A DNA stretch of 64,000 bases from Lactifluus volemus (taxonomy: Eukaryota > Basidiomycota > Agaricomycetes > Russulales > Russulaceae): the NCBI GenBank assembly GCA_022376515.1, contig WTXI01000044.1, positions 1-64,000 of the forward strand, in the 5' to 3' direction. The translations under genes and the position numbers were made by a program. Positions 1-64,000 of the stretch are shown here, in pieces. The notes beneath the pieces were generated by a model that worked only from the letters and a program-made list of their open reading frames with translations, had not been told where the DNA came from and ran no database searches. The first letter of the stretch is position 1. Each line of letters begins with the position of its first letter.

Positions 1-1287
1 AACCTAACAGCGCGTTGGGTTGGTCAGGAGGAAGGCTCTCGCTGATGGGGTAGATCTTCTGGAACGCATCTCCAATAACCTTCAGGCTCGAAAGTGCACG
101 ATCAGAACACGGTTGAAATGTGGCCGAATCGCAACCCAAAGACGGGTCAAAGTTGAGTGTGGAAACAGTGAGAGGGGCTGTGCCTTTTCCAGAACGCCCT
201 CCTGACTTCACATCGGTCACATTGGTCTCGCTCATAAATCCTTCCTCCTCGTTCCAGAACGTCTATGGGTGAGAAGTTCAGTGTGAACGTCAGGATCAAC
301 GAGAATAACAACTTTCCTGGAGATAGTCAAGGATTCTTGATGCCTGGCTCTCATATTCTAGAACGCTATCATCACGACCTATGATTCGACTGAGCGGGCT
401 CCTGCTTGAAGTGCGCGATGCTGCAGTGAAGCTGTCCAGTAGGACCCTCCCCATACGGGCAGCCACCAGAGATCCCAACTTGATAGGTGCTGAATTATTA
501 ATACCAACAAGGCCTAGTGCCAACTGCTTACGAGCTCTGATTCCAGTGTGAAGAGATCCATTGCAGTCGAGGTTGATAGCAGGCCAGAGAACATCGGCAA
601 CCCAAGTACCATTCCTTTGTTCAGGCTCAATGAGCCACTCCGCATACTTGATTAGGATTACAGCGCGGAAGGGAGGTCCATCTACAATACCCGATTAATA
701 TCTGGATATAATGAAAAGCGTGATACACACCAGCTGCTGGAGCACAATACGGGATGCAGGGTCTGTGATCTTCCCGAGGTGAATATCGAAAACGGGCTCT
801 TCTAGTCCACCTGTGAAAACATTTCCGGAAAAACTAACGACATGCTGGGTCCTGACAAGAGCATGTACGGAGTCATCTACTAGCGTACGGAGAAACTTGG
901 TCTTGTCATAGGGTTGCGACATGGTGAGTTCATTAAGGCCATGTGTGGTAAACTCGACACCCATCCTGAACCAGAACACGGTATATTCCGGGTGTCTCTG
1001 GATCGGGAATGACGGGAACAACGACACCTGGCTGTGTGAAAAGAAAAAAAAAAATAGGTTGAATGAATGGGAGAATCTGACTTGGAGAGGGAGATGCATT
1101 TACATCGGATCCAACTTTTCGACCCATCAGTTCGTGGGTGATGACGTTCTTTGAGACGGAGACGAGTCGGTCCAGGTATCGTGGACGGCTCTAGAAGTAT
1201 TTGTGGACCTGCCAGTGATACCTGCGATTGGCTGGCTGCCACCCCATTCGCAGCAGAGAGGGCTGAGAGAAGCAGCGGAAGACGCAT
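1..1287 (-). pseudogene. Glucoamylase (GH15) pseudogene, block A copy 1, cut by window edge
   Basis: Minus-strand remnant of a secreted GH15 glucoamylase, the enzyme that releases glucose from starch ends. It starts with a signal-peptide-like stretch (MRLPLLLSALSAANGVAAS) at 1287. GH15-like blocks follow towards position 1: a DGPPFRA motif, then WLIEPEQRNGTW, then RIIGRDDSVLEYESQ, then GGRSGKG with TFQPCSYRALSSLKV near the edge. The C-terminal part lies outside the window. It is broken. Copy 2 reads INLDLQWISFHWNQSS where this copy has lost one base and shifts frame (about 550-560). The donor after DYLQ reads GGAAAG instead of GGTAAG in this copy, and copy 2 is mutated at the same place. The family call is from motif recognition; decay is seen directly. 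Confidence 0.82.
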
Positions 1288-2658
1288 GTCAGAGGACGGA
1301 AGCTACAGTAAGGACTGCATGCCCATCCTCGCCTTATACTATTTACCCCTTCAAAACGGATGGCTAGCCCGAGAACAATTCCTTGTGATAAAAAGGCATC
1401 CTGTTCACGGTGACCTCGGCAGTAGTTTAGAGGTCTCCAAATGGTCACTACTAGCGGTGAAGTCACAAAGCAGGTGGGTAGTCCCAAAAGTTTCACTGCG
1501 ATCAAGTTCCTCCTGCAAAAAGTAAGAAATCAAGCGGCGCCGCGTCGCCGGCGCCACTCCAAGTTCCGGCCCAGTCACGTGTTCCAAGTGGATCGCAGCA
1601 GTGGCACGGATCCATACATAGTCACGGTCAGGCGTACAGGCGTCCCCAGTGGGTGATTGAACAATTGACGTGGAGAATGGCGTTAATTTGGCGCATGTTA
1701 TTCAGGGATGTAGGTGTCATAATGGTTAGATCGGTGCCTGGGAGCCTGAGGGACAACGCCACTTGACCTCTTGCGCAGATGCGCTCCTTTTAGCTTGTTC
1801 GAGCTCCTGTACGGCACAATATGTTTCCTAATAAGGGGTATCGTGGGTGTCGTTGAGGTGCCCCTTCCAGAACTGAACTGCTCTGGGACACTACAGCGAT
1901 CCAAAAGTTGGATGATGGACTTTGATGGCTGCTAGTACTAGTAGAGAGGAGCAATACACGTTCCTGAAATCATATTAATCACTATCTATCATAAATTGAA
2001 GGACCTTATTATGATGGCGTCAATCGAGTTCAAATGAGCATAGCATCGAATGGACTCAGGTCTCTCCGATGGATGTTTGTCAATTTACTGCATCAAGATG
2101 CCAAACGGCCTTACCGTAAAGAATCTAAAGACAGTGACCATACTTACTATGACTAATGTGAGTACAAAAAACCCTCCTTAGCCATGAGGTCAAGAGCTCT
2201 AAATATCTAAGGTACGATGACGAAGGTTAGGTCACTCTGACGTCCCATGTTTCAAATGCACGCGCCCAGGATAATACCTGCCAATACTACCACCTCGAAG
2301 GGGGGTTTCTCCCATCCCGCCCATCTCTCAGGTGGTGATGGCGCTGGCCACGACACAGCCATATACTTGCCCGTACACGTATTGTAGCCCATCAAGACAG
2401 GGAATATGTGTACGCCGCCTAACATTAAATAGGGCTCAGCTTCGCATTGTTCAGGGCATGGCTTTAAATCTGGAGCGGCAGCCTTGGACAAGTACATGGA
2501 ATACCCAATACGACTGCACCTCGTCAGGCACAATGTACTCGTATAACAGCAAAATGTACCAGACACCACGCACTGGCCAGCAAACTCAATTGAGCCTCAA
2601 CCATAAAACGATTCGACGTGGACGTAACTTACTGACAGTTATGACGATGACTTTCACC
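1288..2658. other. Intergenic stretch of block A, copy 1
   Basis: Lies between the GH15 pseudogene start and the 3' end of ELP6. It should hold the former GH15 promoter. Short ORFs exist on both strands, but none shows a recognisable domain. The stretch is conserved in copy 2 (21975-23363) with several small indels. The part near 2270-2600 has minus-strand ORFs preserved in both copies but could not be assigned. Confidence 0.5.
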
Positions 2659-3563
2659 TTACAGGACCGCATTCCCTGTCCCGCGCTCAAAGTATGTAGC
2701 GTGATACTCCCCCAGACGATACTGTAATGCACGGCTGCGTGGTATGACGCGTCGGGGCGGGCCAAAGAGCGCTGCCCCTGCGTGCAGTGAGATCTACGGA
2801 ATTGTGCTCGTTTCAGCACGTATAGTATACAACAGTAGAGGGGAGTCGAGGTACCTCGCCGCTGACCGCCCCACTCTTCCCGCTGGAGAGGGGGAGCACT
2901 TCGATGTGGTATCCAGAGAGCTGGAGCAGTATTCTCAAGACATTATCGAGGTCGTCGAGTGTAGCAATGTGGTATCGTACGGCTAGTAAAACGCCGCTCT
3001 GTGTATTGAGGCGAGTTTGGATAAAAGCGGTAGGGGACGGAGAGGCGTTTCATAACTCGCCTTTGCACAACATGCCACGAGCGCGCGCACAAAGCGCGAA
3101 ACGTCTACCGAGGAATGTCCAATCCACTCAAAGCATGCGAGCTCATCAAAAATGAGGAGAGGGGGTGTGGCCCCACGTATTCTTTCAATAGAGTCTCGTA
3201 TCATGTCGAGTAGGGGTAAGAGGGTAACCCCCTCGGATTGAGACAGGTCAGGGATTCGAGTTGGGACATCGATGAAGACGATAGAGCCCTGCTCTAATTT
3301 TTGTGTCATGTTGAAGCCCTAAGTTTCACAGAAAACTGAGAGGAAGGATGAAAAGTACAGCAAGAACTCACCGAGCGCGATGCAATGGCGTTCCACTTTG
3401 TGAGATCTTGGGACGTTGAAATGATGATGCACTTTCCATCGGGTGAGCCCTTGATAAACACTGATAATAATTGGTGCAAAATAAAATCTCCAGGGGATGC
3501 AAGATGGTCCGTGATAACTATGGGACCAGAGTGCGTTAAAAGTTGGTTGGCAGAAAAAGACAT
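2659..3563 (-). CDS. ELP6: Elongator complex protein 6 (ELP6), copy 1
   Basis: Four-exon model of 242 residues: exons 3372-3563, 3061-3318, 2855-2998 and 2659-2793. ELP6 is part of the Elp4-Elp5-Elp6 RecA-like ring that supports tRNA wobble-uridine modification. Supporting stretches in order are VITDHLASPGDF, then GSIVFIDVPTRIPDL, then PLLIFDELACFEWIG, then SGYHIEVLPLSSGKSGAVSG, ending RALQYRLGEYHATYFERGTG. All exon lengths are multiples of three and the frame is open. Intron 2 has a GC-AG boundary (AAAG|GCGAGT...ACACAG), while the other introns are GT-AG. Copy 2 has the same exon layout at a constant offset of 20705. It is divergent from COG3, with a spacing of about 150 bp. The gene name is from motif memory. 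Confidence 0.8.
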
Positions 3564-4404
3564 TTCAGATAAGATTAGACTTTTTCTCTGTTGAAAATCC
3601 CGAGTTGATGGCCTTCACAGCGCAAATACGTCCAGTCTGAATATTCGCTCTCAACAACTAAAATCTGCTCTCGCTATCAAATAATGAGAAAACAAAGCAC
3701 CACTAGGAGGTGCTGAGACCAAAAGCGTGGCGGCCCTCAAGGCTGCTGCTGAGCGGAGACTCGGACCCTTTCTACCATTATCCACAGTCAGAACCGGTCC
3801 ATATTACCCCATACCCCTTGGGATCATCTCAGCATCATTACAGCCTTCACAAGAGGACTCTTCCCGTCCATCAACTCCCCTACAGCGCAAACTTGGTTCA
3901 AGTTCCCGTCTTCCCACGCCGACAGGCTCGCGTCGCCTCACTCAACCGGCCGTTTGCCTGCGCACATGCCCTCCATCCGAAGCAGCCAGGCTCGACAGCA
4001 ATTTTACAAATAGTTCGCGTTGATAGACCGCTCAGTGGCGCACAGCCAGGAGGCACGCTTTTGACAGCTTCTCTTGCGCGTCTCGGAACATCTCGACAGG
4101 CTCGTCGGCCGCATTGACCAAGCCAATGCAGAAGTTGGGAGTATTTTGGATAAGTGGAAAGGGGTGGAGGAGGGCAGAAAAGATCTGCAGGGCGTGAACC
4201 AAAAGCTGTTCGATTTGCGGGTGCGTATCGCCTCACGAACGCATGTTTCTCGGATGCGTGGAGGAGCTTGACATTTGTGTCGTCGTTTTACAGGATCAAT
4301 TGGTGGAGTTGCAAGCGGCAATTGGGACGACCTTGGATTCTTTCAGGACATCCGACGCGCCTGCTCAATCGGACATCTGCATTAAATTTCTCGAATCCCA
4401 CGTA

Positions 4405-5097
4405 AGGTAGACCAAATCCATACTCAACCAATGTTCAGGTCCGTGACTGATGTGTGACAGGTGGGTTAGCAGAGGCACGTGAAACAGACCACGATCATCC
4501 GAACCGTGTATGTAATCATTACCACATTGCTCAATCTGGTTTCTGGTGATTGCAATAACAACTTGCAATCAAAAAATGGGCAATGTGCTCTCTAAATTCC
4601 CTTGACTGCATCTACACTATTAATGAAATGTCAAGTAACAGTTTTATGTACTATAAAACAAGCTACATGTTCTTTAAGAAACATGACATGGCCGGATTCG
4701 AACCCAGGTCACTCCCAAGACAGAGATATTCATGTCAGATGTTCTAACCACTGATCTATCTGGCCGGGTATCTGGCCCGATATCTCTTATATAAATAGAC
4801 AAGTTTTAGTTTCCCTGCTAGTAATTCAGACTCAGCTGTGGCAACACAACAACACACATGCAGCCACATTCGGCCTAATACTGTTTAATTTGCCTGAATC
4901 CATAGTATTTATTAAACAACAATTCTTTGGCTTCATCTCTTGAAAAAGTGAAACCCCTGAAATTTGCGAAACATAAAAAGAAAGTTTTCTTGGGTCATTG
5001 ATTTCTTGTAAAGTGATTATAGCAATTACAGTTTGAAATGTTTTAGATTGTCACACAAAATCACGCGACATTAGATGGATATGGATTTGGTCTACCT
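4405..5097. mobile_element. 693-bp TA-inserting TIR element (MITE-like) inside COG3 copy 1
   Basis: Present in block A copy 1 and absent from copy 2, so copy 2 supplies the empty site. The empty site reads CACG-TA-CGATT near 25100. The filled site reads CACG-TA, then the element, then TA-CGATT. The ends are an 18-bp perfect inverted repeat beginning AGGTAGACCAAATCC. TA duplication points to a Tc1/mariner-type or other TA-targeting transposase acting in trans. No transposase ORF is visible. It carries a tRNA-like block on the minus strand. Boundaries are seen directly; the superfamily is inferred. Confidence 0.93.
4684..4765 (-). other. tRNA-like sequence with pol III A and B boxes
   Basis: On the minus strand a box-A-like TAGATCAGTGGTTAG is followed about 40 bp later by a B box, GGTTCGAATCC. 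This is the pattern of a tRNA or a tRNA-derived SINE head. I could not fold a proper cloverleaf: the acceptor ends do not pair and the T stem has mismatches. It is therefore more likely a degenerate tRNA-derived segment captured by the surrounding TIR element than a working tRNA. Confidence 0.5.
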
Positions 5098-6589
5098 TAC
5101 GATTTATTTTTCTCTGTTTGGACGTGCTCTTTTTTTACCTCTCCACCCTCCTCCGGGGACAGTGAAATTAAAAAGAAGCGGAAGTCTATCTCCTACGAGT
5201 CCGGCAAGGTATGACGCGTGCAATGACGCTCATCAAAATGTATTTTGTTGGATCCCTCCGCGCGCTCACCCAGGATGTCTCGCGACGGCTGTTCGAACAG
5301 GTACCTTTCTGCGATACATCTTTTCACGCGTTTCACCACCGTAGCTGGACAGCTTGCACCTGTTCTTGGAGAATTTGATTGCCGTGCCCACTCACACCCT
5401 GAGGACCTGGATGCTCTGCTCTCAGAGTGCCACACCGCTTACTTTTGCGCACGGAAGAACCTCCTGGTTGAACGCCTTGCTGAGCAGATCCGCAGTCTGG
5501 ACCCTATGAAGACGGAACTCGTGGAAATGGTACGCCTTTTTTCATAATATCCTCAGTCATCTAACGACACGTCATGAACGCGTTATAGACACGCGCCGGG
5601 TCCAGCTACCTGCACTGGAAATTTTGACTTGTATCGGGCGTTTTTCAGCACCGGGAAGGCGGAAACGCTTTGTGAAGACCTCTATTCCGCGCCCTCGCAT
5701 CCTACACGAGCCTCGGCTAACTGTCATCTGCGAAGTTTGCACTGCTTCGAGCGCCGATGGTGCTCGATCAGCCACTGGACGACGAGATTGAGGGAATGAA
5801 GAGAAGAGTGACGAACTTGGTAGACTACACATTCGTTATCTACTGCAGCTGGTGCTGCAGGATGCCCAAACGAGGCTGTTTTTCAAGGCACAAGCGGTGA
5901 TACAGTCAGACATACGATATTATGCTCCGACAGCCCAGGATCTTGCGTACCTAGATAGTCTTGCTGGTAAGTGTTTACCTTTTATTCTCTATCTTTGCTA
6001 AAGGTATGCGTAACTGCCCAGGGAGAACAACGATATACGAAATTCGAGAGAAGCAGAGTATCAGCCGCCTTTTTGAAGGCCCAGGGCTCAATCAACGCGA
6101 GATATGGTAGGTTACCCAACGCTTGCCAAGACCGTCTGGGTGCTCTCCCAACTACGCGACTTTGTTCAGGCAAGCCACTTACGACCCTGTGACATTCATC
6201 GACCCTGATTAAGTTACATGCAATGTACGTACAGCCGACAATTTTCTATGATCTTGCCCACGACGCCGCTAGTCTGTGTCACGCCTCGTTGCTGAGTGCG
6301 GCAGATTCGGTTAGGGCGAAGAGTACATTCAATGGGCAACTCTTTCTTGTCCGCCATCTACTCATCCTTAGGGAGATCACACGCAACCTGAACCTTGCAC
6401 AGAAAGACGAGCCCGAAGTATGTGGCGGATTTGGGGGCGCAGACCAGTACGGTGTCGCAGGTGTGTGCAGCCTATCGAACCACGCACCCTTGGAGCTAGA
6501 CATTCAATGATCCTTGATTCTGCATTCCAGACACGCTATCATCTGTCCTGTCGCGCACGTCGACGCTCCTTCCCGGTTCATTCTTCATC

Positions 6590-6780
6590 GATGTAGTCAT
6601 GAGGCATGTGGTCAGCGAGTAAAGAAGTATCTCTTTCGCCCAGTTTCTGATACTATCCGTCAAGCTTTCGTATATTTCGGAACCCTTTGAATATGTCCCC
6701 ATTCGCCGATTGAAAAGTGCGTCAAAATTCTGCTCTGACACATGCAACGTCCCGAAACACTCCGGCTAGAGAGAGCGTTT
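6590..6780 (-). pseudogene. GH15 glucoamylase fragment, third copy
   Basis: Minus-strand stretch including SEQNFDALF, GTYSKGSEIYESLTDSIRN and WAKEILL. It matches the corresponding part of the GH15 pseudogene at about 20390-20600, but a large internal piece is missing. It abuts the COG3 3' end, so a recombination or deletion breakpoint lies near 6585-6600. Only a short C-terminal-half fragment is present, with no start. Confidence 0.75.
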
Positions 6781-7624
6781 GCCTATACATCAGTAGAAGT
6801 CTATTCATGACAATGGCCGGCATGAACGCAAGGTCCTTTAATACATTTATCATGCCTTGACTCACGTAAAACCATGTCGCGTGCCCAGGGATCCAAAGGA
6901 TATTCGGTATTGGGAGCAACGAGATGACGTGTGTAGCAGGAACGGTAACGAACAGAGGAGGCGGAGGAAAGTGGGAGCGCGATGTATGAACGTGTTATCC
7001 AAGTACATGTGCGAGAAAGAGGTCGAGGGAGGAACATAACGCAAAAGAGATAGGGAAAGAGAGAAATGGAGCTGATAACCACTGATTCATGTTGTGCCAA
7101 CTGATGCCCATCGAATCGTCTCTCAGAACTTCTCGAAGCAAACGAAGGGTACTATATTCAGATTACTAGGTCATCGTCGAAGTGACGTCGTTGCGCTGGA
7201 GTCCCAGAGAATAGTTGTACTATAGACTTATGACATGAGGTGCAAATGAAGAAAAAGGCTGATAGATTATATACAACTTGGCGTAGATAGGGAAATACCT
7301 CGATGACGTGAGCATTAACGCTCCGGCCAAGCCGACGGCCTATGTTACCTCGGCCAGGGTGCCCGAGGAGGATCTTCATGGCCATCTGAGAGTGAGGAAA
7401 TGATGAGCCAGCACTTTTGAAGGAATATCGTTGATGGGAAGAGAAGCGACCCGATGTACCTAGAAATGTAAAAACTGAGTTTTAAAAAATGAAAAGAAAA
7501 AAAGAAAGCAAGGCGAGTTGATTCTTGTTGGAGAGTGGATGTGAGCACAAAGGGACATTCCCTCCGCCTCTCTTCCCCACCTCGTTCCGCCCTTTCCCTC
7601 TCATAGGCCTCCAATCTCCTTTAA
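6781..7624. other. Unassigned stretch with a dispersed duplicated segment
   Basis: No gene recognised. A minus-strand ORF around 6720-6920 contains NILWIPGHATWFYV and looks membrane-like, but I cannot name it. The part 7145-7330 is clearly related to 10534-10740 and 52260-52490; all three carry the string TATATTCAGATTACTAGGTC. It is therefore a third, diverged copy of that dispersed segment. The last 150 bp are probably the promoter of the GATA-factor gene. Confidence 0.45.
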
Positions 7625-10036
7625 ATGCCGTCCATATTAAATCTCAAGTTTAAAGTGCGTTCCCCCGAGCCCTCCTCATGCTCGACGTTCATTCCCTCCC
7701 CTTAATGCCTCATCCTTTCCAGGGCAACAAGTTCTTCATCGCCTTTTCTAATCTCGGTCACGCCGATACTCTCACAAAGACTTGGGAAGGTTCGTATTAA
7801 CGACCCACTTTCACTGCCACCCATTAATTCGCCGTCTTCGCCCCTCCCTTAGGTTTGCACCAAAGTGGCTGGCTTAAGGCCAGCGTCTTGAGATCCTCAG
7901 CTGGCGTCTATGGTACCTTCAGAATTTCATGGTCGACGTTGATAGTGCCAAGTCAAAGCGAGACTTGAAGAGAATGAGCAATCTTATGTTCGACAAAGAG
8001 AAAGAGCTGGTTGGTTCATTCCGCACCGTCTCTATGCGTACACCCTTGGCACTGACACAACTTGTATGCATCCCACCCGGTTTTCAGGAGTATCGAGGAA
8101 CTAGAGGCACCTGGTTACAAGCGGAATCACTCACTCGACAGATGGACAGCGCGCCGTAGAGAAAGAACTTCCAGAGAGGCGAACCTCGATGCTCCTCCTG
8201 TACCCTCAAGCGCATGGAATTCACTTTTTCGGCTCGACCAGCCCACTTAGCCTGCTTCCGCCACCCCCGTACAGGACCCTGACCTTAACCCCTCAGCTGA
8301 ATTCAAGGACAACGTCGCTCGCCGAAGTCGCCCCATAACCCGGTCCACAGCCACCCAAGAAGACACCCACCTCGATTCGGCATCCGTCCCTGTCACTTCT
8401 GATTCGAATGACGACACGGACACCCTCAACCATTGCAGTCACCGGGATACAGACACCACAACAACAGCAAAAGACGCCGATCCCCAAGACAGCTTGCTTC
8501 GATTCCCGTCGATCTTCTCTAACGACTTTGGTCCCTCTGCTATTTTATATCCCGTACCTACCGTCACGAGCCCCATCAAGTATGGAGAAGGCGTTTGTCC
8601 CACTGCCGCTACCACCGACTCTTTTGACATTGTCCGCCCGACAATTGAACTCCCCCTCGATGAGCTACTCACCGAGTCCAGTGACTGCTCCGAGGCGTGG
8701 TCTGTACTCGCCTTTAGTTCCACCTCCTCCAACGCTTCCCAGTCTTACGTGCGCCAGCTGGATCTGGTCACGCAACTAGATATCGGTATGGAGAGCGAAG
8801 CATTTGAACACCATCATCCTGCCTTTTCTCAAGCACACTTTGCCCGACGCGCCTCGCAGCAGGAACAGACCGTCTCTCCCGCAAAGCTCGGCCACATTAC
8901 TGATATGCCTACCAGACTTGGTTCATCCCGGCCTTCTCTGCCACAACGCGACCTTCTGATCCCGGTGCGACTGTAGCCAATCCCCCGACGACGCTCTCCC
9001 GCCAACGGGATCGAGCGGTAGCAACGCACCTGGAGGCGTCAAGGCCGAATGCTCGGATTGCGGTGCCACACACACCCCGCTCTGGCGTCGTGGGTTGAAC
9101 GACGAGCTCAACTGTAATGCGTGTGGGCTTTACGCGCTACTACCACACCACACCTTGGGTTGCCCGTTTTGCTAAGTGCACGTGACCTAGCATAAGCGTC
9201 CCTGCCCGAAGAGTATGCGGAATAACCACCGCGAGGGTCGAGCCCAGGCAGCACCTCGGCAAGAATCGTCGGAAATTATTGGTGTGCTCATTATAAATAA
9301 CTCTCTTGGCATGAGTTAATTGATCGCGAAGCGCAATGCTATAATTGTCACACAACGGCGACACCGCTTTGGCGAAAAGACGACGAAGGCAAGACGGTTT
9401 GTGATGGGTGAGTGTCCCCGAGACCATCTAAATCTGGACAATTCTCATTATACGTGTCTTCACTTCCTTCGCCGACGTGCAGTTACGGGCTTTAGTATGT
9501 CTCATAATGCTAGCTTCTCGAGCTGATTCGCGAAATGTTCCAAGTTTCGAATTGCATGGTTCCGCTCGTCCGATCTCGATTAAATCCGATGTAATTCGCC
9601 GGCATGACACCCTTCGTGTAGCGGCAGTGGCATTGGAAATGGCAGACCCCATCGGCAAGTCCCTGCGCATCTCGCCGACCCATCAATGTCGATGCTGGAT
9701 GTGGCTTTTCACCCACACTGGTTGCCGACTCTAACGCCAGTGCGTCTCGACGTTGATTCTACTTCCGGGAACAACGCCAATGACGGTAGTGGAGGCCGCT
9801 TTGGGTATATGCCACCGCCGCAGTGAACTAATCGGTTCTCTTGGTGCGACCGGTGCATGCAATTACCCATCGTTCAACTCGTCAAAATTCCCGGGGCTAT
9901 ACCATCCCGATCTGCTATCGCACCTGTACCCTGCAGAGTACGCCAGAGACACCTCCAAGGGAGAGGGCGGAGTCGAGGTACGCTGTGCTAAATGTAGGCG
10001 GATGAGCAACGATTCCGCAACCGAACCACCGAGTTA
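7625..10036 (+). pseudogene. GATA-type transcription factor with AreA-like N-terminus, two zinc fingers, decayed
   Basis: The start MPSILNLKFK splices to GNKFFIAFSNLGHADTLTKTW. Next is the N-terminal AreA/DUF1752-like block GQRLEILSWRLWYLQNFMVD. Finger 1 at about 9050-9127 has [15 protein letters not shown] followed by NCNACGLY. Finger 2 at about 9345-9410 has the pattern TALWRKDDEGKTVCD and continues after an intron with LHGSARPIS. Two fingers of this kind resemble basidiomycete Urbs1/SreA-like iron regulators; that function is inferred. Decay: the frame breaks by one base just before GQRLE (about 7880) and around finger 2. A copy lacking everything before finger 2 lies at 50945-51708. Confidence 0.8.
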
Positions 10037-10384
10037 AGCGGTTTCATATTATTCCTTTGGCTGAGATAGCAGTGGCTTCTCGACTAGCAGCAGCCCGACG
10101 TTTTGTTCGGGCTCTGCACGCAGCTTGATGGAGTTTTCCTTTTCTGATGACTGCAACCTTTCGACCGGGGAAAAAAAAACACAATTGTCATTGTATCTGA
10201 ACCACAGCAGAAGGATCAAGTTTGTACTTGGAAAAATCATATGCAATTCATGGATTTGATGGGGCTTTGAACCCTCCGCTCAACATGGTAAATATGACGT
10301 CTATTCTTTTTTTTTGGTTGTACAGTACCGTGACTTTGATATTACTACATTTCAATTGAAACTGCTACTTCCCTCGTACAAAAC

Positions 10385-10535
10385 CCCCAGCCAGCCTGAG
10401 AGATGGCGGTAATTGTTTGCCAGGTAGTTGCACGGCCCTTGTCGGCGATAGCCCCATGAAGGAGGAACAAATTCATTGTATGCGTCGTAAATGCCAAGTG
10501 CTGTGACTAGAGCGAGGTAGTGGATGATGCCGCGT
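10385..10535 (-). pseudogene. GH15 C-terminal fragment
   Basis: Minus-strand reading contains VTALGIYDAYNEFVPPSWG and CNYLANNYRHLSG. It matches VAALGVYDAYNGFIPPSWA in the GH15 pseudogene at 20139-20363. Only this end-of-domain piece is present. The same fragment recurs in block B copy 2 near 52125-52250, so it predates the block duplication. Confidence 0.72.
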
Positions 10536-12082
10536 ACTATATTCAGATTACTAGGTCATCGAAGTGACGTCGTTGCGCTAGAGTTCCGAAGAATGGCTGA
10601 ACTATAGACTCGTGACATGACCAAATTCAGTGACTGCGACCAGGTGCAAATGAAGAAAAAGGCCTTGGATTACATCCAACTTGGCGCAGTTGAACGGAGA
10701 TCAGGAAACGCCTCGATCACGTGAGCATTGGCGCTCCGATCGTGATTGGACAGAAGATGAATTCGCGCGCCCACGTTACCACCGACGTGGAGAACCTTCA
10801 ATACACATCCATCTATATCGATCTGAAAGTTTGTATCTGGAATGATTTTGGTGGTCGCCCGTTTGTAGCCGAGCACGGCCCTCGGCAGTCTGTCGATACG
10901 CACGGGCGAGGGTACACTGAATAAACGCCAATTCACGTCATTATCACCCACCTTACGAAGGGGAAAAGGTATACCTGGCTACCGAGAGGTGAGCGAGCGC
11001 AACCGGACACCAACTCCACCACCAAGGACGGCATATATTCCCTCTTGGAACGAATTAATATGAACAAGTTGGATGACCGCGGACATGGTCAAGGACGTCC
11101 TCCACGAAGGAAACACGTTGAAAACCTTATTCATGGCGAGGAGTACGGGATAGTTCTAGTGGGAGCCGCAGGCCGCAGTAGTCCACTGGTGCTGTAGTCA
11201 CGGATCAGTGAGACTTCACGCCGAACATGTATGTCACCCACGTTGTCATTGTCAGATCGTATGCAACAAAGCTGAAATTTGCTCAACCAAATTCTGACCG
11301 CCGCATGGTACGTCCCATTTCCAATGTCACAGCAAGTTTTCTTCTCATTTGGTACTGTTTCCATACATACCCTATATATTCGTTTGAATCTTTTTCTCCC
11401 ATCTTCGCGGCTCCACCATTGACTCAGTAGGTTGCCTTATTTTGTCTTCCAATACCCCGGTGAGCCTTGCGGCACTGGGGTATCCTTTATTAAGATGCAG
11501 TTCGAAATAATGTGTACACCTCATGTATATACCCATGCCCCACACGAAATTCAAACCTTTTGTGCTTCTTGGGGCCACGCCTATGGACTTGTGCGGACTT
11601 GTGAGGCTCCGCTGAAGAAAGTAGTTCAAGTTGTTAACAACACTATGACCCTAGGCTCGAGATGAAGGCCTGGTTGGAAGGTGAATAATGAAACTCACTC
11701 TCACATGCTCAGGTCTGCCCACACTGTTGCTTCGGAATGTTTCAGAGTCTCCGTGACGAGGGTTTTTTGAATCGCGCAGTTGCACACAATTCTACTTGAA
11801 AGAGTGAGTAAAAGAGGAAGGAAGGGAAACGGTGGCCAGAGGGACAATGGTGACCGTGATAGGAAATATGGTAGACGCAACAAAGAGAGAAAGCACCCGT
11901 GGTGCGGGGCTGTCGCTTTAGGCGCAGCGCAGCACGTTTCGGCGCAACCCGTCATTATGTAATGTCCTTCCTGATATAGACACGATAACATGTTTGCCTC
12001 AAGGCATCGATGAATCAACCTGTCACTCAGTTCTCCGTCAAACATTCACCATTACTACACCCCAGGTCCTCAAATCTCCAGA
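10536..12082. other. Block B spacer, copy 1
   Basis: Duplicated spacer between the GH15 fragment and the NLR-like gene, matching 52255-53917. It holds ORF fragments on both strands with no recognised domain. The final 300 bp, including CTCCAGAATGTC just before the start, are the probable NLR promoter and leader and are strongly conserved in copy 2. Confidence 0.45.
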
Positions 12083-15000
12083 ATGTCAAACATCAGCCGC
12101 TCTCAGGTCAGTGAAATTCAACTGAGCTCAACCCGACTCCAGGTGACCAGTACGTATTTTTATGACTGTGCTCTGATATATACTAAATCGCTTGCCCTTG
12201 CCAGTCCTTAGAGTGCACAATCTTCCCCGTCTCAAGACCTTCCTTGGCAAGAAAAGGAGCTTTTACGCTACATTTACAGACGGCGACAGGATATGGCAGA
12301 CACGATCTGTGCGGAGCGTGGCCCAGCGCGTAGAATGGAACGAGACCATCAACACATTGTGGGAAATGTCGTATCTTCATTCTTGCTAACATCTGACTCT
12401 CCTACAGTACTGTACAACCACAATCTCGTGTTACGATATGCCTTTATGCGAAAAGGACCACACGGAAAGACATCCTTGTTGGACGTCAGGAGATAGCCTG
12501 CGAATCCCAACGCGGTTCGTTTCTTATTTCAAAAATATACCCATGTGTCTGGCTGAGCATCCTACATATAGAACTTGATGTTATTTTCGACAATCCTGAC
12601 GGACATCCGACGGAACTCGTTACACCTTCCTTAAGCATCATCGTATCAGCAATCGGGAGTTCATCTATGACGGCGGTAGTCAATTCTCCAATCCTTACTA
12701 GCACACCGGTCGATCCGGGAAATCGTTTCGCTGAAGGAGGTGCTGCGCATCCTACTGTTCAAACCGACAATGAACCCATGCAACACGCCGCAGATCCCAC
12801 TCTCCTATCCCAAACGAGTAACCTTCCCATCGAGGGCGGTCCCTCTGTGGGAGCAGTACCAGACAGCCAGACGGATATGTCAAATACGCTCGATGGCGCT
12901 GATAAGGCATTTGAAATGATGAAGACGTGGGGTAATGCTGTTGAAAAGGTCAAGTTTGTAATGGACGCCGTCGGTCCAGTGGCAGAGGTATCTTTTAAAA
13001 GCACTTATCCTGTTCTGAGCTAACTTGCACTCATCAGCTGAGCCCTTATGCGAAGATGGCGTGGGGTCTGCTCTCATTTATCCCTCAAGTGCGTCTCCTT
13101 TCCCATTCGGAGAATATGGTGCATCCATTCACCTCGCTATCAGACTTTACTACAGCAGGTCGCGCGTGATGACAATGTCAGAACACTACTTGAGGCAATA
13201 CGGGACGCATTTGAGTTTGCCAAGGAAGCGGCTATTTTGAGGAATATCCAGCCGGGATCCATGCAAGTAAAAATCCTCGATGAGATGCTGCAGTGCGTCG
13301 CCAAATCAGCCGAATTCGTCAAGTCGTATGCGGAGGATGTGCAAATCGGTACGTCGTCTTGAACCTCTGTCGTTGCTCGATATGAACATGTGACTTTTAG
13401 GAAAGCGGGCTTTGAAGAATATGGTCGGCAAAGTTGACGGAAAAGTCGAAGAGTACCGCGCCACTCTTGTTCGACTTCGAGAAACGTTCCTCGCTTATGC
13501 TGTTCTCAACACTCAGGCTACGGTCCTTCAGATGCGGGACGATAAGTCGAATCAAGCATTAGATGCTGGTGCGCGATTCAGACAGCTCAAGACCGGATCG
13601 TTGAACTGACGATCAATACACAGAATTAGACAGAAAAATCGGAGAATTACCCTATAGGGGAGGCTGGCAATACGGCGACGAGAAGCGATGTCTTCCAGGC
13701 ACGCGTGAAGACTTTTTACACTTCATCGTCAAGTGGGTCGAGAATCCCAAATCTGAACGTGCGCTCGTTCTTCTCGGCCAAGCGGGAACCGGAAAATCAT
13801 CGATTGCACATGAGGTTGCACGTCGTTTCGAAGGCAAATGTCTCGGCTCATACTCCGCCTTTTTGCGCAAGGAACAGTCCAAAGATGAGGCTTACATGCT
13901 CTTCACGACAATCGCTCGCGATCTCTCCGATCGCATTCCTGAGTACAAACACACCCTTGGGGAGATCATCAAGGATAATTCCTCTCTTCGTGGTACCCGA
14001 GACTATCGTACACTTTTCGAAAACCTGCTCGTGGAACCGCTCAAGAACCTGCCACTTCCTGGTCCAATTCTTATAGTTATCGATGCCCTGGATGAGAGTG
14101 GGGACGCAATCGGCAAAAATGGATTACATTCATTTCTCGCCGAGCACCTCATCGAGCTTCCATCCGAATTCCGGATACTCGTCACCTCCAGGCCTGAAAA
14201 TGGCATCGAGCCTGCGTTTGTGAAAGCTTCGTCCATTGATACTCTTTACATGGATGATGCCGAACTGTCTCTCAAGACAGAGCAAGATATTGGGCTGTAC
14301 CTTCAGAAGGAGCTCCCTCCCGATGTATTCGAAAGCGATGGGGTCAAACTAGCAAAAGCGGCAGAGTGCCTGTTTCAATGGGCAGCTGTTGCATCCGGGT
14401 TCATAAATAGCCCTCCTGCTAGCTTTGGGTTTAGCAAGAAAAAGTGTGTTCAACGCTTGTTGGGACACTCCCTCGATCGCAGTGGACAAGCTCCGTTGGA
14501 CAAGTTATATGAAGAAGTTCTGGAAGCGTACTTCAAACCGGATGAAGCACAGATTCTATTTCGGTCTGTCATGGGACAGATTTTCGCTGCGATCGAACCG
14601 CTCTCGATCGATTCTTTGATTGCTCTGCGAAGGCATGCCTCAATTGAGGAACCCGAGGATCCTGATTCAGCTGTACAAATGCTCGGTCACCTCGGCCCGC
14701 TGCTGAGTAATGTGACTTCATCTGACCATACGCGTCCCATCATTGCTCTCCATACATCATTCCGTGACTTTCTGACGAGCAAGAAGGGAGGTGTGTTTTC
14801 CGTGGACCTTCAGGACTCGCACCGTCAGTTGGCACATTCCTGCCTTGCTTCGATGCTCGACAAACTGGAGTTCAACATTTGCAAACTGGAGTCATCATAT
14901 CTTGCCAATAGCGACGTTCCAGATCTTGAATCTCGAATTATGAGATACATCCCACCTGCGTTATCGTATGCCTGCCATTTCTGGGGCGATCACTTGGATC

Positions 15001-16711
15001 ATCTTACTTTCGATGACGATCTCTTCGTGAAAGTTCGATCGTTGCTCGAGACAAAGTTACTATTTTGGCTGGAAGTGCTAAGCATCAAGAGCAGTGTGCC
15101 CCTTGCTTTACGGACAATGTCGTTCCTGTCGACGTGGTTGCAGCAGGAGGTAGGTGTTCTCCACAATTCAGTATGACATGCGGTGACTTTTGGGTACAAA
15201 TCATAATAGGGTTCGCAAACGGAGGTGAAGAATTTGTTGGGATTAGCAAATGATGCGTCGAGGTTTGTGCGGTATTTCGGAATGACGATGGCGAGGAGCA
15301 CTCCGCATATCTATGTCTCGGCGCTCCCATTCACACCAAGCTCTTCCCACGTCTTCAATCGATACATTCGTAAATTCCCTTGTACATTGACTTTGGAGCG
15401 TGGGCAGTTGTCTCACTGGCCGGCATTGGAAATGGCCATTCAAGCACATGATAACTGGGTCACTTCTGTTGCTTTCTCCCCAGAAGGGCAGCGCGTCGCA
15501 TCGGCCTCGTACGATAGAACAATTCGGGTGTGGGATGCCACAACGGGACAGATGGTGGCGGGCCCGTTTACTGGACACACCCATTCGGTCAATTCTGTTG
15601 CATTCTCGCCAGACGGACTGCGCATCGCATCGGCCTCGAGGGATAAAACGATTCGGGTGTGGGATGCCACAACGGGACAGATGGTAGCGGGCCCGTTTAC
15701 TGCACACACCGATTCAGTCAATTCTGTTGCATTCTCACCAGACGGACTGCGCATCGCATCGGCCTCGCACGATAAAACGATTCAGGTGTGGGATGCCACA
15801 ACGGGACAGATTGTAGCAGGCCCGTTTGCTGGACACACCCATTGGGTCAATTCTGTTGCATTCTCGCCAGACGGACTGCGCATCGCATCGGCCTCGTCCG
15901 ATAAAACGATTTGGGTGTGGGATGCCACAACGGGACAGATGGTAGCGGGCCCGTTTACTGGACACACCAATTCAGTCAATTCTGTTGCATTCTCGCCAGA
16001 CGGACTGCGCATCGCATCAGCCTCGTACGATAAAACGATTTGGGTGTGGGATGCCACAACGGGACAGATGGTAGCGGGCCCGTTTACTGGACACACCAAT
16101 TGGGTCAATTCTGTTGCATTCTCGCCAGATGGGCTGCGCATCGCATCGGCCTCGTACGATAAAACGATTCGGGTGTGGGATGCCACAACGGGACAGATGG
16201 TAGCGGGCCCGTTTACTGGACACACCAATTGGGTCAATTCTGTTGCATTCTCGCCAGACGGGCTGCGCATCGCATCGGCCTCGCACGATGAAACGATTCG
16301 GGTGTGGGATGCCACAATGGGACAGATGGTAGCGGGCCCGTTTACTGGACACACCAATTGGGTCAATTCTGTTGCATTCTCGCCAGACGGGCTGCGCATC
16401 GCATCGGCCTCGCACGATGAAACGATTCGGGTGTGGGATGCCACAACGGGACAGATGGTAGCGGGCCTGTTTACTGGACACACCAATTCGGTCTATTCTG
16501 TTGCATTCTCGCCAGATGGACTGCGCATCGCATCGGCCTCGCACGATGAAACGATTTGGGTGTGGGATGCCACAACGGGACAGATGGTAGCGGGCCCGTT
16601 TACTGGACACACCGATTCGGTCAATTCTGTTGCATTCTCGCCAGACGGGCTGCGCATCGCATCGGCCTCGCACGATAAAACGATTCGGGTGTGGGATGCC
16701 ACAACGGGACA

Positions 16712-18246
16712 TTCCTTCTTGGTTTCTTACCACCATCATCGTTGTTTTTCCCACGATGCCTTACCCCCCCGTCCTCTGCAAAGAAGACTATCTACAAGCT
16801 CACACAGACGCCGAGTCGGGCGTTCCAGGTGCCCGGGAAGCCCTGGAGACTGCTCGCGCGGTCCTGAAGAACGTGCCCTACGGGGACGAAGCTGCAGGCG
16901 AGGCCGCCCTCAAAGCGGCCCTCCTAGCGGCCACGTCAGCACCTTCCCCTCCCTCCCTGCCCCCTCCTTCCCCCGCCCGGGCTACCGCAACCCCCTCGGA
17001 AGCGACAACCCGTCTGGCTCGGTTGTTGGCGGTGGCCAGTGTTCCCCCTCCCTCTCCCTCAGAGGCCCCTCCCCTGTCCTCTACCGGTCAGCAGGATGAG
17101 TCTGGCCCTTCTAATTCCCACGAATTTTACCCTCCCCGGGTTTTTACTGGGACCCCCATTTCTCAGCCCACTTCAACGCCCGCCATGGATACTTTGGACG
17201 GCGGGGCAGAGCCCCTTCCCTCGACTCGCTACTTTCCCCCGGGCAAGCGGCTTGCCAAGAAGAAGGCACTTACTGTGGATGCAGAACTTTCAATTTTCGA
17301 CATCTACAACATCTTCCGTCGTCGCTGGTTCCTTTCCGTGGACCACCTCAAGGCGAACGCCCTCTCGGCTCAAAAGGCCGAGGACGGAAAAATTTCCTGG
17401 GTCGAGTTTACTCCCCAGTTCCACGCTCACCTGGTCAAGTGCGCTGTTGCGCTTGTGCCTCGCCCCATCAAAAAGGTGAAACAGGTGATGTTTGGGTTTA
17501 TTTTAGAGCTTCTCAACGGCGAAGGCCCAACGGCCTTCTTCGATCTCACCAAAGGGCAACGGCATCAAACCCGGGCCCAGAAGGAGAAGAAGCGACTTGC
17601 ACGGAAAAGGAATCGCGCATCGAGGCGAGAACGCCGGAAGACCGCGGAAGAAGCAGTTGAAGGCCGACCACAACGGCAATGCCAGCAGTGCGGACGCAAG
17701 TTCGCCTCACGCAAAGCTGCGAAGAGACACCGATGCCCCTTGTCCAAAGAGGCGAGCGGGAAGGGTGGGGATGGGAAGGGCAAAGGTAAAGCTGACGCCC
17801 CCCCAAAACTGAACAAGCCGGCCCCCAACACCCCTACCGCACCCTCTGCCTCCCTCACTCCCTCAGCCACTACGGCTCTGCAAGCTGCGAAGACGTCGAA
17901 GCCAAAAGCGCCCCCGAAAAAGAAGAAGCCGAAGGCTGCCCCAAAAGCGCCTGAGGCCCCCTCCAGTGCTATAAGAGCGGCTTTTAGTCGACCCCCTGTA
18001 CACACGATGGCCGGAGAGCTTGCTTCTGACCAGCCCTACGAGAGTACCGCGGACAGGCGTTCGGAGCGGTTGAACACTGCGAAGAAGCGCCAGACGCGCC
18101 GCGGGCTGATGGACACTTTACGTGACAAGTGATTAGTCTTAGGTAGTAGTTCTGTTAGGACTTTGACACGGTATAGCGGGCGCTCCCCGGAAATCCGTCT
18201 AGTTAATAGAAAATGCTTCAAAAAAAAAAAAAAAAAAAAAAAAAAA
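16712..18246 (+). mobile_element. Poly(A)-tailed retroposed insert in the WD40 array
   Basis: An intron-free ORF with a 44-bp leader, a short 3' region and a terminal run of about 27 A (18220-18246). The insert is flanked by ATGCCACAACGGGACA at 16696-16711 and again at 18247-18262, as expected for target-primed reverse transcription. The flank is itself part of each WD40 unit, so the duplication is supportive rather than decisive. Removing the insert rejoins repeat 10 to the following repeat in frame. Confidence 0.85.
16756..18132 (+). CDS. Zinc-finger protein encoded by the retroposed insert (LINE ORF1-like?)
   Basis: 458-residue open frame starting MPYPPVLCKEDYLQ. The first 200 residues are rich in Ala, Pro and Ser. 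A better-structured segment follows (LSIFDIYNIFRRRWFLSVDH ... KKVKQVMFGFILELLNG). Then come a strongly basic stretch and one zinc-finger-like motif, CQQCGRKFASRKAAKRHRC, and a Lys/Pro-rich tail. It has no reverse transcriptase. A basic, finger-containing protein ahead of a poly(A) tail would suit a non-LTR retrotransposon ORF1 mobilised alone, or a retrocopy of a host mRNA. It is GC-richer than its neighbours. Function unknown. Confidence 0.7.
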   Translation: MPYPPVLCKEDYLQAHTDAESGVPGAREALETARAVLKNVPYGDEAAGEAALKAALLAATSAPSPPSLPPPSPARATATPSEATTRLARLLAVASVPPPSPSEAPPLSSTGQQDESGPSNSHEFYPPRVFTGTPISQPTSTPAMDTLDGGAEPLPSTRYFPPGKRLAKKKALTVDAELSIFDIYNIFRRRWFLSVDHLKANALSAQKAEDGKISWVEFTPQFHAHLVKCAVALVPRPIKKVKQVMFGFILELLNGEGPTAFFDLTKGQRHQTRAQKEKKRLARKRNRASRRERRKTAEEAVEGRPQRQCQQCGRKFASRKAAKRHRCPLSKEASGKGGDGKGKGKADAPPKLNKPAPNTPTAPSASLTPSATTALQAAKTSKPKAPPKKKKPKAAPKAPEAPSSAIRAAFSRPPVHTMAGELASDQPYESTADRRSERLNTAKKRQTRRGLMDTLRDK

Positions 18247-19106
18247 ATGCCACAACGGGACAGATGGGAGCAGGCCCGTTTACTGGACATACCAATTGGG
18301 TCAATTCTGTAGCATTCTCGCCAGACGGACTGCACATCGCATCGGCCTCGGACGATGAAACGATTCGGGTGTGGGATGCCACAACGGGACAGATGGTAGC
18401 GGACCCGTTTACTGGACATACCAATCGGGTCAATTCTGTAGCATTCTCGCCAGACGGACTGCACATCGCATCGGCCTCGGACGATGAAACGATTCAGGTG
18501 TGGGATGCCACAACGGGACAGATGGTAGCGGACCCGTTTACTGGACATACCAATTGGGTCAGTTCTGTTGCATTCTCGCCAGACGGACTGCGCATCGCAT
18601 CGGCCTCGTACGATAAAACGATTCGGGTGTGGGATGCCACAACGGGACAGATGGTAGCAGGCCCGTTTACTGGACATACCAATCGGGTCAATTCTGTAGC
18701 ATTCTCGCCAGACGGACTGCACATCGCATCGGCCTCGGACGATGAAACGATTCGGGTGTGGGACGCCACAACGGGACAGATTGCATCGGACCAGTTCACC
18801 GATTTGGTCAGATCTGTCCGTGAGCAGCACATTGCCTCGGGGTCAGGCGACCGTACAATTCATGTCGAGAGTATCGTGACCGAAGATACTGAGAAGCTCC
18901 TATTTACAGACCAATCGCTGGTTGGTGGTGATGGTTGGATATGTGGAGAACCTAAACAGCTTCTTTTATGGATTCCCGCGGTTCATAGGCCGTGTCTTCA
19001 TGGACCAAGGACGGTCTGGATTGCAGGCGAGCATCAGACCCGGCTTGATTTCTCAAAATTCGTGCATGGATCAAATTGGGGTAAAATATATGACCGGAAT
19101 ATCTGA

Positions 19107-20138
19107 ATATGATCAATTGGTATGTTCTTTTTATTACTGCTGTGCCACCTCTAAACTTTGCGGTATATGCCAACAGTGCCCACCCAAACACCCTGAGCTC
19201 GCTCACTCTCCCAACGCAAGCCGTCGAAACAGTGACCCACGCAGTGAGGCAGCTGCGCCTGTATATGTTGTTCCTGCTTCTCTCCCGCCGGGGTTTGAGC
19301 ACGAGCTTTCTTTAGCATGCCGCTCTGCCTCTTCTGCACGATCATAGGCTCCATCCCACATGCACATCGAACTGTCGCTTACCCAGGTGGCGCCCTCTGA
19401 GGGAGAAGGATGTGGTCTGTGTGCGCAAGCACGTCTTGCATATTTTTTTTCCCACATTCGAGCTGCCGGGCGAGGCTCGGGCACGGAGCAGCGCGGGAAC
19501 GTTCCAATCCAAGAGGACTCGAGTGGCATAATTGGCAGAGGATCCACTTATGAGGGCGCATATCCAGCACGGTAGTTCCACCACTTAGAATTTGTTCCTT
19601 CGTTATGTATCATGAATCCTTTGTAGTCCCATCAATGTTCCTAGATCTGCATCTTTAGTGACGTCACCACGGCCATTATGTGTCTCTGCGCTTTGGGTCT
19701 GGTGCTGCTGCGCTGATGTCCGATGCCCTTCGAGACCTATGTTCACGCCTCCAGTTCCACGTGCTCTCGCGTGGCGTTTTGCGTGTTCTGAAGACGACTA
19801 CTACTTGTGGTAGAATAAATGTTTCGCAGTACTAAAAGATTTCCTACCATAAGTAGCTAGGCCTGGGCGTAGCGACTCCATGTGGCACGACTATTCTAAA
19901 TGTCGTCGAGGTTTCATCGAGTAGGTATGCCCGCGACTCCTACGGTAGTATCGAGAGTCCGACAATTGGATGGTCTGGGTACAAAATCTTGCCAAAGTCG
20001 CAGGTCGCTTGGCTGTGCGAAGAAGGTCAAGAAATATTGTTTTTCTCTTCTACACCAACACAATCGTCGTCTTGATACGTTCAGATTCTACATATCTCAT
20101 CTACCTCTTACTATTAGTAGATATGGACGCATCTTAAC
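19107..20138. other. Intergenic, between NLR copy 1 and GH15 copy 2
   Basis: No gene recognised on either strand. Short ORFs lack domains and would be the NLR 3' region and unrelated spacer. No repeats stand out. Confidence 0.5.
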
Positions 20139-21974
20139 CTACACCACTTGAAATCCGACATGAAATTGGTTTTCAGCGCTAGGCGAGAGATGGCAGCCAT
20201 TGTTTTCCAGGTAGTTGCACGATCTATTAGGAAAGCGACCGCCATGCGCCCATGAAGGAGGAATAAAGCCATTGTATGCGTCGTAAACGCCAAGTGCTGC
20301 GACTAGAGCGTGGCTGTTACCCCGTGGACCCACAGGCTTCCAAGTCACTTTGTCAAATACCATCGAAAGGACGTAGTCATCAGGCAGTGGTCGGCGAGGA
20401 CAAGGAGTATCTCTTCCGCCCAGCTTCTGATACTATCCGTCAAGCTTTCGTATGCCTCGGAACCCTTTGGATATGTCCCCGTCTTTATGTTCTGATCAAA
20501 TTGGCGAAAGAACTTGAGAGAAACGTCTGTGACCTGGAGTTCGCCGATCAAGTCCCAGGTCAAGAGCGTCGAAAATCTGCTCTGACGCATATAACATCCC
20601 AAAATATACTGGCTAGAGTGAAAATTCAGCCGCATTCGCCAACACAAGGAGAGGATGATGCACTCACGTTCCCACGTTTCTTCGAGATAAAAACCTAACA
20701 TCGTGTTGGGTTGGTCAGGAGGAAGGCTCTCGCTGATGGGGTAGATCTTCTGGAACGCATCTCCAATAACCTTCAGGCTCGAAAGTGCACGATAAGAACA
20801 CGGTTGAAATGTGGCCGAATCGCAACCCAAAGACGGGTCAAAGTTGAGTGTGGAAACAGTGAGAGGGGCTGTACCTTTTCCAGAACGCCCTCCTGACTTC
20901 ACGTCGGTCACATTGGTCTCACTCATAAATCCTTCCTCCTCGTTCCAGAATGTCTATGGGTGACAAGTTCAGTGTGAACGTCCGGATCAACGAGAATAAC
21001 AACATTCCTGGAGATAGTCAAGGATACTTGATGCCTGGCTCTCATATTCTAGAGCGCTATCATCACGACCTATGATTCGACCGAGGCGGGCTCCTGCTTG
21101 AAGTGCGCGATGCTGCAGTGAAGCTGTCCAGTAGGAGCCTCCCCATACGGGCAGCCACCAGAGATCCCAACTGTGATAGGTGCTGAATTATTAATACCAA
21201 CAAGGCCTATTGCCAACTGCTTACGAGCTCTGATTCCAGTGAAAAGAGATCCACTGCAGGTCGAGGTTGATAGCAGGCCAGAGAACATCGGCAACCCAAG
21301 TACCATTCCTTTGTTCAGGCTCAATGAGCCACTCCGCATACTTGATTAGGATTACAGCGCGGAAGGGTGGTCCATCTAATATCCGATTAGCTTCTGCATA
21401 TGATGAAAAGCATGATACACACCAGCTGCTGGAGCACCAATACGGGGTGCAGGGTCTGTGATCTTCCCGAGGTGAATGTTGAAAACGGGCTCTTCTAGTC
21501 CACCTGTGAAAACATTTCCGGAAAGACTGACAACATGCTGGGTCCTGACATGAGCATGTACGGAGTCATCTACTAGCGTGCGGAGAAACTTGGTGTTGTC
21601 ATAGGGTTGCGACATGGTGAGTTCATTAAGCCATGTGGTACACTCGACACCCATCCCTGAGCCAGAACACGGTATATTCCGGGTGCTCTGGATCAGGAAT
21701 GACGGGAACAATGACACCTGGCTGTGTGAAAAAATAAAATTGGTTGAACGAACGCGGAGAATTTGACTCGGAGAGGGAGATGCATTTACATCGGATCCAA
21801 CTTTTTGACCCATCAGTTCATGGGTGATGACGTTCTTTGAGACGGAGACGAGTCGGTCCAGGTAATCGTAAACGGCTCTAGAAGTATTTGTGGACCTGCC
21901 AGTGATACCTGCGAATTGCTGGCTGCCACCCCATTCTCAGCAGAGAGGGCTGAGAGAAGCAGCGGAAGACGCAT
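20139..21974 (-). pseudogene. Glucoamylase (GH15) pseudogene, block A copy 2, full length
   Basis: The most complete of the GH15 remnants, running from a signal-peptide-like start (MRLPLLLSALSAENGVAAS, 21974) to VPPSW-type sequence near 20200. It keeps LDLQWISFHWNQSS, an intron, then WDLWW ... VWGGSYWTASLQ, NEEEGFMSETNVTDV, GGRSGKGTAPLTVSTLNFDP, TFQPCSYRALSSLKVIGDAF, VTDVSLKFFRQF, and LVAALGVYDAYNGFIPPSWA. These correspond in order to the GH15 (alpha/alpha)6 domain. Decay: the donor after DYLQ is mutated and several frames shift near the former N-terminus. No starch-binding domain was recognised downstream. Confidence 0.83.
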
Positions 21975-23363
21975 GTCAGAGGACGAAAGCTACAGTAAGG
22001 ACTGCATCCCCATCCCCGCTTTATATCATTTACCCTTCAAAGCGGATGGCTAGCCCGAGAACAATTCCTTGTGATAAAAATGCATCCTGTCACGGTGACC
22101 TCGGCGGTAGTTTAGAGGAGATCTCCAAATGGTCACTACTAGCGGTGAAGTCACAAAGCAGGGTCGGTGGTCCCAAAAAGTTTCACTACGATCAAGTTCC
22201 TCCTGCAAAAAGTAAGAAATCAAGCGGCGCCGCGTCGCCGGCGCCACTCCAAGTTCCGGCCCAGTCACGTGTTCCATGTGGATCGGATCCATACATTAGT
22301 CACGGTCAGGCGTACAGGCGTCCCTAGTGGGTGATTGAACAATTGACGTGGAGAATGGCGTTAATTTGGCGCATGTTATTCAAGTTTGCCAAGGGATGTA
22401 GGTGTCATAATGGTTAGATCGGTGCCTGGGAGCCTGAGGGCCAACGCCACTTGACCTCTTGCGCAGTTGCGCTCCTTTTAGCTTATTCGAACTACTACGG
22501 CACAATATGTTTCTTTGAGGCGCTCCGTCCAGAACTGAACTGCTCTGGGACACTACAGCGATCCTAAATTTGAGAATATGGATGATGGACTTTGATGGTA
22601 TCTATCGTAAATTGAAGGACATTATTATGATGGCGTCAATCGAGTTCATACGAGCATAGCATCGAATGGACTCAGGTCACACCGATGGATGTTTGTCGAT
22701 TTACTGTATCAAGATACCAAACGGCCTTACCGTAAAGAATCTAAAGATAGTGACCATACTGTATATAACTAGTGTGAGTACAAAAAAGCCTCCTTAGCCA
22801 TGCGGTCGAGAACTCTAGATATCTAAGGTACGATGACGAAGGTAAGGTCACTCCGACGTTTCATGCGTAATTTCATGTTTCAAATCCACGCGCCCAATTT
22901 CGGTTTGAATAAAACCAAACAGAAGCATGGCACTCATGAGTCCGGCACTTGCTCGAGTAAAGTGCAAATGAGGCCTGGATAATACCTGCCAATACTACCA
23001 CCTCGAAGCGGGGTTTCTCCCATCCCGCCCATCTCTCAGGTGATGATGGCGCTGGCCACGACACACCCATCTACTTGCCCGTACATATTGTAGCCCATCA
23101 AGACAGGGAATATGTGTACGCCCCCTAACATTAAATAGGGCCGGCCTCGCATTGTTCAGGGCATGGCCTTAAATCTGGAGCGGTGGCCTTGGACAAATAC
23201 ATGGAATACCCAATACGACTGCACCTCGTCAGGCACAATGCACTCGTATAACAGCAAAATGTACCAGACACCACGCGCTGGCCAGCAAACCCAATTGAGC
23301 CTCAACCATAAAACGGTTCGACGTGGAAGTAACTTACTGACAGTTATGACGATGACTTTCACC
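21975..23363. other. Intergenic stretch of block A, copy 2
   Basis: Counterpart of 1288-2658 with several small indels, including an extra block near 22880-22975. No gene recognised. Confidence 0.45.
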
Positions 23364-24268
23364 TTACAGGACCGCATTCCCTGTCCCGCGCTCAAAATAT
23401 GTAGCGTGATACTCCCCCAGACGATACTGTAATGCACGGCTGCGTGGTATGACGCGTCGGGGCGGGCCAACGAGCGCTGCCCCTGCGTGCAGTGAGATCT
23501 ACGGAATTGTGCTCGTTTCAGCACGTATAGTATATAACAGTAGAAGGGAGTCGAGGTACCTCGCCGCTGACCGCCCCACTCTTCCCGCTGGAGAGGGGGA
23601 GCACTTCGATGTGGTATCCAGAGAGCTGGAGCAGTATTCTCAAGACATTATCGAGGTCGTCGAGTGTAGCAATGTGGTATCGTACGGCTAGTAAAACGCC
23701 GCTCTGTGTATTGAGGCGAGTTTGGATAAAAGCGATAGGGGATGGAGAGGCGTTCCATAACTCGCCTTTGCACAACATGCCACAAGCGCGCGCACAAAGC
23801 GCGAAACATCTAATGAGGAATGGCCGATCCACTCAAAGCATGCAAGCTCATCGAAAATGAGGAGTGGAGGTGTGGCCCCACGTATTCTTTCAATAGAGTC
23901 TCGTATCATGTCGAGTAGGGGTAAGAGGGTAACCCCCTCGGATGGAGACAGGTCAGGGATTCGAGTTGGGACATCGATGAAGACGATAGAACCCTGCTCT
24001 AATTTTTGTGTCATGTTGAAGCCCTAAGTTTCACAGAAAACTGAGAGGGAGGATGAAAAGTACAGCAAGAACTCACCGAGCGCGATGCAATGGCGTTCCA
24101 CTTTGCGAGATGTTGGGACGTTGAAATGATGATGCACTTTCCATCGGGTGAGCCCTTGATAAACTCTGATAATAATTGGTGCAAAAGAAAATCTCCGGGG
24201 GATGCAAGATGGTCCGTGATAACTATGGGACCAGAGTGAGTTAAAAGTTGGTTGGCAGAAAAAGACAT
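23364..24268 (-). CDS. ELP6: Elongator complex protein 6 (ELP6), copy 2
   Basis: Second complete ELP6: exons 24077-24268, 23766-24023, 23560-23703 and 23364-23498, exactly 20705 bp from copy 1 throughout. The same motifs are present (VITDHLASPGDF, GSIVFIDVPTRIPDL, DELACFEWIG, PLSSGKSGAVSG) and so is the GC-AG intron. No indel occurs in the coding or intron sequence between copies, while COG3 and GH15 beside it are broken. This suggests selection has kept the ELP6 frame, or the duplication is recent relative to decay. It is divergent from COG3 copy 2. Confidence 0.8.
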
Positions 24269-24414
24269 TGCAGATAAGATTAGATTTTTTCTCTGTTGAA
24301 AATCCCGAGTTGATGGCCTCCACGACGCAAATACGCCCAGTCTGAATATTCGCTCTCAACAACTAAAATCTGCTCTCGCTATCGAATAATGAGAAAACAA
24401 AGCACCACTAGGAG

Positions 24415-25430
24415 ATGCTGAGACCAAAAGCGTGGCGGCCCTCAAGGCTGCTGCTGAGCGGAGACTCACACCCTTTCTACCATTATCCACCGTCAGAGTC
24501 AGTCCATATTACCCCTTGGAATCATCTCATCATTACAGCCTTCACAAGAGGACTCTTCCCGACCATCAACTCCCCTACAACGCAAACTTGGTTCAAGTTC
24601 CCGTCTTCCCACGCCGACGGGCTCGCGTCGCCGCACTCAACCGGCCGTTTGCCTGCGCACATGCCCTCCATCCGAAGCAGCCAGGCTCCACAGCAATATT
24701 ACGACTAGTTCGCGCTGATAGACCGCTCAGTGGCGCACAGCGAGGAGGCACACTTTCGACAGCTTCTCTTGCGCGTCTCGGAACATCTCGACAGGCTCGT
24801 CGGCCGCATTGACCAAGCCGATGCAGAGGTTGGGAGTATTTTGGATAAGTGGAAAGGGGTGGAGGAGGGCAGAAAAGATCTGCAGGGCGTGAACCAAAAG
24901 CTGTTCGATATGCGGGTGCGTATCGCCTCTCGCACGCACATTTCTCGGATGCGTGGAAGAGCTTGACATTTGCGTCGTCGTTTTACAGGATCAATTGGTG
25001 GAGTTGCAAGCGGCAATTGGGACGACCTTGGGATACTTTCAGGACATGCGACGCGCCTGCTCAATCGGACATCTGCATCGAATTTCTCGAATCCCACGTA
25101 CGATTTATTTTTCTCTGTTTGGACGTGCTCTTCTTACCTCTCCACCCTCCTCCGGGGACAGTGAAATTAGAAAGAAGCGGAAGTCTATCTCCTACGAGTC
25201 CGGCAAGGTATGACGCGTGCAATGATGCTCATTAAAATGTATTTTGTTGGATCCCTCCGCGCACTCACCCAGGATGTCTCGCGACGGCTGTTCGAACAGG
25301 TACCTTTCTGCGATGCCTCTTCTTTACACGCGTTTCACCACCGTAGCTGGACAGCTTGCACCTGTTCTTGGAGGATTTGTGTGCCGTGCCCACTCACACC
25401 CTGAGGACCTGGGTGCTCTGCTCTCAGAGT
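24415..25430 (+). pseudogene. COG3: COG3 pseudogene, copy 2, 3'-truncated
   Basis: N-terminal part of COG3, stopping after ALLSES at about 25430 where homology with copy 1 ends. It carries the shared TAG (24706-24708) between QQYYD and FALIDRSVAHSEEAHF, where a conserved Trp is expected. It retains GRIDQADAEVGSILDKWKG and MYFVGSLRALTQDVSRR. The empty site of the 693-bp transposon lies at about 25100. The downstream part of the gene is gone; the 23.8-kb transposon complex begins 67 bp later. Confidence 0.82.
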
Positions 25431-25496
25431 CCTGTACCGTGAACTCAAACACGTGATGTAATGTCTTCTCATCCCAACAGCTTGAGCTGCGCATTA

Positions 25497-25692
25497 TTGT
25501 ATTTTGCATATGAGTTGTCACAACGAAAAAAAAAAAAAATTTTAAATAAATAAAAATTGAAATGTGAATATCTCCCTGAATTCTCAACATATAAAGCTCA
25601 GAGGGGCACCAAAGTGATCGGAAGAACCAGCGGTATAGAGCTATCATGGACCGAGGAAGGAAAAGAGAGGATTAAAAAAATTCATTTTCTGA
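25497..25692 (+). repeat. Left terminal inverted repeat of the DDE_3 transposon
   Basis: Pairs with 49061-49256 inverted. Shared strings include TTGCATATGAGTTGTCACAA, GGGGCACCAAAGTGATCGGA and AGCGGTATAGAGCTAT, with scattered mismatches and a variable A/T run. Confidence 0.9.
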
Positions 25693-25762
25693 GCTTGGTG
25701 TAACTGTGTTACCAGATTCGGAGTGATGTGTGCACTTTTTTTTTCACCCTTTTGCCATAACC

Positions 25763-28185
25763 ATGGGGAGAAAACGACCAAAAACTAGTGCTCCAAAGGG
25801 TTCTGTTGGTTCTGTTGGCAAGAAACGAAAGTCAGGTAAGTTTATAATCTGTTCTCATATATGTATCGGGATAGAGCAACCTTTTCCTTAGATCCTTTGG
25901 AGACACCTAAGCCGCCCAAGCGGGGTGCTTGCACACAATGCAAAGGTCGCAAGGTCAAGTGCACATATAAAGAAGCTGCCTCTGCATGCCAGAAATGCAT
26001 CAGTGCTGGACTGGAGCATTCATGTACACAGATCGCTGGTGTCATGGCACCAGATCCATCCATCTCTCGACGGCCATCACGATTCTCTCAATCCTCGCAT
26101 AAATCCACTTCTCCATGTCTTCCTTCTAATGCCCCGGAGTATGCCCACCAGTCTACAACCCTTCGGAGCCATGATAGGATCAGAGAAAGTCTATCTGAGG
26201 GTCAAGGTGCGTCAAGTCATATTGTGATGTTTCCATGCAGATTACTCAAGTTTCTCCTATCTTTAGATCACTACACATTGCCAACAATTGCTGAGGAGCA
26301 GTTGACTGAGGATCCCGATCCAATTATCTCATTCCAAAGCTTTATCGACCTTGAAAGGATGCAACCCCAGGCATCCTCTGATGTATCACACGATGATGAC
26401 TTTGGCTTGACCTCTACTCAATTTGGATCTGACACAGATGACGATGATGTCCTAGGGCCAGCAATACAACCATCCAATAGCCCTCCAATGCGCCCAAAGC
26501 CTGTGAGGTTGGGCACTGAACGCCATGCAGCTGATCATGCCCCAGGCCATCCTGACTCTCAGGCTCCTGCCTCTCCTCAGGATTATGACCATGATCCAAG
26601 CACATGTGGTATGTATTATATTCATTGTCCTTTTTCACATTCCCTAGCATCTAATATTTTTTGAAACAGATTTTGAAATCTCCGCTGTCGTGACAAAGCA
26701 AGACGGCAGTAACTGCCCCTTTACCATCAAGTCTTTCACTTCTTTCAAGCGGTTGAGGGATCTTGTCAGCAAAAAGCTTGGGTGTTATCCTGGGTCCCTG
26801 AAACTCCGTTATCGTCTTGATACTGACAAGCCGAAGACTCCAGCGACATCAATTCACAGCGTGGATGAACTTAAGATTTTCCGAGACCGTATGCGTCTTC
26901 TGATTGTCCCCCAGCGCCTTGCAAGTGGTAAAATATCATCTCGTCACCTCAGACCAGTAACCGTCTGTTTTGAGGATGGTTCTAATACAGATCAGAGCTC
27001 AAGTCAGAGCACTAGCCGTCCTGGTGCCACATCAGTGGACAAGCAGGTATGTAACTCCATCTATGTCTCTTTTTTGAAAGCACTGCTGAAATATAGAAGG
27101 CCTCGCAGTCGTCATCAAAGCCCCAGCCAAGCAGCCTCACTTCGTCCAACCCCTCAACTCATACCCAGATGTCACAGAAGGCAGCAGTTGCGGACCTGCA
27201 GCAGCGCTGGAAGTGTCTTCTCCACTCGAAGACCAAAGAGACTTTTTGCTGGCAGTCGCCACAATCCAATAGCATCTGTTATGAGCTTACCTTTACCCAG
27301 CTTGGGCTCTGGGCAATGGAGATAGTTAGTCGTCCACTGTCTATTCTCAATCAGTTCATACCATGGCTAACTAAATCACAGGTTAGAGGCAATGCAACTA
27401 TTGACGAGAAGCCTGAAAATTTACATCTCAATATTGCTCGGCCACGTGCACGCGCTGCAAGTGTGCCACTACAAACAGCACCCCAAGTATACCCAGAACA
27501 TGGCATAGCTCCAATAACACCCAATGCAGCCGCTACCACCGGCATGCCAGTGGGCTACCCAGCAGTCCCAGCCTACCCTGGGCCTGTGCCCCAGACTTTT
27601 GCCGCCGCCCTTCCTCAAGTTCCTGGGCCATATATGAGCCAAACCATGATGGGCGGCATGGGCCAGTACTTCATGCCATATCCCCAGCCTCCCATCATCC
27701 ATCCTAGCATGCCTTTTTCTCATTCATCGACTCTGAGGGCCGAAAAGAACCCCTCTGACTATCCAGATATTCCCACCTGGTTTCGATACCTTGATGCGCA
27801 TCCAGGATGAAACAGGGGTCGCGTTAAGTTTGAGCCGCTTGCAGCGTCACTTGTGGAAAGGGAATTTGTTTGCATTACCCAGTTGGCAACTGATCTTGTG
27901 ACCTGTAAGGACTTGGAGGAGTGGCTTGGTGTTAAAATTGGGACGGCAGTTTTGATCAAACAGTATGCTCAAGCTGATGTGCAGGCCATAGAAATGGGGA
28001 GGTTGGTTACAGTATTAGCTGATCTCCAAGGCTATCAGACGCTTTTATCAGCAGTACATATTGGCTTCTACCCTACTAACTACATATACCTTTCATTTTG
28101 TGCACCATTGCACCTTGGACACTCATGTCAATTACTTGATCACTACAGATTACTGACACCTGAAATTGATGCCTGTGAAAAATAG
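25763..28185 (+). CDS. Zn2Cys6-type protein carried by the DDE_3 transposon
   Basis: Multi-exon gene starting MGRKRPKTSAPKGSVG, with a basic N-terminus. A Zn2Cys6-like cluster follows, with six Cys spaced as CX2CX6CX8CX2CX8C (CTQCKGRKVKC ... CQKC ... C). A middle region holds acidic and Pro-rich segments and DFEISAVVTKQDGS. Near the C-terminus, FEPLAASLVEREFVCITQL ... CKDLEEWLGVKIGTA looks like a small helical SAM-type domain. Exon 1 ends at 25835 and joins 25892 in frame. No transposase signature is present. It could be a DNA-binding accessory factor of the element or a captured regulator. The 3' exon structure is approximate. Confidence 0.7.
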
Positions 28186-29449
28186 TGGGGGGACGTTGGT
28201 GAAAAGAATGGTGATGTCAACAGGAGGGCAGAGGTGGTGGGAGTAGATGTTGTGGCAAGGTGCAGTGGCGTGCACAGGCCAGAGGAGCAGGGGGAGAAGG
28301 CAGCAGAAATGGACACTTTGATGAGGTGGAGCAGCATGCGTGTGGAAGAGGGTGAGGGAGACAACAGGAGAGCAGAGAAGTCAGAAATGGTTGCTGTGGT
28401 GAAGTGCAGCGGCACATGTGTGGCATGGATCAGAGGAGCAAAAGGGAAGAAAGGGGAAGAGCAGTGGCAAGTAGAAGACAAACGTGTAGAAGTCCCAAAG
28501 TTGCGAGATCTAAGCGATGAGGGAGGCAAGATTTTGAAAATAAAAGATGAGATTTTGAGGGAATGAAGCTAAAAGACTTGAAGAAACTTGCAAGCAGACA
28601 AGAACAATTTTCGAGAACAAGGGTGAGCGGCGACAATTCGCTGGCTCGTTTGTACATTTCCAAGTCGTATTTATGTACATTCGAGCCATAATCTATAAGG
28701 GGGCAAAACGCATCGAGAACGGGGTAGCAGGTAAAACGCAAAGTAAGCAGGCACGAAAATATCAGACAAGAAGTAAGTAAGAAACCTCGGAACTGAGGTG
28801 AGGATGAAAGGAAAGGGTGTGAAATATCTAAACTTACAGGGGAACAAAGGGAATGGGGTTCAAATCATGAAAGATAAGAAGTCAAAAATACAACCTTCGA
28901 AGTCGTGTGCACCCTCAGAAAGCTTCATGGGATGCTCACGGTCTCATCAAGAGGCCGATAGGCTGTCAGCCTAGAACGTGGGCACAGCACGAGTCACAGC
29001 ACGCAGCCCGAGATGAAAGGAGTGAAACTAAGCATAAAAGAGAAAAAGATGCCAAACGAGGCGAACAAAGGAAAATGTGAGGCGAACTAGCACAGAAACA
29101 GGAGATGCAGAGACGGGGGACAAGAAGAGAACAAAGAAAAAACAGAGAAACATCGTACGACACGAGGCCGCAGAGGACAGGGGCATGGCCAAGGCGTACT
29201 CGCTTCGTGGCCGAGGGCGATTGTGGCCCAATTTGAGATCGAAATCGCATGAGAATGAAATCTAAGGCAGTTGAGAAATATGGCGAGCGGCAGCACAAAT
29301 TGAGACGAGAGGAAACGTGAGTTGGGCATACGGAGTTGCGTAGACAGAGGTTTCAGGGCCAGCCACTAAGCTGACCCTACAATGGCCAAGAGCATTTGTG
29401 GCCCAGATCATCAATTAGACAGGGTCACAGCAAGTCAGGAATGCCAGAA
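28186..29449. other. Low-complexity, purine-rich transposon interior, related to 41040-41500
   Basis: No convincing gene. It is rich in GAGG/GAAG, with ORFs on both strands typical of biased composition. Positions 29155-29390 align directly with 41246-41475; both share GGCCGCAGAGGAC and GCTGACCCTACAATG. This is therefore a repeat unit present twice inside the complex. It is interrupted at 29450 by E1 copy 1 and resumes at 32039. Confidence 0.6.
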
Positions 29450-30114
29450 CATCAGGAAAACGTCATATTTGCTTATGCTAATTAATGGTGCTTACTTTGC
29501 TTAATGGTCTTAATTACGGTCTTCTGCTTAATAAAAAATTTCTGTTTTTTGGTTTAAGCATGTTAAGCACATTAATCACATTAATCCACACTCAGCACAA
29601 CTAAGCAAATTTTATTATGACCAATAATGAAAATTAAGCAAACTTTAATCACACTAAGTAAACCAGTAGTTTAAGCAAACTAAGAGAATTTTAAGAGGCT
29701 TTTAATCATGCTAAGCAAATTGAAGTATTTTATGTAATTTAATTAAAGTCCGAAAAATATGCAAAGTCATGAAATTTTCACTGAGTCGTTCCCGTGCACC
29801 AACCACGTGCATCTTTGTTTGTTCTTATTTGCACGATGTTGATTTTCGTGCGTTTTCGTGCCAAGTCTTCTGTCCCTCCCTCCCCTCTGTCGTCGTCGCC
29901 CCCGTGTTGAGGACTCCGCTGTTGTCACCACAGCTGGCTCACCGTCTGGCACTGCCACACGTCTTGCCCTCTCTCCTTGCCGTCTCCGTGGTCTCTGTCA
30001 CCACCGCTCGCCGCCTTGCGCTGCCACAAGCCTCAGCGTCCCCGCGTTCTCTTTGCCACCGCATTTCCCACCCCCCCTTTTTTCCCCCCGCGCAAACGCG
30101 TCTCAATGCTGCTT

Positions 30115-30222
30115 CCTCTGCCTCTGCCTCTGCCTCTGCCTCTGCCTCTGCCTCTGCCTCTGCCTCTGCCTCTGCCTCTGCCTCTGCCTCTGCCTCTGCC
30201 TCTGCCTCTGCCTCTGCCTCTG
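30115..30222 (+). repeat. (CCTCTG)18 microsatellite
   Basis: Eighteen perfect CCTCTG units in E1 copy 1. It keeps several reading frames open and produces artefactual Pro-Leu or Glu-Ala repeat ORFs. Confidence 0.98.
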
Positions 30223-31197
30223 CCTCCACCACGTCATCCTCTGCCTCCTGCGCCTGCGCCGTGTCTACGCCCTCGCCTCCGCATCGCTTCCTCCTGGAAC
30301 CACTGGGCTGGGCTGCGAGGGGTCCACGGCGCACGCTGCCTGCGCCGCGCCTTCTGCGCCACCTCTCCGGTATGTTGTACGCTACCTCACCCCAACGCTT
30401 CCTGACCCTTTTTTTTTTGTTCGCCTTCACCTCTGCCTCCGCCTCCTCCTGTGGCGCCGCCTCCCCTGCCTGCACCACCCCTCCTGCGCCTTCTGCGCAC
30501 TTCCGTCCCCTCCGCCGTCCCCGCGCCTCCTCCGCTTCCCGCGCCTCCCCCGCTTCCCGCGCCTCCCACGCCTCCTCCCGCGCCTCCTCTTGCCCCTCCC
30601 GCGGCATTTCCTGGGCTTCCCACGCCCCGTGCCTCCTCCCTTGGCCCTCGCCTCCTCCCGCGCCTCCGCCACCGCCTCCTCGTGGCCCTGCAGTCCCACC
30701 CCCCAGGGCTGTTGCATCAAGGCCTGTAGATTACTAGTCTTAGATATTCATGTTGTAGTTTTACTCCAATATATAATTTTGATGCCTATAAAATTGTGTG
30801 ATTAAAATTTTCAAATGGATTGAAAATTTCAAATTGTGATGAAAATTTCAAATTAGTTAAAAATGTGAAAGATGCTTAATGTTACTTAGACCTTGCTTAA
30901 TTAGCTTAATTAAGCAGAATGTTCTTAATTCAGCAAATGTGCTTAATTCAGCAACGGGGTGCGCTTACTGTGCTTAATCAAGGGTTGCTTAACTTGTGCT
31001 TAGTTCTTCTTAATGCTTGCTTAACCTGCTTAATGACGACTTTAAGCACACTGTTACGGTTATGCGGGCCGCCCGGCCCATTTCTTACTATTTTCCATCT
31101 GATTTTCGACTTGTGTTGTGACCTAGGATCCCTTTCCTTGGCCAGCCCCTTCTGTTCCGCTTCTAGGGGCTGTGCGTCGCCATTTTGGACGTGTATT

Positions 31198-31296
31198 TGA
31201 CTCAGGGATCATGACTCAAATCTTGAGTCAGCGTTCTTGACTCAGATCTTGAGTCAGACGCACTGAGTCAGTTCTTGAGTCATCAGAACTGACTCA
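31198..31296 (+). promoter_or_regulatory. Eight-site TGASTCA (GCN4/AP-1) array in the LTR
   Basis: Perfect TGACTCA or TGAGTCA heptamers start at 31198, 31212, 31224, 31238, 31250, 31264, 31276 and 31290, with spacings of 14, 12, 14, 12, 14, 12 and 14 bp. A degenerate ninth (TTAGTCA) follows. This is the binding site of bZIP factors such as Gcn4/Cpc1. The array lies about 75 bp upstream of a TATA-like box, as an upstream activating sequence would. Confidence 0.9.
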
Positions 31297-31370
31297 GGTC
31301 CTTAGTCAATAGTCTTGACTTCGCTACTGTACTGTGACCTTTGTAGGATAGTTGGCTGGCCCTCTGTACG

Positions 31371-31380
31371 CATAAATAGG
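31371..31380 (+). promoter_or_regulatory. TATA-like box of the LTR promoter
   Basis: CATAAATAGG lies in the LTR downstream of the TGASTCA array. Transcription would be expected to start some 30 bp further, near the end of U3. Confidence 0.6.
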
Positions 31381-32038
31381 GCCCTGTAGACGAGCTAAAG
31401 CCCCAGCTTCAGCTTCGTCTAGAATCGCAGATCATTGTCTTCTGCTCACACTCGCATCGCGTCTCCTCCTCTCTTCTTGTGAATCCCCTCTTCATACCTT
31501 GATCTAGGTACTTTGCGCCACGATCAGACATCTGTGAACTTGTTCCATTTCCGTGCAACAAGTCCCCAGACACCTGAACCCTAATACGAACGCGCTGTGA
31601 GAAGTAGTCCCCACTTCTCACCCCGCGTCCGCCCTCGAACCTTAGTTCAACCCCACACGAGTGTCCTTGGAAGGCGAGCACCCCTTGCGTTCCAATTACA
31701 CTCGCGCCCGTGTTGCGGTTGAACCTACACATCGTCATTAACCCATCTGCCACCGTCTATCCCTTTTGGGAACGGTAACTCCGACCATCGCGTGCGCCGG
31801 CCCGTATTAACCGCCTCACGCGATACGAACACCGAGAGTTCGCATAGTCAAGTCTACTCCTTGCTGGACCTTGCCTGAGCGTTCTAGAATCGACTATTTG
31901 GTGTTGCTAGTCTTGTCCGACTCGCCACAGCAAATAGCCAACCCAAACGAAGCTCACTTCGAGCCACGGTCCCTGCGAACCGTGACACACACTAATCACA
32001 CTTTAAGCACATTAAGCAAAAACAATGTTTTCCTGATG

Positions 32039-32755
32039 AAATTGAACAGAACTTGGCAAGGACAAGGAGATCTAAGGGATCGTGAGAACGAGAGGGAAAT
32101 GCGCACAAAACAATGGTTTCAAGGCCAGCCACGTGGCTGTCCTTACAGCAAAAATGGATGCTGTGATGAGGCACAGCAGCACACCCACAGAAGGGAGGTG
32201 AGAGAAACAACAGAAGGGTAGAGGAGGTGAAAATGGATGTTTTAGTGAAGTGCACAGCAGTAGGTGGAGACAATGGCACACACTTACCTCATAGGAGGCA
32301 TGACCCTAACCCTAACCTCCAGGTCAGTATGTGTACCCCTGCCTCAATCCCCAACCCCAGCCTTGGGATAAGGGTTTACTGGGGTAAGGGTAAGGGTACC
32401 AATAAAGATACCCCAGGGTTACCCTTGTTGATCACTACATGGACAAGGTGTTGGCAGGATATAGGAGATGAAAGGACTCGAAAGAGTAATCAAGACACCA
32501 TATGTTTGCCTACCCAGGGCACTACTAAGCATCCACCTTGCGGCTTCATACTTGGAGCGTGCCCAGGAGCCATCCCCCTTGTTCACAAGGGTCAATGACG
32601 TTCAGCATGGTGAATGAAGAAAGAAAGGATGGCGTTATGTGTTCTGTTGATTACTCATGTACCTTTCTCACGCACTGACACATGCTTAGTCACTATTAGT
32701 CAGCAGCTGTGGCCTCTGTCCTGTGCCAGTAGAGGGGCTGTGGCGGTGGGGGCGG
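32039..32755. other. Continuation of the transposon interior up to hAT1
   Basis: Resumes the sequence interrupted at 29449. It contains a GGGTAA/TTACCC-rich patch at about 32290-32430 that resembles the subterminal sequence of hAT2 and may be a small related remnant. CCCTAACCCTAA occurs once. No gene seen. Confidence 0.45.
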
Positions 32756-33305
32756 GGCAGGCCTAGTGTTGCGGGGCTCGACGAGCCGGAGCTAGCCGAA
32801 GCCGAGCCCCCTTTAGCCATGGCATCGGCTTGCCAAATTTAGCCGAGCCACCTTAGCCGGAACCTTTAGCTAAGGCTAAGCCGCTTAGCCTTAGCTAATG
32901 GTTCCGGCTTACGGAGGGGAGCCCTCGGCTTGGAGCTCATCACACTCATTTCCAAAGTACCCGTGAATCTGTGATACGTGGCATGGCGGTGACGCCACCC
33001 CTTCAATGTCCAACAAACTCTAACCTAAGTGCCACGGGCCCACGGCCCACAGGCTACAAGAACAGTAACAACAAGCCAAACACGTTGCACGTCACATGCA
33101 ACGTGTCTACACAGCGCTACAAGCCTACAGCGAAAGGAACAACTAAAATATCGTGGTACAAGTCACAAACATGCCGATGACGGCCTATCACCCACTCAAC
33201 ATTGAATGATCATCTCGCGGCCCTTTGAACGACGAACGTAAACTGCACATTCTTGTTTGTCAGCCTCGGGGGTCGGGGACTCGGGGTCGGGACAAACAAA
33301 AGTAC

Positions 33306-34341
33306 TTACATTCGGTCGCTGGATGGTGAGGAGGATTTGCCGAATGAAGCAAAATGAACGGAATCAGGAGCTGAGCTGCTCAAGCATTGCGTGAGGAGTG
33401 TGTGGAGGTAGCTGTACTGTGGCTTCTGGTCGAAGTTGAGCGATCGAATGTACTGCGCAAAAGTGTGGAAGGGTGCAGGTAGGCCGAGGCAAAGAGTTTC
33501 GGCCGAGGCAATCTTCTTCTTGAGAACAGCTGCTCCACGTTTCCCAACAGAGTCTCCCACAAGGTCGTCTTGCCAAGGTAAGCGACCACGATATAAATAG
33601 ATAATAGTATACACGAGTGCTTCAAGATCGTCGCGGCGTGATTGCGTCTGTCCTAGATGGCTGCTAATTGATGTAAAGGCGATGGTGCCTACAGTCTTCA
33701 GTCCAGACATCTGCGGAAGGTGCTGACGAGTCAAGGGATTGCGAAAGAGTTGGGCCAAGCCAAAGTCGATTAGAAACACCTGGCTGCCTTTTTCACCCAT
33801 GCCCGTCATGAAGCTCGACGGTTTAACGTCGCGGTGGATGTAACTTTGTTCGTGTAGCGATTCAAGACGTGAAAGCTGTCGAAAGGGATAAGAATTAAAC
33901 ATTTTGAGAAACAGAGAAAATTTACCATTTGATCGGCGAAGGAGAACACCAAGTTGTCGTCGTGGGACTTGCATATTGCCTCTTCCAACGTAAGATCGAG
34001 GCGCTCAAGAACCATCACGTTGTAGGGGACCTCTGTGCCATACCAATGCATGGCAGGGAAGCCGGGCACATTTGAAAGGGCCTTGTAAACAGCATGCTCG
34101 TTACTGAGACGGGAGTTTCGTGCTTTGACAGGCTCAAGCTTTAGTGCAACATCCAGCCTAGTTTTGATGTCCCGTCCTAAGTATACATGTCCTAGAGGAT
34201 TGAGCAAAATCGAAAGGTGAGACGGAAACAGAACAACTTACCATGGGTTCCAGAGCCCAGTAACTTTCCCAGCCTATATCGTCCACGTACGCGAACTACG
34301 CTAGGCTGAAGGACGCTGCTGAGTTTGCTTGAATCTGACAT
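33306..34341 (-). CDS. Casein kinase 1-like protein kinase (hAT1 cargo)
   Basis: Three exons that join in frame. The glycine loop GKLLGSGTHGHVYLG spans intron 1. VALKLEP carries the ATP-anchoring Lys. YIHRDVKPSSFM is the catalytic loop and FLIDFGLAQLF has the DFG metal site. TRRDD-type features of the CK1 fold appear as QSRRDDLEALVYTIIYLYRG. The Asn normally found in HRDxKxxN is Ser here, which could lower activity. Start at 34341 (MSDSSKLSS); 34392 is an alternative. It is the 3'-most gene of three on this strand, about 240 bp downstream of the transposase stop. A cytosolic or nuclear Ser/Thr kinase is expected; its role in the element is unknown. Confidence 0.88.
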
Positions 34342-34579
34342 GGGGTATGGTATTGTATACACGAGTTGTGTTGGGTTGATGTTGACCTTCATGATGAAGT
34401 TAGAACTCCGAGCTCCGACTCTCCGCATGTGATCGCACGTGCCATTTTGCAAATCGAGTGACGGGGGATCAGACAATGTTTCAGGGCGCATGAAGTATGA
34501 AAGTACGAAATCTGGGATGGTATCACGTTAAACTAGCAGTAAAGGTCCTTATCCCTAAGTGTCGTAGACTCAGTCACGG

Positions 34580-37500
34580 TTAGTCTAAATTCATAGCATC
34601 ACCAAGTAGTTCATCCCTCGCGGTTTCGGCGTCCCCGCCCAACAAAGACTCGAGCGTAATCTCTGGTTCTTGCTTGCTCTCTCCCAGCATTTCACTCTCC
34701 TCCGTCTTCCAACCAACCATGAACTCGAGACGCTGCTTCTTTAGCAGGAATTTTAGCATCTGCAACGCCTCCATGAGGGCTGGGGTGATCCGGTTTCGCT
34801 TCTTGGTATCGGTATCCCCAGCTGACGAAAAAACTCGTTCGCTTGGAACAGAAGATGCTTGAATGGGGAGGTAGTCCATGGCTATAGCAAAGAGAGTAGG
34901 GAATTCAGACTTGTGGGCCTTAGCGGTAAGCATGAGTTGTAAATTTGAAAATTAAGCAATAACATTTACGTACCTCCCAGAATGTCAGGATATTGGTGTT
35001 TTCCGTGGTCAAGGGACTCGAAGTGTACTTTGTGAATTCGTCTTCGACGCTCCACGTCGATGCCGGGCCATCAGATCTGGGGTGTATGGGATGATCGTGG
35101 AGTTGGAAGCGTGTCGACGTCATCGCGTACGATGGAAGCTTGGGGGGTTGGGCGGATTCCACAATTGACGGCTTCTTGGCGCGATACTCACGCATCTACG
35201 ATAAATAGTGAATGTCAGAGTGCAGCTAGAGCCTGCAGGTAAATATTACCAGATCGAACATGACTTTTCTAGCCAGATCTATATATTTTTTCTCCCACTC
35301 GCGCTGGATCCACGAGAAGCGTGTGGCAGGATCGAGAACTATGAAGCGATTCAGCAACTGTCCCGACCCCGGTAAATCAGGGAACCTACCCAAGGTGATG
35401 ATGTACGCATGAGTGTCGTCCATCCGCTTGTAATATTTCCGCGCCCAGAACAAACCAATATCTGTCCAGTGCTTTACTTCTGAGTATGTAGCACCGAGTT
35501 TTTCCCACGTAGTCATGAGAAGTTCGAAACTGGCGATGGCACCACACAAGACTGGCGTCGATTCAGACGACATAGTTTGCAAAACTATATGCGCAGCCTG
35601 TAAAGATTGACCAATGATCATCAACGTGACACGAAAAGAGTATTTGGGAACATACCTCTAGAACACATTCTATGTGCTCTAGGTGGTCCCACTCAGTAGC
35701 GCTTAGCTTCATAGATTCGATCGACGGATTATTCGCGAAGTACGTATCTACAGCCTGAATACCTAGGGTCAGTGCCGACAGTTTCGTTCAAAGTTCGAAC
35801 GCGTGTACTCACCTTCCTCAGGAAACGAAAACGCCGGATCATCAGGTAGACAGAATCCCATCGAGTCTTGACATGCAGCTTGAGTTCTAGTGGCCGTCCC
35901 ATCTTTGTCTCGGGAGAATTCAACTCGGGATGATTTTTTTCTAACTCGGGGTTATCGTCGATGCAAAGCTTGACACTACGCGCAAACGATTCCCTTCTGG
36001 AGTACGATGACCGTATGTAGCGGATAAAGTCTGCAACACGTTTGATAGGATCGTCCTGCAGAGGGTCAAACTCATCGTCTTGAGTACTTGCGGCGATGAT
36101 GTGGCCAGTGCAGATGTTAACAATGTGTGGGAAACACATGATGCGATGATTGCGATGATCGAATGCAACGTCACGCTCGACGCGTAATAATTCTTGCAGC
36201 TCTTCCATGGCGGTCCCATTATTTGCGGCGTTGTCAAGAGTGAAATGACCGATCTAGTCATTTAAGTAAAGCTCTCGGTTTAATATACGGTCACATACCT
36301 TGAGCGGGTCAATCTGAGCACGATCGATAAGAGATAGGATGGCATGAGCGATATTTTTACCCGTATGTGCATCAGGAAGGTGGTGAAAGCCGATTAGAGC
36401 AGCTTTCAAAACAAGAATATTGTTCTCCCGAGAAATCCAGTGCGATGTTAGAGCGAGATATGGCGTCAAGTCTGCACTTGACCAGATATCGGCGGTGAAA
36501 CTTATCCGACCGCACGACCTCTATTTGGAGTAATGGGTCAGTGCTCCTGTCATCAAAGGAAATGACTAACAGCGAGTTCATTACGCAAATTCTTGAACGC
36601 ATTTGCCCATTCAATAGTAATTCGTTCGCGCATTTTGTCGCGATGTGGGATGGTGCTAAGTTCAGGTCGCAGAACATAGCAAATATCACGAAATTCGAGG
36701 CAATCGACAACGCGAAATGACTAAGTTTGAGATATAAGCTACTAACGGAAGTGAGACAGGACAACGCTCACCTGGTCATCTGCAACGATCCAGCGAGCAA
36801 GGTATCGGATGAATACGTCCGGAGTATAGGCCGGAAGCTGGCGCCCAGGTGAGTCTTTCTTGACGCCTCCCTTGTCCTGGTGCTCGAGAGACTTGAAGAT
36901 AGGCCATTTGTACTTCTCGCGAGCTTCACAATACATGACGTTATGTTTGTTGTCCAGGTGTCTCCGAAGGTTAGTATTACCCGTGTTCGGGCCATAGGAA
37001 GATGCCTTTTCTTCACTAAGGCCCTCCAGCCTGTTCAAGTTGTTCTGTCAAATCACACCAATGACAAAGGACGCGTTACTTACAAACAAGCATTGCATCG
37101 CCTCATCGTCTCACCTTCATCGTTAACAAATTCAGTGAAAAAGAATGCCATATCCGTATCAGTATTTGGAAGCTCAGAGTTGGTGTCGACGGTATCCGTG
37201 CAAAGTGTGTTAGATTGAGAAAGAAGTCCGTTTGAATGATCAAGTGTTGGTTGAGCTGGGGGACCGTCGGACTCGCTATCGCTATCGTTGTCAGGTAACT
37301 GGATTTCTTCACGATCGTCATCTGCAACAGGCTTAGTACTCACGATTGTCAGAGCTAGAACCCTCAATGTAGGAGCGTAAGAAACTCACCATTACACGAG
37401 GACGCCGGCCCCTGCAAGTAGGCTTGGACGGACGAGTGGCTCGGGGCACAGCAGGCTCATGCTCACGAAAGCCTTCCTGAGGGACATTATCGACAACTTG

Positions 37501-37733
37501 GGTCTTCGTAGTGGTAGACTGGACGACGACGGCGATGATGATGACGACGATGTAGTCAGCGGCTCAGAGCTAGAACCTTCAGTGTATGGATGGTACACAC
37601 GTACACGAGAATAAGCACGCCGAGTTGATGGACGAGAGGGCACTTCAGCTGCAGGAGATGAACCTTCCGGTAGGTCTGAGGGGATATCATTGACGACTTT
37701 GGCCTTCGAGGCCCTGGGGACACGGGGAGGCAT
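34580..37733 (-). CDS. hAT transposase of hAT1
   Basis: Multi-exon gene starting MPPRVPRASKAKVV. A BED-type zinc finger appears as RCNACL ... NLRRHLDNKH. The RNase H-like core follows with HFTLDNAANNGTAMEELQ, CFPHIVNICTGH and LHVKTRWDSVYLMIRRF. The C-terminal hAT dimerisation region is MDYLPIQASSVPSERVFSSAG, split here for length, followed by RNRITPALMEALQMLKFLLK. No internal stop was found in the expected exons, so it may be active. It lies between the two kinase genes. Confidence 0.9.
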
Positions 37734-38037
37734 GAGGTGTCCGAGGTGAGGAAGGGAAGAAATGCAGTCACTATATATCAGTGAGGGGTCACTGAAGGCG
37801 CTGAGGTTGTTGAACGTTGAATGTTGAACGTTGAACGTTGAACCTTCAGGCAGCACGCGGTCGTTTACAAAAGATGGAATTCATGTAAATAGAGTTCAAC
37901 ATTTAGTACGGGTGTAGACGTAAAGCCCGAGCCCGAACTATTCGGACGTTGTACACTACCCTGAAGCGTAAGATAGAAACATGGCATACACCATGGTCCA
38001 AGACATAAGAGTACACATACAAATAATGAAATCCGAG

Positions 38038-40300
38038 TCATATCGATTCAAAAGGACTCGATTTGATGTTGGCTCGCTTCCGCGATGACGCTTCACCTTC
38101 CGGAGCAGCATCCCGACATCTCTTGGAACTCGAAAGTAAATCATACCGCTCTGCTTGCGAGAGGATAACCGCCTGCTTTTCGGCGGAGTCCCCGGGCGGC
38201 CAATCCAGGGCTTCGATGGACCTCTTAAAACAATCGATGATGGCATCGTAGTTCTCGAGGCTTTTCATGCCCGTTTCATGCTCAGTGTGACGTTCGAGAC
38301 GCTTCTTAAACTTCTCGGGATTCTCGTTGTGGCCCATCACGGGCTGGGGCTGTTTGTAATGACGGTGAGAAAGCAAAGACCTCAGCTCGATCAACAGACC
38401 GGTGAGAGGTGGGTTATTGACAAATCTGGGCAAGTCCGAGTCGAAATCACCGCGCATGAAGCGGGACTTGGTGGATCCTCCGGAATCTCCATAAACAGGT
38501 GGATCAAATATAGTGCCAAGCTCGGACGATCGTTTCGTTATGTCCCAGTCGGATTTGACGTAGTTGATAGCCATCCATAGCAGGACGAAGAAAGTGGACT
38601 CGATGTCATGGACAAATGTTTGATGAATTGTGGGGTCCTCGACAATGTCCGCTGCCATAAACCGCCATGTACCCTGCCAACTATCGTCAAGAAACACACA
38701 TTGGGAAATTGTGGTAACGTACTGTACGGGTGAACTGGCGAGCACCTCCAGGTGATGAATCACTCGAATCAACTCTTTTGCAGAGGTCCCAGTCGATGAG
38801 AAGTCCACCTTTGTTCGGAGTCAATAGTATATTATTCGAGCTAATGTCACGATGAAGGATGTAACATCTCTGAAAAGCGGCTTCATGAGCTAGAAAATGG
38901 TCAGTTGGTAGTCATAACAGATAGGGGGGGTCAGATACGCACCTTGCAAAGCTGCAAAAATGCCCTGTACCAGGTCTTTACTGGTTTTGAAGGTTTCCAA
39001 CGATTCACCGATATCATTCAAGATTAATCGATGATGAGTATGACGAGTGAATGCGTTTTCAACTTGAAACTTAGACCGCGGTACCCACTCCGCATTGACA
39101 TATTGGTGGGTGTGCGTGGTATGACCGTTCACGTCACCGAAGGCTGAGCAGTGAGGGATATTGGGTATATTCGCTCGATTCAGTTCCACGTAGATATCAC
39201 CTTCCTTCAGCATTCCCTCGAGGTCGACCCTCCACGAATCCTTGAAGAAGACGATGCGGCCATATTCGATGTCGTAAGCGATTGAGGTGCGGGTCGCACG
39301 ACCAAAAGGCATGTGAGGCCGGGCTACGGGCGGTGTGATAACGTAGTAGCCAAGGCGTGGTGGCACGACTACTCGAGGGACGGCGACGACAAGGAGTTCC
39401 TGATTCTTGAATTTGTCGTCAGCGAGGCAAGCTTTCTCAGTCTCGTCTACTGAGGCTCTGCGAACGGTGTCGTCATGTCCTCGCGTCGCTCTGTCCGCTT
39501 GATCATAATGGGTGAAAAAGTCCAATAGCGCGGAATCTTCTGCATAATAGATTGGCCCGGTGACAATTGCACCACTCCGATCCCATCGTATGAGCCGTGC
39601 ATAAGTCTTCATAATGAGGACACTGAAAACGTGCGTGCGATACTGAGAGTCTAGTTGCAAAGCCGCGTATGTAGCAATCTGACCGGCTGTTTTGAGTCCC
39701 TTTGCATTTTCACGCATGAGCGGATTAGAATGTGATTGAAGCCTTGGATTAGGGAGAAAGGGATCATCCACTTGGTTGTGCTTGAATTCGATAAAGATAT
39801 CGCTGAGGTGAGAATCAACTGTGATGACTTTATGGTGTTCTTTGGCGTAAACAGTGCAGTCGGGTGAGAAGGAAACGTTGTACTTGGTAACGGCTATGTC
39901 ACTTTTGTTTGCTGTATCACGGATCCAGAGCCTTTTGACGTGTTGCTGAACAGCTGCAACCTAATGGTTTCCCTTCAGTGTTCTATACCTAAAGCTCAGA
40001 GAGCACTCGATAACTTACAAATATTGGGTACATCTGAGCCTCATCCGCCGTGTTGCCTAGTTCATCAAATATACCCGATACAGAACTCGAAGGTTCCGAA
40101 CTCGGAAGGAAAGTGGAGAGAAACTCTGTAGGAGGCATGGGACCAAGGAAGAAAGGAGCTATTTCTGCTGATAATGCTTGAAAGATCTTGTCTCGTGTGA
40201 GATGTTCTTTGTTGAGGCATCCAGTAGTCGAACTGCGAGTGTGTATTGGAGTGCCAGGAGCAAGCAGCGAATTGGCTGAGCGAGGAGGTGTGATGCTCAT
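38038..40300 (-). CDS. FunK1-type fungal protein kinase (hAT1 cargo)
   Basis: Four exons that join in frame, start MSITPPRSANSLL at 40300 (an upstream Met at 40408 exists). The N-terminal half is typical of FunK1 (DIFIEFKHNQVDDPF, then LKTAGQIATYAALQ, FSVLIMKTYARLIRWDRSG). The catalytic part has ILHRDISSNNIL and, in place of DFG, LLIDWDLCK, as is usual in this family. RTGTWRFMAADIV follows across the last intron. FunK1 is greatly expanded in mushrooms and its substrates are unknown. It is the 5'-most gene of the hAT1 trio. A host origin and capture by the transposon is inferred. Confidence 0.88.
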
Positions 40301-40525
40301 TGGTGGCTGGTGTCTGGGAGGCGGGTTGGTTGGGCAACGGGGAGGCACGAACCGCCATGGCTTAGCCAATGGCTTCTCACGCCTGTAGCCGTGATTGGAA
40401 GCTCCCACAAGCTAACTAAAATGGGGGCTTGACAGGTGCTCGGCTCCGTACGGCTAAGGATAAGCCGGCTCCGGCTCTCGGCTAAGCTGCCAATAGCCGC
40501 AAGCTGCCGCAACACTAGGCAGGCC

Positions 40526-41632
40526 GCAGGCATGCACAACGTGGTATGGGTGGTGTCAGGAACAGTGGGGGCATCGGAACAGCGCATTGAGGCGGTGGTG
40601 GCGTTGGGACAGTAACCGCTATGTCGGGAACAGCAGCAGGGGTCAGCAACCGCGTGTGGACAGCAACGGCCACGTCGGGAACAGCGGCGGTGGGACGGCA
40701 AATGCTGCGTGGGCAGCAATGACCGCATCGGGAACAGCGGCGGTGGGACGACAAACGCTGCGTGGGCAGCAAAGACCACATCGGGAACGGTGGTGGCGGC
40801 ACAGCAATGGCCGCGTTGGAACGGCGGCGAGGGGGGAGATGGCAGGGGTGGCACAGGAGGGGAACCGTGCACACCATAGCACAAGTCACAGGTGTCAGGC
40901 GCTCGGACGGTCACAACAGCGATGCCCGAGCAACCGTGACGCCAATAGACTGTCTACGGGTGGAACGTCCCTCGAAAGAGATGCAGGAGGGGAATAGGAA
41001 ACAAGAAAGTAAAGAAAGATTAGTTGTGAAAAGTCAAAAAGAAGAATCATGACAAACCAATGGACCAAGGCTAACAGGCCATGGCAGTGGTAGCAGCGAG
41101 GGGGGTGTCGCGATGATGACACCGACCGAGGGCGGGATGACCGTGGCAGAGAGAGCAACACAAAGACCATGAGGACGCGAGACGAAGCGATGACAGAGGG
41201 CTGGCCTCGCGTTGCATGACGTTCCTCTGCCACAGAGGAACGTCATGCAACGCAAGGCCGCAGAGGACGGGGGTATGGCCGAGGCGTAGTCACATTGTGG
41301 CCAAGGGCGATGGTGGCCCAATTCGAGAACAAAATCGTGCAAGAACAAAATCTAAGCAGTCCAGAGAATTTGGCAAGCAACAGCACAGATCGAGACGAGG
41401 AGGAAGTGGAACTTGTGCATACTAAGTTGCACAAAACGAGGTTTTGGGGCCAGCCGCTAAGCTGACCCTACAATGCGTATGTATTGAGGTTTCGAGGTCA
41501 GCCACATGGCTGACGCTGCTGACCTTACAGTGGGAAACATTAGCCTCAGCCACTGCCTCTACACTTTGGTTGACAAATAGCATTTTGGTTCTCATTTGAA
41601 AAAGCAACTTCTATCAGTACATCCACAACCTA
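40526..41632. other. Transposon interior between hAT1 and the DDE_3 gene
   Basis: Positions 40530-40900 are GGAACAG/GGCGG-rich and probably non-coding. Positions 41246-41475 repeat 29155-29390. A long hairpin is at 41209-41253. No gene supported. Confidence 0.55.
41209..41253. repeat. Perfect 21-bp-arm hairpin with 3-nt loop
   Basis: GCGTTGCATGACGTTCCTCT plus G, loop CCA, then the exact inverse. Beyond the arms GGCCT and AGGCC extend the pairing with one mismatch. The related unit at 29155 has no such palindrome, so it arose here, for example by template switching. Confidence 0.9.
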
Positions 41633-42801
41633 CTAGCCATAACCACAATGCCGGTACCAACCATGAATGTCTGGGAGTGTGATAGTGTACAGAGTTCCAA
41701 GAAGACAATAGTATATATCAGCAAATGACATGGTTGTCATTGCAAGGCGAGCATAGTCCCCTTGACGACGAAGTTTATACTTCATGCACGAGAAAGCAAG
41801 CTCGATTGGGTTGTAATCTGGAGAATATGGTGGCAAGAATTCACACCGCATACCGCTGGCTTGGCTGTCAGTATGAATATGAGGCATAGCTATACACGCA
41901 CCGAGCCTGAATGAGTTCTTGAATAAAAGGGGTCTTGTGAATGTGGCAGTTGTCCATGACAATGACCGAGTTTGGTCCAGGGAAGGGTTGCATATGGTCA
42001 AGAAGGTTCTGGATGAATAATGCAAATGTTTCGGAGCGAAAGGATCCTTCTACTATTTCACAGTGTAGGAATCCATCCAGCGAGATGGCTGGGAGTACTG
42101 AAAATCTGAGAAAAGATAAGTAGTAGAGTGCCGTATGTAGTGTGTCACTCACCGCTTTCCACGTACAAAAAAAGCCTTTCGTTGTGCTGGTAACCCCCGA
42201 ATGGCCCATGCATGCCCACGATATGTTGTCCTGCGATCAACTGAGCTTTCATCAACAAAAACCAGCTGGCTGGCATGATATTTGCTTATGCGGGTGACAT
42301 AGTCTAGGCGCTTCTCAGCAGAGCGTTCTGCTGCAATGCGTGTTATCTACAAGGGAAACTAGTCATGTTCCCTTCATCTGACACAAGCTACTATACGCAC
42401 CTTCTTCATTGTAAACCCTCCACGACGGAGCATGCGCCAGATAGTTGATTTTGAAACGTCCTTGCCACATGTAATAGATAGCATCTCCTGAAGTTCATCA
42501 AGGTACATGTCTGGGTTGTTTCGGACAGCACCAAAGAGAAACTAAATAATCATCAGTACCTGATTGTAGTGGAGAAGATGGGATTACTTACCTCCAAGTC
42601 CACATCACGTAGGTGAGTGCCCTTCTTTTGTGGTTCTTTCTCTTCTTCAATAGTGCCATATTGGTTAAAATAGGCAAGTATCCGGCATACAGACCGCTTT
42701 GAAATCCCAGTATAGGTTGCAATGGCATCTGGATTCATGACAAAAGAGAGTCGAATGATAATGTACCGGACATCAGAGGAAATTTTGCTGCCGCGTGTCA
42801 T
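41633..42801 (-). CDS. DDE_3-type (Tc1/mariner-IS630-like) transposase
   Basis: Five exons on the minus strand. The N-terminus is a helix-turn-helix (MNPDAIATYTGISKRSVCRI) and a second winged-helix-like part (DMYLDELQEMLSITCGKDVS). The catalytic domain has all three acidic residues: VFVDESSVDRR, VIVMDNCHIHK and YSPDYNPIELAF. The four short introns have GT-AG borders and no internal stop was seen, so it appears intact. hAT2 is inserted five bases upstream of the start codon and separates the gene from its own TIR-side promoter. Confidence 0.9.
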
Positions 42802-45800
42802 AGGAGTGAAGAATAGGGAAGGACACCGGGTAAGATAAACCCGCTGGGTCTGCGGGTAAGGGTCTCGTGGGTAGGGGTCAGGGTACAGTTACCTCTACCC
42901 TGGCCAGACCCTTACCCGCAGACTGCGTTTCACCCACCCGTGCCTGCGGGTATACCAACTACTATCATACTACTTTCGAGTTTCGACATTGTACTGTTTT
43001 CATGAAAACTATTAATAAACTATGATAATCGTGCTGATGGTTGTGGCCCATGGGTGATCACCCCCAAAGGGGAGCATCTGTTATGCGCACCGGGTCACCC
43101 TCGGGGTGCCTGTGATGCCGACTGTCCCGTCTTTGGGCTCCTGCTCCCTCTGCTCCCATCGTGTCCATTCCGAGCCAGAGGAGATGGCTGCTTCGGCAAT
43201 AGGTGCAATGTACTGTCCAGATATGTGCTTGATGCTTCCCCTCGACAGCGGCACAGTGCCAGTCGTTGGCCACACCAGGACGGCCCTCACCACAGAAGGG
43301 GAAAGCCGAGGCACGACCCTGAAGCTCAAAATGATCCCCGTGCAAAGGCATACCAAAAAGGAAAGGAGGGATTCCAATCTAGTTCTGGTAAACACGTTTA
43401 GCGTCGAAAAAAAAAAATTAGAAAGAAGCGCACTAAAAAAACCCCCCCCCCCGCCCCCCCTCTTTACCTGACCAACTCGTAAACCCACCATGCCACGTGA
43501 CGAAGTAGACACGTCTCTGATAACCACCAAGCGCCAGAAACGAAAGCTAGCAGCATACACAACCAACGAAGACAATATATCTGCTGATAAAGAGGAAACT
43601 GTCAAAAGGTTGAAGGAGACTGTCAGGCCAATAGTCTCCGAGTCGTCCTCATCCAGTCAGGGTTTCATGATTGGTGATTTACCATTGACTCACCATTTGA
43701 TCAATAGGACTCGGACTCGAAGCACCCCTCACAGCTAGAAGGGAGACCCAGTCTCACAGGGCGTCTCCGGAAGGTCAAGGCATCGATAATGATCCGGAGG
43801 ACACTTGCCTGCATCCCAAAAATGCGCGTCGTGTGCGGGATCGATCTGATGACTTGGGCGATGACTCGGATGACCGTCCTCAGCCCCGAAGGAGTCAGCT
43901 GTCTAAACCTGCACAGAAAAAGCCAAAAAAAAGGCATACCTCTTTTAACAATGTCGAAGACTCGGATACGGATGGGCCTCTTGGGGATCTTCTTGAGTCC
44001 TCCGAGGGAGACACCGAGAACGCGGCCGAAATCCCGAAATCGACGCAGCATCAGAAGCAGTTGGTAATAAAGAGAGCGCGGGTTGTCAGGGATGAATCAG
44101 TTGATTCCGACATTGAGATCCTTGAAAACCCTGAAGAGGATGCCGAAGCAGAACTCGGTCAGTCACCAGATGGATTAAGCGGCTGGGACTTACTGCATCT
44201 TCCACAGAACGATTGGCCAAAGAGTGGACTGCACCAATCTACGGCTTCTTCGAGCCACGCCCGTCAGTAGAGATTGTGAAGGGCCGGCGTTGTCACGAGT
44301 TCAAATGCAGAGCTCCCCATTGCAAAGGCAAGGGGTCCAAGGCTCGCATCGTTCAACGGTTCCTCGATACGGGCGACGCGAAGTCGACTAGCAACCTTCG
44401 CAAGCACGCGAAAGTTTGCTGGGGCGTGGACCTTGTCACACAGGCCGATGAAACAAGAGATCTTGCTAGTATTCGAAAGGGTCTTGCTGCAGCTAGAAAG
44501 CTTAATAACGGGACCATTACTGCATGTTTTGAGCAGCAAGGTAAAGGAAAGGTGGTGTACTTGACACGCCAGCAAACCTACAAGGAAACACGGTGAGTTG
44601 ACCGTCGTGTCACGATGCGGAAGACTTACGAATGCCCGACAGGGTTGATTGCGTCCGATGGATCGTGGAGAGCGTGCGGTCCATGTCCACTGTTGACGAT
44701 GCCGGGTTTCATCGCCTAATGAAGACCGGGCACCCGCATTTGCGTATTCCATCGTCGCGGACAGTTGCGCGTGATGTTCACGCCGTCTTCTGAAGTGCCA
44801 AAAAGAATATAATAAAGATGTTGCGAGTCAGTTCCCATCCTTGGTCCTGAATAATGTAAATCAGACTTACCTGGCTGGTAGGAATATGATGGCCGTTTGA
44901 ACTTCGCAACGGACGCTTGGACGTCCCCCAATCACAAACCTTTCATCGCCGTGACCGTCCACTTCGAAAAAAACGGCCGGCTGATATGTATCCTCTTGGA
45001 TATAGTTGAATTGGCCGTGTCACACTCGGGTACCAATCTCGCCATCGCATTCACAAAAGTTCTCAAGAAATTCAAAGTGTCAGACAAGGTATGATTACCC
45101 CTCTTCAAAAGAAAAACAGGAAGACTTACCAAATCATTCTAGGTCCTCGGCATCACCTGCGACAATGCGTCAGCGAACGACAAGATGACCAGGAAGCTTG
45201 CGCGCGTTCTCGATCACTTTCCTGGCCCAGCCAACCGTGTTCGATGTTTTGCACATATTGTGAACCTGGTAGCCAAGATCGTCTTGCGTCAGTTCAATTT
45301 ATCGAAAGCCCATGCCAAACAAACAGAAGACGACCTTGATGAGAGCGACTTAGAGCTCTCAGAGCTCTTGGATGACACAGATGACGAGGTTGATGAGGGA
45401 GATAACGAGATTGATGAGGAAGATATCGACGACGATGCAGATATGGAGTTGGAATTGGCTGAGGTTGAGAAGGAGATGAGGGAGGACTCGGAGGAGATAG
45501 ACGACGTTGCCAACTCAACTGTGCAATTTGGCAGTGTTTTGCAGAAGGTTAGCGCCATCGAATTTCACGCGCTCATGCCGCTAATCACGCTTTGGCTGCC
45601 ACAGCTTCGAAAGTTTGCCTTTGCCATTACGAAGTCGCCCACCAAACTTATGCCGGAATGGAACAAGGCCGTCAAGCGACTTCCTGTAAGTGTTGATGAC
45701 TCGAAGAAGCCTCCCTCCCGCCGCTACATCATGCTGCGTGATGTTCCGACCCGCTGGAATTCAACTTATGAAATGCTCAAATTTGCATATACCTTTCAAG

Positions 45801-46481
45801 ATCCGATTAACCAACTTACAGACAATTGATCCATGAAGCTTGGGCACTGTGTGATTACACAGTCAGAGTGGGTACTTATTAAACAGCTGCGAGATGCACT
45901 TAAGGTGAGTATTGGCATCTTGATCATTCACTTTCACTAACTGCTATGTTGCAGATCTTCAAAACAGTCACGTTGCAGTTTTCAAGTGATACTCCATGTC
46001 TTGCAGCTGTCATCCCGGCCATGGATAGGATGCATGACAACCTCACAGCAGCATGCGAAAAGGAAGAGTACTCTCCAGCACTTCGAGCCGCACTGAAGAT
46101 GGGCAAGGGTTTATTGGATAAATATTACTCACTGACTGACACCTCAGAAGTGTATCGCATCGCAATGGGTATGTTATGACTTATTCAACCCGCTCAATTC
46201 TGAATGCTTGTATTTAGTTCTCCATCCCAAGTACAAGCTCAAGTACTTCAAGAAACAGGGATGGAAACGGGAATGGATTGAGACAGCAAAGATCATTGTC
46301 AAAACTGAGTATAGATCTTTATATGCCAGCTATGTCACTCAGAAGGCTGGGCATCCTGCATGCACAAAGGCACTGGTAGGTTTTCTATTGTATGTTTACT
46401 TGCTTGTGCTTACTCTGAGTCACTAGGGATCAAACTCATCTGATGATGGTGACTTCTCTGCAACTGAGTCATCTGACTCAG

Positions 46482-48158
46482 CATCAGGAAAACGTCATAT
46501 TTGCTTACGCTAATTAATGGTGCTTACTTTGCTTAATGGTCTTAATTACTGTCTTCTGCTTAATAAAAGATTTCTGTTTTTTGGCTTAAGCATGTTAAGC
46601 ACATTAATCACATTAATCCACACTCAGCACAACTAAGCAAATTTTATTATCACCAATAGTGAAAATTAAGCAAACTTTAATCACACTAAGTAAACCAGTA
46701 GTTTAAGCAAACTAAGAGAATTTTAAGAGGCTTTTAATCATGCTAAGCAAATTGAAGTATTTTATGTAATTTAATTAAAGTCCGAAAAATATGCAAAGTC
46801 ATAAAATTTTCACTAAGTCGTTCCCGTGCACCAACCACGTGCATCTTTGTTTGTTCTTATTTGCACGATGTTGATTTTCGTGCGTTTTCGTGCCAAGTCT
46901 TCTGTCCCTCCCTCCCCTCTGTCGTCGTCGCCCCCATGTTGAGGACTCCGCTGTTGTCACCACGGCTGGCTCACCGTCTGGCACTGCCACACGTCTTGCC
47001 CTCTCTCCTTGCCGTCTCCATGGCCTCTGTCGCCACCGCTCGTCGCCTTGCGCTGCCACAAGCCTCAGCGTCCCCGCGTTCTCCTTGCCACCACATTTCC
47101 CCCCCCCTTTTTTTCCCCCACGCAAATGCATCTCAATGCTGCTTCCTCTGCCTCTGCCTCTGCCTCTGCCTCTGCCTCTGCCTCTGCCTCTGCCTCTGCC
47201 TCTGCCTCTGCCTCTGCCTCTGCCTCTGCCTCTGCCTCTGCCTCTGCCTCCACCGCGTCATCCTCTGCCTCCTGCGTCTGCGCCGCGTCCACGCCCTCGC
47301 CTCCGCATTGCTTCCTCCTGGGCTGCGAGGGGTCCACGGCGCACGCTGCCTGCGCCGCGCCTTCTGCGCGACCTCCGGTATGTTGTACGCTACCTCGCCC
47401 CAACGCTTCCTGACCATTTTTTTTGGTTCGCCTCCACCTCTGCCTCCGCCTCCTCCTGTGCCGCCTCCTCCCCTGCCTGCACCACCCCTCCTGCACCTTC
47501 TGCGCACTTCCGTTTCCTCCGCCGTCCCTGCATGCACTTCCGTCCCCTCTGCCGTCCCCGCACGTCCTCCGCTTCCCGCGCCTCCCGTGCCTTCTCCCGC
47601 GCCTCCTGCGCCTTCTCTTGCCCCTCCCGCGGCATTTCCTGGGCTTCCCGCGCCCCGTGCCTCCTCCCTTGGCCCTCGCCTCCTGCCGCGCCTCCCGCAC
47701 CTCCGCCTGTGCCTCCCGCGCCTCCGCCTCCGCCTCCTCATGGCCCTGCAGTCCCACCCCCCAGGGCTGTTGCACCCAGGCCTGTAGATTACCCTTAGTC
47801 CTATATATTCATGTTGTAGTTAAATCTCTAATATATAATTTTGATTCCTATATTTTGTGCCTGAAAATTTCAAATTGTGATTGAAAATTTCAAATTGTGA
47901 TTAAAATTTCAAATTAGTTAAAAATGTGAAAGATGCTTAATGTTACTTAGATCTTGCTTAATTAGCTTAATTAAGCAGAATGCGCTTAATTCAGCAGATG
48001 TGCTTAATTCAGCAAAGGGGTGCGCTTACTGTGCTTAATCAAGGGTTGCTTAACTTGTGCTTAATTCTTCTTAATGCTTGCTTAACCTGCTTAATGACGA
48101 CTTTAAGCACACTAATCACACTTTAAGCACATTAAGCAAATTTGACGTTTTCCTGATG
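46482..48158. mobile_element. E1 copy 2: 1677-bp TIR element inside the hAT2 transposase
   Basis: Ends CATCAGGAAAACGTCA and TGACGTTTTCCTGATG, a 16-bp perfect inverted repeat. The interior closely matches E1 copy 1 without the LTR. Host codons run TCA-G before and CA-AGC after with no target duplication, and the host frame is kept when the element is removed. Confidence 0.93.
47145..47246 (+). repeat. (CCTCTG)17 microsatellite
   Basis: Seventeen perfect units in E1 copy 2, one fewer than in copy 1. Confidence 0.98.
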
Positions 48159-48656
48159 CAAGCTTGGATGATGAAGAGCTCATGGATGAGTTTGATTGCT
48201 ACCTCTCAACTGCACGAGTGAAGACTGTGACAGACCCTCTGCAATGGTGGGTTGATAATCAAGCTACTTATCCTCGTCTATGGCGCATGGCAAGGGATTA
48301 CTTGACAATTCCAGGTGTGTACCATCTATTACAGTATCACTTAATCTTTGGGCTAACAAAGTGCTATAGCATCATCAGTTGCAGTGGAGCGTGTGTTCAG
48401 TCGAGGCCGCCTTTTAAGCTCTCATGTCTGCAATCGCCTTTCAGCCAAGACATTGAGAGCCCTCCTTTGCATTGGTACATGGAGTGAAGTGGGGTGTATA
48501 AATGCTAAGGACTTTTCAGCAGCAGCTTCTTTGCCAGATGACAAGATGTAGTTACAACTTACAGCCTGAGACTCATATCATGGGTACACAATGTCTAATA
48601 AATCTTTTGAATGTTTTTTATCATCTTGAAACTGTGAAATAATCTTAAGTACAATA

Positions 48657-48778
48657 CCCGTACCCCTCACCCTTGGGTAGGGGTATTTACTTTACCCGTG
48701 GCTAAATCAGGGGTAAACCCGTACCCCTCACCCTTGGGTAGGGGTATTTATTTTACCCGTGGCTAAATCACGGGTAAA
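48657..48778 (+). repeat. Two 61-bp tandem repeats near the right end of hAT2
   Basis: Both units contain CCCTCACCCTTGGGTAGGGG and TTTACCCGTGGCTAAATCA, with two or three differences. They fall in the subterminal zone where hAT transposases usually bind. Confidence 0.95.
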
Positions 48779-49060
48779 CCCGTACCCGTGCCTCAGGGTA
48801 CGGGTATAGAGGGGTACGGGTACGGGTAGAGGTTGAAGTTACCCCGGGTTACCCCTGTCTTTCCCTAGTGAAGAACAAAGGAAAATTTCAGCATCAATTG
48901 CCTCATGCGGTCAATTGCGTTATGGTGATCACACAATATCACATGGCTCCATCGGTACCTTCGGTTTTGGAAAAGAGATACTATCTTTATCTGATTATGA
49001 TATTTTTTGGCTGTCATTGTCAAATATGAAGGAGTAGAGAGGTCAGTATTTCTGACCTCC

Positions 49061-49256
49061 ACTCCGGAAATTGAAAATTTTTATCTCTCATTTTTCTTCC
49101 TCGGTCCATCATAGCTCTATACCGCTGATTCTTCCGATCACTTTGGTGCCCCTCCGAGCCTCATACATTGAGATTTCGGGGAGATATTCACGTTTCAATT
49201 TTAAAAAATTTTATTTATTTATTTTTTGGTTGTGACAACTCATATGCAAAATACAA
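49061..49256 (-). repeat. Right terminal inverted repeat of the DDE_3 transposon
   Basis: Inverted counterpart of 25497-25692. Because it abuts the transposase gene's upstream side, it may serve as its promoter; that role is inferred. Confidence 0.9.
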
Positions 49257-49468
49257 TAACACCAACCTTGTTGGTCTGTATTGTTGACTAAAAATTACAA
49301 CTGATGAAGTTGTGACATACAATGCAATAAATGTTGTCCAGGTATCAGGTATGTACTAGTAGCGCGGTCCCAGTCCCAGCCCGAGTGAATGCGTCGATAA
49401 CCTCGCGATCCTCGTACATGTGCTCGCTCCCGCCTTCGGTGGTGTCATCGTGCGTCCTTTTCAACATT

Positions 49469-50855
49469 CTAGACCTCAGCATCGAGTGACTCGATGCAAT
49501 TCCGGATGTTTCCAGGCGAACGTCTCTCATTTTGTATAACCGACGTGAGGTTATACATATCGAATAAGGCACTAAACAGCTGGGATGGTTGCGTCCAGTC
49601 TTGGACGTCCTCGACATAGGAAACCTAGAACCAGTGACAAATCGGAGGATTGTTCGGATTCAGATGCACATACATTAGGATCGAGGCGATCAGGCTGAAA
49701 AACGAGATACCGAAGCGCCGTACCATTGTTCTTGACATAGAGTGCCACGACAATGAACGGTTTCGACTCATCATCGTCTAACAGCTGCCGCCCAAGTCGG
49801 GCCACACACGCAGCCTGAAGAAGCATCCGATATCGATCGCCTTCACTTTTCTCCGATTGGACTTCAACCAAAAGAGACACCAAGCAATCAACAGACAGGT
49901 GAAAATCGCTTCGTGGGGTGTAGCGGTAGTGTTTCCCCTCGCGTTCGATAGAATTGGCATCGACGATAAGGCTGAACGGCCAGTCGGAATGACTGCAACA
50001 AATGTAAACCTCTGGAGCAAATAATAGAACGAACAATAAAAGAAATACGCACAATGCGTGATGCTCCCTCAAGCCGAAAACCGAGTGAAAATACGAGCCT
50101 AACTCGTCAAAGAAATACCGGACGTGATCCTCGTTGACGACGGAGCTTTTCCAACCCTTGGCGAGAAACGCGCTTGCAAGATGGCACAATACATGGATGT
50201 TGGAGACGCTGTCACTTTGCTCAACGTCCTTGGGGGCGTGTTGAAAGTATTCGCCAAATTCGGGAATGTGTTCCTGGAAGGATGAGAGGTCCTGTGACGA
50301 CTTTCAATGACCAAACTGGTATGTGATCAAAAACAAACATACTGCATCAGACTGAATGCGACGCCGCTGCCTTAGTTTACTTCTAAATTCATTGAGAAAC
50401 TCCGGTTCAGTGCCAAGAAATTCAGAGATCCCGTTAGGCGCGAGGGCAGCCCGCCCAAAGCTTCCTTGAACCGCTTTGATAGTGATCGAGGGCCAAAGTT
50501 CGGGTCGTCCGGCATCAGCCATCGTCGAGCTGACGATTCCACCCGGAACGTATACGAGGATATTGACCGTCTCCTCTGGTGGTTGAATCGGGAATATTTT
50601 GGACAGTTTGCGAGACGGGAGAACCAGCTCCGATTTGTCGGCCAATTCCGCCAACTGTCTGAGATTGTCGCCCTCATAGAATTCGGTCTGATAGAGGATG
50701 AGTCTATCAGCGTCGATATTCTTGAAGTCGTTAGGATATTTCCGAAAAATGGCTTCTCTCAGATGGCTAACAGTCTGCGAGCTTTCAATCTCGATAGGGA
50801 ACGTGTATCTGTGTAGACAAACCACATAGACGAATAGTAGTAGTTTATCAGCCAT
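49469..50855 (-). CDS. Crinkler (CRN)-type protein
   Basis: Starts MADKLLLFVYVVCLHRY at 50855. The ubiquitin-like N-terminal CRN domain follows: FPIEIESSQTVSHLREAI, then FKNIDADRLILYQ, then LVLPSRKLSKIFP. After introns the C-terminal part reads DELGSYFHSVFGLREH, DWPFSLIVDANS, VEVQSEKSEGDRYRMLLQAA, and ends SLDAEV at 49469. The D...E-V-Q arrangement resembles a PD-(D/E)xK nuclease fold seen in some CRN proteins; that is inferred. Around 50820 GTTTGTCTACACAG may be a degenerate insertion in the first strand. It lies between the DDE_3 element and the truncated GATA gene. Confidence 0.82.
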
Positions 50856-50944
50856 AGTCGTGAGAGGTGTTGGTCGTAGTGTCGTCGAAAGGGGCTTGGG
50901 CAATTTCATAAGGACCCAACAAACATCAACAAACATCATTGCCC

Positions 50945-51708
50945 AGTAGAATAACCACGACGCGGGTCGAGCTCGCAGCACCCCGGCATGAATCGTTGGT
51001 ATGCTTGTTATAAATAACACTCTTGGCGTGAGTTATTATAATTGATCGCGAAGCACGATGTTATAATTGTCACAACGGCCACACAGCTTTGGAGAAAAGA
51101 CGATGAAGGCAAGACAGTTTGTGATGCGTGAGTGTCCCTGAGACCATTTGAATCTGGACAACTCTCATTATACGTGTCTTTCACTCTCTTCACCGACATG
51201 CGGTTGCGGGCTTTAGTATGTCTCATAATGTTAGCTTCTCAAACTGATTCGCGAAATATTCCAAGTTTGGTTCCGTCCGTCCGATCTCGATGAAATCAGA
51301 TGTAATTCGCAAGCGTTCCCGGCGTGACGCCCATCGTGGTAGCGGCAGTGGCATTGGAAGTGGCAGACCCGATTGGCAAGTCCCGGCGCATCTCGCCGAC
51401 CCATCAACGTCGATGCTGGATGTGGCTTTTCACCCACACTGGTTGCCGACTCTAACGCCAGTGCGATTGACGACCTCGGTGTTGATTCTACTTCCGGGAA
51501 CAACGGCAATAACGGTAGTGGAGGCCGCTTTGGGTATATGCCACCGCCGCAGGGTGAACTAATCGGTGCTCTTGGTGGGACCGGTGCATGCAATTACCCA
51601 TCGCTCAACTCGTCCAAATTCCCGAGGCTATACCATCCCGATCTGCTGTCGCACCTGTACCCTGCGGAGTACGCCGGAGACACCTCCAAGGGAGAAGGCG
51701 GAGTCTAG
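50945..51708 (+). pseudogene. GATA factor 3' fragment, block B copy 2
   Basis: Contains only finger 2 (CHNGHTALWRKDDEGKTVCDA before a GTGAGT donor, written here in one 20-odd residue block shortened: CHNGHTALWRK, then DEGKTVCDA) and the region after it (SDVIRKRSRRDAHRGSG ... GGRFGYMPPPQGELIG ... LYHPDLLSHLYPAEYAGD). The start, N-terminal domain and finger 1 are missing. It lies head-to-head with the Crinkler-type gene, separated by about 90 bp. Confidence 0.8.
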
Positions 51709-53917
51709 ATACGCTGTGCTAAATGTAGGCGGATTACAACGATTCTGCAACCGAACCACCGAGTTCAGCGGTTTCATATTATTCCTTTGGCTGAGATAGC
51801 AGTGGCTTCTCGACTAGCAGCAGCCCGACGTTTTGTTCGGGCTCTGCAACGCTGCTTGATGGACTTTTCCTTTTCTGATGACTGCAACCTTTTCGACTGG
51901 AGCAAAAAAAAACACAATTGTCATTGTACCTGAACCGCAGCAGAAGGATCGAGTTTTTACTTGGAAAAATCATATGCAATTCATGGATTTGATGGGGCTT
52001 TGAACCCTCCGCTCAACATGGTGAATATGATGTCCATCCTTTTTTCTGGTTATACAGCACTGTGACTTTGATATTACTACATTGCAATTGAAACTGTTAC
52101 TTCCCTCGTACAAAAAACCCCAGCCAACCTGAGAGATGGCGGTCATCGTTTGCCAGGTAAGTTGCACGACCCTTTAGGAAAGCGACGGCAATAGTTCCAG
52201 GAGGAATAAACTCATTGTATGCGAGTGCTGTGACTAGAGCGAGATAGTGGATGATGCCGCGTACTATATTCAGATTACTAGGTCATCGAAGTGACGTCGT
52301 TGCGCTGGAGTTCCAAAGGATAGCTGAACTATAGACTCGTGACATGACCAAACTCGGTGACTGCAACCAGGTGCAAATGAAGAAAAAAGCCTTGGGATTA
52401 CATACAACTTGGCGCAGTTGAACGGAGATCAGGAAACACCTCGATCACGTGAGCATTGGCGCTCCGATCGTGATTGGACAGAATATGATTTCGCGCAAGC
52501 CAGGCCGACGGCCCACGTCACCACCCGTGTGGAGAACCTTCACTACACATCCATCTATATCGACCCTGAAAGTTCGTATCTGAAGTGGTTTTGGTGGCTG
52601 CCCGTTTGTAGCTGGGCGCGGCCCTCGGCAGACTGTCGATATGCACGGGCAATGGGTATACCGAATAAACGCCAATGCACGTCATTATCACCCGCCTTAC
52701 GAAGGGGAAAAAGTATACCTGGCTACCGAGAGGGAGGAGCAGCAACAGCCGTCTTCACCAAGCCTGAGCGAGCGCAACCGGACGCCAACTGTACCACCAA
52801 CTGTACCACCAAGGACGGCATATATTGTCTCTTGGAACAAATTGATATGAACAAGTTGGATGACCACGGACATGGTCGAGGACGTCCCCCACGAAGCATA
52901 ACACATTGAAAACCTTATTCACTGCGAGGCGTACGGGATAGTTCTAGTGGGAGCCGCAGGCCGCAGTAGTCCACTGGCGCTGTAGTCACGGATCGGTGAG
53001 ACTTTACGCCCAACATGTATGTCACCGGCGCTGTCATTGTCAGATCGTATGCAACAAAACTGAAACTTGCTCTGGCGGCCGCATGGTATTTCCCATTTCC
53101 AATGCCACGGCAAGTTTTCTTCTCGTTTGGTTCTCTTTCCATACATACGCTATATTCGTTTGAATGTTTTTCTCCCATCTTCGTGGCTTCACCAATTGAC
53201 TCAGTAGGTGTCTTATTTTGTCTTCTAACATCCCCCGATGAGCCTTGCGACACTGGGGTCTCCTTTATTATGATGCAGTACGAAATAATGTGTAGAGCTC
53301 GTGTATATATCCATGTCCAACACGAATCTCAAACCTTCTCCCCTGCTTCTTGGGGCCACGCCTATGGACTTGTGCGGTCTTGTGAGGCTCCGCCGAAGAA
53401 AGTAGTTCAAGTTGTTAACAACACTATGACCCTAGGCTCGAGATGACGACGTGGTTGGAAGGTGAATAATGAAACTCACTCAGGTCTGCCTACACTGCTG
53501 CTTCGGAATCGTCACTCTGTTCCTGTAGTGTACATTCCAGAACGATTAATACTGTTTCAGAGTCTCCGTGACGAGGGTTTTTTGAATCGCGCAGTTGCAC
53601 ACGATTCTACTTGAAAGAGTGAGTAAAAGAGGAAGGCAGGGAAACGGTGGCCAGAGTGACCATGGTGACCGTAATAGGAAATATGGTAGACGCAACAGAG
53701 AGAGCACCGTGGTGCGCGGCTGTTGGATTTTGGTCGTCTCGGTGTTCGTGCAGCCTTAGGGGCAGCGCAGCACACGACCCGTCATTACGTAATGTCCTTC
53801 CTGATATAGACACGATAACGTTAACGTGGTTGCCTCAAGGCATCGATGCATCAACCTGTCGTTCAGTTCTCCGTCAAACACCCACCATTACTACCCCCAG
53901 GTCCTCAAATCTCCAGA
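51709..53917. other. Block B spacer, copy 2, with GH15 C-terminal fragment
   Basis: Counterpart of 10037-12082. The GH15 end fragment is near 52125-52250 on the minus strand. The dispersed segment with TATATTCAGATTACTAGG is at about 52265. The last 300 bp match the NLR leader of copy 1. No intact gene. Confidence 0.5.
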
Positions 53918-56900
53918 ATGTCAAACATCAGCCGCTCCCAGGTCAGTGAAAGGCAACTGAACTCAACCCGACTCCAGGTGACCAGTACGTATTTTTATGA
54001 CTGTGCTCTGATAAGTACTAAATCGCTTGCCCTTGCCAGTCCTTAGAGTGCACAATCTTCCCCGTCTCAAGACTTTCCTTGGCAAGAAAAGGAGATTTTA
54101 CGCTACATTTACAGACGGCGACAGGATATGGCAGACACGATCTGTCCGGAGCGTGGCCCAGCGCGTAGAATGGAACGAGACCGTCAACACATTGTGGGAA
54201 ATGTCGTATCTTCATTCTTGCTAACATCTGAGTCTCCTACAGTACTGTACAACCACAATCTCGTGTTACCATATGTCTTTATGCGAAAAGGACCACACGG
54301 AAAGACATCCTTGTTGGAAGTCAGGAGATAGCCTGCGAATCCCAACGCGGTTCGTTTCTTATTTCAAATATATACCCATGTGTCTGGCTGAGCATCCTAC
54401 ATATAGAACTTGATGTTATTTTCGACAATGCCCACGGACGTCCGACGGAACTCGTTACACCTTCCTTAAGCATCATCGTATCAGCAATCGGGAGTTCATC
54501 TATGACTGCGGTAGTCAATTCCCCAATCCTTACTAGCACACCGGTCGATCCGGAAAATCCTTTCCCTGAAGGAGGTGCTGCGCATCCTACTGTTCAAACC
54601 GACAATGAACCCATGCAACGCGCAGCAGATCCCGCTCTTCTATCCCAAACGAGTAACCTTCCCATTGAGGGCGGTCCCTCTGTGGGAGCAGTACCAGACA
54701 GCCAGACGGATATGTCAAATACGCTCGATGACGCTGAGAAGGCATTTGAAACGATGAAGACATGGAGTAATGCTGTTGAAAAAGTCAAATGTGTAATCGA
54801 CGTCGTCGGTCCAATCGCAGGGGTATGCTTTAGAGAAGGTCTTATCCGGTGCTGAGCTAACTTGCGCTCTTCAGCTGAGCCCATATGCGAAGACGGCTTG
54901 GGCTCTGCTCTCATTTATTCCTCAGGTGCGTCTCCTTTCCCATTCGGAGAATATGGCGCATTCATTCACCTCGCTATCAGACTTTACTACAGCAGGTCGG
55001 GCGTGATGACAATGTCAGAACACTACTTGGGGCAATACGTGACGCATTTGAATTTGCAAAAGAGGCATCTATTTTACGGAATATCCAGCCGGGATCCATG
55101 CAAGTAAAAATCCTCGATGAGATGCTGCAGTGCGTCGCCAAATCCGCCGAATTCGTCGAGTCATATGCGAAGGATGTGCAAATCGGTACGTCGTCTTGAC
55201 CTCTCTCGTTGCTCAATATGAATGTGTGACTTTCAGGAAAGCGGGCTTTGAAGAATATGGTCGGCAAAGTTGACGGAAAAGTCGAAGAGTACCGCGCCAC
55301 TCTTGTTCGACTTCGAGAAACGTTCCTCGCATATGCTGTTCTCAACACTCAGGCTGCTGTCCTTCAGATGCGGGACGATAAGTCGAATCAAGCATTAGAC
55401 GCTGGTGCGCGATTCAGACATCTCAAGACCGGATCGTCGAACTGACAATGAATTTACAGAATTAGACGGAAAAATCAGAGAATTACCCTATAGGGTAGGC
55501 TGGCGATACGGCGACGAGAAGCGATGTCTTCCAGGCACGCGTGAAGACTTTTTACACTTCATCGTCAAGTGGGTCCAGAATCCCAAATCTGATCGTGGGC
55601 TCGTTCTTCTCGGCCAAGCTGGAACAGGAAAATCATCGATTGCACATGAGGTTGCACGTCGTTTTGAAGGCAAATGTCTCGGCTCATACTCCGCCTTTTT
55701 GCGCAAGGAACAGTCAAAAGACGAGGCTTACATGCTCTTCACGACAATTGCTCGTGATCTCTCCGATCGCATTCCTGAGTACAAACGAACCCTTGGAGAG
55801 GTCATCAAGGATAAATCATCTCTTCGTGGTACCCGAGACTATCGTACACTTTTCGAAAACCTCCTCGTGGAACCGCTCAAGAACCTGCCACTTCCCTGTC
55901 CAATTCTTATAGTTATCGATGCCCTGGATGAGAGTGGGGGCGCAATCGGCAGAACTGGATTACATTCATTTCTCGCCGAGCACCTCGTCGAGCTTCCATC
56001 CGAATTCCGGATACTCGTTACCTCCAGGCCTGAAAATGGCATCGAACCTGCGTTTGTCAAAGCTTCATCCATCAATACGCTTTACATGAATGATGCCGAA
56101 CTCGCTCTCAAGACAGAGCAAGATATTGGGCTGTACCTTCAAAAGGAACTCCCTCCTGATGTATTCGAAAGCGACGGGGTCAAATTAGCAAAAGCGGCAG
56201 AGTGCCTGTTTCAATGGGCAGCTGTTGCATCCGGGTTCATAAATAGCCCTCCTGCTAGCTTTGGGTTTAGCAAGAAAAAGTGTGTTCAACGCTTGTTGGG
56301 ACACTCCCGAGATCGCAGTGGACAAGATCCGTTGGACAAGTTATATGAAGAAGTTCTGGAAGCGTACTTCAAACCGGATGAAGCACAGATTCTATTTCGG
56401 TCTGTAATGGGACAGGTTTTCGCTGCGATCGAACCGCTCTCGATCGATTCTTTGATTGCTCTGCGAAGGCATGCCTCTATTGAGGAACCCGAGGATCCTG
56501 ATCCAGCTGTACAAATGCTCAGTCACCTCGGCTCGCTCCTGAGTAATGTGACTTCATCTGACCATACGCGTCCCATCATTCCTCTCCATACATCATTCCG
56601 TGACTTTCTGACGAGCAAGAAGGGAGGTGTGTTTTACGTGGACCTTCAGGATTCGCACCGTCAGTTGGCACATTCCTGCCTTGCTTCGATGCTCGACAAA
56701 CTGGAGTTCAACATTTGCAAACTGGAGTCATCATATCTTGCGAACAGCGACGTTCCGGATCTTGAATCTCGAATTATGAGATACATCCCACCTGCTTTGT
56801 CGTATGCCTGCCGTTTCTGGGGCGATCACTTGGAACATCTTCCTTTCGATGACGATCTCTTCGCAAATCTTCGATCGTTGCTCGAGACAAAGTTACTATT

Positions 56901-58056
56901 TTGGCTGGAAGTGCTTAGCATCAAGAGCAGTGTGCCCCTTGCTTTACGGGAAATGTCGTTCCTGTCGACGTGGTTGCAGCAGGAGGTAGGTGCTCCTCAC
57001 AATTCAGTAAGACATGCGGTGACTTTTGGGTAAAAATCATAATAGGGTTCGCAAACGGAGGTGAAGAATTTGTTGGGATTAGTGAATGATGCGTCGAGAT
57101 TTGTGCGGTATTTCGGAATGACGATAGCGAAGAGCACTCCGCATATCTATGTCTCGGCGCTCCCATTCACACCAAGCTCTTCCCACATCTTCAATCGATA
57201 CATTCGCAAATTCCCTTGTACATTGACTTTGGAGCGTGGGCAGTTGTCTCACTGGCCGGCATTGGAAATGATGATTCAAGCACATGATGGCCCGGTCATT
57301 TCTGTTGCTTTCTCGCCAGACGGGCAGCGCGTCGCATCGGCCTCGAGCGATTTCACGATTCGGGTGTGGGATGCCACAACGGGAAAGATGGTAGCGCGCC
57401 CGTTTACTGGACACACCAATTCGGTCAATTCTGTTGCATTCTCGCCAGACGGACTCCGCATCGCATCGGCCTCGATCGATTGCACGATTCGGGTGTGGGA
57501 TGCCACAACGGGACAGATGGTAGCGGGCCCGTTTACTGGACACACCAATTCGGTCAATTCTGTTGCATTCTCGCCAGACGGACTGCGCATCGCATCGGCC
57601 TCGTACGATAAAACGATTCGGGTGTGGGATGCCACAGCGGGACAGATGGTAGCGGACCCGTTTACTGGACACACCTATTCGGTCAATTCTGTCGCATTCT
57701 CGCCAGACGGACTCCGCATCGCATCGGCCTCGTCCGATAAAACGATTCGGGTGTGGGATGCCACAACGGGAAAGATGGTAGCGCGCCCGTTTACTGGACA
57801 CACCAATTGGGTCAAGTCTGTTGCATTCTCGCCAGACGGACTGCGCATCGCATCGGCCTCGGACGATGAAACGATTCGGGTGTGGGATGCCACAACGGGA
57901 CAGATGGTAGCGGACCCGTTTACTGGACACACCCATTGGGTCAATTCTGTTGCATTCTCGCCAGACGGACTGCACATCGCATCGGCCTCGTACGATCAAA
58001 CGATTCGAGTGTGGGGTGCCACAACGGGACAGATGGTAGCGGGCCCGTTGGAATAG
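53918..58056 (+). pseudogene. C2-NACHT-WD40 NLR-like gene, copy 2 (3'-truncated)
   Basis: Same order as copy 1. C2 domain from MSNISRSQ (53918); helical linker KILDEMLQCVAKSAEFVE; NACHT with GQAGTGKSSIAHE near 55615, ILIVIDALDES near 55910 and ILVTSRPE. Six WD40 repeats follow from about 57275. The last repeat stops within its final strand (VAGPLE then a stop) where the gypsy element begins, so the rest of the array and the C-terminal tail are lost. The frameshift before the NACHT domain (about 55410) is shared with copy 1. Confidence 0.92.
57275..58055 (+). repeat. WD40 repeat array, copy 2
   Basis: Six 129-bp units of the same type as copy 1. Residues at the variable codons include I, C, F, Q and Y, not all found in copy 1, and two units carry GKMVARPF instead of GQMVAGPF. 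The array and copy 1 clearly exchange or amplify units independently. Confidence 0.94.
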
Positions 58057-58265
58057 GGGTTAGAGGACAGGCGAGACAAGGGCACGAGGAGAAGGGCTAA
58101 GCGAGCGAGTACGTAGTTAGACCGCTGACATAATGGTGGAACAACGGTTCTTGACGCGAAACCACGACTCGAGCGGCAGCACACGCCCCTCCAACGTGGT
58201 GACGAGAGCGGAATCCGAGTCACGCCACAGCATAAAAAACACCAGAGTCACGGTCCAGCATCGAA

Positions 58266-58964
58266 ATGACACTACCAGTAGGCAACCGAGAAATGTTTGC
58301 AGGCAGGCGGGAACAAAATTCGAAGGTTTTCCTCCGGAACTTAGAGTACCAGATGGCCTTGAGTGGCATCACAACGGCCAATGCAAAGGCCCAGTTCTTC
58401 CCACTATGCATTGAGATTGACTCCCCAGCTGACACCTGGTTCCAGAGTCTGAACCCAGCAGCACGCATGGACTGGAACCAGCTGGAGCCGGAGTTCACGC
58501 AGCGTTGGGTACCAGCGCCATGGCAATCAGCAACTGAGCGAGCGATGGACAAGACAGAAGACCTCCTAGAGCACAAGATGGAACCAGGAGATGTGGGCCA
58601 GGAGGTCTCCTTCCGAGGGATCAGAGTACACGGGCATATAGCATGGGCTGAGGAGATGCTCACTAAGGTGTACAGCTGTGGGCTAGAGAACCGGATAGAA
58701 TACATCCGTCAAGTGATGAAAGGGTTACCAAAGCTGGTGCGGAGCAGCATTGCCCAACCGTTCACTGACTGGTCATCGTTCTTAGAGGCGGTCAGGCGGA
58801 TCGATGTGGATCGACTAAAGCAGCGACTTCAGGCAGAGAGAGAGCTCCAGGAACTGAGCAAGCAAGTCAACGAGCTATGGAGAACAAGGACCGGCACATC
58901 GGTGGATATCGCATCCACGGGCTCCGACATCAGCAATTGTCCATGTTGCTTAATGTGTGCTTAA
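58266..58964 (+). pseudogene. Gag-like N-terminal part of the gypsy polyprotein
   Basis: About 222 host-element residues before E2 interrupts. The capsid-like core is QFFPLCIEIDSPADTWFQSL, then QLEPEFTQRWVPAPW and EEMLTKVYSCGLENRIEYIR. A coiled-coil-like end is DRLKQRLQAERELQELSKQ. The frame continues as SGSD then, after E2, MESMTPLAQVEP. The last residues of the listed ORF (from 58931) belong to E2. Confidence 0.82.
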
Positions 58965-59966
58965 CGTGCTTATTAAGCACGTTAAGCACAAATTAAGCAC
59001 AAAGTGATTAAGCAGGTTAACGCCACCCCGGTGCTTAATTAAGCACCATTCTGCTTAATTAAGCACATGTTGTGCTTAATTGTGCTTAATTAAGCACAAT
59101 ATTAAGCAAAATTCCAAGAAGTTCAATTACCTTTCAAAGCAGCACTAAGCATCAAATTAAGCACATGCCAGCAATCTTAAGCACAGTTTCAAGCACACAG
59201 AAGTATCAAGCAACTTTCAAAATTTCAATGATGAGCATAAGATAGTATATTCAGTCAACTATACTACAACATTAGTACTCTATCTATACTTTATCTGAGT
59301 GGGCATATGGCCTCTTCTATCCACCAGCACCACCAGTGTGCCACAGGCCTTGATATAACAACAGCAGCAGGAAAAGGGAGGAAGCAGAGGAGGACATGAA
59401 GGATGCAGAGGCAGAGAGAGGTGAAGGCATTGGGGTGGGCAGCATGGTAAAAAATTGGGAAGACTCACATCAATAAATCTGTTAACGACACCTGCAACAA
59501 GCTTCACAAATCACTCCAGCATGATCTTGTTGCAGTGACAGGTCTGATCCCTAATTTGGATCTGGCACTCCCATGGCACCTATCCGCATCACTGAAGGGG
59601 GGGAGGATGAAAGACAGTTAGAGCTAGGCACCGAAGACGAAGAGAGGGGGGGCGGAAGAAGGGGGAGAGAGAGACTTACAGCGATGCGAATTTGAGTGGA
59701 GTGGCCCCGATTTCCTCCATGAAGAACACACAGCAACCAGCGCCGGCCAACTCTGGGACTTACGAAGTGGGTCCGACAACAGTGGGCAAGTTTGATACCA
59801 GTTCACGAGCCTGGTGCAGCGACGTGGTGTCACCCGAGGGGGTTGGTCGCGTTCAAGGTTCTTCTACGAGAGGCCTGCGCAACGGGGGTGGCAACACTTG
59901 ATCCGGTGCGCAGAGTCCCGCACTTTCTGATACTTCGGGCCGTTTTGGCGGAAGCAACGACGGAAG

Positions 59967-60399
59967 CGCTGCGATGGCTGCCGCGGCCCAGCAGCAGGCC
60001 GCGCTCGCTGGACTGGGCATGGGCGTCGGGTCATTCAACCTCGGGCTGGGGTCCCCAGCACTCGCGGGCATGCCTAATGGCCTCAGCGTGGCGCAGCTCG
60101 CCCAGCTGAACGGCATGAATCCATTTGGGGTCAATATGAATATGCTCAATATGATGGGCATTACAGCCGAGGCGCAGCTCCTCGCGGCCCAAATCGCAGC
60201 TGCTGGAGGTGGCTTCGGGCAGCCAGGGCTTAACGTTAATGCTGGCCTCGAAACATTTGCTGGGTTACAGGGTGGCATGGGTGCCGTGCAGCGTAGCGGC
60301 CCAGGGCGCTCTGGTGGGCGTTCTCCGGGTGCAGGCAGCAGCAAAGGCACCACGGGTAATGGCGCGAAGAAGGACGAGGATGACTTTGACCCAGTCTAA
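59967..60399 (+). pseudogene. Captured C-terminal fragment of a Gln/Ala/Gly-rich protein inside E2
   Basis: An open frame ending SSKGTTGNGAKKDEDDFDPV has a low-complexity, protein-like composition (AQLAQLNGMNPFGVNMNMLN, AEAQLLAAQIAAAGGGFG). Codon-level order is far better than in the surrounding sequence. It resembles the C-terminal tails of fungal RNA-binding proteins, though I cannot name the parent. Frame is lost upstream near 59900, so it is probably a captured gene piece, not a working gene. Confidence 0.55.
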
Positions 60400-60419
60400 T
60401 AAGGCCAACTTCGATTGAC

Positions 60420-62280
60420 TCGGACTCCGATACGGCGCCCCGCGACCGCACGTTCCAACGGGAGCGTCGGGAGGCCGATGGTGCCGTTAGTCTGAACGAA
60501 AAGAGGGCATGTGCAAGCGACGTACCAACACCAGTTGGACTGATTTGGTGGGCTCCAGGTTGTCTGAGGGATGACGTGGCCGGAGGGAGAGGGGATATAC
60601 TCAAGAAGCCAGAGAGTTGTAGAACGCGTCGGGACGGGTAGTGCGAGTCAAAACATCTCGACCGGACGTAGCACAAGGATCGCCACCGACCGTAGGCGGG
60701 GCTCACTTGGTGACCTGTACGCTCGCAGCGGTCGTCTTGAGAAGAGATTCGATAAAGAAAGCTGCATCTCGTGAGCCGAACATGGTGTTGTCATCTGAGG
60801 GTCAAGCTCGGGAGTGATGGAATGTCAATGACGTTGCAGGACGTGGTTGGTCATGCTGTTCAGGCTTACGGATGTGGAGCAGCGGCAGTACATTCAGCTT
60901 GGCCTAATGGTGACGGGAGATGTTGCGACACAGGGTCGCAGAAACCGACGACGTTCTCCTCTTCCCAACATTTTGCTCGCGGAACTCGACGACCGTGGAC
61001 GAGATCGAGTTGCCTGTTCCGTCGCCGCGGCGCTTCATGCCGCTTCTCGATAATGCGGGACCAACCCGACCTGCCGCGACACCTGCCGCGCGAGCGAGCG
61101 CGCGCGCAGTGGTGACGGACGGGTGTTGTTGCGCAGGAGGTGAGCGAGATAGCGTTCGCAATGGCGCATGCTGACGCGCGCCGTCGCTCGAGCGCCAGGC
61201 GAAGGGGAAACTTTAGTAGGTCAGCGTTACATCCATCACGGTGTCGTCGATGTTCGATTACGACACCTGAGACTTGAGAGCGCGCCTACGGCGTAGAGCT
61301 GCGCACATGGCTCGAAGCGAAAACGTTCGTGAAGAGCTTGCCGAAGCGGTCCCAGCACTTGCGGCACGATTGCAGCCTTGATGTCGGACGCGTGCGAGTA
61401 GGACATGGGCGGCGAGCGGGCAGGTGAGCAGAGCGGGATAGGACTCCGACAGAGCCGTGTGCTAGCACCTCGTACTTCGCAAGCTGGCTCCTGCCGTCCT
61501 TCCCCCGTGTCGTCGCCTCTGCATCGGAAAAAAAACACGTGCCAAAAAAAGGGGAAGTTGGTCAGCCAAGCCTATCGTTTCCGCCTGTCGCGAGTAAAGC
61601 GCGCACGTTTTGCGATGCATTCGTAAAACCCATATCTTGTAATTGCTGTAAACGTGAATCAGTGTTATTCCAAGGAGAATGCGGGGCGCAAGGAAGAGTA
61701 CGTACCTGGAGTTGGACCTAAAATCGCTCCTCGGGTGGACGGACATCCGTAGGGGGAGGTGAACTTCCGAGAGATGTTGTGCCGCCGAAAAATGTCCAGA
61801 GTTTTATGCTGCGTACTACTCCACCGTCCACAACTGCAACTGGGCAGGAGCAGTATCATGGGACAGGGGGCGTTCAGGTGGAGGTGGTACCTGAGGCAGA
61901 GTTGGGGTGGGGTTTTGCATGGGTGGTGGCCAGTTGAGGCAGGCACTGTGACAGCATGGACCAGCCCCTCAGGCATTGGGTGAAGTGAGGAATATAAGAA
62001 AAATTAGTACGAGAAGTCAAAAGAAAACAATGCACCAAGGACCAGACAAAGGTGGTCCCAGTGGCAAGGGGAAGGCGGGGACTGCACTTAATGCTAAGTA
62101 CTTCAGGCCAAAACAGAAGGCTGTGGCGGCGCCAGGCGGCGAGAGATGGTGGCAATAGAGGAGGCCACGACTCATGGAGACAGCGAAACGGAGATGGAGG
62201 GGGACAGACAGGAAGCGACGCGACAGGTGGTTGAAAGCAATGAGGCACGAAAATTGTCCCAACAAGAATAAACACACGAC
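60420..62280. other. E2 interior without an assignable gene
   Basis: GC-rich to about 62200, with short ORFs on both strands. A stretch near 60847-61053 (EQRQYIQLGLMVTGDVATQG) might be another captured exon. Beyond 62280 the sequence becomes AT-rich and GCTTAA-repetitive up to the right end. Confidence 0.4.
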
Positions 62281-62589
62281 TTAGCAAAATTTTCACAAGT
62301 TACAAAATTTTGGATTAGTGAAATTATGTTTGTTTGCTTAGCATGATTAGAAGCCCCTTAAATTTTAATTACTTGCTTAAATATCTTGAGTGTGCTTAAT
62401 GTCAGTCTTAATTGTGCTGAGCATACTGAGCATGCTTAATGCCAGTCTTAATTGTGCTGAGCATGCTGAGCCTGCTTAAGTTGCTTAATTGCGCTTAAAC
62501 AAAAATTTCATCAAGCAAAATTAAGCAAAAAAGTAAATTTAAGACCATTAAGACCACTAATCACCATTAAGCAACAGGGACAATTGCTG

Positions 62590-64000
62590 ATGGAGTCCAT
62601 GACACCACTGGCACAGGTGGAACCCAGTAGCCTAGAGCCACGGGCACACATCCAGAGCAGACCGGGAGGACTAAGCAGGGGCGAGAGGCAGCCGCCCACC
62701 GAACCACAGGCAAAGGCCAAGGAGCAAGACAACGGAGCGGTCAACCTGTACGCAGTCGGAGGGAAGGACGAGGTAGCGAAGCCATTCGTCCACGAAATCC
62801 AGCTACGGGGACCACGAGGGGAAGTGGTCCGAATACACGCAACGTTCGATGATGGCGCTATGATCTGTGCAATGAGCACGAAAGTCTTTGAGTATGTGAA
62901 GCACAGGTTGGGCACATGGCGGCCATCAACACGTACACTACGCATGGCAAACGGCTCACTAGCGAGATCAGAAGCGGCGTGGACAGGAACGGTCGAGCTC
63001 GAAGGAGTCATGACAACGGGCACGTTTGAAGTCTTCGACAGCGGAGGTGGATGGTCATTCCTCTTGGGCAAACCGATGCTCCAGTCGTTCCGAGCACATC
63101 ATGACTACGAACGTGATGAGATCCAGGTGAGTGACCCAATAAGAAGAGCAGTACTGACAAACCAAATAGGCAGCACGTACTATGTAGAAGCAACAAGACG
63201 GGGGCTACCAGTAACCGCAGACTGGAAACAGCAAGCAAAAAGACAGAACCCATCAGCAGTAGTCGCAACGATCAGCAGCTGGGACGAGAACATGGAAAAA
63301 CAAGAACGCCAAGCGGAAGCACCAATCGGCCCAACAGCACAGGCGGCCGCAACAGCGATACCAGAACGACAAACCGACCCATTCCACCACAAGAGGGTGG
63401 AGGCAATACAGAAGGCAATCAAGATAGGAGAAGAGCTAAGCGGCAACCAACAACACCAGGTGCGTGAACTGGTGAGGGCATACGCTGATTGCTTTGCCCT
63501 CTCAGTGCGCGAGGTCATACTAGCGAAGGACGCCAAGCTCCACCTAGGGATACCACCAGACGCCATACTGTCCACAAAAGCAAGGCAACGCACGTTCACG
63601 CCGCCGCAACGACGCTATCTACACAAGAAGGTCCTGGAGATGTTGGGTGCAGGCATCATCGAGCGCGCAGATCCAGCGGAGATTAAGTGCGTCTCAGCAA
63701 CCACACTCGGACAGAAGCAGCACGATGGAACAGGACTAACACTGGAGGAGCTCCAGCGCAAGGTAAATACCGAGTGCGAGGCAGCAGGACTGACGCCGCA
63801 CTTCCAGGTACCACCGCGGCAAGGGCCCAAGAATGCCGAACCAGTTGCGACGCATGAGGAGCAGAAATGGCGCATATGCCAAGACTTCCGGGAGGTGAAC
63901 AAGCTGTCAAAGGTGGCACCCATGCCACAAGGAGACATACGAGCGAAACAGCAGAGATTAAGCGGCCACAAGTACGTGAGCGTAATAGACTTTGCCTCCG
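62590..64000 (+). CDS. Gypsy pol: protease and start of reverse transcriptase (open at window end)
   Basis: Open frame of about 470 codons from ATGGAGTCCATG to the window edge without a stop. A retropepsin-like domain covers IHATFDDGAMICAM to WSFLLGKPMLQSF. A linker rich in Gln follows. The lead-in of reverse transcriptase is FTPPQRRYLHKKVLEMLGAG, then WRICQDFREVNKLSKVAPMP, then GHKYVSVIDFAS, the fingers and first catalytic strand. The DDG in the protease replaces the usual DTG/DSG. The frame is continuous with gag once E2 is removed. Confidence 0.88.
   Translation, partial: MESMTPLAQVEPSSLEPRAHIQSRPGGLSRGERQPPTEPQAKAKEQDNGAVNLYAVGGKDEVAKPFVHEIQLRGPRGEVVRIHATFDDGAMICAMSTKVFEYVKHRLGTWRPSTRTLRMANGSLARSEAAWTGTVELEGVMTTGTFEVFDSGGGWSFLLGKPMLQSFRAHHDYERDEIQVSDPIRRAVLTNQIGSTYYVEATRRGLPVTADWKQQAKRQNPSAVVATISSWDENMEKQERQAEAPIGPTAQAAATAIPERQTDPFHHKRVEAIQKAIKIGEELSGNQQHQVRELVRAYADCFALSVREVILAKDAKLHLGIPPDAILSTKARQRTFTPPQRRYLHKKVLEMLGAGIIERADPAEIKCVSATTLGQKQHDGTGLTLEELQRKVNTECEAAGLTPHFQVPPRQGPKNAEPVATHEEQKWRICQDFREVNKLSKVAPMPQGDIRAKQQRLSGHKYVSVIDFAS

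Follow-up and report, generated by a model that had tools for sequence, protein, structure and literature searches.

Fungal transposons with accessory genes, an alpha-kinase gene among them, are already known. In the available text of Kojima (2025; PMC12730594), fungal DNA transposons carrying TET/JBP genes include hAT7, and TET-positive IS3EU families also hold an alpha-kinase gene. Several fungi have expanded sets of FunK1 kinases, which are termed little understood, and these expansions have been attributed to duplication within particular lineages or to lineage-specific chromosomes (PMC3203195 and PMC6001611, in the text available from each). Among the matches listed in a search of the open-licence literature, we found no report of a hAT element containing FunK1 or CK1. 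Here we describe such an element, located within a 64,000-nucleotide stretch of Lactifluus volemus DNA (the window).

A hAT element enclosing three same-strand genes

The original prediction placed three same-strand genes between matched 11-bp ends and a perfect 8-bp target site duplication (TSD), and this arrangement was confirmed, with exact terminal inverted repeats (TIRs) and a TSD identical at 8/8 positions (Table 1). The window copy therefore shows the combination of 8-bp TSD and short TIRs expected of the hAT superfamily. All three genes, encoding FunK1, a hAT transposase and a CK1-like kinase, are intact and lie on the minus strand, and their proposed identities were upheld by matches to PF17667, PF05699 and PF00069, respectively. 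Gene models were predicted from sequence alone, through a splice search keeping the frame across GT-AG introns. In the three proteins, a Pfam search at E 0.001 detected kinase-type and hAT domains only, and no TET/JBP domain.

Table 1. Coordinates of the element and its parts within the window
Feature	Position	Strand	Basis
hAT element, family A, 7754 bp, matched ends	32764..40517	.	TIRs, TSD, copies elsewhere
8-bp TSD GGCAGGCC, left copy	32756..32763	.	8/8
TIR TAGTGTTGCGG, CK1 side	32764..32774	+	exact match
Subterminal inverted repeat, 27-nt arms (96%), spacer 1 nt	32855..32909	.	
CK1-like kinase gene, 3 exons, 361 aa	33306..34491	-	splice model, PF00069, motif reading
hAT transposase gene, 10 exons, 875 aa, C-terminal dimerisation domain	34580..37733	-	splice model, PF05699
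FunK1 gene, 4 exons, 700 aa, REase-like domain and protein kinase	38038..40300	-	splice model, PF17667
FunK1 residues 95-255, most of the N-terminal REase-like (PD-(D/E)XK) domain	39478..39960	-	predicted fold
TIR TAGTGTTGCGG, FunK1 side	40507..40517	-	exact match
8-bp TSD GGCAGGCC, right copy	40518..40525	.	8/8

Taken alone, the 11-bp end pair is weak, as at least two matches (with at most one mismatch) were obtained in 22 of 100 shuffles of the 64-kb window. Across the genome searched (62.4 Mb, 628 contigs) the end pattern gave 125 matches, versus 28 for a reversed control pattern, and this excess, together with full-length copies bearing their own duplications, constitutes strong evidence for the ends. 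The window element belongs to family A; the stretch containing the subterminal inverted repeat also matches in other family A copies.

Copies and activity of family A

A search of the genome with the element as query retrieved eight full-length family A copies of 7753–9202 bp (the window copy and those at C145, C457, C71, C399, C202, C120 and C344), along with partial copies at C334 and C216 (contig ends), C181 and C410, and smaller pieces. In six of the eight full-length copies, the flanking 8-bp duplications are perfect and differ from copy to copy (GGCAGGCC, TGCTTCCC, GCCCCACG, GTATGGGC, GCCGTACC and ATTAGTAC); C145 and C120 had no matching 8-bp duplications. C120, C344 and C334 are one locus, given their shared flank on one side (99% over about 1.5 kb), and the other flank differs between C120 and C344. 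The flanks of the remaining six full-length copies did not match among themselves. Consequently, the eight copies represent seven unrelated sites, and the trio passes the recurrence test proposed with the original prediction, namely its presence at unrelated sites with differing 8-bp duplications.

All three frames are intact in four of the full-length copies (window, C145, C457 and C71); considered singly, the FunK1 frame is intact in seven, that of CK1 in six and that of the transposase in five. Some of the breaks are 1-base deletions, which may be assembly errors. Comparison of eight copies (five full length, three partial) with the window revealed 223 substitutions, 172 of them C-to-T or G-to-A, and 153 of these 172 at CpG, a bias as would be expected of a methylated element. 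Furthermore, among 18 distinct short elements with family A ends that were fetched, nested internal pairs being excluded, the duplication was perfect (8/8) in 15, matched at 7/8 positions in one and was absent from two; the 15 perfect cases indicate that non-autonomous copies have also been moved by the system. The window element is apparently an autonomous and recently active multi-gene hAT transposon, and the existence of near-identical copies with intact frames makes assays with and without the kinases feasible.

The transposase and a predicted nuclease-kinase

The transposase matched PF05699 with an E-value of 1.6e-15 (57.1 bits, cut-off 21.4) and Hermes with an E-value of 1.4e-9. In the Hermes alignment, D400 and E790 stand in hAT-like contexts and are candidates for the first D and the E of the catalytic D-D-E triad. 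The model is least certain at its 5' end, where two versions of the start and first intron have close scores. A homologue search, in which the 7988 most word-sharing candidates were scored, returned five proteins, none of them from Lactarius or Russula.

The FunK1 protein matched PF17667 with an E-value of 1.5e-40 (139.6 bits, above the curated cut-off of 24.1). All of its kinase catalytic residues were found (K334, E347, D448, N453 and D466, to which we presumptively assign their usual roles), and across 48 aligned proteins, taken from 120 homologues listed, the K and E are conserved in 48/48, the first D and the N in 47/48 and the second D in 46/48. An N-terminal nuclease-like domain adds to what was originally predicted. 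The model of residues 95–255 (pLDDT 91.7) has the PD-(D/E)XK, or restriction-endonuclease-like (REase-like), core fold, and the domain carries the D...ExK residues (D128, E152 and K154, together with Q188). In the ungapped rows of the 48 aligned homologues, the motif is conserved at D in 38/39, at E in 42/42 and at K in 41/41. The REase-like reading is based on VIA-align 2 against the PDB, the motif and the topology rather than on Foldseek; fold searches with the whole of FunK1 were filled by the kinase domain, and the named entries among the 50 listed from a viral library were kinases. FunK1 is thereby predicted, from its modelled fold and conserved motif, to be a nuclease-kinase.

A CK1-like protein with a departing catalytic loop

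The third protein matched PF00069 with an E-value of 2.2e-15, and its best solved structure was CK1 delta (E 4e-71); it matches CK1 over other kinases and carries the SRRDD motif. K101, D188 and D209 are present, and Ser193 replaces the usual Asn of the catalytic loop, a further addition to the original prediction. None of the loops read is a complete HRDxKPxN: family A has HRDVKPSS, family B has HRDVKPSS with DFS for DFG, family C has HHDIKPGN and family E has HRHLKPSH (the families are described below). The catalytic Asp is absent from the one family E copy read, and the family E CK1 looks like a pseudokinase. Departures of this kind in the A, B, C and E proteins are not predicted by a strict need for kinase activity. 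Judged by its sequence, the CK1 of the element has CK1-like ancestry and a catalytic loop that departs from the usual form. In a CK1 tree, the A, B and C proteins and 21 relatives, the named ones being from Lactarius or Russula, group apart from canonical CK1 with support 100/99; the branch separating canonical CK1 has support 90/94, and the E protein sits on a long branch whose placement is unsure.

CK1 is paired with hAT genes across diverged families

The 99 CK1-like matches listed as best candidates in the genome were hand-grouped into 52 loci. Twenty-six of these follow a hAT dimerisation domain on the same strand, 259–1821 bp downstream of it and so inside a limit of 2.5 kb, and none of the 52 lies within 2.5 kb of a hAT domain in any other order or orientation. 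By chance the arrangement would be expected at 0.002 per locus, a per-locus figure that is no test over independent events, as the loci are related. On the hAT side, 99 of the 103 best candidates listed were used (four were second pieces of the same loci), and the remaining 73 of the 99 have no CK1 match in that placement among the best candidates listed. The arrangement spans at least five sequence families: A, B (C125), C (C1, C89, C20, C494 and C244), D (C312, C596, C620 and C80) and E (C140, C493, C596 twice and C68), with one further locus at C86.

Family B DNA is 77% identical over 5 kb, with a 7-bp match, GCTTCCC, at its flanks, and its FunK1 is reduced to a short C-terminal remnant. 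At C1 and C89, the elements of family C carry matched ends with perfect duplications (GTTACGAC and AGCGGCAC). No FunK1 was seen in the family C element at C89, nor near the D and C86 loci among the best candidates listed. FunK1 is thus dispensable in some families; judging from its lack in B and from the apparently dead CK1 of E, neither activity would be a strict requirement in all families. Between A and B, dN/dS was 0.45 for CK1 (0.37 for its core) and 0.47 for the transposase, values from a single family pair, with one inferred intron cut in the B model and with codons restricted to stretches of 40% identity or more, a restriction that reduces dN. CK1 and the transposase appear to be under similar selection. 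The pairing of hAT and CK1 genes is old. The kinases had originally been described as cargo, a term that probably does not fit, given that CK1 recurs as the second gene in this hAT lineage.

The trio in FunK1-hAT-CK1 order is also found in the very diverged family E (two copies at C596 and one at C140), where order and strand are as in family A, FunK1 is 43% identical to that of the window, a hAT domain is present and CK1 is 39% identical. Sequence was read for the ends and one CK1 of this family, and the rest of the interior is known from searches and named pieces. The ends begin TAGTGTTGCC, and the duplication around the C140 copy, GCTGAGAG, is perfect. The two C596 copies lie in opposite orientation with their duplications swapped, copy 1 being flanked by GTAACGGT and AGTATGGG and copy 2 by the reverse complements, which is the outcome expected from inversion between two inverted copies. 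The recurrence of this gene order in distantly related elements suggests that the kinases are long-kept working parts and not accidental passengers.

FunK1 loci in this genome and in other species

Transposons had also been proposed as a vehicle for FunK1 expansion, and in this genome the proposal is supported: by our count, 13 of the 31 best candidate loci listed for the window FunK1 query are inside such elements, 10 of A-type (C120 and C344 being one site, and C216 and C410 truncated) and 3 of E-type. This support is confined to this genome, and it provides a testable source, in recent transposons, for part of the FunK1 expansion.

Among the matches listed, the closest named relatives of both CK1 and FunK1 are from Lactarius, then Russula. 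FunK1 and CK1 share a contig in five cases in Lactarius (one each in Lactarius indigo, L. hengduanensis and L. psammicola, and two in L. sanguifluus), all on contigs below 300 kb, where 0.21 would be expected overall and 0.07 for contigs of that size. These pairs come from the named Russulaceae entries (20 CK1 and 24 FunK1, from 120 listed for each), a common contig being inferred from the same species and equal-sized contigs, and the calculation assumes a 60-Mb genome. A comparison of six pairs of partly incomplete models (Mantel r 0.65; 9/720 permutations) weakly favours FunK1/CK1 co-phylogeny. In addition, three gene models for FunK1, two of L. psammicola (P0127 and P0132) and one of Russula emetica (P0144), run at the C-terminus into sequence resembling the N-terminal part of the transposase. 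Scored without composition correction or a low-complexity filter, the joins gave E-values of 2.5e-6 for P0132, 2.3e-5 for P0144 and 0.009 for P0127 (3e-7 when compared alone). P0144 is the firmest, matching family C DNA with an E-value of 2.9e-25 and having a transposase end most like family C. The joined models look like annotation read-through between same-strand neighbour genes.

Proposed role of the kinases and alternative explanations

We favour, with a probability of roughly 0.7, the reading that this is an active multi-gene hAT transposon whose accessory CK1 and nuclease-kinase FunK1 act for the element. The transposase would cut and paste the element in the usual hAT manner, and the two kinases would work on its behalf, their likely targets being the transposase, repair of the hairpin-ended donor break, or host silencing factors. 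Hrr25, the yeast CK1, was originally found in DNA-break repair, and for that reason donor-site repair, or its timing, would be our preferred target for CK1. Phosphorylation of the transposase as the role in all families is counted against by the one family E CK1 read, which lacks the catalytic Asp; given that this protein looks like a pseudokinase, the shared core function of CK1 may instead be a binding or scaffold role. Service to the element would fit the long retention of the kinases and their dN/dS below 1. It is conceivable, and we put it forward tentatively, that a Russulaceae hAT lineage, perhaps wider in mushrooms, is a machine of FunK1 nuclease-kinase, transposase and CK1 (pseudo)kinase jointly controlling excision, donor-break repair or silencing, and that a good part of the mushroom FunK1 family is transposon-encoded or transposon-derived.

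Alternatively, the kinases could benefit the host, as a mobile host gene set or effector-like cargo kept by host selection. Such a role would accord with the predicted nuclease-kinase nature of FunK1 and with the expansion of FunK1 families in several multicellular fungi (PMC3203195 and PMC6001611, available text), but every family of elements retains a linked copy of its own, and there are copies that are broken or rich in C-to-T changes, which makes host benefit improbable. Another possibility is a selfish two-gene module made up of FunK1 and CK1, in which CK1 holds a harmful nuclease-kinase in check and loss of the element is punished. The conserved active-site residues of the REase-like domain and the common contigs in Lactarius are in keeping with such a module; CK1 is, however, retained in families B and C in the absence of an intact FunK1 and is thus not kept solely as its partner, and we consider this explanation quite improbable.

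It is well known that DNA transposons capture host genes, and Pack-type capture, in which two host kinase genes were taken by chance and carried unused, would draw on this habit and on the failure to see an intact FunK1 in families B and C. Against it, order and strand are constant in at least five sequence families, the element-type CK1s group apart from canonical CK1, frames are retained with dN/dS near 0.45, and the trio occurs in two families that share 43% identity in FunK1. The recurrence of the hAT-CK1 arrangement largely rules out ordinary gene capture as the main reading, and we regard it as very unlikely. Finally, chance enclosure of unrelated genes between two hAT-like ends, or an assembly artefact, has a negligible probability: 11-bp ends are not rare per 64-kb window at one mismatch, and C120, C344 and C334 are a single locus seen three times, but it is ruled out by the full-length copies, which occupy seven unrelated sites and include six with perfect duplications.

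Comparison with known systems

Like casein kinase 1 (CK1 delta, Hrr25), which includes its best match, the window CK1 has the SRRDD motif, HRD and DFG; unlike it, the protein belongs to a separate, supported tree group, has Ser for Asn and is transposon-encoded. Fusions of restriction endonucleases and kinases were reportedly linked by Zhang et al. in 2016 to Crinkler-type effectors, with a proposed transposon link; the window FunK1 is likened to them by description only, as a nuclease-like fold joined to a protein kinase. By its PF17667 score, the window FunK1 belongs to the same family as the fungal FunK1 kinases, and it differs from those described in the available text of PMC3203195 and PMC6001611 in that its gene sits inside a transposon.

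Among mushroom hAT elements, MarorhAT-10 and its relatives in Marasmius oreades (PMC9674265, available text) offer a similar picture of an active element with related non-autonomous ones. MarorhAT-10 differs in being 3,396 bp long, with a hAT transposase domain, and the term "kinase" is absent from the main text of that article. The TET/JBP-carrying fungal transposons, as far as the available text of PMC12730594 presents them, resemble the elements described here in being cut-and-paste transposons, hAT included, with an accessory enzyme beside the transposase, an order conserved in some families and a proposed function in the service of the element. The term "FunK1" is absent from the main text of that work; hAT7 is described there in rusts, whereas the window element has a Russulaceae host, duplications are 8 bp here versus 7 bp, and the accessory enzymes here are CK1 and FunK1. 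With these elements, protein kinases and a predicted nuclease-kinase join the accessory enzymes kept by cut-and-paste transposons.

Inverted and enlarged element copies

Two elements of family E, a diverged second hAT family with its own FunK1-hAT-CK1 trio, lie mutually inverted on one contig of the genome containing the window, and their swapped target duplications are the pattern expected after inversion between both copies. One family A insertion (contigs C344, C120 and C334) carries approximately 1.4 kb of additional DNA near element position 455, with a short direct repeat at its borders and no obvious inverted ends. Further hAT relatives (L057, L058, L022 and L023) exhibited 30–92% identity, segment by segment, and a CK1 match was absent from their examined stretches.

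Features surrounding the family A element and related elements elsewhere in the genome
Feature	Location	Strand	Characteristics
Tandem repeat	window 40624-40788		53-bp unit, 3.2 copies; shortly beyond right end of family A element
DDE_3 transposase fragment	window 41633-42049	-	PF13358, E 2.4e-8
Second hAT-like region	window 44135-48313	+	PF05699 (48191-48313)
Crinkler-type gene	window 49572-51032	-	PF20147 N-terminal domain (50304-51032, E 3.9e-16)
Similar stretches	window 29724-30805 and 46756-47798	+	long low-complexity open frames
Family E pair	C596:1551-10490 and 18704-27645		mutually inverted
L057	C614:93000-99000		hAT relative
L058	C168:241800-247800		hAT relative

Neighbouring genes and repeats in the window

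In the second hAT-like region, frames judged by eye to be transposase-like precede PF05699 on its 5' side; a Pfam search of frame 45143-45829 returned no match, and the region had no neighbour among the 52 CK1-like loci (best candidates of the genome list). The frame adjoining PF20147 in the Crinkler-type gene (49572-50303) was likewise without a Pfam match. By eye, the two similar low-complexity stretches appear to form a two-copy repeat.

Kinase relatives in Russula

Among the CK1/FunK1 matches listed, the Russula clusters (90% identity) of protein entries P0017, P0025 and P0139 comprised 152, 80 and 213 member sequences, respectively, counts that possibly include several assemblies. Such large clusters are what multi-copy mobile genes would be expected to produce.
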